From Norana najaformis (Eukaryota; Annelida; Clitellata; Crassiclitellata; Hormogastridae), in assembly GCA_964023275.1 (NCBI GenBank), contig OZ029920.1, positions 4,940,014 to 5,004,013 of the forward strand: a DNA stretch of 64,000 nt, written 5' to 3'. A model generated the notes under the pieces. That model worked only from the letters and a program-made list of their open reading frames with translations, searched no databases and was not told where the DNA came from. Numbering within the stretch: position 1 is the first letter of the stretch; every line of letters begins with the position of its first letter. The position numbers and the translations under genes were made by a program. Positions 1 to 64,000 of the stretch are shown here, piece after piece.

Positions 1-408
1 GACATTTTTTATATGAGCATTGTCCTCTCACAATGGTACATTAAAACAGTGGTTGTTCACGTTAACGTCTGTTAATAAAATGTAGAAATTGGTTGACCCT
101 GCTAACGTTGCTATCCACCAATGGACTGCTTCGCGTGACCGATGTGACGTAACAATGTAACAACAATATATATGTACACACACATTTTATATATACATAG
201 AATGCGGGGAAGACAGACAGCAATTACATTATCCAGTTTTTAACGACAATCTGTGGCTTCCGGAATGCGTATTCTTAGACCATACAGAGCTAGAACTACA
301 ATGCTATGTCGACCAGTAGGAATGCTAGTTGATGTCGACCAATGGAATACGAGTTATTAATAGTGTGACCTACTTTAGGTTTATTGTTGTCCCTCAAACT
401 GTCTCGTT

Positions 409-501
409 TTAATAATAATAATAAATAATAATAATAAATAATAATAATATTATTAATTAGTAACTCCCTCGAACTGCCTCGTTTTAATAATAATGACAAT
501 A

Positions 502-545
<44 letters not shown>

Positions 546-598
546 TAATAAAGACAATAACACTAACAATAATAATAATAACAACAACCGCAGTAACA
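409..598. repeat. (TAA)n-rich simple repeat
   Basis: Imperfect TAA/AAT trinucleotide tract. A short unit ending CCTCGTTTTAATAATAAT occurs twice (about 391-424 and 467-500), so part of the tract was duplicated with its flank. No coding signal. The first 400 bases of the window contain no gene that I can recognise. Confidence 0.85.
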
Positions 599-627
599 AT
601 AGCATGCAATTATACATTGCAAATTAG

Positions 628-890
628 TTGCGTGATACTCTGCACTGGCTTCCGATCGAGAAGAGAATCCAGTTCAAAATACTTCTAATAGACAGGATGT
701 CGATTGCTGGTTGGGCTCCAAAATACATCAGAGAGCTTCTCACACATGTTGCGAGCCAACCGGGTCGTCAAAGGCTGCGCTCTGCTGCTCGTGGCCAGCT
801 CACAGTTCCGCGCTCCTGCACGACGGCACGGGCAAATCGTGCTTTCTCCTGTGTGGGACCGCTTCTTTGGACAATTTGTGGCTTCCTCAG
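628..890 (+). mobile_element. L2/CR1-like LINE ORF2 C-terminal remnant
   Basis: The forward frame from 628 reads LHWLPIEKRIQFKILL followed by RSAARGQLTVPRS and AFSCVGPLLW, the typical extreme C-terminus of L2/CR1-type reverse transcriptase ORFs. Only the last ~90 codons survive, so this is a 5'-truncated copy. It is followed directly by a copy of the composite core repeat. Confidence 0.75.
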
Positions 891-990
891 TTTAACGACA
901 TCTTATGGCATCAAAGGCCGTTGACGTCATCCTCCTCCTTTATCCAGGCTTGGGACTGGCACTATCCCCAAACAAGGCAGTGGATGAGTT
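891..990 (+). repeat. Composite core-repeat copy
   Basis: Contains TTTAACGACATCTTATGGCA, then a GGCCGTTGACGTC segment, then a pyrimidine block (CCTCCTCCTTTATCCAGGCT) and an end resembling CAAGGCAGTGG. The same string recurs on both strands at about 10150, 43050, 43185, 43290 and 50220 (forward) and 16150, 40550 and 48170 (reverse), so it is a dispersed repeat. Confidence 0.8.
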
Positions 991-1315
991 CACTGTCCCA
1001 TTAAGCGATGTGAGAACTATATGGCATCGGAAAGAGCGATTTAAAGGTGTCCAAACGGAGCATAACGTTTTTATTTTCAAGTGCTGTACCATAACTTTAG
1101 CTACAGACAGACAGACAATAATTTAATTTATTACCCCATTATCTGTTTAGATGTAAACTTCAGTCTAGTCTGATGACAGCCTTTGATTAGGCTTTAGTCC
1201 GCCCTTAGTTTGCAGCTAGAACAACTATCTGATGATTTCCCATATGGGCTTCATATGTCCAACATGTGATGTTGATTTTGGGAATGGTATGCGCACTCTT
1301 ACAAGCAGCGTCTGC

Positions 1316-1485
1316 CATATGGTTTAGTGGTTAGCATGTTCAACTGTTAACCCATCGGTTTGGGTTCAAATCCTCTGCACGAGAGGAATGTATTTCTACA
1401 TTTCTGTCACAACTGGCTCCCCTAGCGAACTCAGAGCTATAAAATGAGTGCACTGATCGTACACTGTCGGTTGGAACATTTAACG
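1316..1485 (+). repeat. tRNA-headed SINE (Asn-like head)
   Basis: The head resembles a tRNA: an A-box-like TGGTTTAGTGGTTAGCATG, an anticodon region ACTGTTAAC (GTT, Asn-like) and a B box GGTTCAAATCC. The acceptor stem does not pair well and a non-tRNA body follows, so I call it a SINE rather than a functional tRNA. Confidence 0.65.
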
Positions 1486-1559
1486 GCGAGGTAGAGGACC
1501 AGAACTACGTAACGTTGAAAACGATTCACAGGTGTTCAAAAAGGTCATAATACGTAGGA

Positions 1560-1935
1560 TGTACTGTTTAACGACATTTTATGGTTCACAGGGCCGTTGG
1601 CGACGACATTATCTCACCTAGACAAAATTCGTTATTAATCGGACGTTTGGACGACATGAGGACTAGCCTATATAGCGTTGAAACAAACGATTTAAAGGTG
1701 TTGAAAAGTTTCAAATGTCTTTCGGTGCAGCGAGTGTTTTGCGACATATTATGCTTGCCAGGGTAATTGATTTCGACCTTTGCCTACATCTTCGAAATTA
1801 AACAAACAATTGATCGTTGAACGAGAAATATATAGCACCAGAGATGCACTTTAAAGGTGTCTAAGAGTGACATTTTATAAGTAACGTTTAGCGGTCAGCG
1901 CCATCTTGTGGCTTCCAGGGCCATAAGATGTCCTT
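1560..1935 (+). repeat. Diverged composite core-repeat cluster
   Basis: Two diverged copies of the core (about 1568-1610 and 1885-1925) flank phrases such as TTTAAAGGTGTCTAA that also occur next to the core near 4260, 10460 and 50330. No gene. Confidence 0.6.
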
Positions 1936-2159
1936 GCATTAGGCTCAATTTTTCTGATATTAAATTTGTAAAATCAAATGGATTCAGTCTACTGATTTCT
2001 AGTAGGCTAAATAATAGTATCCAGTGTTTAATTATTTAGCTTTCTTACCATTCTGAAGTATACTGCAACTCAATCCATTACCGCGGTATTACGGCCCAGA
2101 GCTTACCCATTTCCTTGCCGTTGACCGCCATTTTTTCAAAATTCTCCCTATTCCAGCTA

Positions 2160-2290
2160 CATTACGATTACGATTACACGGTACCATATGACATTTGTAA
2201 ACACGAGATTTCTGCAGTGCCAAAATGAAAGCTTAGTCGCGGGAACCAGCTTATTCACAAGCGCTCAGTCAAAACAAGTTCAGCGTTTTA
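2160..2290 (-). mobile_element. LINE 3'-end fragment (ATTACG-tail family)
   Basis: Contains the reverse complement of the LINE tail: AGTCGCGGGAACCAGCTTAT and GCGCTCAGTCAAAACAA, preceded by GATTACGATTAC. The 300 bases before and 250 after hold no other feature I recognise. Confidence 0.65.
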
Positions 2291-2550
2291 AAATAAAATG
2301 GCGCTCCGCGTTAAGCTTTCAGTAACATTTTAGTAATTTTCGACTTTACGATTACTGTGAAAGCTCTCACACGATAATTACATTAGAAATGAGCAGAGTC
2401 GAGGCAGTACGGTTGCTATATAAAACTGTGTACGTTTACGTTTACATTTATTACAGCTGGTGTTATCTTTGCGCTGAGAATAAACCAAGTTAACAGGGAA
2501 CCAGCTGCAACTAAAACGGAAATGCATTACCGGAGATCTTTATAACCAAT

Positions 2551-2657
2551 ATCGCTTCTGGAAAACCGATGTCCAAAAGGTGATATTTCTTGACTTCTAC
2601 CCGCTTGTAAAATAGCCAAAACATTCTAGCACCGATTTAAAAATGTTTATTATGAAA
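2551..2657 (+). repeat. Dispersed ~107-bp repeat, copy 1
   Basis: About 107 bp that recur in the same orientation at 5431-5537. Shared landmarks are TGCTTCTGGAAAAC-like, TGTAAAATAGCCA and AAATGTTTATTAT. Origin unknown. Between it and 3170 I see only unannotated AT-rich DNA. Confidence 0.75.
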
Positions 2658-3169
2658 TCCGTGTGAAACTCAGCGAAAACGTCGCAAGCATTTAGCAATT
2701 GAAATGATTTCGAAAGTGATACGATAACACAGGTGGCATTGGTCAGATTACATGTCGGGAAAACCCCAGTCTCTCGCATCCTACAAAAATGTACTAAAAT
2801 TGTATTTCGATGCGAAATTTAGAAGAAATGAAACCACATCTGATATTATTGTGATCTGCGACTGTTTTGTTCTTAACTGCAATCCTTGTAAAAAATTTAA
2901 ACGAATCGCTCGTTTTGATAGCATAGGTTTTAAATACAAGTCTTAAAAGCCTGGCCTTTTCAGGTATTGACTCCGCATCGAATCTGTCCCAGGTAACACG
3001 GTTCTTGCGGATTGATTTGACTAAGCGCCAGTGAATACATTGGTCTCCCTAGAGCAGTTAATGTATGGCGCTGAGAAATTTCGACGAATGTCTTAAGACT
3101 ACATTACTTTAAAATGTAGTTAACTAATCAATCCATTTGCTCTAGCCATAAACAGAATCCGTCTACTAA

Positions 3170-3905
3170 TCTAATCAGTCAGTCAGTCAGTCAGTCAGTC
3201 AGTCAGTCAGTCAGTCAGTCAGTCAGTCAGTCAGTCAGTCAGTCAGTCAGTCAGTCAATCAGTCAGCCAGCTAGTGAGTGAGTGAGTGAGTGTGAGCGAG
3301 TGAATGAGCGAGTGAATGAGTGAGTGAATGAGTGAGTGAGTCAGTCAGTCAGCTAATGAGTGAGTGAATGAGCGAGTGAGTGAGTGAGTCAGTCAGTCAG
3401 TCAATCAGTCAGCTAGTTAGTGAGTGAATGAGTGAGTGAATGAGTGAGTGAGTCAGTCAGTCAGTTAGCTAGTGAGTGAGTGAGTGAATGAGTGAGTGAG
3501 TCAGACAGTCAGTCAGTTAGTCAGTCAGCTAATGAGTGAGTGATTGAGTGAATGAGTGAGTCAGTGAGTGAGTCAGTCAATCAGTCAGCTAGTGAGTGAG
3601 TGAATGAGTGAGTGAATGAATGAGTGAGTGAGTCAGTTAGCTAGTGAGTGAGTGAGTGAATGAGTGAGTGAGTCAGACAGTCAGTCAGTTAGTCAGTCAG
3701 CTAGTGAGTGATTGAGTGAATGAGTGAGTCAGTGAGTGAGTCAGTCAATCAGTCAGCTAGTGAGTGAGTGAATGAGTGAGTGAATGAATGAGTCAGTCAG
3801 TCAGCTAGTGAGTGAGTGAGTGAAGGAGTGAGTGAGTGAGTCAGTCAGTCATTCAGTCAGTCAGTCAGTCAGTCAGTGATTGATTCAATCAGTCAATTAG
3901 TCAGT
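3170..3905. repeat. CAGT/GAGT tetranucleotide array with higher-order structure
   Basis: About 730 bp of alternating (CAGT)n and (GAGT)n blocks. After an initial pure CAGT run the two blocks alternate with a landmark CAGCTAGTGAGTGAG or close variants every ~55-65 bp, so the array has a higher-order repeat. No coding capacity. Confidence 0.9.
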
Positions 3906-4375
3906 TAGTCGGCTAGACACTGTAGCGCTTTTTAAGTAAGTAATTAAGAAATTAACTCCACTGCCTTTAATTGGGTTGTGTCAGTCCGAAGCTTTTTGAT
4001 AAAGGAAGAAAGCGGTGCTAATCCTCTTCGTTATTTCAAAGCCTCGTTCGGTCGAAACTACTACAGTGTATACTACGCAGTATTAGCAGGCCTATGCTGG
4101 AGGAGAACTAAAGATTAGCAATATTAGGCCCTATCCATAGTTTAATGACAGCGTATGGCCGGCTACAGCCGTTAAAGTCGACATCTTATCTCACACACGT
4201 TTAACAGAGGATTTGTTTCACAGATCAGACGAAAATGAGAACTATATAACGATGGAAAGAAGTAAAATAAAGGTGTCTAAACATAGCCTAATAATTTATT
4301 ATAAATACTATATTGAGCTCTGTTTATACATTTCTAAATCGCTTTCTTCGACACCTAATTTCGTTTAGGACGTTG
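3906..4375. other. Intergenic stretch, diverged core repeat only
   Basis: No gene seen. A weak copy of the composite core repeat lies at about 4140-4290 (GGCCGGCTACAGCCGTTAAAG and TAAAATAAAGGTGTCTAA). Confidence 0.5.
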
Positions 4376-4838
4376 CTAGGGGACCTCAAGGAGGTCGCCT
4401 AAACTGAAATACTAGAGGGCCTCAAGGAGGTCGCCTAAACTGGAATACTATGGGACCTCAAGTGTTCGCCTAAACTGATATACTAGGGCGTCAATGTGAA
4501 TCTGAATATGAACTTTATTCTTTATAAATGCCGTATGGGTCAGAATCTAACCATAACCCTAACCCTAACCCCTAACCCTAAACCTAACCCATTTTGCGGT
4601 CGATTTTTCGCGTCCTGTGCAACCACTTTCAGAAACAATTTCAGTAGGTCAAAGTCAGGAAAAGGACAGTTTGGATCTATTATTTTGCAGTTTGTAATTC
4701 TTAATTTCAAACAAAAAGTTCATTCCAACAGAAACCTCACATTCTACATCCGCAGCCATTTTGACTGAGTCTACGAGATCTCGCGCACTTGAGGCTCCCT
4801 AGTCCGTGCAATTACGAGGCCTCCTTGAGGTCCCCTAG
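4376..4838. mobile_element. Small fold-back element with tandem 36-bp ends
   Basis: The left end is 3.4 tandem copies of a 36-bp unit beginning CTAGGGGACCTCAAGGAGG (starts at 4376, 4412, 4448, 4483). The right end carries the exact inverted 19-mer CCTCCTTGAGGTCCCCTAG (4820-4838) and a weaker inverted copy at 4788-4802. The inner ~300 bp include a CCCTAA tract. It is non-coding; a stretch open in one frame inside it is not supported as a gene. The layout resembles fold-back or MITE-like elements with subterminal repeats. Confidence 0.6.
4547..4590. repeat. Telomere-like CCCTAA tract
   Basis: About seven imperfect CCCTAA units (ATAACCCTAACCCTAACCCC and onward). The motif is the complement of TTAGGG, the telomere repeat of many non-arthropod animals. 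It sits inside the small fold-back element, not at a sequence end. Confidence 0.8.
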
Positions 4839-4854
4839 ACAATTTGTTTCGTTT

Positions 4855-4945
4855 AATCTCTTACGAAACTCGGCCACTGCCGGGTGGTGCCAGTGCGAAG
4901 CCTGGATAAAGGAGGAGGTGCTAATCATATTCGTTATGACAGCGT
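4855..4945 (-). repeat. Composite core-repeat copy, reverse
   Basis: Reads GCCACTGCCGGGTGGTGCCA then GATAAAGGAGGAGG and GACAGCGTCGTTAAAC, the reverse complement of the core repeat described at 891-990. Confidence 0.7.
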
Positions 4946-4969
4946 CGTTAAACAAAAAACAGAAACTAC

Positions 4970-5037
<68 letters not shown>

Positions 5038-5075
5038 GCGAGAGAGAGAAAAAAAGAGAGAGAGAGAGAGTTGTG
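4970..5075. repeat. (GA)n simple repeat
   Basis: GAGAGA tract of about 105 bp with scattered AAAG interruptions, followed directly by a (TA)n-rich stretch. Apparent Arg/Glu-rich reading frames here are an artefact of the dinucleotide. Confidence 0.9.
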
Positions 5076-5177
5076 TATATATGTATATTCTGTATATATA
5101 TATTATAGTTCTGTAAATATATATATATATTATATATATGAGGCTATATATGAGGCTATATATATTTTATATATGTA

Positions 5178-5308
5178 TAGCCTCATTGATAAACGAGTTC
5201 TAGTCGGTAGTCTCATATAAATATATTATATATATATATATATATGAGACTACCGACTAGTATATATCAATGAGACTACCGACTAGAACTCGTTTATCAA
5301 TGAGGCTA
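5178..5308. repeat. Perfect 39-bp inverted repeat (hairpin)
   Basis: The 39-mer at 5178-5216 is the exact reverse complement of 5270-5308; a third partial copy of the right arm lies at 5244-5260. The loop is (TA)n-rich. Perfect arms imply a recent origin or a hairpin-forming end. Confidence 0.85.
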
Positions 5309-5430
5309 AACTCTTGAGCTGTGCATAAATATATTAGGCCAATATATAACTACATATAGGCACGAACTTGTGTAAGTATTTCAACTGCGAAATTACAATA
5401 ATCCCCTACTTTGAATACTTTTTAATCAAC

Positions 5431-5537
5431 ATTGCTTCTGGAAAACTGATGTCCAAGAGGTGATATTTTTTAATTCTACCTGATTGTAAAATAGCCACAA
5501 CCCACATACTAATACCGATTAAATGTTTATTATTAAA
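5431..5537 (+). repeat. Dispersed ~107-bp repeat, copy 2
   Basis: Second copy of the repeat at 2551-2657, with about one difference every six to seven bases and a few small gaps. Confidence 0.75.
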
Positions 5538-5639
5538 TATAAACATTTCTATAATTAATTAATTAATTAATTAATTAATCTAATTCAATCCGCTGTCTTC
5601 CCATTTCTCTCCGCTTAAACACAACCCACCCTAACAGCT

Positions 5640-5860
5640 CCTCTTCCCCTTCTCTCTCAGGTCTTCGGCAACCGGACTTGATTCTTGACAAGGTCGTTGG
5701 ACAGCCCACTGACTTGACGCAGCGCTCGAGAATAAGCTGGTGCCCTGCGCTTAGCTTTCAAGTATCGCTTTATAAATTTAAAGTTTACTTTCTCGTTCTA
5801 GCTGGAATTAATACTTCAAGTTTAAGATTACGATTACTCAAGTTTATATTCTTATTTTCA
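5640..5860 (+). mobile_element. LINE 3'-end fragment, second subfamily
   Basis: Contains GACGCAGCGCTCGAGAATAA and GGTGCCCTGCGCTTAGCTTT, shared with the copies at about 29240-29430 (forward) and 10835-11090 (reverse). It abuts the TRIM-Kelch start and gives a spurious in-frame extension upstream of the real ATG. Confidence 0.7.
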
Positions 5861-5884
5861 GATTTAAATTTAAAATCCGCAGAA

Positions 5885-8466
5885 ATGGCAGCCGGAGGAG
5901 AGGAAATGATTAAACAACTTAGTGACATCACGGAATGTTGCATATGCATGAGAACCTTCACTGATCCGAGAATACTACCTTGCGTTCACACATTCTGTCT
6001 GAAATGCCTGCGAAAGATTTCAAACAGCTCAGAGAAAACTTTCCAGGAAGAAATGGCTTGTCCTGTCTGTAGAAACACGTTCAGCATTCCAAAGACGGGG
6101 TTTTCTGGTCTCCAGAAAAACTTCTTCATGGCGAAACTCGTCGAAATGATGAAGACATCGAGACGGGTTGGAACTAGTAGCAGAAATGTTGCGTGCACGG
6201 AAAACAAAGATAATGTTGAGTCAAGGCGGAATTGCTGTCTCCAGTGTAAAGATGATCTTTGCGAACATTGCGCTAAGCACAAATCTAGCACAGCTGAGGA
6301 ATTGCCTGGAAGTGGAGGAGAAGTAGAAGATGAGGATAATAAAGAGGATGAGGAGGACGAGTATGAGGATTTTCGGAGGATGACTGAATCGGATATTAAG
6401 TGTGACCAGCATGCGACTATGCCTCTGGAAGTCTACTGTCATGACTGCCAGAGGATCATCTGCTATAAGTGTCTAGTCGACGAACAACACAGGGGCCACA
6501 AAGGTTCCGCGGTCAATAATGTGGCCGACGAATTTCGTCAGGAAATTCAAAGCAACCTCGAAAAAGTGTCCAACTACAAAATGCTCAGTCAAGGATTAAT
6601 GAGGGAATCGGAAAAAGTGAGAGAAGCAGCAGTGGTGGTGTTCGATGAGATAGAGCGAGCAGTACTCAGAAGAAGTATGGAGTTGAAAGAGTTGGTAGAG
6701 AGACACACCAAAGTACTGCTGGATGAGCTGTTGACAGCCAAGAAGGAGCGACTGAAGGAAATTGAAATGGAGAAGGAAGAATCGGAGAGGTATCATACAA
6801 TACTGGAAAGCTCTGAAGTGTATTACAGCGAGGTTAAGACGAATGGTTCTCCCACCGATATTTGCCGAGTTAAGGACGAAATGAACAGAAAAACGAATGA
6901 TTTGGGAGAAATTCTGTCTCGAATCGAACTTTCTTCAGTTAACGTCTCTTTCCATGAAACGAATCTGGAAAAATCTCTGACTGCCGATGACAACGTGGTC
7001 GGAAATATTAAAAGTAAGCTATCTGACGCATTTATAGAGTTGAAAACAAGTGAGCAGAAACATCTGTCAATAGAACATGCATAGAATAAGTAGAACAATC
7101 ATGAACAGAATCAATAGAACATGCATTTTGTCTTATTAAATCTACATCATTCGCCAGTTTGCAGGGTCAGTCAGGCTGATGCAAGGAAACTTAATGCAAA
7201 GGAAGATATGTAAATATTAGCATTAGTTATTGTTTCAAATAATGTGTAGCATATTATGTCAAATTTGGGCAATAGGTGAGGTTAAGGTGGAAGTGAACTC
7301 TCTTAAGTGAACCAGAGCCGACGTCGACTATTATATATAAAACTTCAGATGTGTTTACCTGCATGTTTGATGCTAACCAATATTAGTTGTCATTAAAACT
7401 TAGTTCTTGTACGACATATTCTGTATTTAGCAAGTCTATTCAGCGGTTTTAGCAGTTTTCAAACTAGGATGCTTAGACAACATGTTTAATTTTTTGCCAT
7501 GAAAATCAATCAATTTTTCATTTTGTAGTTGACTTAACGAAGGTTGATCCATTCCAGAAGAGCATTCTTGTCGTTGGTCTAAGCCAGGATCAGACAGAGT
7601 CGCCAGGACCAGATGCCCTTAGAATCCATCTTCAAACTCCAATCAAAGTCTCTGCTTTCGATCCAGCGTCAGCTGAGGTGAACAGAGAATTTGCCACGGC
7701 CGTTAATAACAACATGATGTTCGTCGCAGGACTTGGCGAGAAAGCGGACGAAATCTGGAAATACCATCTGGTATCCGGTTGGATAAAGTGCGGAACTCTA
7801 GTCCACGGTAGAATTCGACATTGTGTGGCATTTTTAGGCGATATTTTGTACATCTGCGGTGGCTGCGCTGATCTGAATGGCGTGCTTAATAGCGTCGAAG
7901 CGTTCAATACGTTAAGCAATAAATCTTTAGATGTTGGAAAGTTGATCCGCGGTGTCTGGAACGCGACTTGTGTTTCACACAAGAGTTCCATATACGTCTT
8001 TTATGGTTTGGATGAAGACAATACACAAATGGATAACGTCCAAGTGTACAACACAGTCCAGAATAATTGCACCCAGCTGCCGGGACCCAAACCGAGGCAT
8101 TTCAGTCCGACAAAATCTTGGAAAGCTGTGCAGTGGGAGACTTCCGTCATCCTTGTGGGCCGTTGGACGTGCTTCATCTTCGACCTTGAGATGGAGACCT
8201 GGCAAGAGAGGAAGCACCTCAAAGCCGACGTCGACTATTTTGGACTGGTTCTCGATGGCGGAAATGTTTACGTCATCGGCGGAGGAGTCGACGATCTTGG
8301 CGCAGACGATAAATGGTTTTGGATACGTCACGATGACGTCAGATGTTTTCCAGTTGCCCAAATCAAAAGAAACCCTGGTTCGTCTTCGTGGAAAAACGTT
8401 GCTCAGCTTCCCATTCCGGCTCTGGTGTACGCCTCTGCTATCGTCACATTTCCAACTGAACGATAG
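5885..8466 (+). CDS. TRIM-like RING/B-box/coiled-coil protein with Kelch C-terminus
   Basis: Two-exon model: 5885-7049 and 7529-8466, 700 residues. The donor after ...IELKT (GTGAGC) and the acceptor TTTTGTAG are both phase 1 and join without a stop. A C3HC4 RING lies at residues 18-62 (C18, C21, C33, H35, C38, C41, C59, C62). A Cys-rich B-box1-like segment and an acidic linker follow. B-box2 starts at C173 and runs through CHDCQRIICYKC to HRGH. A long charged coiled coil covers ~220-340. Exon 2 encodes Kelch-like blades with YICGGC, VYVIGGG and W-rich strands to the stop. ATG 5885 is chosen because the in-frame sequence before it is LINE-derived. RING-B-box proteins are usually E3 ubiquitin ligases, with the C-terminal propeller binding the target; the target is unknown. 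A read-through of exon 1 would give a 399-residue form without Kelch. Confidence 0.85.
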
Positions 8467-8499
8467 TCTACGAAAACTATACCAAGATATTTTATAACG

Positions 8500-9600
8500 C
8501 AGTGCAGTGACATGTAATCTAATCGAATCCATAGACTCATTCATATACATACACACATACCTCTATACATACATGAATATATATATTTTTATATATATGT
8601 GTATATATAACATAGTTACGTACATATACTATACATATAGTACATATACATACTATGGCGCCTTTATCGTAATATCCAAGGCTTAAGTCCAGTTGTCGCT
8701 TCCAGTCAAAACCGCATTCTAAATCATAATTCGTTGGAGAAGGCGGATCGACCCAGCCTGTATGTAGAAGAGTACAGGTAACAGTCTTCCCGTATGCATG
8801 TATGTAATGTGTGTATGTATGTTATGTATGTGTCAGGACCAAGGGGTGGGCAGGTCCCACTTACTTACTAAATTTCATATACAAGGGGCAGGATGACAGT
8901 CTAGAGAAAGACTCGAGTTATGGCGTTTTGAGATTGCACAACGAGAAGAAGAAACGCGTGTAAAGTTATTGTGTTGACTTATTTCTGAACTCTGACTTTG
9001 CGACTAGCTCGCGGCAGTATGTATGCATGTATGTATGTATGTATGTAGTCATTTATATATGCATGTATATAAATGCATCTATGTATGTGTCCATGGGAAT
9101 TTTGGGATGAATCCGGAATGACGACATCTGTTGGTGAATTGTTGTGCGAAATGATCGAGTGGTTAATCGAGAAGAAAAATGTTCAAATTATTTCATTCCA
9201 GAGAACAACATGATGGACCAGTTTCCAAGCTATATTCATTTTGACGTGGAAATCTTGATGTTGCTGAATTTCAGGGAAAGTCATATTCCTGAGTATGTTG
9301 CTAGTGTACCGATGGTGAGAAAAGATAGCATACTGCATGTTGAGCTAAGTTGAAAACTGTTATCCTTGGGTTAGATGATATTTTCAAGAGAGAATATGTT
9401 AGTATGTATCTAAATACTTGCATAGCGCATTTTTTCACCATATAGAGATGTTAATGTAAAGCTATCATTAAAAATATGAGACTTAAGAGAAGGTATAAAT
9501 GTTCCATCAAACTTTTTTAAAACGAAAATAAATTCTTTCCAAGTTGCAATAGTTACCTGAGTGATTGAGAACTTAGTCGATAATTTATTAATTTGTTCGA
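8500..9600. other. Intergenic, ATGT-type microsatellites
   Basis: (TA)n/(CATA)n sequence at 8550-8650 and (ATGT)n runs at about 8795-8835 and 9020-9085. A 69-codon open frame at 9144-9353 has no recognisable domain, splice context or homology that I can name, so I do not call it a gene. Confidence 0.5.
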
Positions 9601-9624
9601 GAAAAGAGAACTAGATAGCATAAA

Positions 9625-9978
9625 CTCCCACCAGAATTACGACAATTACCTGATCCATCATAAGAACTTACCATCACTTCACTCCTTGCAATCTCAGCAC
9701 AGGTCTTTAACTCAAAACTGAAAACACTCCTCTACCGCAGATCTTGTCTTGATTCCTCTTCTTCCCATTAGGCCTATCTGTCCTGCAGATTCAATTCCAA
9801 ATACCACCCACCATAGCCATCTGTCTGCCTCACTTGGATCTTGACCTGGAACCGAACCCTTCTTGCCTCTCGTTTTTGTTTTGACTGAGCGCCTGTGAAT
9901 TAGCTGGTGCCTGCGACTTGACTTTCGTTGGGCGATTTTGATATATCAAGATTACGATTACGTTTACAGTGGCCGTTG
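9625..9978 (+). mobile_element. L2-like LINE 3' end (ATTACG-tail family)
   Basis: 5'-truncated copy beginning in the ORF2 C-terminus (CCAGAATTACGACAATTACC), then the untranslated tail with GATCTTGACCTGGAACCGAA, TTTTGACTGAGCGCCTGTGA and an end in GATTACGATTACG. The longest relative is at 33770-34470. Confidence 0.8.
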
Positions 9979-10147
9979 ACGTCTTTAAAGTTCTTATTTA
10001 GTTACAGTTCGTCGTTCATATTTTCCGTTGTTGATTTTAGTTCGTTCATCTTCGCATTTTCGACTCGTCATATTTCGCTGGTTTTCTGATGTTTCTTGTT
10101 GCGTCTAAGTTTTCTGTGAAGACCGAAGCAAGCTAGTAGTAGTTCCA

Positions 10148-10580
10148 ATTTTTAACGACATCTTATGGATTCAAAGGCCGTTGACGTCGCCCTCCTCCTT
10201 TATCCAGCCTTGGGGCTGGCACTACACGAGTACGGCAGTGGCGGAGTTAACTGAAACAAGCTAGACGAAATTATGAGTTACAAAACATTGGAGTAAAACC
10301 GACCCAAAGGTTCCTAGATAGAGCCTAACGTTATTACTTTAAAAGACATCTTGTGGCTGCCAGAGCCGTTGACATCTACCGAAGCTTACCATTGACCGTC
10401 TGTGAACAGTCATCACCAACTGAACTAAAATGAGGATTGTATAGCGTCGGAATTATGCGTTTTAAAGGTGTCGTAGCGTGCCCTAATATTGTTAGTAATT
10501 TAGAATTTCAAACGATATTTTATGCCTGGCAGCACCGCTGATGTCGACCCCACCATACTTCGCATGCGTAAACTAACTAA
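10148..10580 (+). repeat. Composite core-repeat cluster
   Basis: A well-preserved core copy at 10150-10245, then weaker copies at about 10340-10390 (ACATCTTGTGGCTGCCAGAG) and 10510-10550. These are separated by the ATGAGGATTGTATAGCGTCG and TTTTAAAGGTGTC phrases that accompany the core elsewhere. Confidence 0.7.
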
Positions 10581-10834
10581 TTTAGTCCGCTTGTGTTGAT
10601 TAGAGAGACCAAGGCCGAAATAAAATTAGGCCTATTTGGCGGAATACCTGAAAATTTTAAACAACAATCTGTATTTTCAGAAACATTATGCAACATTAGT
10701 GACATCTTGCGTGAGGTAGGGTTGTTTTGTCGACAGCTATAAAAGTGATTAGATCAGATTAGATAAGGCAAACTGTGTTAAAGTGAAATTACGATATAAA
10801 CCGTCATGCCGAAAATAGTGCAGATCTCAGTGCG

Positions 10835-11090
10835 TGAGATTACTGAACTATTCGCCAGATGGCGACAGTCTGTCCTTCACAGTGGAAAGTCAATGGTCGT
10901 CTTCTTATAATTGTACACTCCAAATATCATGAAGTTCTACTTAAAGCTAAGCGCAGGGCACTAGCTTATTCACGAGCGCTGCGTAAAGTCAGTGTAGTTG
11001 TCCAAAGATACCATGTCAAGAACCAAATCTGGTTGCCAGAAGACCAGAAGAGGAAGAAGCTGATAAGGTGAGTTGTGCTTCAGCTGAGAG
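10835..11090 (-). mobile_element. LINE 3'-end fragment, second subfamily, reverse
   Basis: Reverse complement of the 29240-29430 repeat: AAAGCTAAGCGCAGGGCACT, TATTCACGAGCGCTGCG and GGTTGCCAGAAGACCAGAAG. A 70-codon open frame across it is repeat-derived. Confidence 0.65.
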
Positions 11091-11569
11091 AAATGGGAAG
11101 GTCGTTTTCAATGTCGACCATGTTCAATGGCATTTTCGACTACCGATTTAAGAAACTTATTAAGTTTAGCAGATATCCGCGCATAAAACCAAAGCATATT
11201 ATTTACGTTATTTTTATCAAGACCTTAGGGCCTCCAAGGTAGGATAAGGTTGATGTGAACACCAACCGGCAGCCACAAGGTGTCGCCAAACGCTCGATAA
11301 CCCCAAAACACTGTATAGGAAATTGTGCGTAAACCTTGTAGGTTTTTATCATTATGAATGCCTTGTTAATTTCCAACCACACGGAAATCCACTGCAATAA
11401 ATCAGAAATTGAAACTGGACTGTAAAATAATGTCAACTTCAGTGATCCATGCAACCCTAAGATTTCTTGAAACACTATGGATGCTAATACTTCATATATT
11501 TAAACACCCTTAAATCACCCTAATCGACAATCTACATTCTTTAGCTTTGTCGAATTGCTAGATTTAGCT

Positions 11570-11810
11570 CCGCCACTGCCTCTAGTGGGGTAATGCCAGT
11601 CCCAAGCTTGGATAAAGATGTCGTTAAACTGGGGGACTGCTAATTGCTAGATTTAACCACCAGAACTTTAGATATGGGGTCGAAGTCATAAGACCTGGCA
11701 GCCACAAGATGTCACTAAGCCAAAAATATTGGAGCTTGTTTGGACACCTTTAAAATCATTTCTTTCAATATTATATAGTTTTCATTTTCGTTCAAACGTT
11801 ATGATATAAA
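11570..11810 (-). repeat. Composite core-repeat copies, reverse
   Basis: One copy at 11570-11640 (CCGCCACTGCCTCTAGTGGG through GATGTCGTTAAAC) and a second, diverged one at 11690-11770 (GACCTGGCAGCCACAAGATG, then GACACCTTTAAA). The 400 bases before it show no gene. Confidence 0.65.
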
Positions 11811-12039
11811 CGTCAATATATTTGGTAACGAAGTAGCCGATAAATTACTGTAGCTAAGAATCACTCAGCCTAGACCATATCAATTCGATTGACTATATCG
11901 AACTCTCAGAAGTTTCTCTAATGATAAACACATATATTATTGACAAATGGCAATTGGAATACACTAATGACCAGAGGGGACGATTCTATAAGGCTCTAAT
12001 TCCTACTGTAAGTACGGATATTAAGTATTTTAGACTATA

Positions 12040-12332
12040 ATCGGAAAAAAGAAGTTCAATTAACTCGTTTAAGATTGGGTCATGTGAATTTAAACAACAG
12101 ACTGTTTAGTCTTAAACTACATCCCACAGGACATTGCGATATGTGCAACGTTCAGGAAACAATTCCACATCTGCTACTACATTGTTGTAAAGAACAAATT
12201 GCAGAGAAACCTCGTGAAAAGTGTACTGCCAAAGGATTGGATGTTACTTTGAGGAACCTTTTGCGTAATGCTGGTTTGCGGAGTGAGGTGTATTACCTGA
12301 TAGAACGCATAAATAAAGGTCGCCTCTTATAG
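12040..12332 (+). mobile_element. Non-LTR retrotransposon C-terminal remnant (zinc-knuckle type)
   Basis: The open frame ending at 12332 reads LRLGHVNLNNRLF, then CDMCNVQETIPHLLLHC. The pattern C-x2-C-x(3)-ET-x2-H-x4-C after an RxGH motif is typical of the end of LINE ORF2 proteins with an RNase H-like tail. Only ~95 codons remain. It is a different clade from the L2-like copies nearby. Confidence 0.7.
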
Positions 12333-13500
12333 AAATTTAAAAAAAAACTATTAGTATAAGCTACACCATTTAGATGATAAATCTTTGATAGACACAGTAA
12401 ACCTTTGTAGGATGGTAAGCTGTTATTATCATTAATGGAAATTCTTGGATTGACATATGTCGACTACATTGTGTAAATGTTGTATATAATGTTACCAATT
12501 GGCATACATTATGTTTAACGAATGTGATCTTATTGCTTTTGTTGTTCTTTCACTTGTTGTATAGTCTACATCTTGTGACGATATATTGTTGTAATATACA
12601 GTAAGCCTATGTAGGATATCACTCTGTTGATATCAATAATGGAAATGTTACAGAAATGAAAAATTTAATATTGATTGCATGTATAAATATATAGTGTTAC
12701 CAAACAGGACATAGTATGTTTAATGAAAGAGGGCTTATTTCTTTCTGTGGTCTAAAATAATAATGGAAAAGTTATATTTTTGATACATGTAGGCCTATAA
12801 CTTACCTGCCCATGCCTCCCTTCGCTCAGCTACCCGTTGTCTCTTGGTAGTTGTACTGAAAGAAGAATTTGCTTGTGAGTCCTGCGCATCAAGGGTCGCT
12901 GGCGAACACAAGTCTCCTTTCAGGATATGGTGGCGAGCGGTGCTATTGATCAGAGGCTTTATCTTCGAGGGACTTTATGCCTTTAACAGCACGCGGGTTC
13001 GTGGATGGATCAGTCCGACCGTACAGAGACGTAACGACGATTACTTCTTTCACACGTATATTACAACTATGTACACCGTATATACAGCAAATTGAGCAAA
13101 ATCAGAGTCTCTCGATTCGCATCGGTCTATTAATCTAGCGTGGCTGTTTAAGAGATGCAATATTGTTTTATTTCTGCTCTCCAGACCTAACGCCTCTTTC
13201 GACCGTTGTTTAGCGAATGCCTTCTTCGCTTCGCACCCTTCCTTAACTTTCCCCTTCGTCTGTCAGTCATCCAACTTCTCCCTTTCGCCATCCGATCAGC
13301 GTCCCTCTGCTCCGCCTCTCTCTCTCATTCTCTCACTCTCCCTTTCTCTCGTTTACTTCTACCTGTCAACTACGGGCGTCCTATCCGCCTCTCGTTAATT
13401 ACATCCAACTGTTCCCCAGTGTTCCGTAGGAATTAATTACACAAATACATAAGCTAAATTATCCGACATAATACAGTCCACAATATGCATAAAGTTAAAA
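12333..13500. other. Intergenic, no gene recognised
   Basis: AT-rich sequence. Two stretches near 12400-12440 and 12595-12650 share a GTAGGATRKYAMKCTGTT-like motif and (A)ATAATGGAAATKYTT, suggesting a short duplicated segment. Pyrimidine-rich DNA at 13190-13400 has no supported coding signal. Confidence 0.5.
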
Positions 13501-13765
13501 CCTTCATTGTTTTTACAACTTTTCACTACAGTAGTCCCTCGCGTCCGCACTATGACTGTCCAGTCCAGGAGCTTTGCCTTTGTTGGCCCTTCCAGCTGGA
13601 ACTGCCTTCCTCTTGAACTGCGGCTTCAGTTACGTAGTCTCTCTCCTACCCAGTCTCGCAAACGCCTGAAATCCTTTTTGTTTGCTCAAGTCGGGAGCGC
13701 CACTGTTTCCTAAGTGGCGCTTTGTAAATGTTCGTTTACAATTACAATTACATACTATAATTCGT
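13500..13765 (+). mobile_element. L2-like LINE C-terminal remnant
   Basis: The forward frame reads SRSFAFVGPSSWNCLPLELR and RKRLKSFLF, the characteristic L2/CR1 C-terminus, followed by a 3' tail ending in ACAATTACAATTACA. 5'-truncated. Confidence 0.8.
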
Positions 13766-13989
13766 TGTACAGAGGCGGAGTCACACGTTTGTTTGGAGAG
13801 GTGCGCGAAATTGTATTGGAGGGAATGGATCACTTAGGGGACGTGACACCGTCTAGTCATGTTAAATTGTTGTAAATATACGTTGATACATAAGCCATAC
13901 ATAATTGAATATGTTACGTACTGTTCACGTTCTACTGATACAATATATCTGTTCAGTGAATATCAGTATGGAGCTACGGAGTAGTATGG

Positions 13990-14065
13990 AAGCTACGATT
14001 TATGTTATGTTATGTTATTTTATGTCATGTCATGTCGTGTTGTGTTATGTTATGTTATGTTTGTA
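13990..14065. repeat. (TGTTA)n-like simple repeat
   Basis: Degenerate TTATG/TGTTA pentanucleotide run of about 70 bp. Confidence 0.7.
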
Positions 14066-14217
14066 TACTGCATAAAATTCCTTCACATATACCTAGTTAG
14101 TATTGAAATTACAGTCCACTGATGTTACCTATTTGTGTAGTTTAAAGAGCAAGTGTGTTAACCAACTGAATAGTTTAATGTGCAGATTGTTTGTATGTGA
14201 AATTGCTAATTTGTTAT

Positions 14218-14520
14218 ATGACGTCAACGGCCTTTGATGCCATGAGATGTCGTTAAACTGAGGATTAATAATAAACGTTATGATACAGCTCTTGTAAAAA
14301 TGCGGCGGTTTAAGTCAACGGATCTGTCAGCCCAAAGATGTCACTAACATTCAATATTATATATCATGATCTTTTTAACACCTTTGATATCGTTTGTTAA
14401 ACGTTTATATAGGTATCATTTTTTCATTTAATCGCTGCTATAAAACAAAACGATGCTAATTAAAGCCAATTGGGTTAACGGCCATGACGGCCATACGATG
14501 ACGTTAAAATGCAGGATACT
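14218..14520 (-). repeat. Composite core-repeat cluster, reverse
   Basis: Reverse copies at about 14220-14262 (GACGTCAACGGCCTTTGATG), 14310-14345 and 14475-14512 (GGTTAACGGCCATGACGGCC), with GATATCGTTTGTTAAACG and related phrases between them. Confidence 0.65.
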
Positions 14521-14726
14521 GAATGGGCACAATTAGTGTCTGCTCTGCCTGATCTGTTTTTCTGTTTTTCGGAGCCTACGTTGCTCGATTGCCATTGGAT
14601 GCTAATAATAAATAATGACCTGATAATTTCTATAGCGCCATTGTCATAATGCGTAAAGCATAAGTCGATGGTCGCTACTTGCTAAATCGCATGCTAGACA
14701 AATTCCAGGGTGAGTCCGGTCAAAAA

Positions 14727-14845
14727 CAGTGGCAGCTCCAGGATTGTTTGCGTGTGGGGGTTGGGCAAGAGCATTTCCCGAGGGGTGCTGCATCGCAAGG
14801 GTCTCGTCAGAGGGGCTTCCGCATATTAACCAGGAGAGACTCAGC
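14727..14845 (+). mobile_element. MITE-like element, truncated copy
   Basis: Starts CAGTGGCAGCTCCAGGATTG and continues with AAGAGCATTTCCCGAGGGG. Matches the left part of the element at 30105-30253; the right inverted end is missing. Confidence 0.65.
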
Positions 14846-15559
14846 AGGCAAACGACGGACATAATTTTGGATTGCCGAACTTTGACACATTGCTCCATAG
14901 AAGAACCTTAATCGTTCGCTGTCTATATAAAAAGAGAAAACTGTAACTTTTTCAGTAGATCAATATGTATGTTCTGCTAGATCTTCCCTTCCCAAAAGTT
15001 GCTGCTCTGTATTCTGTAACTACAGCTATTTTATTAAGTAAAGTAAGTAAGACATTTGTTAACACGCCATATGTCCATCGGCTGAGCGAGGAATAGTAGG
15101 CGTGGATGAGTCACAGCGCTCAGACAATAAAAGCAAGACGGTACAAATAAGTCTTAAGCCGCTTTACGAAGTTGTCTAATGAGATGTTGTTGTGAGTAAT
15201 GTAAAAAGGGAGACTGTTAAGTTGTCATTTAGACCCTATTTTACATTGTTCATGACCTTTATTATTTTGCAAAGCGTGCATTGTTGTTGTAAAGTGTGGT
15301 CGTTTGACTCATGCTAATAAAAGAATACATACTTACTTACTTACTTACTTAAGCCGTCCCTCACTTCTATAGCTAAATCCGTCACTAATCAAAAGCCAAG
15401 ACGGGAATCCAGAAAGCAATGAGATTTTAGTCCACATCTAAAGACTGGATGAGAGAAAACTGCTACGTCTTCTAGGAGTTTCTAAAGGCGCCACCTAATT
15501 TTTAGGGCGCATCTGATATATAAATTAAAGTTAACAGCCCTGTACCCATAAGATGTTGG

Positions 15560-15835
15560 CGAGCACGTGATTCTTTTCCAAAAATCTTATCCTGATTCTT
15601 CCTCTTCCCCTTATCTCTCTTCTCGCTCCAATCTCAAACACCATCCACCGTAGCCCTCCGACTGTCTGACTGCATGACTCCTGGATCTTAACCTGGAACC
15701 GAACCCTTTTACCTATCGATTTTGTTTTGACTAAGCGCCTGTGAATAAGCTGGTTCCCGCGACTTAGCTTTCGTTGGGCGCTGTAGAAATCTCGAGATTA
15801 CGATCACAATTACGATTATGATTCTTGTATTATAC
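15560..15835 (+). mobile_element. L2-like LINE 3' end (ATTACG-tail family)
   Basis: CTTTTCCAAAAATCTTATCC, then CCATCCACCGTAGCC, TTTTGACTAAGCGCCTGTGA and a terminal CACAATTACGATTATGATT run. Just upstream, 15250-15355 ends in AATACATACTTACTTACTTA, possibly the tail of another element. Confidence 0.8.
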
Positions 15836-15939
15836 AGATTGTTGGCTAAATTGTATTCCTTGTGTTACTTAAAATAAACCTTACTTTTCGGCGTTAATAG
15901 GTCTGATCAACATGAGCGGACTGAATCAGTTAAGTTTAT

Positions 15940-16260
15940 GGATGCAAAGGTCATTTAAGGTCGCCGTCAACGGTTTTGGCAGCCAGAAGATGTCGCTACA
16001 CGCTTTGCTTTAAATAAGCGTTTTAGTTAAATATTTGCAACTCTTGATACCACATCTAACATTGCACGTCACATGCAGACACCTTTAAATCACCGTTCCG
16101 AGGTTGTAATAGAGCCCTACAGTTCTCATTTACGTCTAAACGATAAAGTAAACTCCGTCACTGCCTTGTTTGGGGGTAGTGCCAGTCCCACGCCTGGAAA
16201 AAGGAGGAGGGCGACGGCAACGGCCTTTGATGCCATAAGACGTCCCTAGTTTCCCCGACC
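15940..16260 (-). repeat. Composite core-repeat cluster, reverse
   Basis: Copies at 15955-16000 (GCCGTCAACGGTTTTGGCAG, AAGATGTCG) and 16150-16245 (ACTCCGTCACTGCCTTGTTT to CATAAGACGTCCC) with a TTTAAATCACCGTTCCGAGG phrase between them. Confidence 0.65.
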
Positions 16261-16499
16261 TGCAGTTTCACTTGAAGTTACCATCGAAAGATGTATTTAT
16301 AACTGCATTTGTTACTGTCCTCCTTCCGAAGCTCAGAAGATCATACACGACCATACAGGGGCTCTCATGCTGGAAGCGCCTCTGAGTAGTTTGTTTCTGT
16401 GAGAAGTGTTATATAAGTTATCAAATACAATACATTACAATACGATAGAGCATCGATGTCACTGAGCAACTGTGCGTGAAGACTAGCTCGAAGTCCTTA

Positions 16500-16590
16500 C
16501 ATAATAAACAACTCGGAAGAGGGTCGAAGCCGCACACTGTGGGTTACAAGCCGAGCGCTCTAACCAATCGGCTACTGTGCCTTGTATATT
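16500..16590 (-). repeat. tRNA-headed SINE (Thr-like head), reverse
   Basis: On the minus strand it reads GTAGCCGATTGGTTAGAGCG and CTCGGCTTGTAACCC, a tRNA-Thr(UGU)-like 5' half. The T arm is degenerate (GCGGCTTCGACCC). Relatives are at 45420-45540 (forward) and 60050-60235 (reverse). Confidence 0.7.
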
Positions 16591-16675
16591 ATAACGGCTT
16601 AGATTAGATTTGGTCAGATATGATAAGATAGAGTAAGATTAGTCGACGTACAAAATGAATATGTATAGACCGGAT

Positions 16676-17000
16676 GGTAATCGTAATCGTAAACTCGAGA
16701 TATCTACAGCGCCCAACCAAAGGCTAAGTCGCGGGAACCAGCTTATTCACAGGCGCTAAGTCAAAGCAAAATCGATAGGCAGGCAAAACGATTCGATTCC
16801 AGGTCAAGATGCAAGACTCAGGTAGATAGTCAGACGGCTACGGTGAGTGGTGTTTGGAATTCGGATCTGCAGGATAGATAATGGGAAAACGAGGAATCAG
16901 AATAGGATCTGCGGAAGAGGAGTGTTTTCAGTGTTGGTTTTAAGACCTGCGCAGAGATTGCAAGGGTTGAAGTGATGTATGTAAGTCAATTTAAAAAGAA
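16676..17000 (-). mobile_element. L2-like LINE 3' end, reverse
   Basis: Begins GTAATCGTAATCGTAAACTC, then AAGTCGCGGGAACCAGCTTA and CAAGATGCAAGACTCAGG. It extends into the reverse complement of the ORF2 C-terminus near 16900-16980. It ends about 560 bp before the helicase start codon, so it may lie in the 5' region of that gene. Confidence 0.8.
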
Positions 17001-17559
17001 TCGTATAATGAATCTATTGGCCACTGCTTGTCCTGCTGCCTTAAACTTTAAAAGCGCACAACGTGGCGTTGGCTGCAGTGAAGGCTGTAAATAAGGTCGA
17101 TCAATACGTTCAAGGCTGTCACCATGGCTTTCACAACCACTGATGATGAACACGCTTTGTTATCGATCCTTACTAATGCTGTTCAATAGAAGTGTCCTGA
17201 AGCCAGTCGACTGCTAGATTTACGTGAAAATACCTGGATAGCTTTATACGTATTTTTCGTTTTTTATATTCAGTACAAACACCTGACAGTGAATTGAACG
17301 ACGTCAATAAACGGTTTTGCCACTTGACTTGCAATATTCAACGTCAATGCGGACGTTACACGTAGGCCTACTGGGCACACTCTCTAAGTCATCCAGTCGC
17401 CTGAACGAAACTATTCGCCAGTTTGGATAGAAATCAGGCTTCAAGTAACACGATTATCAATGTCGACATGGATCAAGAATTCAAGAACTGGAGAACCCAA
17501 GATCTGATAGCCATTTTAGAGATATTACATGTTGGCAATTAATTATTACCAATGTCAAC

Positions 17560-20500
17560 ATGGACCACGGATTATTCGCCACAACATATCCAGAAGATCG
17601 TCTGCGAGTTCTTCCAAAAGGCGAAACAACAAAACCCTTAAGATGTAAAGCGAGACCTTCATCAGTCAAGCTTTATTCCGAGTTGTTGCGACAATTCGAT
17701 TATATCACATTGGCTTGTGATATCTGTATGCGCATTGATAAAAACAGAAGCACTCTGAGAGCTAGTGTTACACGAAATCTTCATAAATGTCAGAGGACTC
17801 ATTTAGTCCTATTTGCTAAGGCAAACGATGAATTTGGAATAGTCATACGCTCACGGGGCGCAAAGTTCAATCCAACCGAAAGTTCCTCGATGTGTGAGTA
17901 CGTGTCGAATGGAATGAAGTGTTTTTCGAAAGAAAAGTGTCGCTATCCTCACAGTTTGTTAGAGAGTAAACTGTGGGCGAGAGATTTTACACACGAAATA
18001 AGCATTTCACGCTTCATGCAAGACTTAGATAGTTCATCTCTAAGATCGCAGCATCTTGTCACTAAGGTGACCGATAAGTTTTCTGGCGAATTTCTACTTT
18101 TATGCAAGGCTTGTTTCAAGAAAGACGGAAGCGGTGAAATATGCAGGAAGTCCCGCCACTTACCGCAGTGCAGACAAGGTCACGGATGGACTGACAACGA
18201 AGTTTTTGTGTTTCAAAGAGTCACGGGTAAGTTGACTGTTTTTGGCGATGCTGATTCAGAGGATGAAGAAATTGAGGACAGTGTTTCGCGTATTTTGGAC
18301 TACGGATTGACCTTCGAAGACATAGTTGAAGAAGGAAGGAAAATGAAACAACGGACTCTGGCTGCAAGGAAGACTAGGGAAATAATACAATGCTCTGACA
18401 GCTTCCTCGAAGATTTCGATTTGCCAGGTAAAACTTACCGTGGCTTGAGTAGTGATGAAATATTCGACAACTATTTCAACGACCTGTTAGACCCCGCCGC
18501 ATTTGGCGAAGATACTGGCGACAGTGAAGCGCCTGATTATTTAGACAACGAATCGAGACCTATGCCGAAGCGGAGGCCGTACTACACACTGCTTGCAACC
18601 TATGATTTACTGGACCCTGAGAATTACAGACAAGGCACAATTCACTTGCAAGGTCGCTTTGACGCAGTCTGCGAAGTGGGGACTGAAGCTGATGTAATTT
18701 CTATTCAGCTTAAGGGAAGAGCGAACTGCGGACCTGCTTTCGACGGAGACAAAGTCTGTATCGAACTAGTAAGGACAAGAGATAGAGATGACGACAAGCA
18801 AATTACTAGAGGAAAGGTTGTGGACATTCGGGAAAGGAGAATCAATCGCTGTGCAAGGGTCTTTGTATGCACTGTCGATAGAAACCAAAGCAACTTGATG
18901 ACGCCCCTGTGCGGAAGTGTGCCCAAGATCCAGGTCATAGATACGGCACTGGAAAAAGCATACGGACGAGAAAAGAAAAACTATGTCGATGTTTATAGAA
19001 TGGAAAATGGAATAATCACCTGGATGGGAAGAACCGATTTGAAGCGCAAAGATCAAGAACATAAATTGTTTGCTGTAAAATATTTGAAATGGTATCACTG
19101 GTGCCCCTTTCCACTCGGATACGTCTGCAAAGTCCTTCCGATCAATAAAGATTTCGATGTAAATCAGAATGTTATAAATCTTTTGCATCAAATAAATATG
19201 AGTGAAATGACAGAGGTCGATCCTTACATCGGCGAATACGTGGAGTACGTAGGCAGTTATTACGAAAGAGCTTCTATTGATGATGAACGAGAAAATTTAG
19301 AATACCTTGTTACCTTTTCTATTGATCCCGGGTTGTGCAGATGTGTTGACGATGCATTTTCTATCGAAAAAGTCAATGCTGATTTGTTCCAGGTGTGGGT
19401 TCACATTTCTGATGTCAGCCATCTTGTTGAGAAAGGTGAAGACATTGACATTGAAGCACAAGCAAAAGGTCGGACGTTCTGTTCGGCGAATAGGTCTAAG
19501 ACAAGCTTCATGTTGCCAAATACACTTGCCACTGACGTTTTAAGTCTTAAGGAGGGCAAACGTCGATTAGCCATCAGCGTTTACTTTGTGATGGACTCTC
19601 GCGGAAGGCTTCAGGAAAAGCCAAGGATCATGAAGTCAGTTGTAGTTAATAAAAGACAGCTGACTTACAGAGAAGCACAGGATAATATTAAACGATACAG
19701 ATGTGTCAACCATTGTGAAGAAATGAACGAAATAGATCAACGAATCATGCACTTGCACAAATTAGCACAAAACCTCCGTGCAAGTAGACTGAATAATGCA
19801 CAACATTACTATCCGTGTAGGAGCCTAGACGATAACAACAATCCATCTGCAGACGGACAGTGTCACGATGCTCACAGGCTAGTCGAAGAATTTATGATAC
19901 TAACAAACCGAAAAATCGCTGACTTCTTGCTGCGCAATTCTTCTGCAGATCTTATTCCTTTACGACAGCAAAAGAAGCCGCAGTCGGCCAAACTGAACAG
20001 GTGGGTCCAACGACACGGGGTTATGAGAAGTCTCTCGTCCTACTTTGATCAATTTCCCACAGTTGATGAACTTCAGAACATCTCTTCGTCCATAGAGAGC
20101 ATCGCCTTGCTCCAATCCTCCTGGACGGCACTTCAGGACGCTCTTAAGGCAGGAGATGCTGAAAAGGTTCGAGTAGTCATTGGTTCCGAACAACGTCATC
20201 CAAACCACTGTTTATCGATCACTGACTGGTGGAACATTCAAGAGCCAGTCATTTTTTCAACCTCCACAGACAACCAGCAACACTTCAGCCTTCATGTTCC
20301 GCACTATGTTCAATTTACTTCACCAATACGCAGGTACATGGATATTGTTGCACACCGTCTCGTTACAGATGTCATCAGAAATGGAGACATATACATATAC
20401 ACATCCGACGAAATTCAGGCGATTTGCGAAAAAGCAAATCGACAAACCAAAATGTCCAAATCGTATAAGCAGTCGTGCGAGTTATTGCTTATAGCCGACA

Positions 20501-21689
20501 GGCTGAAGGTCCCTCAGTTCCTGCCGTGTTTTGTCAAGAAGTTGACTCCGTTTGCTGTCTTACTAGAAGTTCCGTACTTGATCAAGACGGAAATGAATGA
20601 GTTGACCATCAGCTACAGCGAACTAGGAGTTAATAGTCTGGAGGATCACAGTCCACAGGACGCTGGTTCCATTGACTACTCACAAGTGACGTTAGTTTGG
20701 AGAAAGCGATTTTTTGACAAGTTTGGTCACCGCACGATCAATGCCAGGGAAGCGGCACAAACTGAGCACCCGTATCGATTAAACCCGGAACAACATGGGC
20801 AGAGAATATCAACAAGAGACTGGCAATTGATTCAAGGAGCAATTGTAAGCAAACAGACAGATGAAGGCTTTATAGAGGAAATAAAAGACATCATCGAAAT
20901 AATCGAACGGAAGAATGAAATCTTTATAGCCAATGACACGGGTATTGACTTTGTTACAGATGTTACTTCAGAGATGAAGAAGGGAAAGATGCTAGTAAAT
21001 CATTACGTCAGCTTCTGTCTGACTTTGAAGACTGGATCTATTCTTCCCGTGCAGTTCGTCGGAGAAGTAGGAAATGCTTTACTCCAACCCGAAATCAAGA
21101 TGGTCAATCTTACCAGTTGTAAAGACGTCTGCGTAGAACACAGGAAGAACCCTTTAAAATGCTTTCCAAATTCTTCAGTACCAAGGCCAACCAGCCGTCA
21201 TTACCGCGACCCTCTTGAATACATCGAAGCCTGGAGTCCAATTTTGGATTTAGAGTCAGTAACTAGTGCAGTAACTGATGGAGAATCCATTCTATGCAGT
21301 AACGTTCCCGTTAGCTTCAGAAGCTTGAAAAGCTTCAAAATAGACGACAGGAAATGCGGAGAACTGTTTGGCAATTTGATGTTGCCGCTTAGTTTCTGTA
21401 CCCAGCGACAAATCAAAATCTCACGAGATTGCAAAGAGGCGGACTTTATGCACGACTACCTCTGCATAAGAAGTGAAGGAACTGCCGACCACGACCACTT
21501 TAGTGAATTCAAACGCAACGTCTGGACGTGTCACGCAGTTACCGTCAGTGCCTACAACATAAGCGATCAGGACGTTGTAACTCTACGCTTCAAAGTGACG
21601 AGCTACTCAGCTGAACCTCCAGGCAAACTCTGCGACGGGAAGGAACATCCTTGCGCGGTGGAACTGCTCTACCGCACATTGCCGAACAA
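17560..21689 (+). CDS. Exon 1 of HELZ2-like gene: CCCH finger and RNB domain
   Basis: A single 4.1-kb exon encoding residues 1-1376 plus two bases. The RNB signature reads IDPGLCRCVDDAF at 588-600, then VWVHISDVSHLVEKGEDID, MLPNTLATDVLSLKEGKRRL and, near the domain end, FTSPIRRYMDIVAHR. In RNase II-type enzymes four aspartates bind the metal (pattern D-x5-D-x-D-D). Here the second is Cys595, while D589, D597 and D598 remain. The exon ends at AA|GTAAGC; the in-frame stop just beyond (21691-21693) is intronic in this model. The region after RNB has the ELLYRTLPNK end expected before the helicase. Confidence 0.88.
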
Positions 21690-24600
21690 GTAAGCGACAT
21701 AGTCAAAGAATTAGACCAACTCAAGAAATAATTTTAGATAGATAGGTTTATCATAACTGGCAGTCTAGGTCACCTTGATTCAGATTCATCTACGAAATTC
21801 AACGAAGTAGGACTACATTTCGATAGCAGGCGCCGAAGTTAATGTCCTTCAACAGTAGAATTGTTAACTGGTCCAATTATATGCGATGTTATTATATAAT
21901 TGTTGACAGAGAGCCACGCATTAAATATCACCATCATCATCATCATCATCATCAATAACAACAGCAACAACAACAACAATGACAACATCATCATAGACTT
22001 CCTCCTCAGCATCAACAACAACAACATAATCATGACCATGATCATTATGATCATTTTCATGAACTACAACAACAATATAATCATCAACATCAACAACAAC
22101 ATCATAATCATTGTCATCTTCATTATAACCATTATCAACAATAACATTATAATCATCATCATCATCATATTTTTCTGCACATGTGATCATTAATCGTTTC
22201 CATCCACATGTCTCTGTCTTCCTTTGCCGGAGTAAAGTTGTGGACGTTTGTTTGGCTCCATGGAAGTTATCTTCTATGTCGTCGAGCTATTCTCTGCAAG
22301 ATCCCTCTCTTCTTGTAACGACACTACCGGAAGGCATCACAGATATGCAAGATCTCTTACAATTTCATATTTTTAAAAACCAATAAATTAATTAAGACAT
22401 AACATGTCTGTTACAGACGCATGATTAAAGCTGTTAACAATCTACCAAAGTCGTCTGAAATTTGTCAGAGGATTGCCCTTTGTTCATCTCTTTCAACTAT
22501 CAGTGAGCTACTTTAAAAATTTATTGCAATTATTTTTATTATTTTTAGTCTTATAGTATTTGAATTCGCTATTTTAATAATAATGCTAGCGCTGTGACGC
22601 CAGTGGGTTTATTTGGGCGCTCGGGTGAAGCTCGAGAGGGCGAATCAGTCTCAATTTATCTGCAACTCGACGCTCGAACATAGAGACTTCAAATTTACAC
22701 GAGATATCATTTTGATCTCGACTTAAATCGCGAGAGATCCGAATTTTGTAAAACTCGTCAACGTTCTTAATGTAATCGGACAGTGCAAACCATCGCCCAC
22801 CTTCAAGTGACAAGCTCACAAACTAGATATGTCACACGAAATGCCTGTACATACACACACCATTGGCCGTGACAAGGGCACTGCATCGGCACTCATGAAC
22901 TTCACAGATGTTGACTCAAAGCCTAAGGTCTACTGCGACTCTCACGGCCCCATCGTAGCAAAAACCTAATCGCTTTTGTGTGGTTCCCAAACCTTTCATG
23001 ATCGTATATTTCAGTGACTTTTGGCATTCCTGTCAATTACGGAATTGTCCCAATATGACTGCCTTTGGACAAAAGCACTGCGCGGGTGGAAACTGCACAA
23101 TCAGCACACTAGCAATCCAGGAAAGCTTCGGCCTGTGAGTCTTGGGGTACCTGAAGATTGTTAAGCATGAAGGATTGAGGACTCCGGGTGCCTGCAGCCG
23201 AAGCCAAAAAGGCTTGCGAGGTCACCCGGCGAATGCCCAAACCTCCAGCCTTGGCTGGAAGGGAGTATTGGAGGAAATGATTGTTAGAGAGGGACAAATT
23301 GAGCATTGAGTCCAGCCCATGGCGCAGCAGAGAATCGTATTTCTTAAGTGTGGGTGGTCCACACAAGGAAACATCGTAAATTGTGCAGTAGTTTCTGGTG
23401 ACTGTTTCTTAGGAAAATGAGTGCATCATGTCTATCAACAGATAATAATTATTGTTATTTTCATAATCAACAATCGTAATAAAAATAAGTATGATAAATG
23501 AGAGCATGATAATACAAATAAATAAGTAGTAATAATAAATACTATTAATAATAAATAAGTATTATCATGCTCTCGTTGATCTCTTGACAGTGACTTAAAA
23601 CTGGTTGAGAGAATGAAGCGTTATATTCTGGTTGCGTTTTGTTGTGCAGGAGTTGGCCTGTCGAAGAGCGTTGGAACCTCATACGACATTGTTGTTCCTG
23701 AGGACAACAGACCTCGACATGAAGACAACCAAAGTCAGAGGAATGCAATTGGAAAAGCACTCACAGAACCATTCACTTTAATTCAAGGTCCTCCAGGTAA
23801 CTCCCTATCTTCCCCTTATTTCACTTTTAGTATCAACTCGAAACACCATCCACCATAGCCGTTTGCCTGCCTGCCTGCCTGACTATTCGATCTTGAACTG
23901 GAATCGAATCCCACCTGCCTGTCGATTTACTTTGACTGAGCACCTGTGAATGAGCTGATTTCCGAGACTTAGTTTTCTTTGGGCGTTGTAGAAATCTCGA
24001 GCTTACGATTACGACCTGGAGCTAATGCCCGAGAAATTACTTTACAATAAAGTCAAGCGTTTTCAATCTGGCTAGAAATAAGGCTGGACTAGCGTTTAAC
24101 TTAAGTTGCAAGAAATCGTCATCGTAATCACGAGTACAAGAAAACATATCAGAGCTGCTCGCGACCTAACAATACAAGCACACGATCAAAAATACTTGCA
24201 TTCAACCTCTGACGAAATGGAAGCACAGAAAGAACGTGCACTTCACAAGTTCTATGGTAGCCTGTTCTAGAATGAGGGGCCGTCCACGGCGAAGTTATGG
24301 CCTGGTTAGCAACACGCGTCGTCATGTCGCCTCTGAGCTTGAGGATGACAAGATAAGTGTACGGACCGTGCAAGCCCGAGATCAGTATCTATGAATCAGG
24401 CACTATTAAAAGATCCTGATCTCGGGCTTGCACGGTCCGTACACTTGTCTTGCCTTGTCTTGTCTTGTCTTTAGCTATATTCAATCCGAAGTTGGGCCGG
24501 ACCATGAACCGTCCGTCTCCAGATGTTTCTATCTCCTGTTGTCCTCAGTAATTGACTCATGGATAATCCTCTCCCAGATCTTATGTTCTCGATTCAGGTT

Positions 24601-25631
24601 GCTCGTGGTCTTCCACGTGCTGGCTATCCAGATGTTTTACCCGCATTATTTCTTTCTCCAAACAGTCTTCATTTTTCCTCATAATATGACCAAAGTATGT
24701 CACCTTTCTTACCTTGATGTTACTTAACAGTTGACGTTCCATGCCGGTTTGTTCCAGCACTCATTCGTTGGTTTTCTGTGCCATCCAAGAAACCCTCAGT
24801 ATCTGCTTCAGTTCCTTCATTTCAAATCCATTTATCCTCATTTCGTCCGTACACGGGGACTTTAAGTGACGTGACGCCCATTAAAACGTGCAGCGGTGGT
24901 GTAATATCTCACCCGATTAATTCAAAGAAAACTGAGCAGGGTCAAGGCCAAACTGACGCTATAGAAAACCGTTTACATTTATTTTACATTTAACCTGTCA
25001 CTTTCTGAAAGTATTAAATGGAGGAGAAACAAAATAACCCTACGTTGCATCGGTCTTTACTTATAAAAGTTTTGATTCAGCTTGAAGCCCTTCACGTTTG
25101 AGGATGGATTTTTGGAACGCGGAGAACTTCGGCTGCAGAACTTTGCAGAACGGCTTGCATAAATGACCTTATGTTTTTGCTTTTGCCAGGGACTGGAAAG
25201 ACGGTTGTAGGCGTGAAGATTGCCTACTGGTTCAGTCGGACCAATTTAGGGGACGGATTGCGGAAACAAGTCCTGTATTGCGGACCATCCAACAGTTCCG
25301 TTGACGTCGTAGCTAGTAAGACTGACTATATGGACGTTTTTGATAGTGATCATGTGTTGTATGCATAAATATATCTGTATGGATGACTGGATGGATGTAC
25401 TGTACGTATGTGCATTGTATGTGCACGTGTATGCATGTGTGTGTGTATGTATGTATGTGTGTATGTATGTGTGTGTATGTATGTATGTGTATGTATGTAT
25501 GTATGTATGTATGTATGTATGTATGTATGTATGAATGCATGTATGTATTATTTGTTGCCTCTTATAGATGACTGGATGGATGTACGTATGTGCATTGCAT
25601 GTGCATGTGTATGCATGTGTATGTATGTATG

Positions 25632-25664
<33 letters not shown>

Positions 25665-28600
25665 GCATTTGTGTATGTATGTATGTGTATATGTTTGTAT
25701 GTATAATTTGTTGCCTCTGCTAGATCCATTACCCTCGCTTATTCATTCTACAGAACAGTTCCAGAAGCTGCTTGGAAGCAAATGTCCAAAAGTTGTAAGA
25801 ATTTACAGCAAGAGGAGAGAAACTATGGACTATCCAATTCCGCGAAACCAGAGTCCGAACGACAGAAGGGATACTCTCGAAGACGACCCAGATATTCGCA
25901 AAATATCTCTACATCATATCCTTCGAGATTATGAGAACCCGGATTATAGACAAAGAATTGCAGACAACGGAAGAGATTACCGACAAGATATTGTAGAATT
26001 CGACAGAATATTTGCCAAGAGTCAGCCTGAGATGATATCCGACGAAGAGGTTGGAGCATATAAGAAATTGGTTCATGAAGCGAGCGTCGATGAGCTGAAA
26101 CATTACGACATCGTTTTGTCCACGTGCTCAGCAAGTGCATGTCAACGCCTCGTACAGGGTTGTAACATCGTTCAACTCATTGTGGACGAATGTGCCATGT
26201 GCACTGAACCGGAAAGTCTGATTCCTCTGGTGGCGTTCGATAAAGTGGAACGTGTCGTTCTGATTGGAGACCACAAGCAACTGCAGCCCATAATCAGAAA
26301 CCGTGAAGCGAAGAATCTTGGTCTGAAAGTCTCACTCTTCGAACGCTACTCCGCGAAGGCTCACATGCTTGACGTACAATACCGTATGGTATGATTTCCA
26401 TTTTTTGTGGCGTTCATTTCGATTAAAATTCCTCCTTTAAAGGCTTTGCTCTAATGAATTGGTTACTGTTCGATTGTGGTCTTGTGCTGTGAGATTTGGA
26501 GTGACTGCGAATAGTTTATCTGAAGAGGCGCTTCACAAATTCATGATTACAATTACAATTACAGTAGCCTAAATAAAGGCCATAATGACTTATGCAAAAC
26601 GGAGCATATTGGTGATAATATGTTAATGGACTGTCCCCACTCAGCTCAAGTTAAATCTCTTCCTAACAAACTATCGTTGTGCATCGTTAAATCTCTTAGG
26701 CACCCTTGTTCACAGCCCTTTTGAAGGTTCAGTAAAGGCGGTATATAAATGTCTAGATAATACACTGATAAATTGCATTCTCCGATTCCTATTAGAATTT
26801 GGCACAAATTGCGTTCAGATTTAAAGCGATAGCTGAGCAGAGTGTAATGCTTTGAGGTCTATAGCTATAACAGTTTTGCTCAACTGGATTAAGCAAATCA
26901 TCATTATTTTAATGCAGATGCTGGTCTAAAGTAAATGGACACGTTTTATATAGCGGCCGTTTGGCTTCGACCCTGCTCATTTTTCAACGAATTTATGTCT
27001 AGAGTAGATTAATGACAGGTGCAGTTGTGCGTGAAATCGCTGAGAAAAGTTCAGCGGAAACTGCGAAAAAAACATTATGAATATTATAATTCCGAGCTGT
27101 AAGAACATCTTAATAACAACATTTATTATTACTGTTTAACCCGCGGCATATATGATTCATCAGGAATGTAAAAATTCTCTGGATAATGTAGTCATTCTGT
27201 TCTGCAGCATACAAGTATCTGTGAATTTCCTTCCAAACAATTTTATGAGGGCAAGCTGAAAACAGGAAACGGTAGTTGGTTCTGGGAAGACCGCAACATG
27301 CTGAAGATTTGGCCCAATCCAAATTACCCGATGATGTTTTGCCACGTGGAAGGCGTCGAAAAGTCAGAAGCTGTGACGACACCGGAAGGAAATGAAAATA
27401 GCAAGAGCAATAAACAAGAACGCGATCACGTGGTGAGAAAACGATGTTAAAAGGTGGTACATGTAAATAATATTTACATATGAATGCAGTATTATTGTTG
27501 TCAGTATGTAATCGTAATAGTAAACTCGAGATTTCTACAGAGCTCAAAGAAAGCGAAGTCGCGGGAACCAGCTTATACACAAGCGCTGAGTCAAAACAAA
27601 ATCGATAGGCAGGTAAGGTCAGATTCGGTTCCAGGTGAAGATCCAAGGGTCAGGCAGGCAGGTAGTCAGACGGCTACGGTAGATGTTATTTAGAGTTGGA
27701 GCGGTAGATAGGAGGAGAAGGAGGAATCAGGATAGGATTTCAGGAAGAGAAGTGTTTTCGGTTTCGAATGACAGAATTGTAACAGCTATGCAAGTCTGCT
27801 TTCAACAAATTCAAAACTCATGTGAAATAAATATAAATAACTTTTCTCGCACAAACATCGGCGTGCTAGTTCCGCAAACTGTCCATTCTGAGGAAAATTC
27901 CCTGTTGCTCCCCGTTAGCTACTATATGTGCTGAATCAGGCGGACCACGCACAAACGCACCTTAGACTATTACTATATAGCTGTTAAGTTCATCTAATCA
28001 AAATAACTGAGCTATTAGAGTTTAACAGTCGTCAATAAACAATTCAAATAACTGCTATAGCGCCGTTATCATGACACCTAAGCAAAGGACTGCTGGAACA
28101 TACATGTGCTATCTGTCATAATGGACTGACCTTCTGGCTATTGACTTGATTGCGGTTTTGGTTTTGGTGCGCCATCGGTTGATGTCTTGTGCATTAGACC
28201 CCGGCGCGATAGAAGTTACTAGTTGCAATTACAACTGCAGCAAAACATTATATTCAAAGAACCACTTACTTTTTTCTTTATTATAATTGATCATTACTAA
28301 GCAAAAATAAATTATTAATAAGCCTGTATATGGATATGATATTCAGGCCTACGCTTATTTAGGGCTGGGCATCTATGTTTACATTCTTCTTCAGTATTCT
28401 GCCCTTAGGCAGGTCCAAGAATCCAACGACGCCACTCTTCTCTGTTCTGTGCCCTTTCTTAAACTTCTTTGTAGCCCTGTCTTCATTCTTTATCCATCAT
28501 CCAGTCAAACAGCATGTTCCTTGGTCTTTCTGGAACCTTCTTTCCTTTAATTCTTCCTTCAATCACTGCCCTTAGGAGAGAATTTCCACGCAGTATGTGA

Positions 28601-31600
28601 CCAATCCAGCTCATATGTCTCCTCCTTATTGCAGTGACCAGTGTCCTTTCTTCCTGTACCAAGCGCAACAACTCCTCGTTTGTTTTATGATCCTTCCAGC
28701 TCAATATTTTGCCAAGTTTTCTCCATATCCACATTTCAAATGCCTCCGTTTACATACATGTAACTTGCTTTAAACTTTTAATAAAGGCACGAAACATATG
28801 AATCAAGAATATATGTTCTTGCAAAACAATGTTGTTGTATCGTTTTGCTTTTCTGACAACAGCTTAGAATTGTGAAGCAGCTGATACAAGAGCTTCAAAA
28901 AGCAAAACAGCGCAAAAGTATTGCCATATTGTCACAGTACAAAGCCCAGTGCTCAGCCATAAAGACTGAGGTTGAGCTACTCAACTCCGAGGTTCGCGTT
29001 AGCACAGTTGTGGCCAGCCAAGGTAGGATTAGTCTGTGCTTAGGTACGAGTACATCTAAGAACAACTGGTAAATTGTAACTGTAATGATGACAATTTATT
29101 AGCGTCGTAAGTAGCGAGCTACTTCTAAAATGCTTTACAATGACAGTTATCACAGCCACACTCGATTAGGATCATCGGCTTGATGCGGTCTGCGAGATAG
29201 CGAGATGCGTCATTATGCAGCCACTTTGCATGCGAGAAGGAATAGCAGCTTCACGTCCCTTCTCTCTCTCGTCTTCTGGCAACCGGACTGGGTTCTTGAT
29301 ATTGCAGTTTTTTTTAACAATCCCAATGACTCGACGCAGCGCTCGTGAATAAGCTGGTGCCCTGCGCTTAGCTTTTAAGTAGGGCTTTAGAAATTTCGAG
29401 TTTACGATCATGATTACGATTAGTTAGAATTTGTCGCGCTCCCGACCCTGAGCCATTGAATCAGGTCATTTGTTCAATCTGAACCACTGTACTTATAGTC
29501 GATCGTCATCTTCTGCACTTTACTGTGCACCCATGTCTCACTCTCACCTGACTTCAGCTGAAGGGGTATAAATACACTTCTAAGACCCATTAAACTTTAC
29601 TTTTTCCTGCAAAAAAAAAGCTTTAAAAAATATATTCTGGCTTGTCTAAACATGGAACACCGCTTGATCATAGAAGAACTGGACACATTTTAAAGTACTC
29701 TAGAAAAGTTTTGTATTACATTAATACTGATGAAGATGATTGTGGTTATGAAGATGAAGGTGAAAGTGATTATGATGACGATGATGACGATGAATAAGAA
29801 GATGATGATGATGACAATGATGATGATGACAATGATGATGATGATGACGACGACGACGACGACGATGATATCTAACATTAGATGATGCTTTTTGCAGGAG
29901 GTGAATGGGACATTGTCATCCTGAGTACCGTGAGATCCCTTCCTGACTACGAGATCGATAGAAATGCGTCGTTCGGTTGGTGTTGGGCGAACATGGGTTT
30001 CATCTGCGACGAACATCAGATCAACGTCGCTCTCACCCGAGCGAAAATCGCTCTCATCATTGTCGGTCTGTACGAGTAGAATGCGACGATATGCATGCAT
30101 GCATCAGTGGCGGCTCCAGGATTGCTTGCGAGGGGGTCAAGAGCATTTGGTAGTCCACCATGCACGGGTCTGGTCTGAGGGGCGCCGACATATAACCATG
30201 AGGGGCCCATAGGGGGGCGCACCGCCCCACGCCTATAGCTAAATCCGCCAGTGGAATACATGTATGTAAGTATGTATGTATGCTTCTGTGTATGTATCTA
30301 TGTATGGATGTATGTATGTATGTGTGTATGAATGTATATGTATGCATATATGGCTGGATATTTGTATGTATGTACATATGTATATCGAATTATTTATAAA
30401 AGTAGCTTTTATGAACCTCCCAAATGCGCTGCTTATATGGCTATCTATCTGACAGTTTCGAATTAAATTAACCATTTAAAGGGTAGTGTCAACATAATGT
30501 CCACCAACGTATAGATAACCCTAACAGGCAGAGAAAACATTATTGCCACGTATTTAATTCGTTTTGATTCACCAGATTCACAAGCAGGGTAGAGCATCCT
30601 TCAAATTTCCGATCTAAAAATAGTCGATGGTGAGTGACGTGTATCATCTAGTTTATGTTACGAAAGTCAGGAGAAGTCGTGTGCAATAAATTTACGAACA
30701 TTGATATTTTCTGATGACTTATAAGCAAACTTGAAGTCAAAAGAAGACACGTAGATCACGGCGTTGTATTTCGTTTATCTTTCCTTTGATTGTAACAGCC
30801 TAATTGCACATGGCCAGTAGCTATATTGGACTGCATGCATTTGACTGTTGAGCAGCGGCCATATTTTTGCCAGGGATAGTTTACAGTGTAGGGGTAGTGG
30901 TCATCATATTGCCACTATTTACTGAATTGCAGGTAGTTTTGGAACAACAAAGTTTCTTTCTCAAGGCGGCTTTCCTTGTGTTCACCTGTATTTACATTTG
31001 GTACAAGTGTGCGGGGCAAGAATGCCCTTTAAAGGGTTAAACAGAAAGTTTATGTTTAGCTTAATCTAATCTAATCAGCTGAAGATTGTTTCAAGAGAAA
31101 AGTCAGATGCACGAGAACATCCAGTGTGACACACAGAAACATGACTATGTACAACATACATGCATACATACATACATACATACATACACATAACCATACA
31201 TACATACTTACATGCATACATACATACACACACATACATGCATACATACATACACACATACATGCATACTTACGTACATACATGATTACATACAGGACTT
31301 ATCAGAGGGGTACAGCAGGGCCATTTGGCAGGGTCGTGCTTAGAGTATGAGCCTCAGAGTTTGAAAAAGATGTTATTTAATAATTATCATTAATATTTAT
31401 TTCGTCAAGTTTGTATTATAATTCACTACAGCGAAACAGTAGGCTTTAATGCGTATTTTTTAGTTTGGGGGCTCATATTTGCAGTGAGCTGTGCCTCTTT
31501 GAATTTCTGGAAGGCCCTGCGTACATACATACAAAAATACATACATCTACACATATTAAACGATCATAACAATAATGATGGTATTGATTTTTGTAGGAAA

Positions 31601-31706
31601 CAAGAATCTCCTAAAATGTCATCGGATGTGGAAAGCCCTCCTGGAACACTACGAGTCCAATCGATGTGTTGTTGATGCAGACGAATTTCTCACTAGTAAC
31701 AAGTAA
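17560..31706 (+). CDS. HELZ2-like CCCH finger / RNB / UPF1-like SF1 helicase
   Basis: Nine-exon model: 17560-21689, 22417-22502, 23650-23796, 25190-25315, 25754-26388, 27208-27432, 28863-29022, 29898-30065 and 31597-31706. All junctions are GT-AG, all phases agree, and the total is 5787 nt (1928 residues). Order: CCCH finger (C112-x8-C121-x5-C127-x3-H131), a second Cys/His-rich patch near 180-210, RNB nuclease domain from about residue 560, then an SF1 helicase with GPPGTGKT (1452-1459), VDECAMC (D1641-E1642), IGDHKQLQP, QYRM, TVRS and VALTRAK. This matches the C-terminal two thirds of HELZ2-type proteins: 3'-5' RNA cleavage plus ATP-driven unwinding, with HELZ2 known in vertebrates as an interferon-induced coregulator. 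The N-terminal helicase of vertebrate HELZ2 is absent here. ATG 17560 is the first in-frame ATG after a TAA at about 17443. The penultimate donor (GTCTGT) is weak; read-through there would stop within three codons. Confidence 0.88.
21690..22416. repeat. HELZ2-like intron 1 with CAT/CAA microsatellite
   Basis: The tract 21928-22175 is built of CAT, CAA and TCA trinucleotides. It reads as Asn/Ile-rich one way and Asp/Val-rich the other; neither is coding. Confidence 0.8.
22417..22502 (+). CDS. Exon 2 of HELZ2-like gene (linker)
   Basis: An 86-nt exon between ...CTGTTACAG and GTGAGC encoding RMIKAVNNLPKSSEICQRIA and LCSSLSTI. Its entry (phase 2) and exit (phase 1) fit both neighbours. The sequence continues the helical linker expected between the RNB region and the helicase. 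It is too short to be found from open-frame length alone. Confidence 0.75.
22600..23400 (-). mobile_element. Non-LTR retrotransposon remnant in intron, reverse
   Basis: The minus strand at 23109-23366 reads LPAKAGGLGIRRVTSQAFLA and SAAGTR, a typical motif downstream of the reverse transcriptase in several LINE clades. Flanking minus-strand sequence carries more broken frames. It interrupts intron 2 of the helicase gene. Confidence 0.6.
23650..26388 (+). CDS. Exons 3-5 of HELZ2-like gene: helicase motifs Q to III and QYRM
   Basis: Exon 3 (23650-23796) ends in the Q motif NQSQRNAIGKAL and TLIQGPPG. Exon 4 (25190-25315) starts inside the P loop, completing GPPGTGKT, and carries motif Ia, CGPSNSSVDVV. 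Exon 5 (25754-26388) carries IVDECAMCTEPES, VVLIGDHKQLQPI and MLDVQYRM. The intron after exon 4 is mostly TGTATG microsatellite and, read in frame, yields a false Cys/Val/Tyr/Met-rich extension before exon 5. Acceptor CTACAG at 25753 is chosen by phase and by continuity with KQFQKLLGSKCPKVVRIYSK. Confidence 0.88.
23797..24012 (+). mobile_element. L2-like LINE 3' end in intron
   Basis: Starts at or next to the exon-3 donor (CTCCCTATCTTCCCCTTATT), with CACCATCCACCATAGCCG, TTTGACTGAGCACCTGTGAA and an end at GAGCTTACGATTACGA. Its proximity to the donor means the LINE forms the intron's first bases. Confidence 0.75.
24350..24451. repeat. 36-bp inverted repeat in intron
   Basis: 24350-24385 and 24416-24451 are reverse complements with one mismatch, separated by a 30-bp loop. 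The arms contain GTACGGACCGTGCAAGCCCG. The right arm continues into a short TTGTC repeat. It could fold as a strong hairpin in the intron RNA. Confidence 0.85.
24470..24850 (-). mobile_element. LINE ORF2 C-terminal remnant, reverse
   Basis: The minus strand reads KVTYFGHIMRKNED and nearby RMEREL-type fragments. This GH-x-MR motif is typical of the end of RTE-type ORF2 proteins. Frames are broken. Confidence 0.55.
25316..25753. repeat. TGTATG/ATGTATGT microsatellite in intron 4
   Basis: Dense TGTATG/ATGT repeats at 25405-25710 in two blocks, each preceded by GATGACTGGATGGATGTACG, so the tract was tandemly duplicated (period about 190 bp). Confidence 0.85.
26400..26570 (+). mobile_element. LINE 3'-end fragment (ATTACA tail)
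   Basis: Ends GATTACAATTACAATTACAG after a GCGCTTCACAAATTCATG phrase, as in other LINE tails here. It lies directly after exon 5. The rest of the intron to 27207 shows nothing I recognise. Confidence 0.5.
27208..31706 (+). CDS. Exons 6-9 of HELZ2-like gene: helicase C-terminal half
   Basis: Exon 6 (27208-27432) begins HTSICEFPSKQFYEGKLKTG, completing QYRMH. Exon 7 (28863-29022) carries AILSQYKAQCSAI and VVASQG. Exon 8 (29898-30065) carries GEWDIVILSTVRSLP and QINVALTRAKIALIIVG, the motif V/VI region with the arginine finger. Exon 9 (31597-31706) carries NKNLLKCHRMWKALLEHY and stops after LTSNK. Together they form the second RecA-like domain. An AATAAA lies 10 bases after the stop. Confidence 0.87.
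27508..27800 (-). mobile_element. L2-like LINE 3' end, reverse
   Basis: GTAATCGTAATAGTAAACTC, AAGTCGCGGGAACCAGCTTA and CGATAGGCAGGTAAGG, through to the reverse complement of the ORF2 end. Confidence 0.8.
28390..28745 (-). mobile_element. RTE-like LINE ORF2 C-terminal remnant, reverse
   Basis: The minus-strand frame 28734-28483 reads RRRHMSWIGHILRGNSLLRA, then VIEGRIKGKK and RPRNMLFDWM, the classic end of RTE-type ORF2 proteins. 5' truncated, inside intron 6. Confidence 0.8.
29240..29430 (+). mobile_element. LINE 3'-end fragment, second subfamily
   Basis: CTTCTGGCAACCGGACTGGG, GACGCAGCGCTCGTGAATAA and a GATCATGATTACGATTA end. Same subfamily as 5640-5860. Confidence 0.7.
29745..29878. repeat. 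(GAT)n microsatellite in intron
   Basis: GATGATGACAATGATGATGA-type trinucleotide tract immediately upstream of the exon-8 acceptor (29897); expansion could affect splicing. Confidence 0.85.
30105..30253 (+). mobile_element. MITE-like element with CAGTGGCGG ends
   Basis: Begins CAGTGGCGGCTCCAGGATTG and ends CTAAATCCGCCAGTG, giving ~9-bp terminal inverted repeats with one mismatch. Length 149 bp, non-coding, no clear target duplication. Related copies: 14727-14845 (truncated) and 47166-47332 (reverse). It lies in the last intron of the helicase gene and is followed by an ATGT microsatellite (30256-30380). Confidence 0.7.
30256..30380. repeat. (ATGT)n microsatellite
   Basis: ATGTATGT and variants in the last helicase intron. 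Intron sequence from 30400 to 31140 shows no other recognised feature. Confidence 0.8.
31150..31290. repeat. (ACATAC)n microsatellite
   Basis: ACATACATACATAC run with GCAT interruptions in the last helicase intron. Confidence 0.85.
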
Positions 31707-31715
31707 AATGAGAGG

Positions 31716-31721
31716 AATAAA
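31716..31721 (+). promoter_or_regulatory. Candidate polyadenylation signal of HELZ2-like gene
   Basis: AATAAA beginning 10 bases after the TAA stop. The position is very close to the stop; other signals may be used. Confidence 0.4.
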
Positions 31722-32290
31722 ACAAGAGAAAAAAGTGAAGGAACAAAGAAAGAAAGCCGTCTCAGTAACAAATATTTGTTGCAACCGCTACATGTGGATA
31801 AAGTGATATATATGTGTGTGTGAGTGTGTGTTCATTCTTATTGACCTGTGAGTGTTCTACTAGTATTCTGCTGATGTTGCTGGGTAATTGATCATCTAAA
31901 GTTCTTACCAACCTCATCAGCCGTTAAGAAGTTCATATTTGCGCATTTGGGGATTTTCTTGGAATGATTAGATCCTCTGAACAAAACAAGAAACACATAG
32001 GCTGCGATTTAGCAAAATATGTTATGTCAGAGTAATAATTATAGCGAGTATTTAAATCAAAAGCTTACAACTCCAAACTCTGGGTTTACAGGCACCATTA
32101 CCTTAACACTGGACAGTTGCATCGAGTACAAATTTTAATGGATATTGATTCATTCACCTTATGCAATTTCTATGAAACTGCAATAACGAACTAACAAATA
32201 CTGTTGTGATTTTAGATAAATTGAAGGCAAATGATGTTTAGGTTACTTAATGCCATATTAAGCGGGTAAAGAACTTAGAAGCACACCTTA
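31722..32290. other. Intergenic, no gene recognised
   Basis: AT-rich sequence without a recognisable repeat or coding signal. Confidence 0.4.
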
Positions 32291-32660
32291 TTCATCCTAT
32301 TTGCAACCTTTCATCTGCTTGCATTCTCTCACAATTTCACTTGATCCAGGTTTCAAGACGCATTGATTTTAATATAGCTACAACCACTTACCGACTTCTC
32401 CATACCCAGCAACCTGCCTATCTACAATCATTAATTGATTATCATGTTCCCGTTTGTAATACACGATCTAGTGACCCTCTGAAGCTGCGACAACCTTATG
32501 TGGGCAAAGTCATTGGGGAACATGCTTTCAGTTCGGCCTCGCCCATGATTTGGAACAACATTCCTTTATCAATCAGATCCGCTCCATCAATCTCATCCTT
32601 CAAGCGGCTACTTAAAACCTTTTATTTTGCTAACTCATCTATCATCTAGTTTGCCTCCTT
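32290..32660 (+). mobile_element. L2/CR1-like LINE C-terminal remnant
   Basis: The forward frame to the stop at 32649 reads YRLLHTQQPAYLQSLIDYHV, FSSASPMIWNNIPLSIRSAP and FKRLLKTFYF. This is the best-preserved ORF2 end in the window and belongs to a different copy or subfamily from the ATTACG-tail LINEs. It is followed by (CATT)n at 32747-32760, which may be the element's tail. Confidence 0.85.
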
Positions 32661-32754
32661 TGCTACTGGCTGTCTGCCCTTCAGCGACTGACCGTGCCTC
32701 TGATTCAAATTATTTTTATGCCTAGCACGTTAATCTCTTAATATTCATTCATTC

Positions 32755-33530
32755 ATTCATATATGATTCTTAATCTTAGTTAAACCAAAAACGAGTGACT
32801 TTACACAAATGTATTTAGATGACGTAACCAAAACACAACTAAACAGTAAACATATTGACGTTAGAACTAATAAAATCAGTTTCACAAACAGTTTACGCCG
32901 TTTTTCAAGAGCTTTGATACTCAATCAAATGAAAGCGGTACAGCAAAACTTGAGTTGAAAATGTTAGGTGTTTGATGGTAGTTTCTGGTTAACGACGCTG
33001 TCATAACGGAAATAATTAGCGTCGCCCTCCTCCTTTATGCAGGCTTGGGACTGGCACCACCCGAATACTCCAGTGGCCGAGCGACTGAGCGAAAATGACA
33101 GGTATATAGCACAGGAAAAAGTGATTCAGAGGGGTCTAAATGTGTCTTAATAATATTATTAGTAATATCTAGTGCCTGTCAGAGCCGCTGACGTCGACCC
33201 TACATAACATGTTGTATCTGTCGTTGGTGCGTTAGCAATTAGCATCTTTAGTTTCTGTTTTCACTACGCTGCGTCTTATCGGAGGTGATTAGCGTCGCCC
33301 TCCTTCTTCAGATCCCTTGTTTACTGTAACTATGGGTCAGGTTGCTTTAATTTGGATTAATTTGTATTAGTGTGCATTAACATGCGCATTTAGAATCCTA
33401 TTTAGAGTGCTTAAGACGATCTAAATGGTGCTACTAAAGCGCACTTAGCACTCTACTGTACAACACGATGAAACTATTGCTTCAGCGAGATACTCTAATT
33501 TCAATTCGGCTATTGTCCCACTATCAGGAA
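32755..33530 (+). repeat. Upstream block duplicated at 48.9-51.8 kb
   Basis: The first part, 32755-33085, aligns with 48885-49200 (GATTCTTAATCTTAGTTAAA-like start; shared TTGAGTTGAAAATGTT). The later part aligns with 50430-50600 (TTTAGTTTCTGTTT, CGTCCTCCT) and 51595-51760 (AGTGCTTAAG/AATGTTTAAAG, GCGCACTTAGC, CTACTG). Core-repeat copies sit inside both. Both blocks precede the protease-like genes. Confidence 0.65.
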
Positions 33531-33589
33531 GCTTGTTTTTGATGGTCTACAATCGAATAAGCTTGCTCAATAACGTTCCGCAAGATATA

Positions 33590-33730
33590 TAATAACGAAA
33601 CGAGCTGGTGTGGGTGAAGTAAAGTATCCCGTATAAACAAGAGACATAGGGGAGCCGTTCATTTTCTTTTCTTAAGTCCTTTGAGCCGGCAATAGACGAA
33701 TCCCAAATATTATTGCATGTGGGATTTTTC
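33590..33730 (-). repeat. SINE body fragment, reverse
   Basis: AGTAAAGTATCCCGTATAAA and GACGAATCCCAAAT match the body of the full SINE at 55485-55795. The tRNA head is not present. Confidence 0.65.
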
Positions 33731-33734
33731 AAGG

Positions 33735-33740
33735 TATATA
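33735..33740 (+). promoter_or_regulatory. TATA-like box, copy a
   Basis: TATATA followed by GTGGAGAAACTA, matching TATATAA and GAGGAGAAACTAG at 37944-37971. It is separated from the ATG at 34487 by an inserted LINE. Confidence 0.5.
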
Positions 33741-33769
33741 GTGGAGAAACTAACTCATCTGTTATCAGT

Positions 33770-34470
33770 TGACAAGTTGACTACTGCAATTCACTTTTCC
33801 TCAATATTGACACAACCCAGATAAATCGCCTACAAGCTATCCAAAATGCTCTCGCGCGTGCTGTCACCAAAACCCCCAAACACCATCACATCACCCCTGT
33901 TCTCAAATCACTGCACTGGCTTGAAATACCAGAACGAATAGAGTACAAAGTCTTATCCCTCACCTACAACACACTTCAATCCTCCCAACCCTCCTATCTT
34001 TGTCAATTATTTACTATCCAACCACTCCGTTCAACCCGCTTCTCATCTGTCCTAACACTTCTTCGCCCTCCCGTCACCTCATGCTTAAAATTTGGAAATC
34101 GCTCCATAGCCATAGCTGCCCCACCCCTTTGGAATAAACTCCCGCCAGAATTGCGACAGTTGTCTGGTCAATCATACGAACTCGCCAACACTTCACCTCT
34201 TTCAGTTTCTGCGCAGGTCTTTCACTCAAGACTGAAAACACTTCTTTTCCAGAAATCTTATCTTGATTCTTCCTCTTCCCCTTATCTCTCTTCTCGCTTC
34301 AATTTCAAACAGCATCCACCGTAGCCGTCCGACTGTCTGAGTGCCTTACTCCTGGATCTTGACCCTTTTGCCTATCGATTTTGTTTTGACTAAGCGCCTG
34401 TGAATAAGCTGGTTCCCGCGACTTAGCTTTCGTTGAGCGCTGTAAAAATCTCGAGATTACGATTACGATT
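33770..34470 (+). mobile_element. L2-like LINE 3' part, longest copy, inserted in a 5' leader
   Basis: A continuous frame reads VDYCNSLFLNIDTTQINRLQ, LKSLHWLEIPERIEYKVLSL and PPLWNKLPPELRQL, then HSRLKTLLFQKSYLDSSSS. The shared 3' region and an end in GATTACGATTACGATT follow. It ties the many short ATTACG-tail repeats to an L2-type LINE. It sits between the TATA-like box and exon a1, at a point where the duplicate copy b has no insertion. Confidence 0.85.
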
Positions 34471-34486
34471 CGCAAATCTAGTTAAT

Positions 34487-35065
34487 ATGTCATACATATT
34501 TGAAGCAGAAACTATTGAACAGCCGATGAAAAGTTCCGCTGGCCAGCAGTCAAGGAAAAGTGAGCACCTAAAAATACCTTACTCTAAATTCTTTATTTAT
34601 GCAGTTGAGATATTATTTATTTGAAACCTTTTTCTTCAATGAAACTTTCAACAGTCAGTCGAAGCAAAAGAAATTTTCCAGTATACTTAATTTATAGCTG
34701 AGATTGCTGGGGGCACAAAGGACCAGGAATCTAGAAAATGGGCGGAAATTTGAACTCTAAACTTCTGTGTTAGCAGTCCATCACGCTAACCAATAGACTA
34801 CGACGCACACGGCTGAATAATTGATTAATTACTGAAAGACATACAGATATTTCAGGCTGCTTTGCAAAGGCTGGATAATTCCATTCAAAATGAAAAGAGC
34901 GGGTCATCGGTCAGTTGCACCATTGATTTGTTAATACACTAAAACAAGTCTTGTCAGCGCAACGAGGGTTGTTTACTTAAACCCACACCCATATGGGTAT
35001 ACTTAGGCATGTACTACCCTATCTTATTCAATCCATCGAGCTGCTAAAGGGCTTTATTGTAGCGA

Positions 35066-35099
<34 letters not shown>

Positions 35100-35811
35100 G
35101 TATATCTATCTATCTATCTATCTATTTATCTCTCTCTATATATATATATACTAGAGGGAGATATAAAGTAGAGACATTATCCGGTGGACCTAATGGTTGA
35201 CCGGGGGCTGGTAGCGGTCGTCCTGGAAAACATTATTTCTACCCAGCGTCTTGCGAAGGCTCAGACGAGGAAGAAAACGCCACAACATATTGGATAAATC
35301 AGACACGCGATTTAAAATATAAAGCATCTTATACGCTTTGGGGAACTGATTGCCAGGTATCAAAGGCGCTGTCAGCAGACAAAGTATCCCATATCTTTAG
35401 GCTCTTGAGCCGGTGATAATCCCCAGGTCCTGGACACGTGGCAAGTGCATCGCAAAACTTGCCATTTTCTTCCCAGATTACACCAGTACTAAATTATACT
35501 GATTGGTGGCAGAAGCACTGTGTGGGCAAACAACTTGCTCAGGATCGTTACACAGAGCCGAACCCGCAACCGCTTGATCATTGACCAAACGCGTTACAGA
35601 TAGACTACCATGCCGCACATTGTTTATCAGATAGCTGTTAAGCTGCCAGCCGACTGAGCACGACAACATCGGTTTTGTGTTGTAACCTGTATATCATCCA
35701 ATTGTATGTTTAATTTTAACTACATTGCTTTGTATATGTCGATTCGTCAAGGCACTTACGCAACTTACAAGCGGGAGATTTCCGAAGGATCAGAACAGCA
35801 AGAAAGAAAAA
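34487..35811 (+). CDS. Duplicated 5' module (exons a1 and a2) of protease-like gene
   Basis: Exon a1, 34487-34559 (ATG, 24 codons plus one base, donor GTGAGC), encodes MSYIFEAETIEQPM and SSAGQQSRK. Exon a2, 35752-35811 (60 nt, phase 1 at both ends), encodes TYATYKREISEGSEQQERK. Both are paralogous to b1 (38066-38138) and b2 (39032-39091) with identical lengths and phases. The module can splice in frame to b2 or to exon 3 at 41567, so it may be an alternative first-exon set of the same gene, or a partial gene duplicate with no body of its own. No signal peptide. Confidence 0.6.
34680..34815 (-). repeat. tRNA-headed SINE, reverse (copy in module a)
   Basis: On the minus strand the head reads CTATTGGTTAGCGTGATGGA, an anticodon loop CTGCTAA and AGAGTTCAAATTTCC. 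The same SINE lies at the corresponding place in module b (38280-38400), so it predates the module duplication. Confidence 0.7.
35065..35155. repeat. (CTAT)n microsatellite
   Basis: CTATCTATCTAT run ending in (TA)n. Absent from the duplicate copy b, so it arose or expanded after duplication. Confidence 0.85.
35370..35650 (-). repeat. tRNA-headed SINE, reverse
   Basis: Minus-strand head GGCATGGTAGTCTATCTGTA with GCGGGTTCGGCTC. Body shared with 55485-55795 (GGTGGCAGAAGCAC, AAACAACTTGCTCAGG). Inserted in module a intron 1 and absent from module b. Confidence 0.7.
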
Positions 35812-36189
35812 GTGAGCAGAACATCGTAGACCTACTCTTAATTCTAAATATAAGACTTTCAGGAATTGAAACTATAATTGTAATTGTAATTGTAATTGTA
35901 ATCTGACATTTATAAAGCGCCACTTCAAGAATAGACTCATCAGAAGCGCTCCCGACCCGAACCAGTGAGACCACTGGCAAATAATACAGACTTCAGGCGC
36001 TTGCGAAACTGCGGAATAAGAATCCGTAGACAACTTTAGGCCAAAGAATGACATACACAACACATTGGTTTTTCGATGAGTTGTACGTAATCGCTGTTGA
36101 ACTTCACTATCGAAATTCACATTCTAGATGCTTTTTGTTTTGCTCTGTTCTTTCGCGTCTGTTTCCTACCACACCATTGGCCTTCTAGT

Positions 36190-36375
36190 TGTAGGATAGT
36201 CGTAATCGTAATCGAGGTTTCTACAGCGCCCAAAGTAACCAAGTCGCGGGAAACAGCTTAATCACAGGCGCTCAGTCAAAGCAAAATCTATAGCACTTAT
36301 GATGATGATGATGATGATGATGATGATATTAAAAATAATAATAATAATAAGAGTAATATTAATAATAATAACGAT
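36190..36375 (-). mobile_element. L2-like LINE tail, reverse, next to GAT/AAT microsatellite
   Basis: GTCGTAATCGTAATCGAGGT, CCAAGTCGCGGGAAACAGCT and GGCGCTCAGTCAAAGC, followed by (GAT)n and (AAT)n at 36298-36372. An AATTGTAATTGTAATTGTAA run at 35875-35900 is another reverse LINE tail. Confidence 0.7.
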
Positions 36376-36379
36376 AGCT

Positions 36380-37930
36380 ATAATGTCAGTTGTCCACTTT
36401 TCAAGGTCAGCAGAAAATATATTTATGACTTGTATTTTTATGCTTTTATGATTGTATATGTTCTGCTGTTGTTGAACCAATTAACGACTGGAATAAAAAT
36501 TGGTTAATAAAGATGGAGTTGTATACCTATCACACATGCATATTAATCATAGGCTATGATATGGTCGATTCTTTTGTTGGACTCATCTATTGTTCGCCAA
36601 CAGAAATATATAATGATGAATCTGAATAAATATGTCTTTAACGCATGTGACGTTTGAGCTAGTCTAATCCAATCTAAAAAATATTGCGTCACTGTAATAA
36701 TGCTCAAAATGTCAGTCGATGGTCGCTGCTAAGGAAGTTCGTTGTGCTAGCCAAATTCCATAGTGAGTCCGATCTCACTGCTTTTATATAACAATTTTTA
36801 ATGTGCTAGCTGATCCAATCTCTATGCTCAGCACAAAAAGTCAGATGCACGGCAGGCAGGTAAACCCATGCATGTGTCAATTACAGTATAACTTTCACGT
36901 GGGTGGGTGGATTTAGGTAATCAGAATGCTTCTGATTGCCCGGTTGGCAGGTCTGGTAATAAAATGGTGGGGGTACAGTTTCTGGTGGGAAATAACGTTG
37001 CCGTTGTCAGTGCCTATAGTATCTGGAATGAAACTCCCCGATAGTCCAAGCACATTTGGCAGGTTCCAGAAAAACGTCTAGAATATAGCATCTACGCTTC
37101 AGTCAAAGAACTAAGCAGAGCTTTCAGATGTACTCGGCAACTGACAATAGTGGGCATACTCCTCAACCATGCTGGGGGGCAACAAGAGAGGTCAGATCTT
37201 GGTCAAGTATGTGGGATTGCTGTCACACTTACATCTTTTGTTCAGAGAATAAGATCAAGACTCCCAAGGGCTGCCCTAAGAAGACTCAGTATGAATGTGT
37301 AGCATGGATGCAGAGCTGCTTTGTGGAGAGTTGGATGCTTCCACATTTTACCACGAGCAAAATCAAATAGTTGTTCCATGAACCACAGTTGAGTAAATAA
37401 ATAAGTGCATGTGGGGTATAAGGAAGGTAAGCAGCATAGCATCTAAAAACAACTGTTCAAATGTTCATTCAAAATTGTCCTCTTTGAACTCTTCAGTCCA
37501 GTCTGTTGAGAAAAAGGAATCGTTCCAGGAAGCTTCAGCTATCTTCAAGATGACCCTCCACTGTCGATCCAGCACAATCAAGCATTCGTGAAATTTTCAG
37601 AGCTATCAAATATTTGAAAAGGAAACGTCGACCTGTTTGCATCTCTGTTTGCCTGTTGTTGCCCTGTGCTTTTGCTTCTGTTTTTGCCCTGTGATTTTAC
37701 CTCTCTTTTTCGCTGTAATTTTGTTTCTGTTTTTGCCGCGTTCATCATTCAGTGCCGTTGATATTGTGGTTGTGTTGCTTATTTTTCCGGGTGGATACCT
37801 AGAAATCTAGGATATTCGTAATTTTGTCCGGGTTTTGTCATAATCAGTTGAGACAGCCTGGATTGAAAGTTTCGTTTCTATATATAGTCAGAAGATGACC
37901 AGTTGATTACATTGTTAATTAATTGCAAGT
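36380..37930. other. Intergenic, no gene supported
   Basis: Open frames of up to 80 codons occur (37128-37370), but none shows a recognisable domain. A stretch near 36960-37130 could be a decayed retroelement, which I cannot establish. Confidence 0.4.
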
Positions 37931-37943
37931 GGGTTGGTCAGTG

Positions 37944-37950
37944 TATATAA
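37944..37950 (+). promoter_or_regulatory. TATA-like box, copy b
   Basis: TATATAA about 116 bp upstream of the ATG at 38066, followed by GAGGAGAAACTAG as in copy a. Conservation of the box and its flank between the two modules supports a promoter role. Confidence 0.5.
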
Positions 37951-38065
37951 CACAGAGGAGAAACTAGATTGACTAACGCAGTTTCTGCTCAGCCGTTGAT
38001 CAGTTGATAAGTCGATACGAGCTGACTTGCATATCGTTGCGTATGTTTTGCGAATTCCAGTTAAT

Positions 38066-41000
38066 ATGTCATACAAGTTGAAACCAGGAACTGTTGAACA
38101 GGCGATGAAGGGTTCCGCTGGCCAGCAGTCAAGGGAAAGTGAGCAAAGAAAAATACCATACTCGAATTTCTTTATTTATGCTGTTAAGATGTTCTTTATT
38201 TGAATCCTTTTCTTGAATTAACTTTCAATAGTCAGTCGAAGCAGAAAATTTTCAGTTTACTTAATTCATTGGTGAGATTGCCGGGGACACAAAGGACCAG
38301 AAATCTAGAAAAATCGTTCATCCTGGGCAGGAATTTGAACTCCAAACTTCTATGTTAACAGTCTATCACGCTAGCAAATAGTCTACGACTCACACGGTTG
38401 AATAATTATTTAATAACTGAAAGACATACAGATATTTCAGGCTGCTTTGCAAAGGCTGGGTGATGCCATTTAAGCTTATAACGCACAAAATGAATAATGC
38501 AGGTCATAGGTCAGTCGCGCCATTGATTTGTTATTAAACTGAAGCAGTTGGTGTTAGCAACGAGTCTTATTCATTTAAATCCGCTCGCATGTGGGTATAA
38601 GAAGGCTTCAATTGCCTTATCCAATAAATTGCGCTTCTAAAGGAGTTTAGTGTAGCACATCTGTATAAATACCAGCGGCAGATATGGAGCAGAGATATTT
38701 ACTTGATGCAAGGCACTTCTGTAATTAATTAATTAATTTATTTATTTATTTAAAGCATTTGTAACGCGCGCAATGTAAGTACAACTGCATCTGAGGAATG
38801 ATTTATGATTGTTATTTATAATACATAATTTATGCAAATTTTTAAAAATAAATCAGACGCGCGATGTTTAGCGTTTTGGGAAATTGTCGAGCAGTTGTAT
38901 TCCTGGCTGATAAACTGCAAGCCGACTAGGCATGATGAAATCGGTTCTGTGTTGTTCCTCATAATTTATCCAATTGTAGTTTTATTTTTCTACATTGCTT
39001 TGTATATCAAATAATCTGTCGATTCATCCAGAAACTTACGCAACTTACAAACGGGAGATTTCCGAAGAATCCGACCAACCAGAGACTAAAAGTGAGCAAA
39101 ACATCTACTTTTAATTCTCAATATACTGTAAGACTTTCAGGAAATGGCTGTTTGTAACTACGAGAATCCATAGACAACTTTGAACCAAAGAATGACAAAC
39201 ACAATGCATAGGATTCTATAAGTTGAACGCAACGAACGAAATGTACATTCTAACAGCTTCTTGTTTTGCTCTGTCCTTTAACATTTATTTATTATCACAT
39301 ACTTTGCCTTCTCGATGTAGGATAATCATAATCATAATCGTAATTGTAAGTTCGAGATTTCTACAGCGCCCAGCGAAAGCTAAGTCGCGGGAACCATCTT
39401 ATTCACAGGCACTCAGTGAAAACAAAAAATATATACGCAGGAAGGGTTCGGTTAAAGGTCAAGATCCAAGAGTCAAGCAGGGAGACAGACTGACGGCTAT
39501 GGTGGACGGTGTTTGGAATTGAACCAGAAATTGAGATAATGGGAAGAGGAAGAATATGGTAGATAAGGTAACATAAGAAGAAGTAAGATTAAATCAGGCC
39601 AAATGTATGGTAGTGGTATGGAACTGCTAAGTGATAGACGACATGGAGTGGTAAGGTAAGATCAATGAAATGAGATCGAGTGAAAAAGTTTTGTTAAGGT
39701 GAGGTAGGGTTAGGTTCGGTAAGGCATGATATGTCATCGTATGGTCTGGTCTGGTATGCTTATGAAAAGTGGGTGAATCAAGTGGTCAATGGTGTACAGT
39801 TCAATAACTTAAGATAAGTAAGATAAAGAAATTACGATTACATGCACACGTTTTCTATGGCTACCGTATGACCTCGACCCTGCTCATATTTCAGTGAATT
39901 TATCGGGTGATGCCCCTCACCACCGCTGCCTGGTTGTATTGGCGCCAGGCCATTGAGGGTCCCCGTGCACGAACCGAGCAAGTCCGAAATTTAAAACTCT
40001 GAAATATAACCACGATCGGTTATTAAACCGACATCCTTACGCACAGGGTTGACGTATGCTTTAGCAATGTAGCTAACCAGACCTATTTGTTCTGAAATCA
40101 GGCCTGCCAACTGTCGATTGTGCTAATCCTGGACGCCCGCATAGTCACTCGATATGCCAGTACCAATTTATGCACATCACTGTATGAAAGTAAGCCTAAA
40201 GTAGGATCTAACGTAAATAGTCGTTAAATTTCGAAATCATGATTTATGTTTTGACATCCAGGGCCGATGATACCATGCGACGTCGTTAAAAATCGCTAAT
40301 TCACTGGAATATTGTCTGACACATCACTTGATACCATACGATGACATATCATGCTTTACCGAACCTAACCCTACCTCACCTTAACAAAAATTAAGTAAGG
40401 TGTGGTCGATGTCAACTGCCTTGGCAGTCACTAGATAACGTTAAACACTCGAATTAACAGCGTTAGGCAAAGTTTAGACACTTTTAAAGCTCTTTACCCG
40501 AATTTAAATATTCCTAATTGTTAAACCGCTAGTATACAACTCTGCCACTGCCTTTAGTCGGGCAGTGTCAGTCCAAAGCATGGATAAAGGAGGAGGACGG
40601 CGTCAACGGCTTTTGATGTCATAAGATGTCGTTAAACAATGGAGCTACTACTAACCGCTAGTATCCTGTTCCTTTAAAAGTTTTATGTGAGGCACGGTTG
40701 ACGATTAAGAAACCGTTAAACCTCGATTTAATGAATAGTATCAAGCAATGTTTAGGCACCTTTAAATCCCTTTCCCAGATTTTATATATTCCTCATTGTT
40801 GTTAAATCGCTAGAATATTGTACTTTTATTTTTAGGTGGAATATGATTGATATGGCAGCCATTAGAATTCGTTAATCACTGGATTAAATTAATAGCTGTT
40901 TAGACATCTTTAAATCCTCTTTCAGAATTTGTAGGCTATATTATTCATGGTTGGTAAATCGGTTTAAGAACTTTAAAGAGTCCAAGGGCTACAGTAGCCA

Positions 41001-44000
41001 TAAGATGTCGTTAAACTTTGGAAATAAATAAAAAAAATTGCTAGAATCCTGTACTGTTTTCTTCATGTGAGGTATGGTTGTGGTTTAGGGATTCTGGCAG
41101 CATACACGTCCTCTGACGTCTCATCTGTCTCCTTCTCTCCGTGGTCTCCCTGCAACCGTATTTTTACCTTTCTGAACAACCCTTTGACTAGAAAAAAGGC
41201 TCGTGAATAACGTAGAACCTCGCGCTTGGATTTTCAGTGGTGGTTTAGAGATTCTGGAGTTTACTCTGAATGCATTCCTTTTCTGCAGATCCTATCCTGA
41301 TTCCTCTTCTTCGCCTTTTCTATCCCGCAAGTCCAATTTCAAACACCATCCACCGTAGCCATCCGACTGCCTGCCTAACTTTCTGACTCATGGATCTTGA
41401 CCTGGAACCGAATCCTTCTTGCTCTTTGATTTTGTTTTGACTGAGCGCCTATGAATAAGCTGGTTACTGCGACTTAGCTTTCTTTGAGAGCTGCAGAAAT
41501 TTCGGGATTACGATTACTGTTACGATGTTATTGTGTAATAATATTTTGATATCATTGAAATTTTAGAGCCTTGTTACCAACACGGAGCAAGAAGCGATAA
41601 CTACACACCTAAAGAAAGTGAGTTTAAGCTCATATACCTCTATTTAACAATTCATTTTGACGGCTTCCGAGTTCCAGCTGAGAAACAAAAATGTAATTTT
41701 CCTGCCTTTAGTAAATATCAGCATCCAATATCTGTGTTTGTTTGCAATCCTGCACAGGTAATTTCCTATAAATTGCATTATGAAGAAATGTTTATAGAAG
41801 CTTGCTAGTTGCCATGTAAAGCACTCAACAATATCTTAGTGTCTAGTCAATACCTCACTTCACTTGTGCATCACCTATGTCTGTTAGCGAAGTTGCCAGT
41901 TGACTCGGGTGACCCCTGTGTTGCGTCAGGAACGCGTACTTATGCTCACAATGTAAGATCGCCTTGAAATAGGAGCCTTCTTGGGCCTTCGTGGATTCTC
42001 AGTTCGTTCTGTCAATTCTTTGATGTCATTCTGGTCTAGGATAAAGACACGTCTCTTCCAGTTTGCTTACCCACCGTAGCCTGCTTCTGGTTTCTCTGAC
42101 CTATGGGAATGCGGCAAGGTTTCTACAACGGATTATGATTATTGATTTTGGCTTAAAAAGCGAACGTCAACTGGTGCTTTGGGCGTTATGATAACGGTGC
42201 TATAGAGACGTCTTTAGATTAGATCAGAGAATGAAACCGAACAATGTATCTACTGTACGTTCGAAAGTTCACAGTCGACTCTCATAGTGAGCACAAACGA
42301 TGCTTATTAGTCAGTGAACATCTCTAACTAGAAGAATCTGTAGTAATTTTCCAACCGGTTCAATATGAACTTCATTATTGATTTGCGTTGTAAGAATAAT
42401 GTCAGTGATACAATAACCATTAGCGACTGTTAGATTGATACTTTTGATCATAAACAGACAATCCCATACCTACAAAACTTCTCGAATTTAGAATATTATA
42501 ATCTGAAATACCTAAAAATTTGCAGGAAGCATCTGTGAAGAAAGAGCAGAAAGAAGAAAAAGAGAGGTTGAAATAAGACAATATGTCTTCTCAGTCAGGT
42601 AAGACTATTACTGCAGTTGCTGTTGTTGCGTCAGTAAATTTCCCGCTGTAACAAGAAAAGATTTTATGGCAAAAAAATAACAACAAAAAGGGCCTTTGTG
42701 AAAGAAGCCATCTTAGGACTTTGCCCACCCGGCGACCGTGGAAGAGGATGCCGACAGAGAGAGCTTTTACGGCGTTACATCCCTTAAGGAAGCAGGACAA
42801 TTCTAAATTTTCCTTGGACAGAACGGACACTGCGGGGCAGAGATGGTCCGGAATGGCCATTTTAGCCTAAATCAAAAATAGAAGGGACCGTGATGTGGGT
42901 GGCTCAGAGCATAGACTGTGTTGGAGTCACCCCTTTCCACTGGGTATCATGCTAATCGCTACCGCTCCTACAGATCTCATGGCTGGTAATATCGACCTTA
43001 TCCTATACAAAGCAGTTGCATATAACCCACCCATTGAGTAGTAGTTCCTCAGTTTAACGACATCTTATGGCATCAAATGCTGTTGACGTCGCCCTACTCT
43101 TTTATCCAATCTTGGGACTGACACTACCCCAAACAAGGCAGTGGCGGAGATCATGCCAGTGATAGTTATGAGTTCCTCAGTTTAACGACTGCTTATGGTA
43201 TCAAAGGCCGTTGCCGTCGCCCTCCTCCTTTATCCAGGCTTGAGACTGGCACTACCCCCAAAAAGGCAGTGGCGGAGTAGTAGTTCCGCAGTTTAACGAC
43301 AGCTTATGGCATCAAACGCCGTTGCCGTCGCCCTCCTCCTTTATCCAGGCTTGGGACTGGCACTACCCCCAAACAAGGCAGTGGCGGAGTTGGTAAGTTT
43401 GTCATTTTTATATAAAATTTTAGGAAAACAATTTAATGGTGTCTAAGCGTAAGGTAATATTCGTAGTAACTACGTGTTTAGCAAAATGTTACATTTACTA
43501 GTTCTCAGATATATAAACGTTATCTAACAGCCACGATCGTTGAGCCCCCATTGGGCCAATAGCTGGTCACCTGCTGTGGTCTGATGCGGGCCAAATGTGG
43601 CCCATTAACCCCATGGCTGGGGTTTCACTTTGCACCGTACAACAACCAATTGCCACACGAGACCAGAGCGAGGAGACGTTCGACCAAAAAGTTTTCTTAA
43701 ATCGTAATTGTAATCGTAAGTTCCGGAAATAAGCGTTGCCTAAAATGTCTGGAGATATTAATCTGCAAATGATGAATAAGATTTAAGATGATAAAACCTA
43801 ATAAAGCTTTAATATTGAATCGATTTAGTGAAAAGAAATATTTGTTTAAGGCAAAGTAAAGTCGACGTGTGATTCATTTCTTCGTTTTCGAACAGATTCA
43901 CCCAGGAAGTTGGCCTCCCCGACGATTTTGCTTAGCAAAGATCATCGACCGATACCGTGATCATTAAAACAGTGGCGCTGTAGAGGTTCTCAGTTCATTT

Positions 44001-44111
44001 AATGAAGGTGTAGGCGACATCTTGTGACTGCCAGAGCCGTTGAGTAGTAGTAGTAGTTCCAATGTTTAATGTCAGCTTATGGCATCAAAGGCTGTTGACG
44101 TCGACCTCGTC

Positions 44112-44167
<56 letters not shown>

Positions 44168-44200
44168 GCTGCTACTACTACACTACTTCTACCACTACTG

Positions 44201-44270
<70 letters not shown>

Positions 44271-46295
44271 ATACTACTACTACTACTGCTAACACCTTCA
44301 TTAGTCCATGACAATTTCCATTACCCCTAACCGCATTACATTATATATTGAGCATTTCTTTAGGCCCGAAGAAAAAGAATAAATCAAGGACTATAAATAA
44401 ATGAGGCACAAACAGTTAATACATATCGCTCGTATCTAGATAACTATTATTATCTAGATAATAATTAAATTCTTGATCAACTAATACACACATTTTGATC
44501 TTTAATTGACAGTCTACGTGGAGTGGAAATAACTCATTGCAACTTTGGAAAAACTCAAGTGGAGGTCTGGTACGTAGCAAAAGAGACCGATGGTGAAAAC
44601 ATCGAGGAGGATCTGCGTAAGGAAATCGAACCACATGTCAACCCGTTCACACTGAAACTTGTAAAGAAAGCTGGCCTCCCGACCTTCAAGTACACTTCAC
44701 CAGGCCAGAGTACTAGTTTAAGGAGGGCAGACAGCTGCATTGGCGCCTACGTCTCCTTAAAAGGTATCCTACTTCACAAAGCAGCCGTAATGTAGGTCTT
44801 TCTTGGCTTTATCTTTAGATTGTTTTTTATTTTATAATTTCTTAATCGTTAGGATCTAGGGCAATGCTAGAAGCTAATCCCTGTTTACGATACCTCATCA
44901 TACCGGAAGCAAATACTGTTTGAATATACTGGGTTATAATATCAAATATGCTATCTCAACTCAGCACATCTGTAATTTCTCCTGATTGAGTCAGCGCTAA
45001 ACAAATTCGAATAATATCAACATTATCTTAGGATTTTTTATTTAGTGCGCACTAAATCAATAAAAATAATTGCACGTCTCCATGGGCTTCCGTATCATCT
45101 TCTCTAATATCAGAAGCAACGACTCTTATGAAATTACAAGGAATTATTGTACTTGTAATAAGAATATTGAATGGCGCCGCTTCATTCATAAATGAGACAC
45201 ATCGGTCGGCTATGGCCATGCGCCAGTCTTCACTGCTGCTTCCAACTGATTGCGATTCATATCACAGATATCCTTTGAAATAGGTCATTCTTCGTGAAGT
45301 CTTCATGGGAGTCAAAGTACCTCTCGGCTGAGGATGTATCCTATTTTCTTTGTCTCGATGTCAGGTAAAAAAGTCCTTCAAAAATCATCGGGCTGCAACC
45401 CCAAGACTTCCGTTCAAACCCGAACCTCGTGAGCTGCTCCAGTGGGGCACGGTAGCCGATTTATCAGAGCGCTTGGCTTGTAACGCGGAGTGTACAGATT
45501 AGAGCCTCCCGTAGTAAGGTTGCTGTGTAGGGACTTAGAGCAAATCCTTCACTCACAATTGTTTAGCGCTATCGATTTACACCCAATTATATAGTGGCGC
45601 TTAATAAATGCAGAATAATAATGTATGGTTTTCTAGATAAGAACAGCGGCGAGTCCAAGATGCACGCTGTTGTGGCCGGACATGACAAGAGACCCGGAGA
45701 TATTATTTACTTGAATCAGAATCCAAACCAGAGAATCGGCGAAGTGATGGTGGTAAAAGAAGGTCAAAACGATATTACTACTGTTAGTGGTGCGTGGTCA
45801 AACGACCGTTCTGGCAGCTACGATGTTGGGCTGGTCTTGACGGATGAACAGCAACGAGGCAGACATGAAAATTCGGTGACCACGAATCATTTCGGGGGAG
45901 TCAACTTAGCCAGAACTACAGCTATCCTTTTTCCTGAGGATATGAATGATCATCAGAAAGTAATGCTCTTTAACAACAGCAACACAGAAGGCACAGTACG
46001 CTACAACAACTACAACAGTCAAATTCCGCAAAAGTTCGGAATGATAGCAATAACGCAGCAGCCAGACGGGATACAACAAGCAGTCCACGGAGAGAGTGAG
46101 AGCGGAATACTCATCGCTGCCTTGGAACCTTACCCAGAGTGTGGGGAAAACCTTGTGAAGGCGGTTGGGATGTTGGTTGGAGTGGAAGAATTTGAAGCAC
46201 CTGAAAGCATATCGCTGGCGGTGCCAATTGGCAGAAATCTCCAAGAACTGCAAGAAGATGAATATTGTGCAAATAAAGAAATAGAATTTGTGTAA
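38066..46295 (+). CDS. Predicted intracellular trypsin-like serine protease, paralogue 1
   Basis: Six-exon model: 38066-38138, 39032-39091, 41567-41617, 42526-42598, 44513-44763 and 45637-46295; 1167 nt, 388 residues, GT-AG throughout with consistent phases. Exons 2 and 3 are small and symmetric (phase 1-1). Exon 5 encodes a pre-protease module (RGVEITHCNFGKTQVEVWYV ... GAYVSLK). Exon 6 encodes a chymotrypsin-fold-like domain: His185 in VVAGHDKRPGD, Asp232 in SYDVGLVL and Ser325 in SESGILIA. Spacings of 47 and 93 are close to trypsin's 45 and 93. The residue before the Glu of the Ser motif is Ser, not Gly, so oxyanion geometry and activity are uncertain. There is no signal peptide or membrane segment, so a cytosolic site is likely. 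It is paralogous to 54744-59566. The exon-6 start is set by TTTTCTAG and phase; the upstream open frame is intronic. Confidence 0.78.
38280..38400 (-). repeat. tRNA-headed SINE, reverse (copy in module b)
   Basis: Orthologous in position to 34680-34815: AAGGACCAGAAATCTAGAAA then TTGAACTCCAAACTTCT and the head at 38355-38400. Confidence 0.7.
39320..39540 (-). mobile_element. L2-like LINE 3' end, reverse
   Basis: ATAATCATAATCATAATCGT, CTAAGTCGCGGGAACCATCT and GTCAAGATCCAAGAGTCAAG. It lies just past the end of the module a/b similarity. Confidence 0.8.
39541..40239. other. Intronic sequence, nothing recognised
   Basis: Between exons 2 and 3 of the protease-like gene. A GC-richer patch at 39900-40000 may be an old SINE, which I cannot confirm. 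Confidence 0.4.
40240..41010 (-). repeat. Composite core-repeat array, reverse
   Basis: At least five reverse copies of the core or its variant: about 40255-40290, 40410-40445, 40545-40640 (best), 40690-40720 and 40975-41010. They are spaced by TTTAAATCCCTTTCCCAGAT-like and TAAATCGCTAGAAT phrases. Confidence 0.7.
41130..41525 (+). mobile_element. Two adjoining LINE 3' ends
   Basis: A decayed second-subfamily copy (41130-41270) followed by an L2-like copy (41275-41525) with CACCATCCACCGTAGCCATC, TTTTGACTGAGCGCCTATGA and GGGATTACGATTACTGTTAC. It ends about 40 bp before exon 3. Confidence 0.7.
43030..43395 (+). repeat. Three head-to-tail copies of the composite core repeat
   Basis: Near-identical units starting at about 43050, 43182 and 43287, each running from TTTAACGAC to AAGGCAGTGGCGGAG. 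This is the youngest-looking cluster of the family here, in the intron before the pre-protease exon. Confidence 0.85.
44010..44292 (+). repeat. Core-repeat fragment followed by (TAC)n microsatellite
   Basis: A core copy at 44060-44108 leads into ~175 bp of TACTACTAC interrupted by TGC and CACTACTTCTACCAC. TAGTAGTAGT also precedes other core copies (44047, 50207), suggesting the repeat's tail is a TAG/TAC run. Confidence 0.8.
45420..45540 (+). repeat. tRNA-headed SINE (Thr-like), forward
   Basis: CACGGTAGCCGATTTATCAG and AGCGCTTGGCTTGTAACGCG match the Thr-like head at 16500-16590. In the last intron of the protease-like gene. Confidence 0.6.
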
Positions 46296-46935
46296 AAACG
46301 GAATATCATGTCAGTGGAAATTCTACAGTTGTTTCCACAATTGAGTAAACACCGTTTGCTAGATTACTTGACGACTGAATGTTGCTGTGCACTGTAGCAC
46401 TATAACTAGTTTTCTATATAACACTATTATTGTGCATGCTTTAAATTGACTTTCATAAAAAATATCCGTATTTTCAGTTTGATTCGCAACTATTGTTGCC
46501 TTAAAACACAACTACTGTCAGCCAAGAATGCTTACAAGAAACGTGCCTTTGCTCAGCAATATACAGTATTAACCAATTAGCATGCCTATAGTAAGTAATG
46601 TGGTTGGTTTGCTGTGGTATAATTGAACCCAGAAGAATACAATTCACGTAGCATATGCATCAGATATCATTGCAATCCTTAGGCGTTTTAAATCAACGGA
46701 GGATTGAGTACAATCTTATACATGTAAGCACGAAGAATACAACGGGCCAGGCATAATTATTTTTATGTGGAATATTTTGCTGCTCTTGATTTATTTCTTA
46801 TTGGGCTTGTGTATTCTATTGCATATTGTATCGTGTATTGTGTACATTGACATTTCTTTTTTATCTTTCTGGGCGTATTTTTCACGTCTGCAGCTAATCT
46901 TTTAAATGTTTTGACAAATGTTCATCTTCATGTAG

Positions 46936-46941
46936 AATAAA
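46936..46941 (+). promoter_or_regulatory. Candidate polyadenylation signal of protease-like paralogue 1
   Basis: AATAAA about 640 bp after the stop, with no repeat between them. If used, the 3' UTR would span 46296 to about 46960. Confidence 0.35.
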
Positions 46942-47165
46942 CTGTGACCATTATGTATCAATAGATACTGGACATGGTTTTACACTTTGAAGAAAACTTT
47001 TGTATTTTAACTTGACACAACCATATTTTAAAATTATGTAGTAAATACAGTAGGTTTAAAGCAACAAACTTTTGATTACGATTACATTTCAATGCATTTC
47101 CTTGTTGGTGATCAGCTGTCTTAGAATACTTACTTAAGTCTGCAAAAAAATTTTCACAAAGTGTT

Positions 47166-47332
47166 CAGTGGCGGATTTAACTATAGGCGTGGGGAAGGCG
47201 TTTCACCCCGCGCCCCTCTTGACTGTATACCGGCGCCCTCAGCCCAGACCCGTGCATGGTGGACTACTGATAGTGGCGCCTCTCTGGAAATGCTCTTGTC
47301 CCTACAAGCAAACAATCCTGGAGCCGCCACTG
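47166..47332 (-). mobile_element. MITE-like element with CAGTGGCGG ends, reverse
   Basis: Perfect terminal inverted repeats CAGTGGCGG ... CCGCCACTG. The reverse complement matches 30105-30253 (TCCAGGATTG end, ACCCGTGCATGGTGGACTAC). Non-coding, 167 bp. Confidence 0.75.
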
Positions 47333-47339
47333 AAATTGG

Positions 47340-48029
47340 TGTCAAAAGTATATTCAAAATAGGCCTACTGCTCCATATTACATTTTCAAAAAGCCCTTTT
47401 GGTAAGTATTTCATCTATATGTTGATATACTTTTGCATTTCATTTTAAACTAATGCAGTATTTAATTACATATTTGTACAAAATACTTTTGTGGAAAGAT
47501 AGAAAATACGGAAGAAGAAGTTGCAACAATTTTGTAAATGTTAAACTGGTATCAGCAGATTTATCACCATTCGGAATGACAATAATATAAGTAATCGGCC
47601 AATTCGCGGTGACAGGGCAAGAAGAACTCACACAACAACGAACTGAAGAAGTGAAAGCAAAATCAGTGAGAATGTTTTAATTCTGGAAACCGAAGCTTTT
47701 GCAGTTGAAGAAAAAAACCAAAAGAAAGATGTAACCTACGGTCGAGGCGAGGAAGTCCACCTTGCAGAAGATGTATATGTAATTTCTAAATGTGCATGTT
47801 TAACAACAGCTACTGAATGGCCACGACCCTGCTCTTTTTCAATGAATTACTAGGAATAGTAATCTCCAGATTTCTACAAATCGCTACAAAAATCGCTATA
47901 AAAACCGCTATAAAGGCCATTAGATTAGATTATTATAATAATGTTCAAGGCATCAATCGACGGTCGCTCCATGTCTCTTAGCTAATTCTTGCCTAGCTTT
48001 TCAGACGTAATAATATTAAGATAAAAGTA
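47340..48029. other. Intergenic, nothing recognised
   Basis: No gene. Short SINE- or LINE-like words near 47930-48000 (ATCGACGGTCGCTCC) recur near 14665 and 36715, suggesting an old dispersed repeat. Confidence 0.4.
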
Positions 48030-48420
48030 ACCTAATGTCGACGTCAACGACTCTACCTGGCAGCCATAAAATTGTCGTTAAGTATTCAAAAGTAATAATG
48101 TTAGGCTCTGTTTAGAAACCTTTAAATCGCCTCTTCCGAGATTATATAACTCCCTTTCACCAGTTTTAACGCCGCCAATGCCCTTAGTCGGGTAGTGCCA
48201 GTCCCAAGCCTAGATAAAGGGGAAGGAGACGTCAACGGCCTCTGATGCCATAAGATGTCGTTAAACACTGGAGACTCCTACTACTAATGGGTAATCAACG
48301 TGAAGTGATATTGGCTGAAATATGCCTAACAGTGAGAACTGCTCAAAGCCTTTTCCTGTCGACGTCAACCGTCTTTGATGCCACAAGAAGTCGTTAAAAT
48401 ATTGGATCCTAATCGGTTTT
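48030..48420 (-). repeat. Composite core-repeat array, reverse
   Basis: Copies at about 48040-48080, 48168-48275 (best: GCCAATGCCCTTAGTCGGGT to AAGATGTCGTTAAAC) and 48360-48400, with TTTAAATCGCCTCTTCCGAG between them. Confidence 0.75.
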
Positions 48421-48659
48421 CTTTCATTCTAGTAAACAAGTATAAAATCGAGCAAATCGTTAGTAAAATTTTCTAAGTATGTATGCATGTCTATGAAGCG
48501 CCTTTCAAGAGCTTCTCAACTTCAGGTTTTAAAATTTTCTTCTGAAAACGTATTGTGAAAACTTGAAAATTTCTTATGCGTCGGCTAGAACAGCTCGGAT
48601 TTTCAGCGGGCGTATGACAGTTCATGGCCCTACCAATTGAATTACCTAAATAATCTCTC

Positions 48660-48840
48660 AAAGAGCATTTGACACTTCACCTCTTGCAAATTCTGCACTG
48701 GTCTTTCACTCAGAACTGAAAACAATACTTTTCCAAAAATCTCTTCCTGATTCTTCCTCTCCTCCTTACCTCACTTCTCGCTTCAATTTCCAGCACAATC
48801 CACAGTTGCCGTCCGACTGTCTGCCTGCCCTGGTTTATGC
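48660..48840 (+). mobile_element. L2-like LINE fragment lacking its 3' tail
   Basis: TGCACTGGTCTTTCACTCAG, AATACTTTTCCAAAAATCTC, then ending at GTCCGACTGTCTGCCTGCCC without the usual ATTACG tail. Confidence 0.7.
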
Positions 48841-48884
48841 AAAATTAGAAACACGTGTCGTTAAGGTTCCTTAATGCAATATAT

Positions 48885-50600
48885 GCTTCTTAATCTTAAT
48901 TAATCTAAAAACCAAAAGAACCCACAAATACTTGGCGTTATACAAATATTTAGACGATGTAAACAAAACAAAAACTAAAAAAGAAACATATTTGACGCTA
49001 GAACAGATAAATCAGTTTCACAATTAAACATTTTACGCTGTTTTCACTCAAATGAAGCAAACTTTACTTGAGTTGAAAATGTTTGGTGTTGGGTAATTGT
49101 TTTTGTTTAACGACGCTGCATCATAGCGAATATGAATGGCGTCGCCCTCCTCCTTTATCCAGGATTCGGACTGGCATCTCCTGACCAAAGACAGTGGTGA
49201 AGTTGATTAAGCGATTAGTTTCCTGTGTTTACTGTCAATGCCGTTGACGTAAGTTCTCAAATTCTTCATAAGACAGGTGGTTGTTTTCCACAGTTAAAAG
49301 ACATCTCATGCACCAAAGAAGCAATTATAATGGTGTCTAAGTATGAAATAGTTGCAGAAATGCCGTGCTTAACAACGTCTTGTGGCTGCCAGGAACGCTG
49401 AAGTCGATCTTACCTTACCTTACCTCAGAATTTTGGCACAACACAAAGTCTATAATTTGTTAATGATTCCGTGAAATTTATCAGGGTTCAAATATAAATT
49501 GGTGAAATTAACAAATGCATGAATGCCTCAAAATCCATTAAAATTTGTAATTAACGCATCAGCCCAATGGTTAGGGTAATAGATTGCTTGGAATCCCAGA
49601 ATTTGGAGTTTAAAATTTCAAAATCCTCGTCAAAACAGACATATATATATACAGTATATACATGCGCCTCCTTGCGAACGGAGGTATAAAATGACTACAT
49701 TTACCATACATTGTTAGTGCGAACCTGCCGAGGTACAGAACCGAAATGAACAGCAGAAGCGGGGCTGTGGATTAGCGACAATAGTAGCAGTAGTTTTCAA
49801 TGTTTAAGGACATCTTTTGGCATCAAAGGCCGTCGAAGTCGAACGGGACAAAAATTAAAACAGTTTCACTGTATTTTATTGTATGAAGAAAACCGGTTAC
49901 ACAGTAACTAAATAAGAGCGAGGGATATGTAACCCAAGAAAAAGCAAACTGTTTCTAAAACAGTGCCATATTTTTATTCGTAATATTAAGTGTTCGACCA
50001 CATCTTACGGCTATCATATCTGTTAGTAGTTACCAATGTTTAACGACATCTTATGACTTCAAAAGCCGTTGACGTGTATTGGAAAAACCTACAGGGGCCT
50101 ACAATTTTCACTGTTAGGCATATTAAGCATTCAGTATTAGACTTTTTAAAAGCCGTTGACGTCGACCTTACCTTACATACCCATTTTGATGAAGGCCGCT
50201 GTAGATAGTAGTAGTAGTTCAGTGTTTAACGACATCTTATGTCATCAATGGCCGTTGACGTCGCCCTCCTCCTTTATCCAGGTTTGGGACTGGCATTCGC
50301 GAAATGAGAAGTATATAATACAGGGATAGTGATTTAGAGGTGTCTAAATGTGTCCTAATAACATTATTAACAGCCAGCGTTAAACGACATCTAGTGGCTG
50401 TTAAGGCCGTTGGCGTCGACCCTACGTTGCATAATGTATTTGACGTCAGGATTTTTAGTTTCTGTTTCCCGATGTTGTGTCTTAAAGAATATGATAAACG
50501 TCGTCCTCCTCCTTCAGATTCGTTGTTTGCTGTAACCAAAGTTCAATTTGCATCAGTTTGCATTAATTTGCATTAATAGACATTAGGCCCTACTATACTT
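48885..50600 (+). repeat. Duplicated upstream block (partner of 32755-33530) with core repeats
   Basis: 48885-49200 and 50430-50600 match the block upstream of module a. Core copies are at 49110, 49800, 50040 and 50222. A degenerate tRNA-like SINE head lies at 49555-49630 (CCCAATGGTTAGGGTAATAG). Confidence 0.6.
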
Positions 50601-51590
50601 TAATATGCAATACTATGCAACGATTACATCGATTGCTTTCTTGACATTTAATTAGTAAATTCCTTGTAAATTTGTATTAGCTTATTTGCACTATTTGCAT
50701 ATTGACAGCTTCTTATCTTATAGTTAAAAGTTTTGTTAATATTTTGTGCTCTACCGATATTGTTAAACAATTGTTGTCTAATCTGCATCCAAGATGCTGA
50801 AAGTAGAAAAGTGAATCACCCAAAATTGTAAGGTTATCCACTTTTTAAATCTGTAATATTTCGACATTAGTAAGTAAGTAAATACAGTCAACTAATATTG
50901 TTTCCGGCTGAAATCCCAAACCTGTTTTTCTTCTTGGCCGAAGCCTGGGTATTTGTTGGCCTACCCTTTTGAGGCGCTATAGAAACGACGCATCGACCTG
51001 GGTGCAAATAAATGTTTATTAATAGCGATTGCTTTTAGCAGAACTCCAGCTTTTCATATAGGCAATTCTATGATGGCTCTATTATAACAATGATATGAAC
51101 AAACAAAGGCCAAATCAATAACCAACGTCTGTCTTGGGAGCCTATTTGCCAAGCTCTCTGCCCCCGTGTAGGTTCGAATGTCCAAGAGCATTATTCCTGA
51201 CGTTGTTGGGCCTCATTTTTCAGTTTATCGTATGCGTCAACCATCATCCAGTCTAGTAGCATTAATTTTGTTTAGGTCTTCCTCTTCTTCTGCGAGCATT
51301 AAACAAATAATGCTCTTCTACAGAGAACAATTTTGCAATTAATATAATTGTAACTGTCCTGATATAGTGGCAACGAGTCAGTAGCTAACGGATGTAATGA
51401 GAACGATAATGAAATTATTATAATTCGGATGGAGTTCATGTACTCATTAATACAACATATACACGTCCTCATACAGAACAGTTCGATGCTGACGTCGAGT
51501 CCAATTCTATTCTTTGTGTTCCTTCACTTATTTCTAAAGAATGGTCTTAATATGCGCTTTAAAATGTTATATTTAATGCTCAATTCCGTT
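50600..51590. other. Intergenic, nothing recognised
   Basis: AT-rich, no gene or clear repeat seen. Confidence 0.4.
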
Positions 51591-51900
51591 TCTCCGCAGT
51601 GCTCTTAACAAACGCATTAAGAATCCTAATTTAGAATGTTTAAAGCGATGTCAGCGGTGCTTTCAACGCGCACTTAGCGTGTTTGCACTCCACTGTATAA
51701 CACAAGGAAACTACTGCGTAAGCGAGCTGGTGTAATTTCAAGTACCGTCCGCCTGTCAGGTACTAAATTGTACGCCTTGGTGACAGAGGCACAGCGTGCG
51801 TAAACAACTTGCCCACGGTCGTTACACGGATTCGAACCGCAGCCGCATAATCATTGATTGATCTAACGAGTTACCGATTGACCACCCTCCACATATTGAC
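51590..51900 (-). repeat. Duplicated block plus SINE, reverse
   Basis: 51595-51760 matches 33370-33530. It continues into the tRNA-headed SINE (GGTGACAGAGGCACAGCGTG, AAACAACTTGCCCACGGTCG) seen in full at 55485-55795. Confidence 0.65.
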
Positions 51901-52197
51901 ACCACCCCATACCTATATTGTATTTTCTTTTTCGTGCATTCAGACAATATCTCTACGTAGGCCTATTTGGGCTTGCGTCATATAATTAACATGCACTTTG
52001 GGTTCGAGTAAACTAAAGTGCATGATTTTATGCGCTGCGTGTTTTCAATATCATATCGGTTTACTGTATGTCGATCTCTTTGTCGTCTTAGGTTTTGACG
52101 AATGTGCGAAGGTGTGGATCACACAATCAAGTCAGCAGGAGAGTCTTGAACCTGAATGCATTTGGTGTTTCAAAAGCCGATATTTATTGATTGATAG

Positions 52198-52310
52198 TGA
52201 TCGTAATCTCGAGATTTCTACAGCGCTCAACAAAAGCTAAGTCGCGGGAACCAGCTCATTCAAAGGCGCTCAGTCAAAACAAAATCGATAGGCAAAAGGG
52301 TTCGGTAAGT
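52198..52310 (-). mobile_element. L2-like LINE tail, reverse
   Basis: GATCGTAATCTCGAGATTTC, TAAGTCGCGGGAACCAGCTC and GCGCTCAGTCAAAACAAAAT. A diverged core-repeat copy follows at 52890-52965. Confidence 0.75.
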
Positions 52311-53149
52311 GGTCATACATTCTGGAAATGTTTACTACAGATAAGAATCCAAATATGTAAATCGACTGAGTGGTGCCAGTGCACAGTGACGACAGCTGAT
52401 TACATGCAAACAGCTCCTGTCCATAGTCAAACATTATAAGGCTTTCTACTAATGCCACTGTGTTTGCCAAAACTTGCATGTAGAATAGGAAATTTTCTTG
52501 TTCTGCATCTGGTCGTGATTGCGTTTGTCAAAGAGATTACGTAATCAAACGGCGGTTTAAGAGGGTCGTCTGTCCATTTGCGCTTTCGACAGAATTCTTC
52601 ACAAGCGAAACGTAGAATAACTGCTTATTACTCAAAAGCTTTAACAGCTTCAGTCTTGTCATTCTTCTGTGGTTGCTTAGTTGTCACGTCCTCGCTTTTC
52701 CTCTAGTCTTGCAGGAACATTAAGGGTTCGCTCAGTTCGAAGCGATATTTTAATAAAACTAACGAAAATAAAGTTAGCATTACGATCTAGAAAGTTCTCC
52801 TCAGTTGGATTCACTGATGTGGATTGTCTGATCTCTCCTTAATCTGCTCCGATCTTAATCTCTCTAGAATTCCCTCTTGCTAGTGTAGTTGCTTAACGAC
52901 GCTGTGTCATAACAAAGGTGATCAGCATCGCCCTCCTCTTTATCCAGGCTTCGAACTGCATGGAACCATCACAACATGACAGTTAGAATCCTATTTTATC
53001 TCGCCTTTATGTTGACCGTAGATCTTGGCTGTGACAGTAGTAGGCTATTTTGCACTGTTGGCGTGTAAAAATTACTGTACTTCAATTTCTGCCGACGTCA
53101 CTGTCTTGGATAGTTTCCGCATTCCAAACTATTTTGTTCAGGCACCTAC

Positions 53150-53670
53150 TGAAAGCTATGGATAAAATCTGGAAAAGCAAAGCCATAAAGCTGGAGACAA
53201 AACTGAGCGTTCTGAAAACATGTGTTTTCAGTAGCATGCTATATGGATGTGAGGCTTGGGTAGTAACGAAAGATGTTGAAAGAAGGATACTGGCCCTTGA
53301 GAGAAAATGCTATAGGAAGATTATGAAAATAGGATGGACACAAAAAGTAAGCAATGCAGAACTATACAGACAGATACATCTCAAAGAGAACTTGATGCAG
53401 AAGGTACTTCAGAGGAAGCTGGGATTATTTGGTCGCATATGGAGAATGAGCAACGTTTGGAAGATCAAGACATTAGTGTTCGGAATGATGTATGGACCAA
53501 ACAAGAGAGGACGACCCCATAAAGAATGAATAGACGACATAATCGAATGGTGTGGAACATCAGTCCAGGAGCTGAGCCACGCCTCACTGGAAAGACAACA
53601 GTGGAAGAACATAGTGAAAATGGCATCGGACACCTACGGGCGTTGTACCCAAGGTTTATCATGATGATGA
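53150..53670 (+). mobile_element. LINE ORF2 C-terminal remnant (RTE-like)
   Basis: The frame 53050-53529 reads KAMDKIWKSKAIKLETKLSV, LYGCEAWVVTKDVERRILAL and RKLGLFGRIWRM. After a stop at 53527-53529 the same frame continues LERQQWKNIVKMASD. This is the C-terminal portion of an endonuclease/reverse-transcriptase ORF with one stop, 5' truncated. Confidence 0.8.
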
Positions 53671-54199
53671 TCTACTGATTAGGTTCCGTTCTTGATAACA
53701 TTCCCACGTGCGTATAAAGGCACCAGTACAGAGTAATTTGCAATAAAAGCAGTCCTCTGTATCACACAAAGGCGTTCATTTCGTGCAAATAAGATATAAT
53801 TTATACGTTTGTTGCTCAGGGTCCGACAGAAATCAATATTACCGAAGATTTCTTTAGTTCAGTTGTATGACGCTAAGAATAAGGAATAACAATAACTACT
53901 ACGCTCTATGATCCAGGTTAGTGAATTTCCTATCAAGGAAATTCCTAATGCTCCAGCTTAACGCAATTCGATCTGCCTCTGCATGATCGATCATCTAAAT
54001 TCTGTTGGGTATTGGGCTTTTGAATCCACACACATAGCTGGTACAGCATGATTAGATGCATGCAGGCAAGCAGTTCACGTAAGCTGTTACTTTCTAGCTA
54101 TAAATAAATGAATCAGGTTGAAGAGATCCAGAGACCTGCTAACGAAGAACTATGAATGTTATAAAGAACGGAACCTAAGCGGTAGTACGTGTACATAGT

Positions 54200-54406
54200 A
54201 TAATTACCGGAACACCTCACAACTAAGAATAAGTATTGGGGCACCACTCAACTGAGTACAAGTACTGGAACAACCAACAACCGACAGTAATTACTGGAAT
54301 GTGAGTAATATTTTTGCCATTGAATAATAATATTAATAGTAATAAATATAATTAACATTATTATTATTACTATTATGACTATTATTATAATAATAATAAT
54401 TATTAT

Positions 54407-54444
<38 letters not shown>

Positions 54445-54610
54445 CTAGTATTATTATCATCATCATAATAATCATCATCATCAGCCTCATCGTCGTCATT
54501 ATCATTATTTATTATTATTATTTTAAGCCAAAAATCATATCACATTCCAGTAATTATAGTCAGATGTGTTTTAATTATAGACTGTTGAGGGGTGTTCCGG
54601 TAATTATACA
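54200..54610. repeat. Fold-back repeat with 29-30-bp monomers around a microsatellite
   Basis: Left arm: three tandem 29-30-bp units (54200, 54229, 54258) plus a part unit, each like ATAATTACCGGAACACC then CAAC. The right arm (about 54540-54610) carries the inverted sequence (GGTGTTCCGGTAATTATA; CATTCCAGTAATTATAG). The centre is ATT/AGT microsatellite (54305-54530). It ends about 130 bp before the start codon of the second protease-like gene. Confidence 0.75.
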
Positions 54611-54743
54611 ATATAATAATACTAACCTGGACAGGATACTTATTGATAGAGGTCAATTTCTGCTCTGCATTTGATCAGTTGCGAATACAATTGGTCTACA
54701 AGTTAACTGGAATATCGTTGTATATGCTTATATTCTAGCTAAT

Positions 54744-57700
54744 ATGTCGAACATTTCGGAAGCAGAAACAACTGGGCAACGAATCACTGGTTACTGTCAA
54801 GCTAACCAGCATGCAAAGAAAAGTGAGCTCTTGAAACACTCTACTCTAATTTCTTAAATTATCTTGTTTCGATATTCATTATCTTAATCATTTTTCTTAA
54901 TTGGACTTTTACTGGTCTGTTTTAAGCATAGAGACATTTTGGTCAGTTAGTGGTAACGTAACTTGTGCATGGTCGTAATCGTAAGCTCCAGATTTCTACA
55001 GCGCCCAACGAAACTAAGTCGCAAGGCACTCAGTCAAAACAATAATCGATAGGCAGGAAGAGTTATGTTCCAGGTCAAGATCCAAGAATCTGGCAAGCAT
55101 TCAGACGGCTATGGTGGAAGGTGTTTGTTATTGAACCGGAAAGCGAGATAAGGAGAATCGGAAGATAGTATGGTCACTAGAAATCATATACTAGACGACT
55201 ACGTTCATCGGGCCCATTTAGGCCCAAGTTGTGCCACTGGTAGTAGCTGGTGGCCCGCCTATGAGCCCACTGTGCGTCCAGCAAACGTGCCTGCAAGAAA
55301 TTACTGTTAACTGTCATAAATAGTAAGAATATTTGTACGTATGTTATGCAAATGATCATTTAAAGTTTTTTTTCTACTAGTAATAATAATAATAATATCA
55401 CCCCTACTACATCTTATAGTGCAATTAGTACTACAGCCTCTGTGTCTGTATACTTCAGGTCTACCATTTACACCTTTAGTTAGCAATCGTCAATCGGGGA
55501 AAGTAAAGTATCCCATATCCCACAAGAGAGACGTAGTGTAGGCGCTAGTTTCCTGTTATTGGCCCTTGAAACGGCAGTGGACGAATCCCAAATAAAATTC
55601 ATTGTCACAGGGTCAGCGCAACTCAGGACTTGCCCTTTACTTCCCAGCTTACGCCGGTGCCAAATTATGCTGCTTGGTGACAGAGGCACGGTATGCTCAA
55701 ACAACTTGCCCAGGGTAAGTGAGTTGAACTCCCAACCACACGATCATGACCAAACGCTTTACCGATCGACCATCGTGCCGCAAACAAGCGGTGAAAGGCA
55801 TACTTAAAAACGATTTGATGTCTTTCGTTTGTTGAATATTGGTGGTAGCTATTGCCAGGCTGTACAGCTTACTGGTATGAATATAATTATGGAAGGCTGC
55901 TTCGGCGAAATTTCCGTGGTGACGTGTATTCTTGACTCACGAAAGAATTTGAAATGCGTACTATTATCGTGAATTTCAGTCGTCAGTCAGAAGATGTTGC
56001 GTTGAGGGGCTTAATAAAGTAGGCCTACTATGGCTAAATGCGGCCCTATACTACTGACATTACAATTGCATTCATCTTCATCAGAAACACCTGTTCAAGT
56101 AGATCCACATACAACATTCCAAGCCGTCAATCGGACTGTAAAATTCCAGTTGACTGGTGATGAAGTTGAGTGAGTAGACCAACAATTTCTACTACCAACG
56201 AATGATAGTTGGGCATGAGTAATGAGCAAACTGACAAGAACGACTGTTATAACGTCTGCAAATTATTTTACGCCATATACCCTTTGCAAACAGGTCACTC
56301 TGAAGAAACTGCGCGTTTAGCCATAGCTGAACAGGAACGATAAAGTTAAGAGATAACCAGGACTTCCTCATTTCATGATCACAGTAATCGATCTATTAAG
56401 CAACAAGTTTTTAGGTTTTATCTGTAGAGCGCTAGTCTATAAATTAGAGGACGGTTTGGAAAACATTGACGACTTAAGCTCAGTAAGAACAGAAATGGAT
56501 GAAACTTACATCATATATTCCAGTGACAATAAAGACGTCAAAGATAAAGATAATTGTAAAGGTATTGCTCCAATTACTTCAGCAAATGTATTACCTACAG
56601 TCAAAACTTGTTGGAAACTGTGGACGAGATATGCCTTTGTTTGCTATTGCAACTAAATTTACTCGGTTTGTGTAAGCCTGTAGTTATTTACTTGTGGTGT
56701 TAACGCTGTAGAACAGCGAAAAACGAAATCGCACTCCACTGGACAGAGCCATGCAGCCAAGATCTTTGAGGCCAGTAAAACTTGAAGATGAACTTCCGGG
56801 ATAAGAATTTCAAAACAGATGGGGTTTCAGTCCTGAGTTAAACGACATCACAGAACCAGCAATCATAAACAGGTAGCGGATTCCAGAACCTTGGACTGGC
56901 CACTGAGATAGATCAGAAGCCCAGTTCTGCTTTGGTTTCTGGGCATAATAACCGTGGGAGCTTCCAATGGGTGAGTGCAGTACATATGTCCCTGAGGTTT
57001 AAGCAAAGACATAAGATAAGTTGCCTGGTCAATATGTATTATTTAACAAAATATGAGATAGGTTTTACACCGGATTCTTTTTCTATAAGAAACCAGTGTA
57101 ATTATTGCTGTATGTGACCGATGCGTTCCATGTGCTGGAATTTGTGTTTGTTCGTATACAATCAATTAATGCAGTTATAATAATAATTTAATTTTTCTAA
57201 AGGTTTTAACCATACAAAGAAAAGTCTTGACACAACTAAGAATGACTGCGAACATAACGGACAGACTGAGGATGTCTTTACCCCTGGTCAGACAATCGCC
57301 GTTTTCAGTCAGTTGCGAACTTTTACGTAAGTAACAACGAGTTTTCTAACTGCGCAGCGTCATTGTGTATAAAGACAAAGTAAATAATTATACAGTGAAA
57401 GTATATAGAGCGTTTAGAGAGCCTTTAAGAAGTTTCTAAAGGCGTCATACAAATGTAAATAGCTCGTAAAATTTACCGACTATCAACAATGTCTAACTGC
57501 TTCAAGGTTGAACGAACTTAGCGATTAAACTGCGCTACAATAATATTTAGTCATATATGTTGAAGGACGATGTTTACTACGGTTTCACTTGAAGCGATCA
57601 TCGATTGATGTCTCGTGCATTATAATTACGGCGCCATAGAAGTCATTAGATTTCAGACGAGGTTTATGTAAATGAGGACGTTTTGCATTGAACAGACTCG

Positions 57701-59566
57701 AGGGACTGAAGATTACGAACTGCATCTTCAGAAGCGACCACGTCGAGATTTGTTTCCTCTTAGACGACAGTTGTGTCTACAACAAAGACGAACTGAGTCA
57801 ACAGTTGGCCGGGCATCTGAAGATCAAATCGGAATTGATCAAGCTGACAAAACTTCGAGCCAGACCCGTCTACAAGGACACGTCGTTAAGACCAGGAGAA
57901 GTTGCAAGTATCCAGCCACAAGGCGCCTGCAGGATCGGAGCTTTTGTTGAAGTTGAGGGTAAACCACAAATCATACAACATAGAATCGGCTGAAGTTGGG
58001 GGAATTTCTCAGATATTTTGTAGAAAGACCGCTTTCACAGTTTTCAGCACTAACGAAGTTCTGCATAATGTTGACATTATTGTATGTTGTCATGTCTGAT
58101 ATTGCTCTTTATACACATTAAAAACGGTGTTCATCGACAAATCACAAGTGGTCATTTGGGGCACAAAACATCAAGAGTAAAATATTCATACACCTTTGAG
58201 TCAGATCTTAGCGAAAATCCACCTAGTAGGTCTATTTAAGTATCGCCCACTTGTGTAGAAAAACTATTTTTATCTTTTGTCCAAGTGCGTATTATAATTA
58301 TATGCATGCTTTACAAATGAATGCGTTGCTTATTGTCTAAGTGGTCATTACAATTTAGATTTATGGTCCAATATCATCTTAGCCAGCTTCACTGGTTTCC
58401 AGTTGAATGGCACGTTAAACTCAAAATTTCTTGCCTGATCTTGAAGCTCAGAACACCAATCTTCCATCTATTGCTAACTCCACATTGCTCCGCTGAATTG
58501 TTGCATTCTGCTGAGCCTAGATTTAGGATAACTGTGAGATAATGTGGTTGCAGTTGCTGTGACCCTCGCATTTGAAATCGTCTACCACAAAAGGCCCGAC
58601 TTTCCAACTCAAAAGCTACATTTAAGTCACTTGTAAAGTACCCACTATGATATTCTGGCCTTTACTTAACTCTGTCTTAACATTCATCCGAGCCTCTGTT
58701 TCGGATTTACTGACTAGACAAGTGTAATAAGTGTTCCATATAAATCCAAAATAAATAAATATATACTGTATACTATAAATTGTAAAGTACACTTAGTTGC
58801 AGCCTATACGGTCAAGTCCTTTTAAATTAAATATAACTATAATTAAAATCATCTCAATGATGATGGTATCGAATGCGAAGGCACTTGAGGTTAAGTAAAC
58901 AGAGGTGGATTCTCGCAAAGATCTAACTCAAGTCTATAATGCGGTTTAATACCAGGGAAAGGGAATCACGCACTCATGAGTGGTCATGGGAAAACTCCGG
59001 GCGATGTGCTTCGCTACCCGAACGGTGATGGACTCGGAGTGGTCAATGTCTCCTTACATCCACCACTTCAACCTTCCGCCAACGACAACTGGTGTAACTA
59101 CAACGATGTGGCTTTGGCTCGCCTTGAAAATCAAGATGGCTACGTTACTGAAGTACTCGACGATATCCAAGGTCCACTGAGACTGATGGAGCAACCGATA
59201 TATGCTACGAATAACATGAGGGTAAGATGTTTCACAAGGGATGAAAGAAGAGGTAAAGTTGACAGCACAGCCTACATTATTTGTGATTTCACCTACAATA
59301 TACAGTTTAGACTGATATCCGTGAACAGCGAAGAAGGGGGACCCATTCACCAAGAGGGCGAAAGTGGAATTCTAATTGCGACCGAGAATCCTGTCGATGG
59401 AAGAGTCGAAGCCGCGGGAATTCTGGTTCGCCTGGAGGAGATGCGTGAAGATAATGAGAAGCAGACAGTGAGAATTACGAGCCTCGCTGTTCCACTTCCC
59501 TCAAATTTTGCTGCCCTTCGTGACCATCCCTATTGCAATGGCGCTGCAGTCAAATTTCTCACCTGA
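54744..59566 (+). CDS. Predicted intracellular trypsin-like serine protease, paralogue 2
   Basis: Six-exon model: 54744-54822, 56085-56169, 56428-56561, 57203-57326, 57696-57958 and 58956-59566; 1296 nt, 431 residues, every junction GT-AG and phase-consistent. Exon 1 (MSNISEAETT) is paralogous to a1/b1. Exons 2-4 form an N-terminal region of unknown fold. Exon 5 is the pre-protease module (LEGLKITNCIF ... GACRIGAFVEVE). Exon 6 is the chymotrypsin-like domain: His239 in ALMSGHGKTPGD, Asp279 in YNDVALARL and Ser365 in EGESGILIA, spacings 40 and 86. The Gly-Glu-Ser-Gly motif parallels the GDSG of active enzymes, so activity is plausible. There is no signal peptide and no Cys pairs typical of secreted S1 proteases. 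I infer a cytosolic enzyme or sensor; substrate unknown. A LINE and a SINE lie in intron 1. Confidence 0.8.
54970..55150 (-). mobile_element. L2-like LINE tail, reverse, in intron
   Basis: TCGTAATCGTAAGCTCCAGA, AACTAAGTCGCAAGGCACTC and GGTCAAGATCCAAGAATCTG. Confidence 0.75.
55485..55795 (-). repeat. Full-length tRNA-headed SINE, reverse
   Basis: Runs from a 3' body (AAAGTAAAGTATCCCATATC, GGACGAATCCCAAATAAAAT) to a head that on the minus strand reads GGCACGATGGTCGATCGGTA and GGGAGTTCAACTCAC. It is the most complete of four relatives (33590, 35370, 51745), all reverse and all near the protease-like genes. Confidence 0.75.
58360..58740 (+). mobile_element. L2/CR1-like LINE C-terminal remnant in intron
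   Basis: YHLSQLHWFPVEWHVKLKIS and LLLTPHCSAELLHSAEPRFR in one frame, then a stop and decayed sequence. It matches the LHWLP-type ORF2 end. Last intron of paralogue 2. Confidence 0.65.
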
Positions 59567-59978
59567 ATCTTTACATCAACATGTTTACCTTTTAAAGGAT
59601 GTTTTTGTACAATCAGTTTGACTTTTTCGAGTATTTTTGTGGTTATTGAACTAAAATGCAATCATTTGAAGACATGCACATTTATTGCAATTGTTAGCCT
59701 ACACTTCTGCTATCTTACTGGCTCTATTTCGCTTGGACTGACTTTTTAACGCGTTGGATTGTGAAATTTTATGCTTTTATTTCGTCATATATGTAATTTT
59801 ATAAATGTATTTATCATTTCCTATGTCGTGCTTGTTATTATGAGCTGCGCCAATTGCCAGGGTATTTCCTGTTCGCTTTCATCTATTGCTGCACTTACCA
59901 TTGGCCGTGCGTTAGTTTTGACAAAATTAACGGCAAACAGGAAAGGCATGTGAAGTGATTATTATTATTTCTACATTT

Positions 59979-59984
59979 ATTAAA
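59979..59984 (+). promoter_or_regulatory. Candidate polyadenylation signal (ATTAAA) of paralogue 2
   Basis: ATTAAA about 410 bp after the stop; weaker than AATAAA. The interval 59567-59980 has no other feature. Confidence 0.3.
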
Positions 59985-60049
59985 CATACCTATCTATTGA
60001 TCAAGCATCAGTCGATGGCGCTGAGCAATGTGAACGAATGACTTACTCA

Positions 60050-60235
60050 ACATCCCTGCACAGTTACCATCTGAGGGTAGGCTCGAACCAGTACTCTGCG
60101 TTACAAGTCGAGCGCTCTAACCAATCGGCCACCTTGACCTACATGTTAGCAGAGTGCTCTAACCAATCTGCTACTATGACCTACAGGCAATCCGAGAGCT
60201 CTGACCAATCGTCTACCGTTACCTACCAAGTGAGA
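60050..60235 (-). repeat. tRNA-headed SINE with triplicated head, reverse
   Basis: The Thr-like head (minus strand GGTTAGAGCGCTCGACTTGT) is followed by two extra copies of its 5' half in exact 42-bp steps (starts 60110, 60152, 60194), each carrying GCTCTAACCAATC or a variant. Confidence 0.75.
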
Positions 60236-60410
60236 CAGCCCCAGGATTGGACCAACACTAGTCAAACCATTCGCCGTGAAGTATATGTCACAACACGAGG
60301 AATTAACAAGACACTCGACTTTAGTAGGCCCCTAATAGGCTTCAACATCAATTAGCCTTAAAATTTGTCTTTTTTATTGAGCGTCTTGTGCTTAGAAGTT
60401 TCAAGTTTAC

Positions 60411-60448
60411 GATTGCGTGCACGAATATAATTATTCGTGCACGCAATC
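60411..60448. repeat. Perfect 16-bp palindrome arms
   Basis: GATTGCGTGCACGAAT, 6-bp spacer, ATTCGTGCACGCAATC. Symmetric, no gene next to it. Confidence 0.85.
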
Positions 60449-60554
60449 CGACGTAGAGCCCGAATTATATTTTGAGTGAAACGGAAACATGTTGGTACAA
60501 AAAGAACAAGAAAAAACATGCCCCGCAGGTTACACAGGCTACATCCCGGTCTTT

Positions 60555-60832
60555 CACTTGAAACTAAAAACTCTCCTCTTCCACAGATCCTATCCTAATT
60601 CCTTTTCTTCCCCTTATCAATCTTGCCGCTCCAATTCCAAACACCACCCACCGTATAGCCGTCTGTCTGTCTACCTGACTGACCCTTGAATCTTGACCTG
60701 GAACCGTTTCTGATCCTACTGCCTAACGATTTTGTTTTGACTGAGCGCCTGTGAATAGGCTGGTTTTCGCGATTTAGCTTTCCTTGGGCGTTGCAGAAAT
60801 CTCGAGTTTACGGTTACGATTACGATATAGCA
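60555..60832 (+). mobile_element. L2-like LINE 3' end
   Basis: TTTCACTTGAAACTAAAAAC, CACCACCCACCGTATAGCCG, TTTTGACTGAGCGCCTGTGA and an end in GGTTACGATTACGAT. Confidence 0.8.
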
Positions 60833-61074
60833 GAAAAGAAGAGCGGTAACTATTTAACTAAGCGAAGCAGCCATGAGTATGAAGTGCTAACAACTTTATT
60901 TTCCTAGCCGCTGCATTAAGGACGGGTTGCTAATCGTCTACCTCGCCGTCTGATCATTCCATCGACAATGTAGTCCAGAATGTACAACAATGTACATGCA
61001 CGCAATTGTAATCTCTTTTACAGCTGAGTTCGCTAGGTGGCGGAAGAGAAACATAATTTCGAAATATCTTTCTC

Positions 61075-61147
61075 CTGTGGCCGGGATTTGTACCTTCAGC
61101 CTCTTGATTGACAGTCAAGCAATCGAACCACTAAACTCTAGCGTAGA
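61075..61147 (-). repeat. tRNA-like SINE head (Asp-like), reverse
   Basis: The minus strand gives a perfect 5-bp anticodon stem CTTGA/TCAAG around the loop CTGTCAA (GTC anticodon) and a B box GGTACAAATCC. The D-arm is present (GAGTTTAGTGGTTCGAT). The acceptor stem is unclear, so a SINE or tRNA pseudogene is more likely than a functional gene. Confidence 0.55.
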
Positions 61148-61189
61148 CTGATAAATAGCTAAGTAGATTAATAACTTTCTCTCCCCCTC

Positions 61190-61314
61190 TCAGTGTTCTG
61201 CAGGCGTCTGAAGACTGTACTGTTTAACAGTGACTTTACTTTTTCGGGTCGGAAGCACCTCTGTTGAGTTTATCCTCTAAGAGGCCTTTATAAATCTCAA
61301 ATTACAATTATAAC
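61190..61314 (+). mobile_element. LINE 3' tail (ATTACA family), insertion site of the DNA transposon
   Basis: GTCTGAAGACTGTACTGTTT, GAGGCCTTTATAAATCTCAA and a final AATTACAATTATAAC. A near copy of that last stretch lies on the far side of the transposon (63936-63949). Confidence 0.6.
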
Positions 61315-63935
61315 ACTGGCCAACAGAAAAAAATTTTTTTTCTTGTTGCCTTCGGTTTTAGACCTGTTCTTGGGGTAATTTTGGGCGCTGATTCAGAAAA
61401 TGTCATTGGATTGAGTGCATCAGGTCTAGTTTCTGAGATATCGTCGATTTTGTAAAGAAAACCCAGTCCACTCTTTAAACGATGTCTTTGGCAAAACTAA
61501 AATGTCATAATAAGCTTTATCTATGGCTAATTATAATTCTTGCTGATTCATATAATGCCTACATCCTTATAATGTAAAATCAGCATATCTTGCCGCGTGC
61601 TGAGATATTGCTGATTCAACGAAATAACTATTCCGTAGCCTACAGCTTACTCAGCACTAAATTCATGGCCTCATTTAGAATTTATTTGTGCTTATACAGC
61701 GTTTCATGGTTTCGAACTATGTAAATAGATTATGCTGAAGTCAGCATTTATAGCCTATATAAACCGCCTCCTGAAAGCTAGAGGAGCCGCAGTCGTCTTA
61801 GGGCATATTAAGAGTTGGTCGCAAGAACAATCTGTGAATGTGAGCATTAAATAACTACATGTTCTTACTATTTTTTAGGTTAGTCATTTAATTCCTCAGA
61901 TGCGAACATCCTTAAGGTTATGGCTACTTCCAGACGGAGCTGCATTAACCATCCAGACATATTCTGCTACATTTGTGGGGAATACACACTAAAAGCAAAC
62001 AGGAAACCGATTTCTGAGTTTGTAAAAAGAGCATATGTAGGTTATTTTGGTGTCAAACTTGGAGATCAAGATAAGCAATGGGCTCCTCATACAGTATGCA
62101 AAACTTGTATTGAACAATTGCGCCACTGGACAATTGGAAAGAGAAGCTGCCTGAAATTTGGTGTACCGATGGTTTGGAGGGAACAGATAAACCACTTCGA
62201 CGACTGTTACTTTTGTATGGTTAATATCATAGGCATCAATCGAAATAATCGTCACAAGTTGTCTTACCCTGATATACCTTCAGCCAGGAGACCTGTTCCG
62301 CATTCGGATATTGTACCAGTTCCACCTTTTCGCGAACTACCTCAGCTCTCAGACGATGAGACTTGCATGTCCAATATCGGACAAGATGACGAAAGTGAAG
62401 AAAGTGGGGGCAGTGACAGTGATTTCCAATCAACTTCACACAGTGAACGTTTTGACCAAAAAGAGTTGAGTGATCTGATCAGGGACTTAAATCTTTCCAA
62501 AGAGTCCTCTGAATTGCTTGCGTCCAGACTAAAGGAAAAGAATGCACTTCAGCCTGGAACGAAAATTACAATTTATAGAAACAGAGAAAAGGATTTGCTG
62601 CCATTCTTTACCGAAGACAACAACCTAGTATTCTGTAATGACATCAGCAACTTATTGAAGAAAATTGGTCTGTCGGATTACAGCCCAGATGAGTGGCGTC
62701 TTTTTATCGACAGTTCAAAACGTAGTCAGAAATGTGTGCTTTTAAATAACGGCAACAAATTTGGTTCTATTCCAATCGGTCACTCCACCAGGATGAAAGA
62801 AGAGTACAATGCCATCTCTTTAGTACTGGAAAAGATAAAATACAAAGAACATCAATGGGTAATTTGTGTAGACTTGAAGATGGTAAATTTCCTCCTTGGT
62901 CAACAAAGTGGCTACACAAAGTATCCCTGCTTTCTGTGTCTTTGGGACAGTAGAGCCAAGCATGAACATTGGACAAGAAAAGATTGGCCTTCGAGGAAAG
63001 ACATGGTGGTTGGAGCTCAAAATGTAATCAAGGAATCTTTGGTGGCACGAGATAGGATCATACTGCCACCACTACATATAAAGCTAGGCCTGATGAAACA
63101 ATTTGTCAGGGCTTTGAATAAAGAAGGTTCATGCTTCGAATACATAGTACACAAGTTACCAGGAATTACAATGGAAAAATTGAAGGCTGGAATCTTCGAT
63201 GGTCCACAGATCAGGCAACTTATGAATGAGCCACTTTTCATACCATCAATGAATGAAATCGAATCTTGTGCCTGGTCTTCCTTTGTTCTTGTAACTAAAA
63301 ATTTTCTTGGCAACAAGAAGGCAGACAATTATGCACAACTAGTAGAGGATATGCTTCTTCATTTCAACAAGCTTGGCTGCAACATGAGCATTAAAGTCCA
63401 TTATCTCCACAGTCACTTAGATCGCTTTCCAGAGAATCTTGGTGACTTCAGCGAAGAGCAAGGTGAAAGATTTCACCAAGACATCAAAACAATGGAAAAT
63501 CGATATCAAGGAAGATGGGATGCACACATGATGGCAGACTATTGCTGGAATATTATGCGCGATTGTTCCGGCAGATGCCACACTCGGAAATCGTACAAAA
63601 GGAGCTTCTTCGGTGTCGAATGACTTGAAATTTTTATAACAAACTTGTTCTGTTTGGTATCGTATAAGTACAGTTTCAGGTACTACCATTTTCTTTTAAG
63701 TATTTGTATTATTATGTTTATTTAGTGTATCACATATAAATTGAGCACTACATAATTATAGCTATAGCCTTATGTTTTATGGGCGAGCAGAGGCAAGGAC
63801 TGGTATATGGCATAAGTTCTATATCTCGAAAATAGACCTGCTGGGAGAAAACTGGTGCCTTTTCTGGAATCAGCAGGTCAAATATACCCATAAACAGTTC
63901 TAACATTTGAGGCAACAAATTATGTGTTGGCTAGT
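61315..63935 (+). mobile_element. Putative autonomous DNA transposon with long terminal inverted repeats
   Basis: About 2.6 kb with inverted ends of 115-127 bp (61315-61441 and 63821-63935), starting ACTGGCCAACA and ending TGTTGGCTAGT. The arms share TTGTTGCCT, TTAGACCTGTT/TTAGAACTGTT, GCTGATTCAGAAAA/GCTGATTCCAGAAAA and CAGGTCTA...GAGATAT at roughly 70 percent by eye. Flanks AATTACAATTATAAC (left) and AATTACAATTAAAC (right) look like a 14-15-bp target duplication, although the target is LINE-tail repeat. A single intact ORF lies inside. Family not identified. Confidence 0.75.
61920..63623 (+). CDS. Putative transposase of unnamed family
   Basis: 567 codons, uninterrupted, centred in the element with inverted ends. 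The N-terminus is a Cys/His-rich finger: HPDIFCYICGEY, VCKTC about 45 residues later, then CYFCM, probably DNA-binding. An acidic, Ser-rich linker covers residues ~145-180. The C-terminal half has conserved-looking blocks LFIDSSKRSQKCVLLNNG, VICVDLKMVNFLLGQQSG with CFLCLWD, PPLHIKLGLMKQFV and SEEQGERFHQDI. I infer an RNase H-like DDE/D core with candidates D264, D318 and E512, E513 or E516. I recall similar unannotated multicopy proteins in arthropod and cnidarian genomes but cannot give a superfamily name. Alternatively it is a domesticated gene, but the inverted ends argue for a transposon. Confidence 0.75.
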   Translation: MATSRRSCINHPDIFCYICGEYTLKANRKPISEFVKRAYVGYFGVKLGDQDKQWAPHTVCKTCIEQLRHWTIGKRSCLKFGVPMVWREQINHFDDCYFCMVNIIGINRNNRHKLSYPDIPSARRPVPHSDIVPVPPFRELPQLSDDETCMSNIGQDDESEESGGSDSDFQSTSHSERFDQKELSDLIRDLNLSKESSELLASRLKEKNALQPGTKITIYRNREKDLLPFFTEDNNLVFCNDISNLLKKIGLSDYSPDEWRLFIDSSKRSQKCVLLNNGNKFGSIPIGHSTRMKEEYNAISLVLEKIKYKEHQWVICVDLKMVNFLLGQQSGYTKYPCFLCLWDSRAKHEHWTRKDWPSRKDMVVGAQNVIKESLVARDRIILPPLHIKLGLMKQFVRALNKEGSCFEYIVHKLPGITMEKLKAGIFDGPQIRQLMNEPLFIPSMNEIESCAWSSFVLVTKNFLGNKKADNYAQLVEDMLLHFNKLGCNMSIKVHYLHSHLDRFPENLGDFSEEQGERFHQDIKTMENRYQGRWDAHMMADYCWNIMRDCSGRCHTRKSYKRSFFGVE

Positions 63936-64000
63936 AATTACAATTAAACGTACACGCAGATGATTCAGCCTGCTTTGCAGACTGAATAAATGCGTTGAAT

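Follow-up and report, generated by a model that had tools for sequence, protein, structure and literature searches.

Trypsin-fold proteases of animals are mostly secreted and disulphide-bonded, and few are known inside cells. Does a gene of the annelid Norana najaformis, whose models begin without a secretion leader and end in a His-Asp-Ser layout, encode one of these few? The gene, named A1 here, lies at 54744..59566 of the stretch of 64 000 nucleotides that was analysed (the window; contig OZ029920.1, positions 4,940,014 to 5,004,013); its paralogues are named A2, A3, B, B2 and C2, and all exons given below are on the forward strand. We consider it fairly likely, judging from sequence, that the locus belongs to a small, mainly tandem animal family of intracellular serine peptidases of the PA clan (chymotrypsin fold).

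A sequence-only reading had joined six exons with consistent phases into 431 residues. Phase agreement alone is little proof of such a model, since the splice-site ranges considered allow 360 in-frame six-exon combinations, and 431 residues result from 8 of them. The model was tested by aligning A1 with its nearest paralogue A2 (C8:5.06 Mb): the two loci can be aligned across their introns too (mostly ∼70–89% per 100-base step, with gaps), which makes the alignment usable for this purpose. In this comparison exons 4–6 were kept and exon 2 failed; exon 3 was kept in its 3′ part only, and the six-exon model as written was rejected. Exon 2 (56085..56169, with a putative 3′ end) has lost its acceptor AG in A2 and is shifted in frame by a 1-base indel, with 1 synonymous versus 16 nonsynonymous changes between the two copies; it is probably not coding. 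In A2 the 5′ part of exon 3 is interrupted by two stops and carries an 11-base indel. Its 3′ part, MDETYIIYSSDNKDVKDKDNCK (56493..56561, acceptor approximate), shows a dS of 0.383, a dN of 0.019 and no stop over the 21 codons scored from ∼56493, and was not found in A3. Exon 4 (57203..57326), a linker with the end QTIAVFSQLRTF, is in frame in both A2 (net deletion of 6 bases) and A3, with a dS of 0.333 and a dN of 0.122 for A1 versus A2, and the splice-site dinucleotides of exons 4–6 are retained between these two copies. If exon 2 is skipped and exon 3 is entered at 56493, the gene reads in frame into 381 residues; other in-frame acceptors of exon 3 are found at four upstream sites and at 56484. 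A possible true start at ATG 56495 would yield 354 residues.

The 5′ end is putative. Exon 1 (54744..54822) would contribute 26 hydrophilic codons from an ATG, without a signal peptide and with a GTGAGC donor. It is in frame with A2 and A3, and 2 synonymous and 5 nonsynonymous changes but no stop separate A1 from A2. Segments resembling exon 1 also occur in the window at ∼34.5 and 38.0 kb, upstream of A3, and between the A3-upstream segment and exon 4 of A3; of five similar segments (A1 excluded), two have lost the donor, one of these at A3. At window positions 34477–34593 and 37979–38172 and at ∼4130–4230 of locus L012, exon-1-like sequence occurs together with its upstream region and with no recognised exon 5 or 6 adjoining. 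Segments of this kind are possibly a repeat, and exon 1 may be either the true first exon or a piece of that repeat.

The protease-like motifs that had been noticed in the last exon hold up: SGHG, NDVALA and GESGIL all fall within a single open exon, exon 6 (58956..59566 including the stop codon, coding 58956–59563), the predicted PA-clan serine peptidase domain. The His, Asp and Ser correspond to H189, D229 and S315 of the 381-residue model (H239, D279 and S365 of the earlier one, minus 50). In the alignment of the six intact copies (alignment A5) these three residues and the Gly after Ser are invariant in all six; 30 columns are invariant, the triad residues among them, although identity between the A, B and C2 types is only ∼30%. 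The NDVAL of the family resembles the S1 motif NDIAL; the trypsin used for comparison carries NDIML. A PA-type His-Asp-Ser spacing pattern fits 6/6 copies, compared with 19, 46 and 24 of 100 000 shuffles of A1, C2 and B, respectively; the pattern was drawn up once the motif was known, and for A1–A3 its count starts at a His earlier than the invariant one. Among 36 distinct open frames of at least 150 residues (window and examined loci) the pattern fits nine, all of them family copies, some of them cut. The residue two before Ser varies between G, S and N, and the residue directly before it is Glu, where trypsin has Asp194. At the position of trypsin Asp189 all six copies carry, in alignment A5, a hydrophobic residue followed by an invariant His; on the predicted fold, the hydrophobic residue would suggest a non-basic P1. 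By eye, the segments after Ser (ILIATEN, VEAAGILV and TSLAVPL with NFAALR) match the positions of the last three strands and the C-terminal helix of trypsin.

The absence of a signal peptide, also claimed before, is confirmed for both possible starts: there is no hydrophobic leader within the first 40 residues, where the best 12-residue hydropathy stays below 0, the 5′ end being putative. The usual disulphide cysteines are likewise absent, as alignment A5 has a single invariant cysteine column. Neither of these features of secreted S1 trypsins was thus found in the models examined, the start of which is putative. Given the invariant triad and the lack of both a leader and a conserved disulphide set, exon 6 is best read as a trypsin-fold protease that works within the cell.

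The fold itself is a prediction from these residues. While the invariant triad and the PA-like spacing speak for the trypsin fold that had been proposed, all fold and profile tests of exon 6 were negative, with few sequences and low power. AlphaFold2 returned no fold (mean pLDDT 31.4) for exon 6, with two rows only and the upstream strand missing, and hhalign of alignment A5 (Neff 1.97) against bovine trypsin gave a probability of 0.2% with the triad not aligned. A PDB profile search yielded 0 matches, again with few sequences and low power. No Pfam family, PF13365 and PF00089 included, was matched at E≤10 by any of the five exon-6 copies scanned (all but B2), and no PADLOC family by any of three copies. 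The NCBIfam and PDB searches gave nothing better than E 0.19; single matches at E 0.19–1.8 were set aside as weak. Pattern searches gave 6 matches in viral contigs and 68 in contigs of prokaryote genomes, and a relative was confirmed in neither set, nor among phages with the C2 copy as sole query. In the open-licence literature, represented mostly by titles and abstract openings, no account of the family was recognised.

The unrecognised module ahead of the protease domain, another element of the sequence-only reading, is exon 5 (57696..57958), preceded by exon 4. It is kept in frame in the paralogues: a genome search with exon 5 gave four matches at E≤0.001, itself included, and a protein alignment joins it to exon 5 of copy B. 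Residues 1–55 are predicted, with modest confidence, to form a beta-beta-alpha-beta arrangement without a specific fold match; the matches that were returned (ribosomal protein S3 region, MNT antitoxin, acyl-CoA ligase and others) likely reflect a widespread arrangement and were given no weight. The last strand of the exon (IGAFVEVEG) is, by eye, probably part of the protease barrel. A match of the C2 exon-5 copy to RexA (PF15969) was below the cut-off (E 0.18) and was set aside.

That the gene has a paralogue had been noted as well, and this copy, B, lies within the window at 44514–46295: a protein alignment places its exon 5 at 44514..44765; its exon 6, with GESESGIL and a stop, is at 45636..46295 (46292 without the stop). 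With A1 exon 6 as query we found five genomic places at E≤0.001, itself included, and with C2 exon 6 seven places at E≤10; the counts are lower bounds, so that there are at least seven exon-6 places. These are A1, A2, A3, B, B2 (C8:5.082 Mb), C2 (C2:0.271 Mb) and a broken B-type copy (C2:50.82 Mb), the last split into fragments that lie in different frames. A stretch of ∼100 kb (C8 4.985–5.083 Mb) holds five of the seven, and the family spans two chromosomes. Exon 6 of A2 is 86% and that of A3 78% identical to A1, and when the six intact copies are placed in a tree, A1–A3 fall together and B groups with B2. Between A1 and A2, exons 5 and 6 are 85–98% identical and gap-free in the coding part. 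From our own counts, made without a significance test, dN/dS between the A copies is 0.27–0.39 for exon 5 and 0.34–0.59 for exon 6, and 0.54 for exon 6 of B versus B2; exon 6 is under no more than moderate constraint, as the value of 0.59 for A1 versus A2 indicates. Synonymous divergence between A1 and A2 (0.13 in exon 5, 0.11 in exon 6) is below the difference in the introns, which may point to gene conversion. This is a real, conserved, tandemly duplicated and unclassified gene family.

Several other features of the region were recorded. A HELZ2-like gene occupies window positions 17449–26394; its 1414-codon frame (17449–21693) matches an RNB domain (E 1e-60) and the HELZ2 OB-fold (E 8e-13), and helicase-like frames at ∼23580 and 25387–26394 were recognised by reading only. 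At 5579–8466 a TRIM-like open frame containing RING and B-box domains is followed by a frame that looks kelch-repeat-like by eye. Just upstream of A1, positions 53044–53529 resemble, by eye, the final part of a LINE reverse-transcriptase protein, and a 579-codon frame at 61884–63623, perhaps a transposon gene, has weak matches only (zf-AD, E 0.006, below the cut-off). Elsewhere in the assembly, contig C15 carries broken nuclear copies of mitochondrial COX1 (L025/L026, ∼412 kb and 570 kb); no intact COX1 was found in the search.

Other explanations of the locus have to be weighed against the PA-clan reading. Exon 6 could encode a conserved domain that is intracellular but folds differently, its H/D/S layout being coincidental. 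Structural and profile evidence for the PA fold was not found and the spacing pattern is post hoc, but the triad is invariant among types that are ∼30% identical and the spacing arises in only 19–46 of 100 000 shuffles; we regard a chance layout as unlikely. Much less probable still is that the models overlook a signal-peptide exon and the gene encodes an ordinary secreted S1 protease, as the putative 5′ end would permit: there is one invariant Cys, Glu stands in place of Asp before Ser, PF00089 is unmatched, and a plausible hydrophilic start is available from exon 1 or from ATG 56495. A1 might also be a decaying pseudogene, which would be compatible with the PA-clan reading. The copy at C2:50.82 Mb is indeed broken over several frames, and neither exon 2 nor the whole of exon 3 has been preserved; however, exons 5 and 6 have open frames and a dN/dS <1 for every pair compared, and the exon 4–6 splice dinucleotides are kept between A1 and A2, so that we give decay of A1 little credence.

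The closest known counterparts are FAM111A and FAM111B, described in one study (PMC9798293) as vertebrate intracellular trypsin-like proteases in which N-terminal modules precede a C-terminal trypsin-like domain with a His-Asp-Ser triad. According to the same study, these proteins combine Pfam Trypsin_2 with usually two UBL domains, PF13365 (Trypsin_2) is present in every species of the tree, and FAM111A-like proteins without UBLs are reported from a soft coral and a lancelet. An intracellular protease of this kind is therefore not wholly new; the family itself is unmatched in the domain libraries searched. The N-terminal module followed by a trypsin-like domain and the lack of a visible secretion signal are common to both families, and the UBL-less proteins would ease the comparison. 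A divergent invertebrate member of FAM111, a Trypsin_2-type intracellular protease, would be compatible with the PA-clan reading, but has in our view a small chance: PF13365 is unmatched in all five exon-6 copies scanned, and FAM111A was not returned by the PDB profile search (0 matches, little power). In domain profile the five copies scanned differ from FAM111, and no UBL was shown by the predicted structure or the fold matches of exon 5. In layout the family is FAM111-like by analogy, and FAM111 identity is a candidate only. A second study (PMC10920703), which names the FAM111A structures 8S9K and 8S9L, describes FAM111A as chymotrypsin-like, active as a dimer and possibly inhibited by its N-terminal region; such specificity would fit the hydrophobic pocket residue found here.

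Two further systems are instructive. As in S1 trypsin and chymotrypsin, the triad of the family has the same order and roughly the same spacing, but no signal peptide is seen, a conserved set of disulphides is missing, Glu replaces Asp194 and Pfam gives no match. Bacterial EAD/bDLD-trypsin effectors of conflict systems, according to Kaur et al. 2021 (PMC8195603), combine a trypsin-like peptidase with a small adaptor module, and a fusion of this type is predicted here as well. Their module is a Death-like helical bundle, whereas exon 5 is predicted, at modest confidence, to be beta-beta-alpha-beta, and no prokaryotic, viral, phage (C2 copy) or PADLOC relative of the family was confirmed.

For the PA-clan reading we propose the following arrangement. 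Exon 6 would provide the His-Asp-Ser triad and the greater part of the double barrel. From exon 5 would come a small beta-beta-alpha-beta module at the N-terminal side together with the strand leading into the barrel, and from exons 1, 3 (3′ part) and 4 a short hydrophilic N-terminus. Made without a secretion signal, the protease would be intracellular. By inspection it appears to lack the trypsin zymogen switch, with Glu before Ser and no activation site seen. Since neither this switch nor a secretion signal is seen, its activity would more likely be controlled by the N-terminal module, through binding or self-association, than by cleavage, in analogy to the dimerisation control of FAM111A. 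A role as a sensor or in immunity may be imagined. It is conceivable, though rather unlikely, that the genes form an undescribed cytosolic chymotrypsin-fold family that is independent of FAM111, has its own regulatory module, has expanded in tandem near HELZ2-like and TRIM-like genes and serves as a ligand-gated effector in cell-autonomous immunity. If it is true that invertebrates have a distinct intracellular family of this kind, there would be more protease switches inside cells, and such a family could help to show the origin of FAM111-like proteases.
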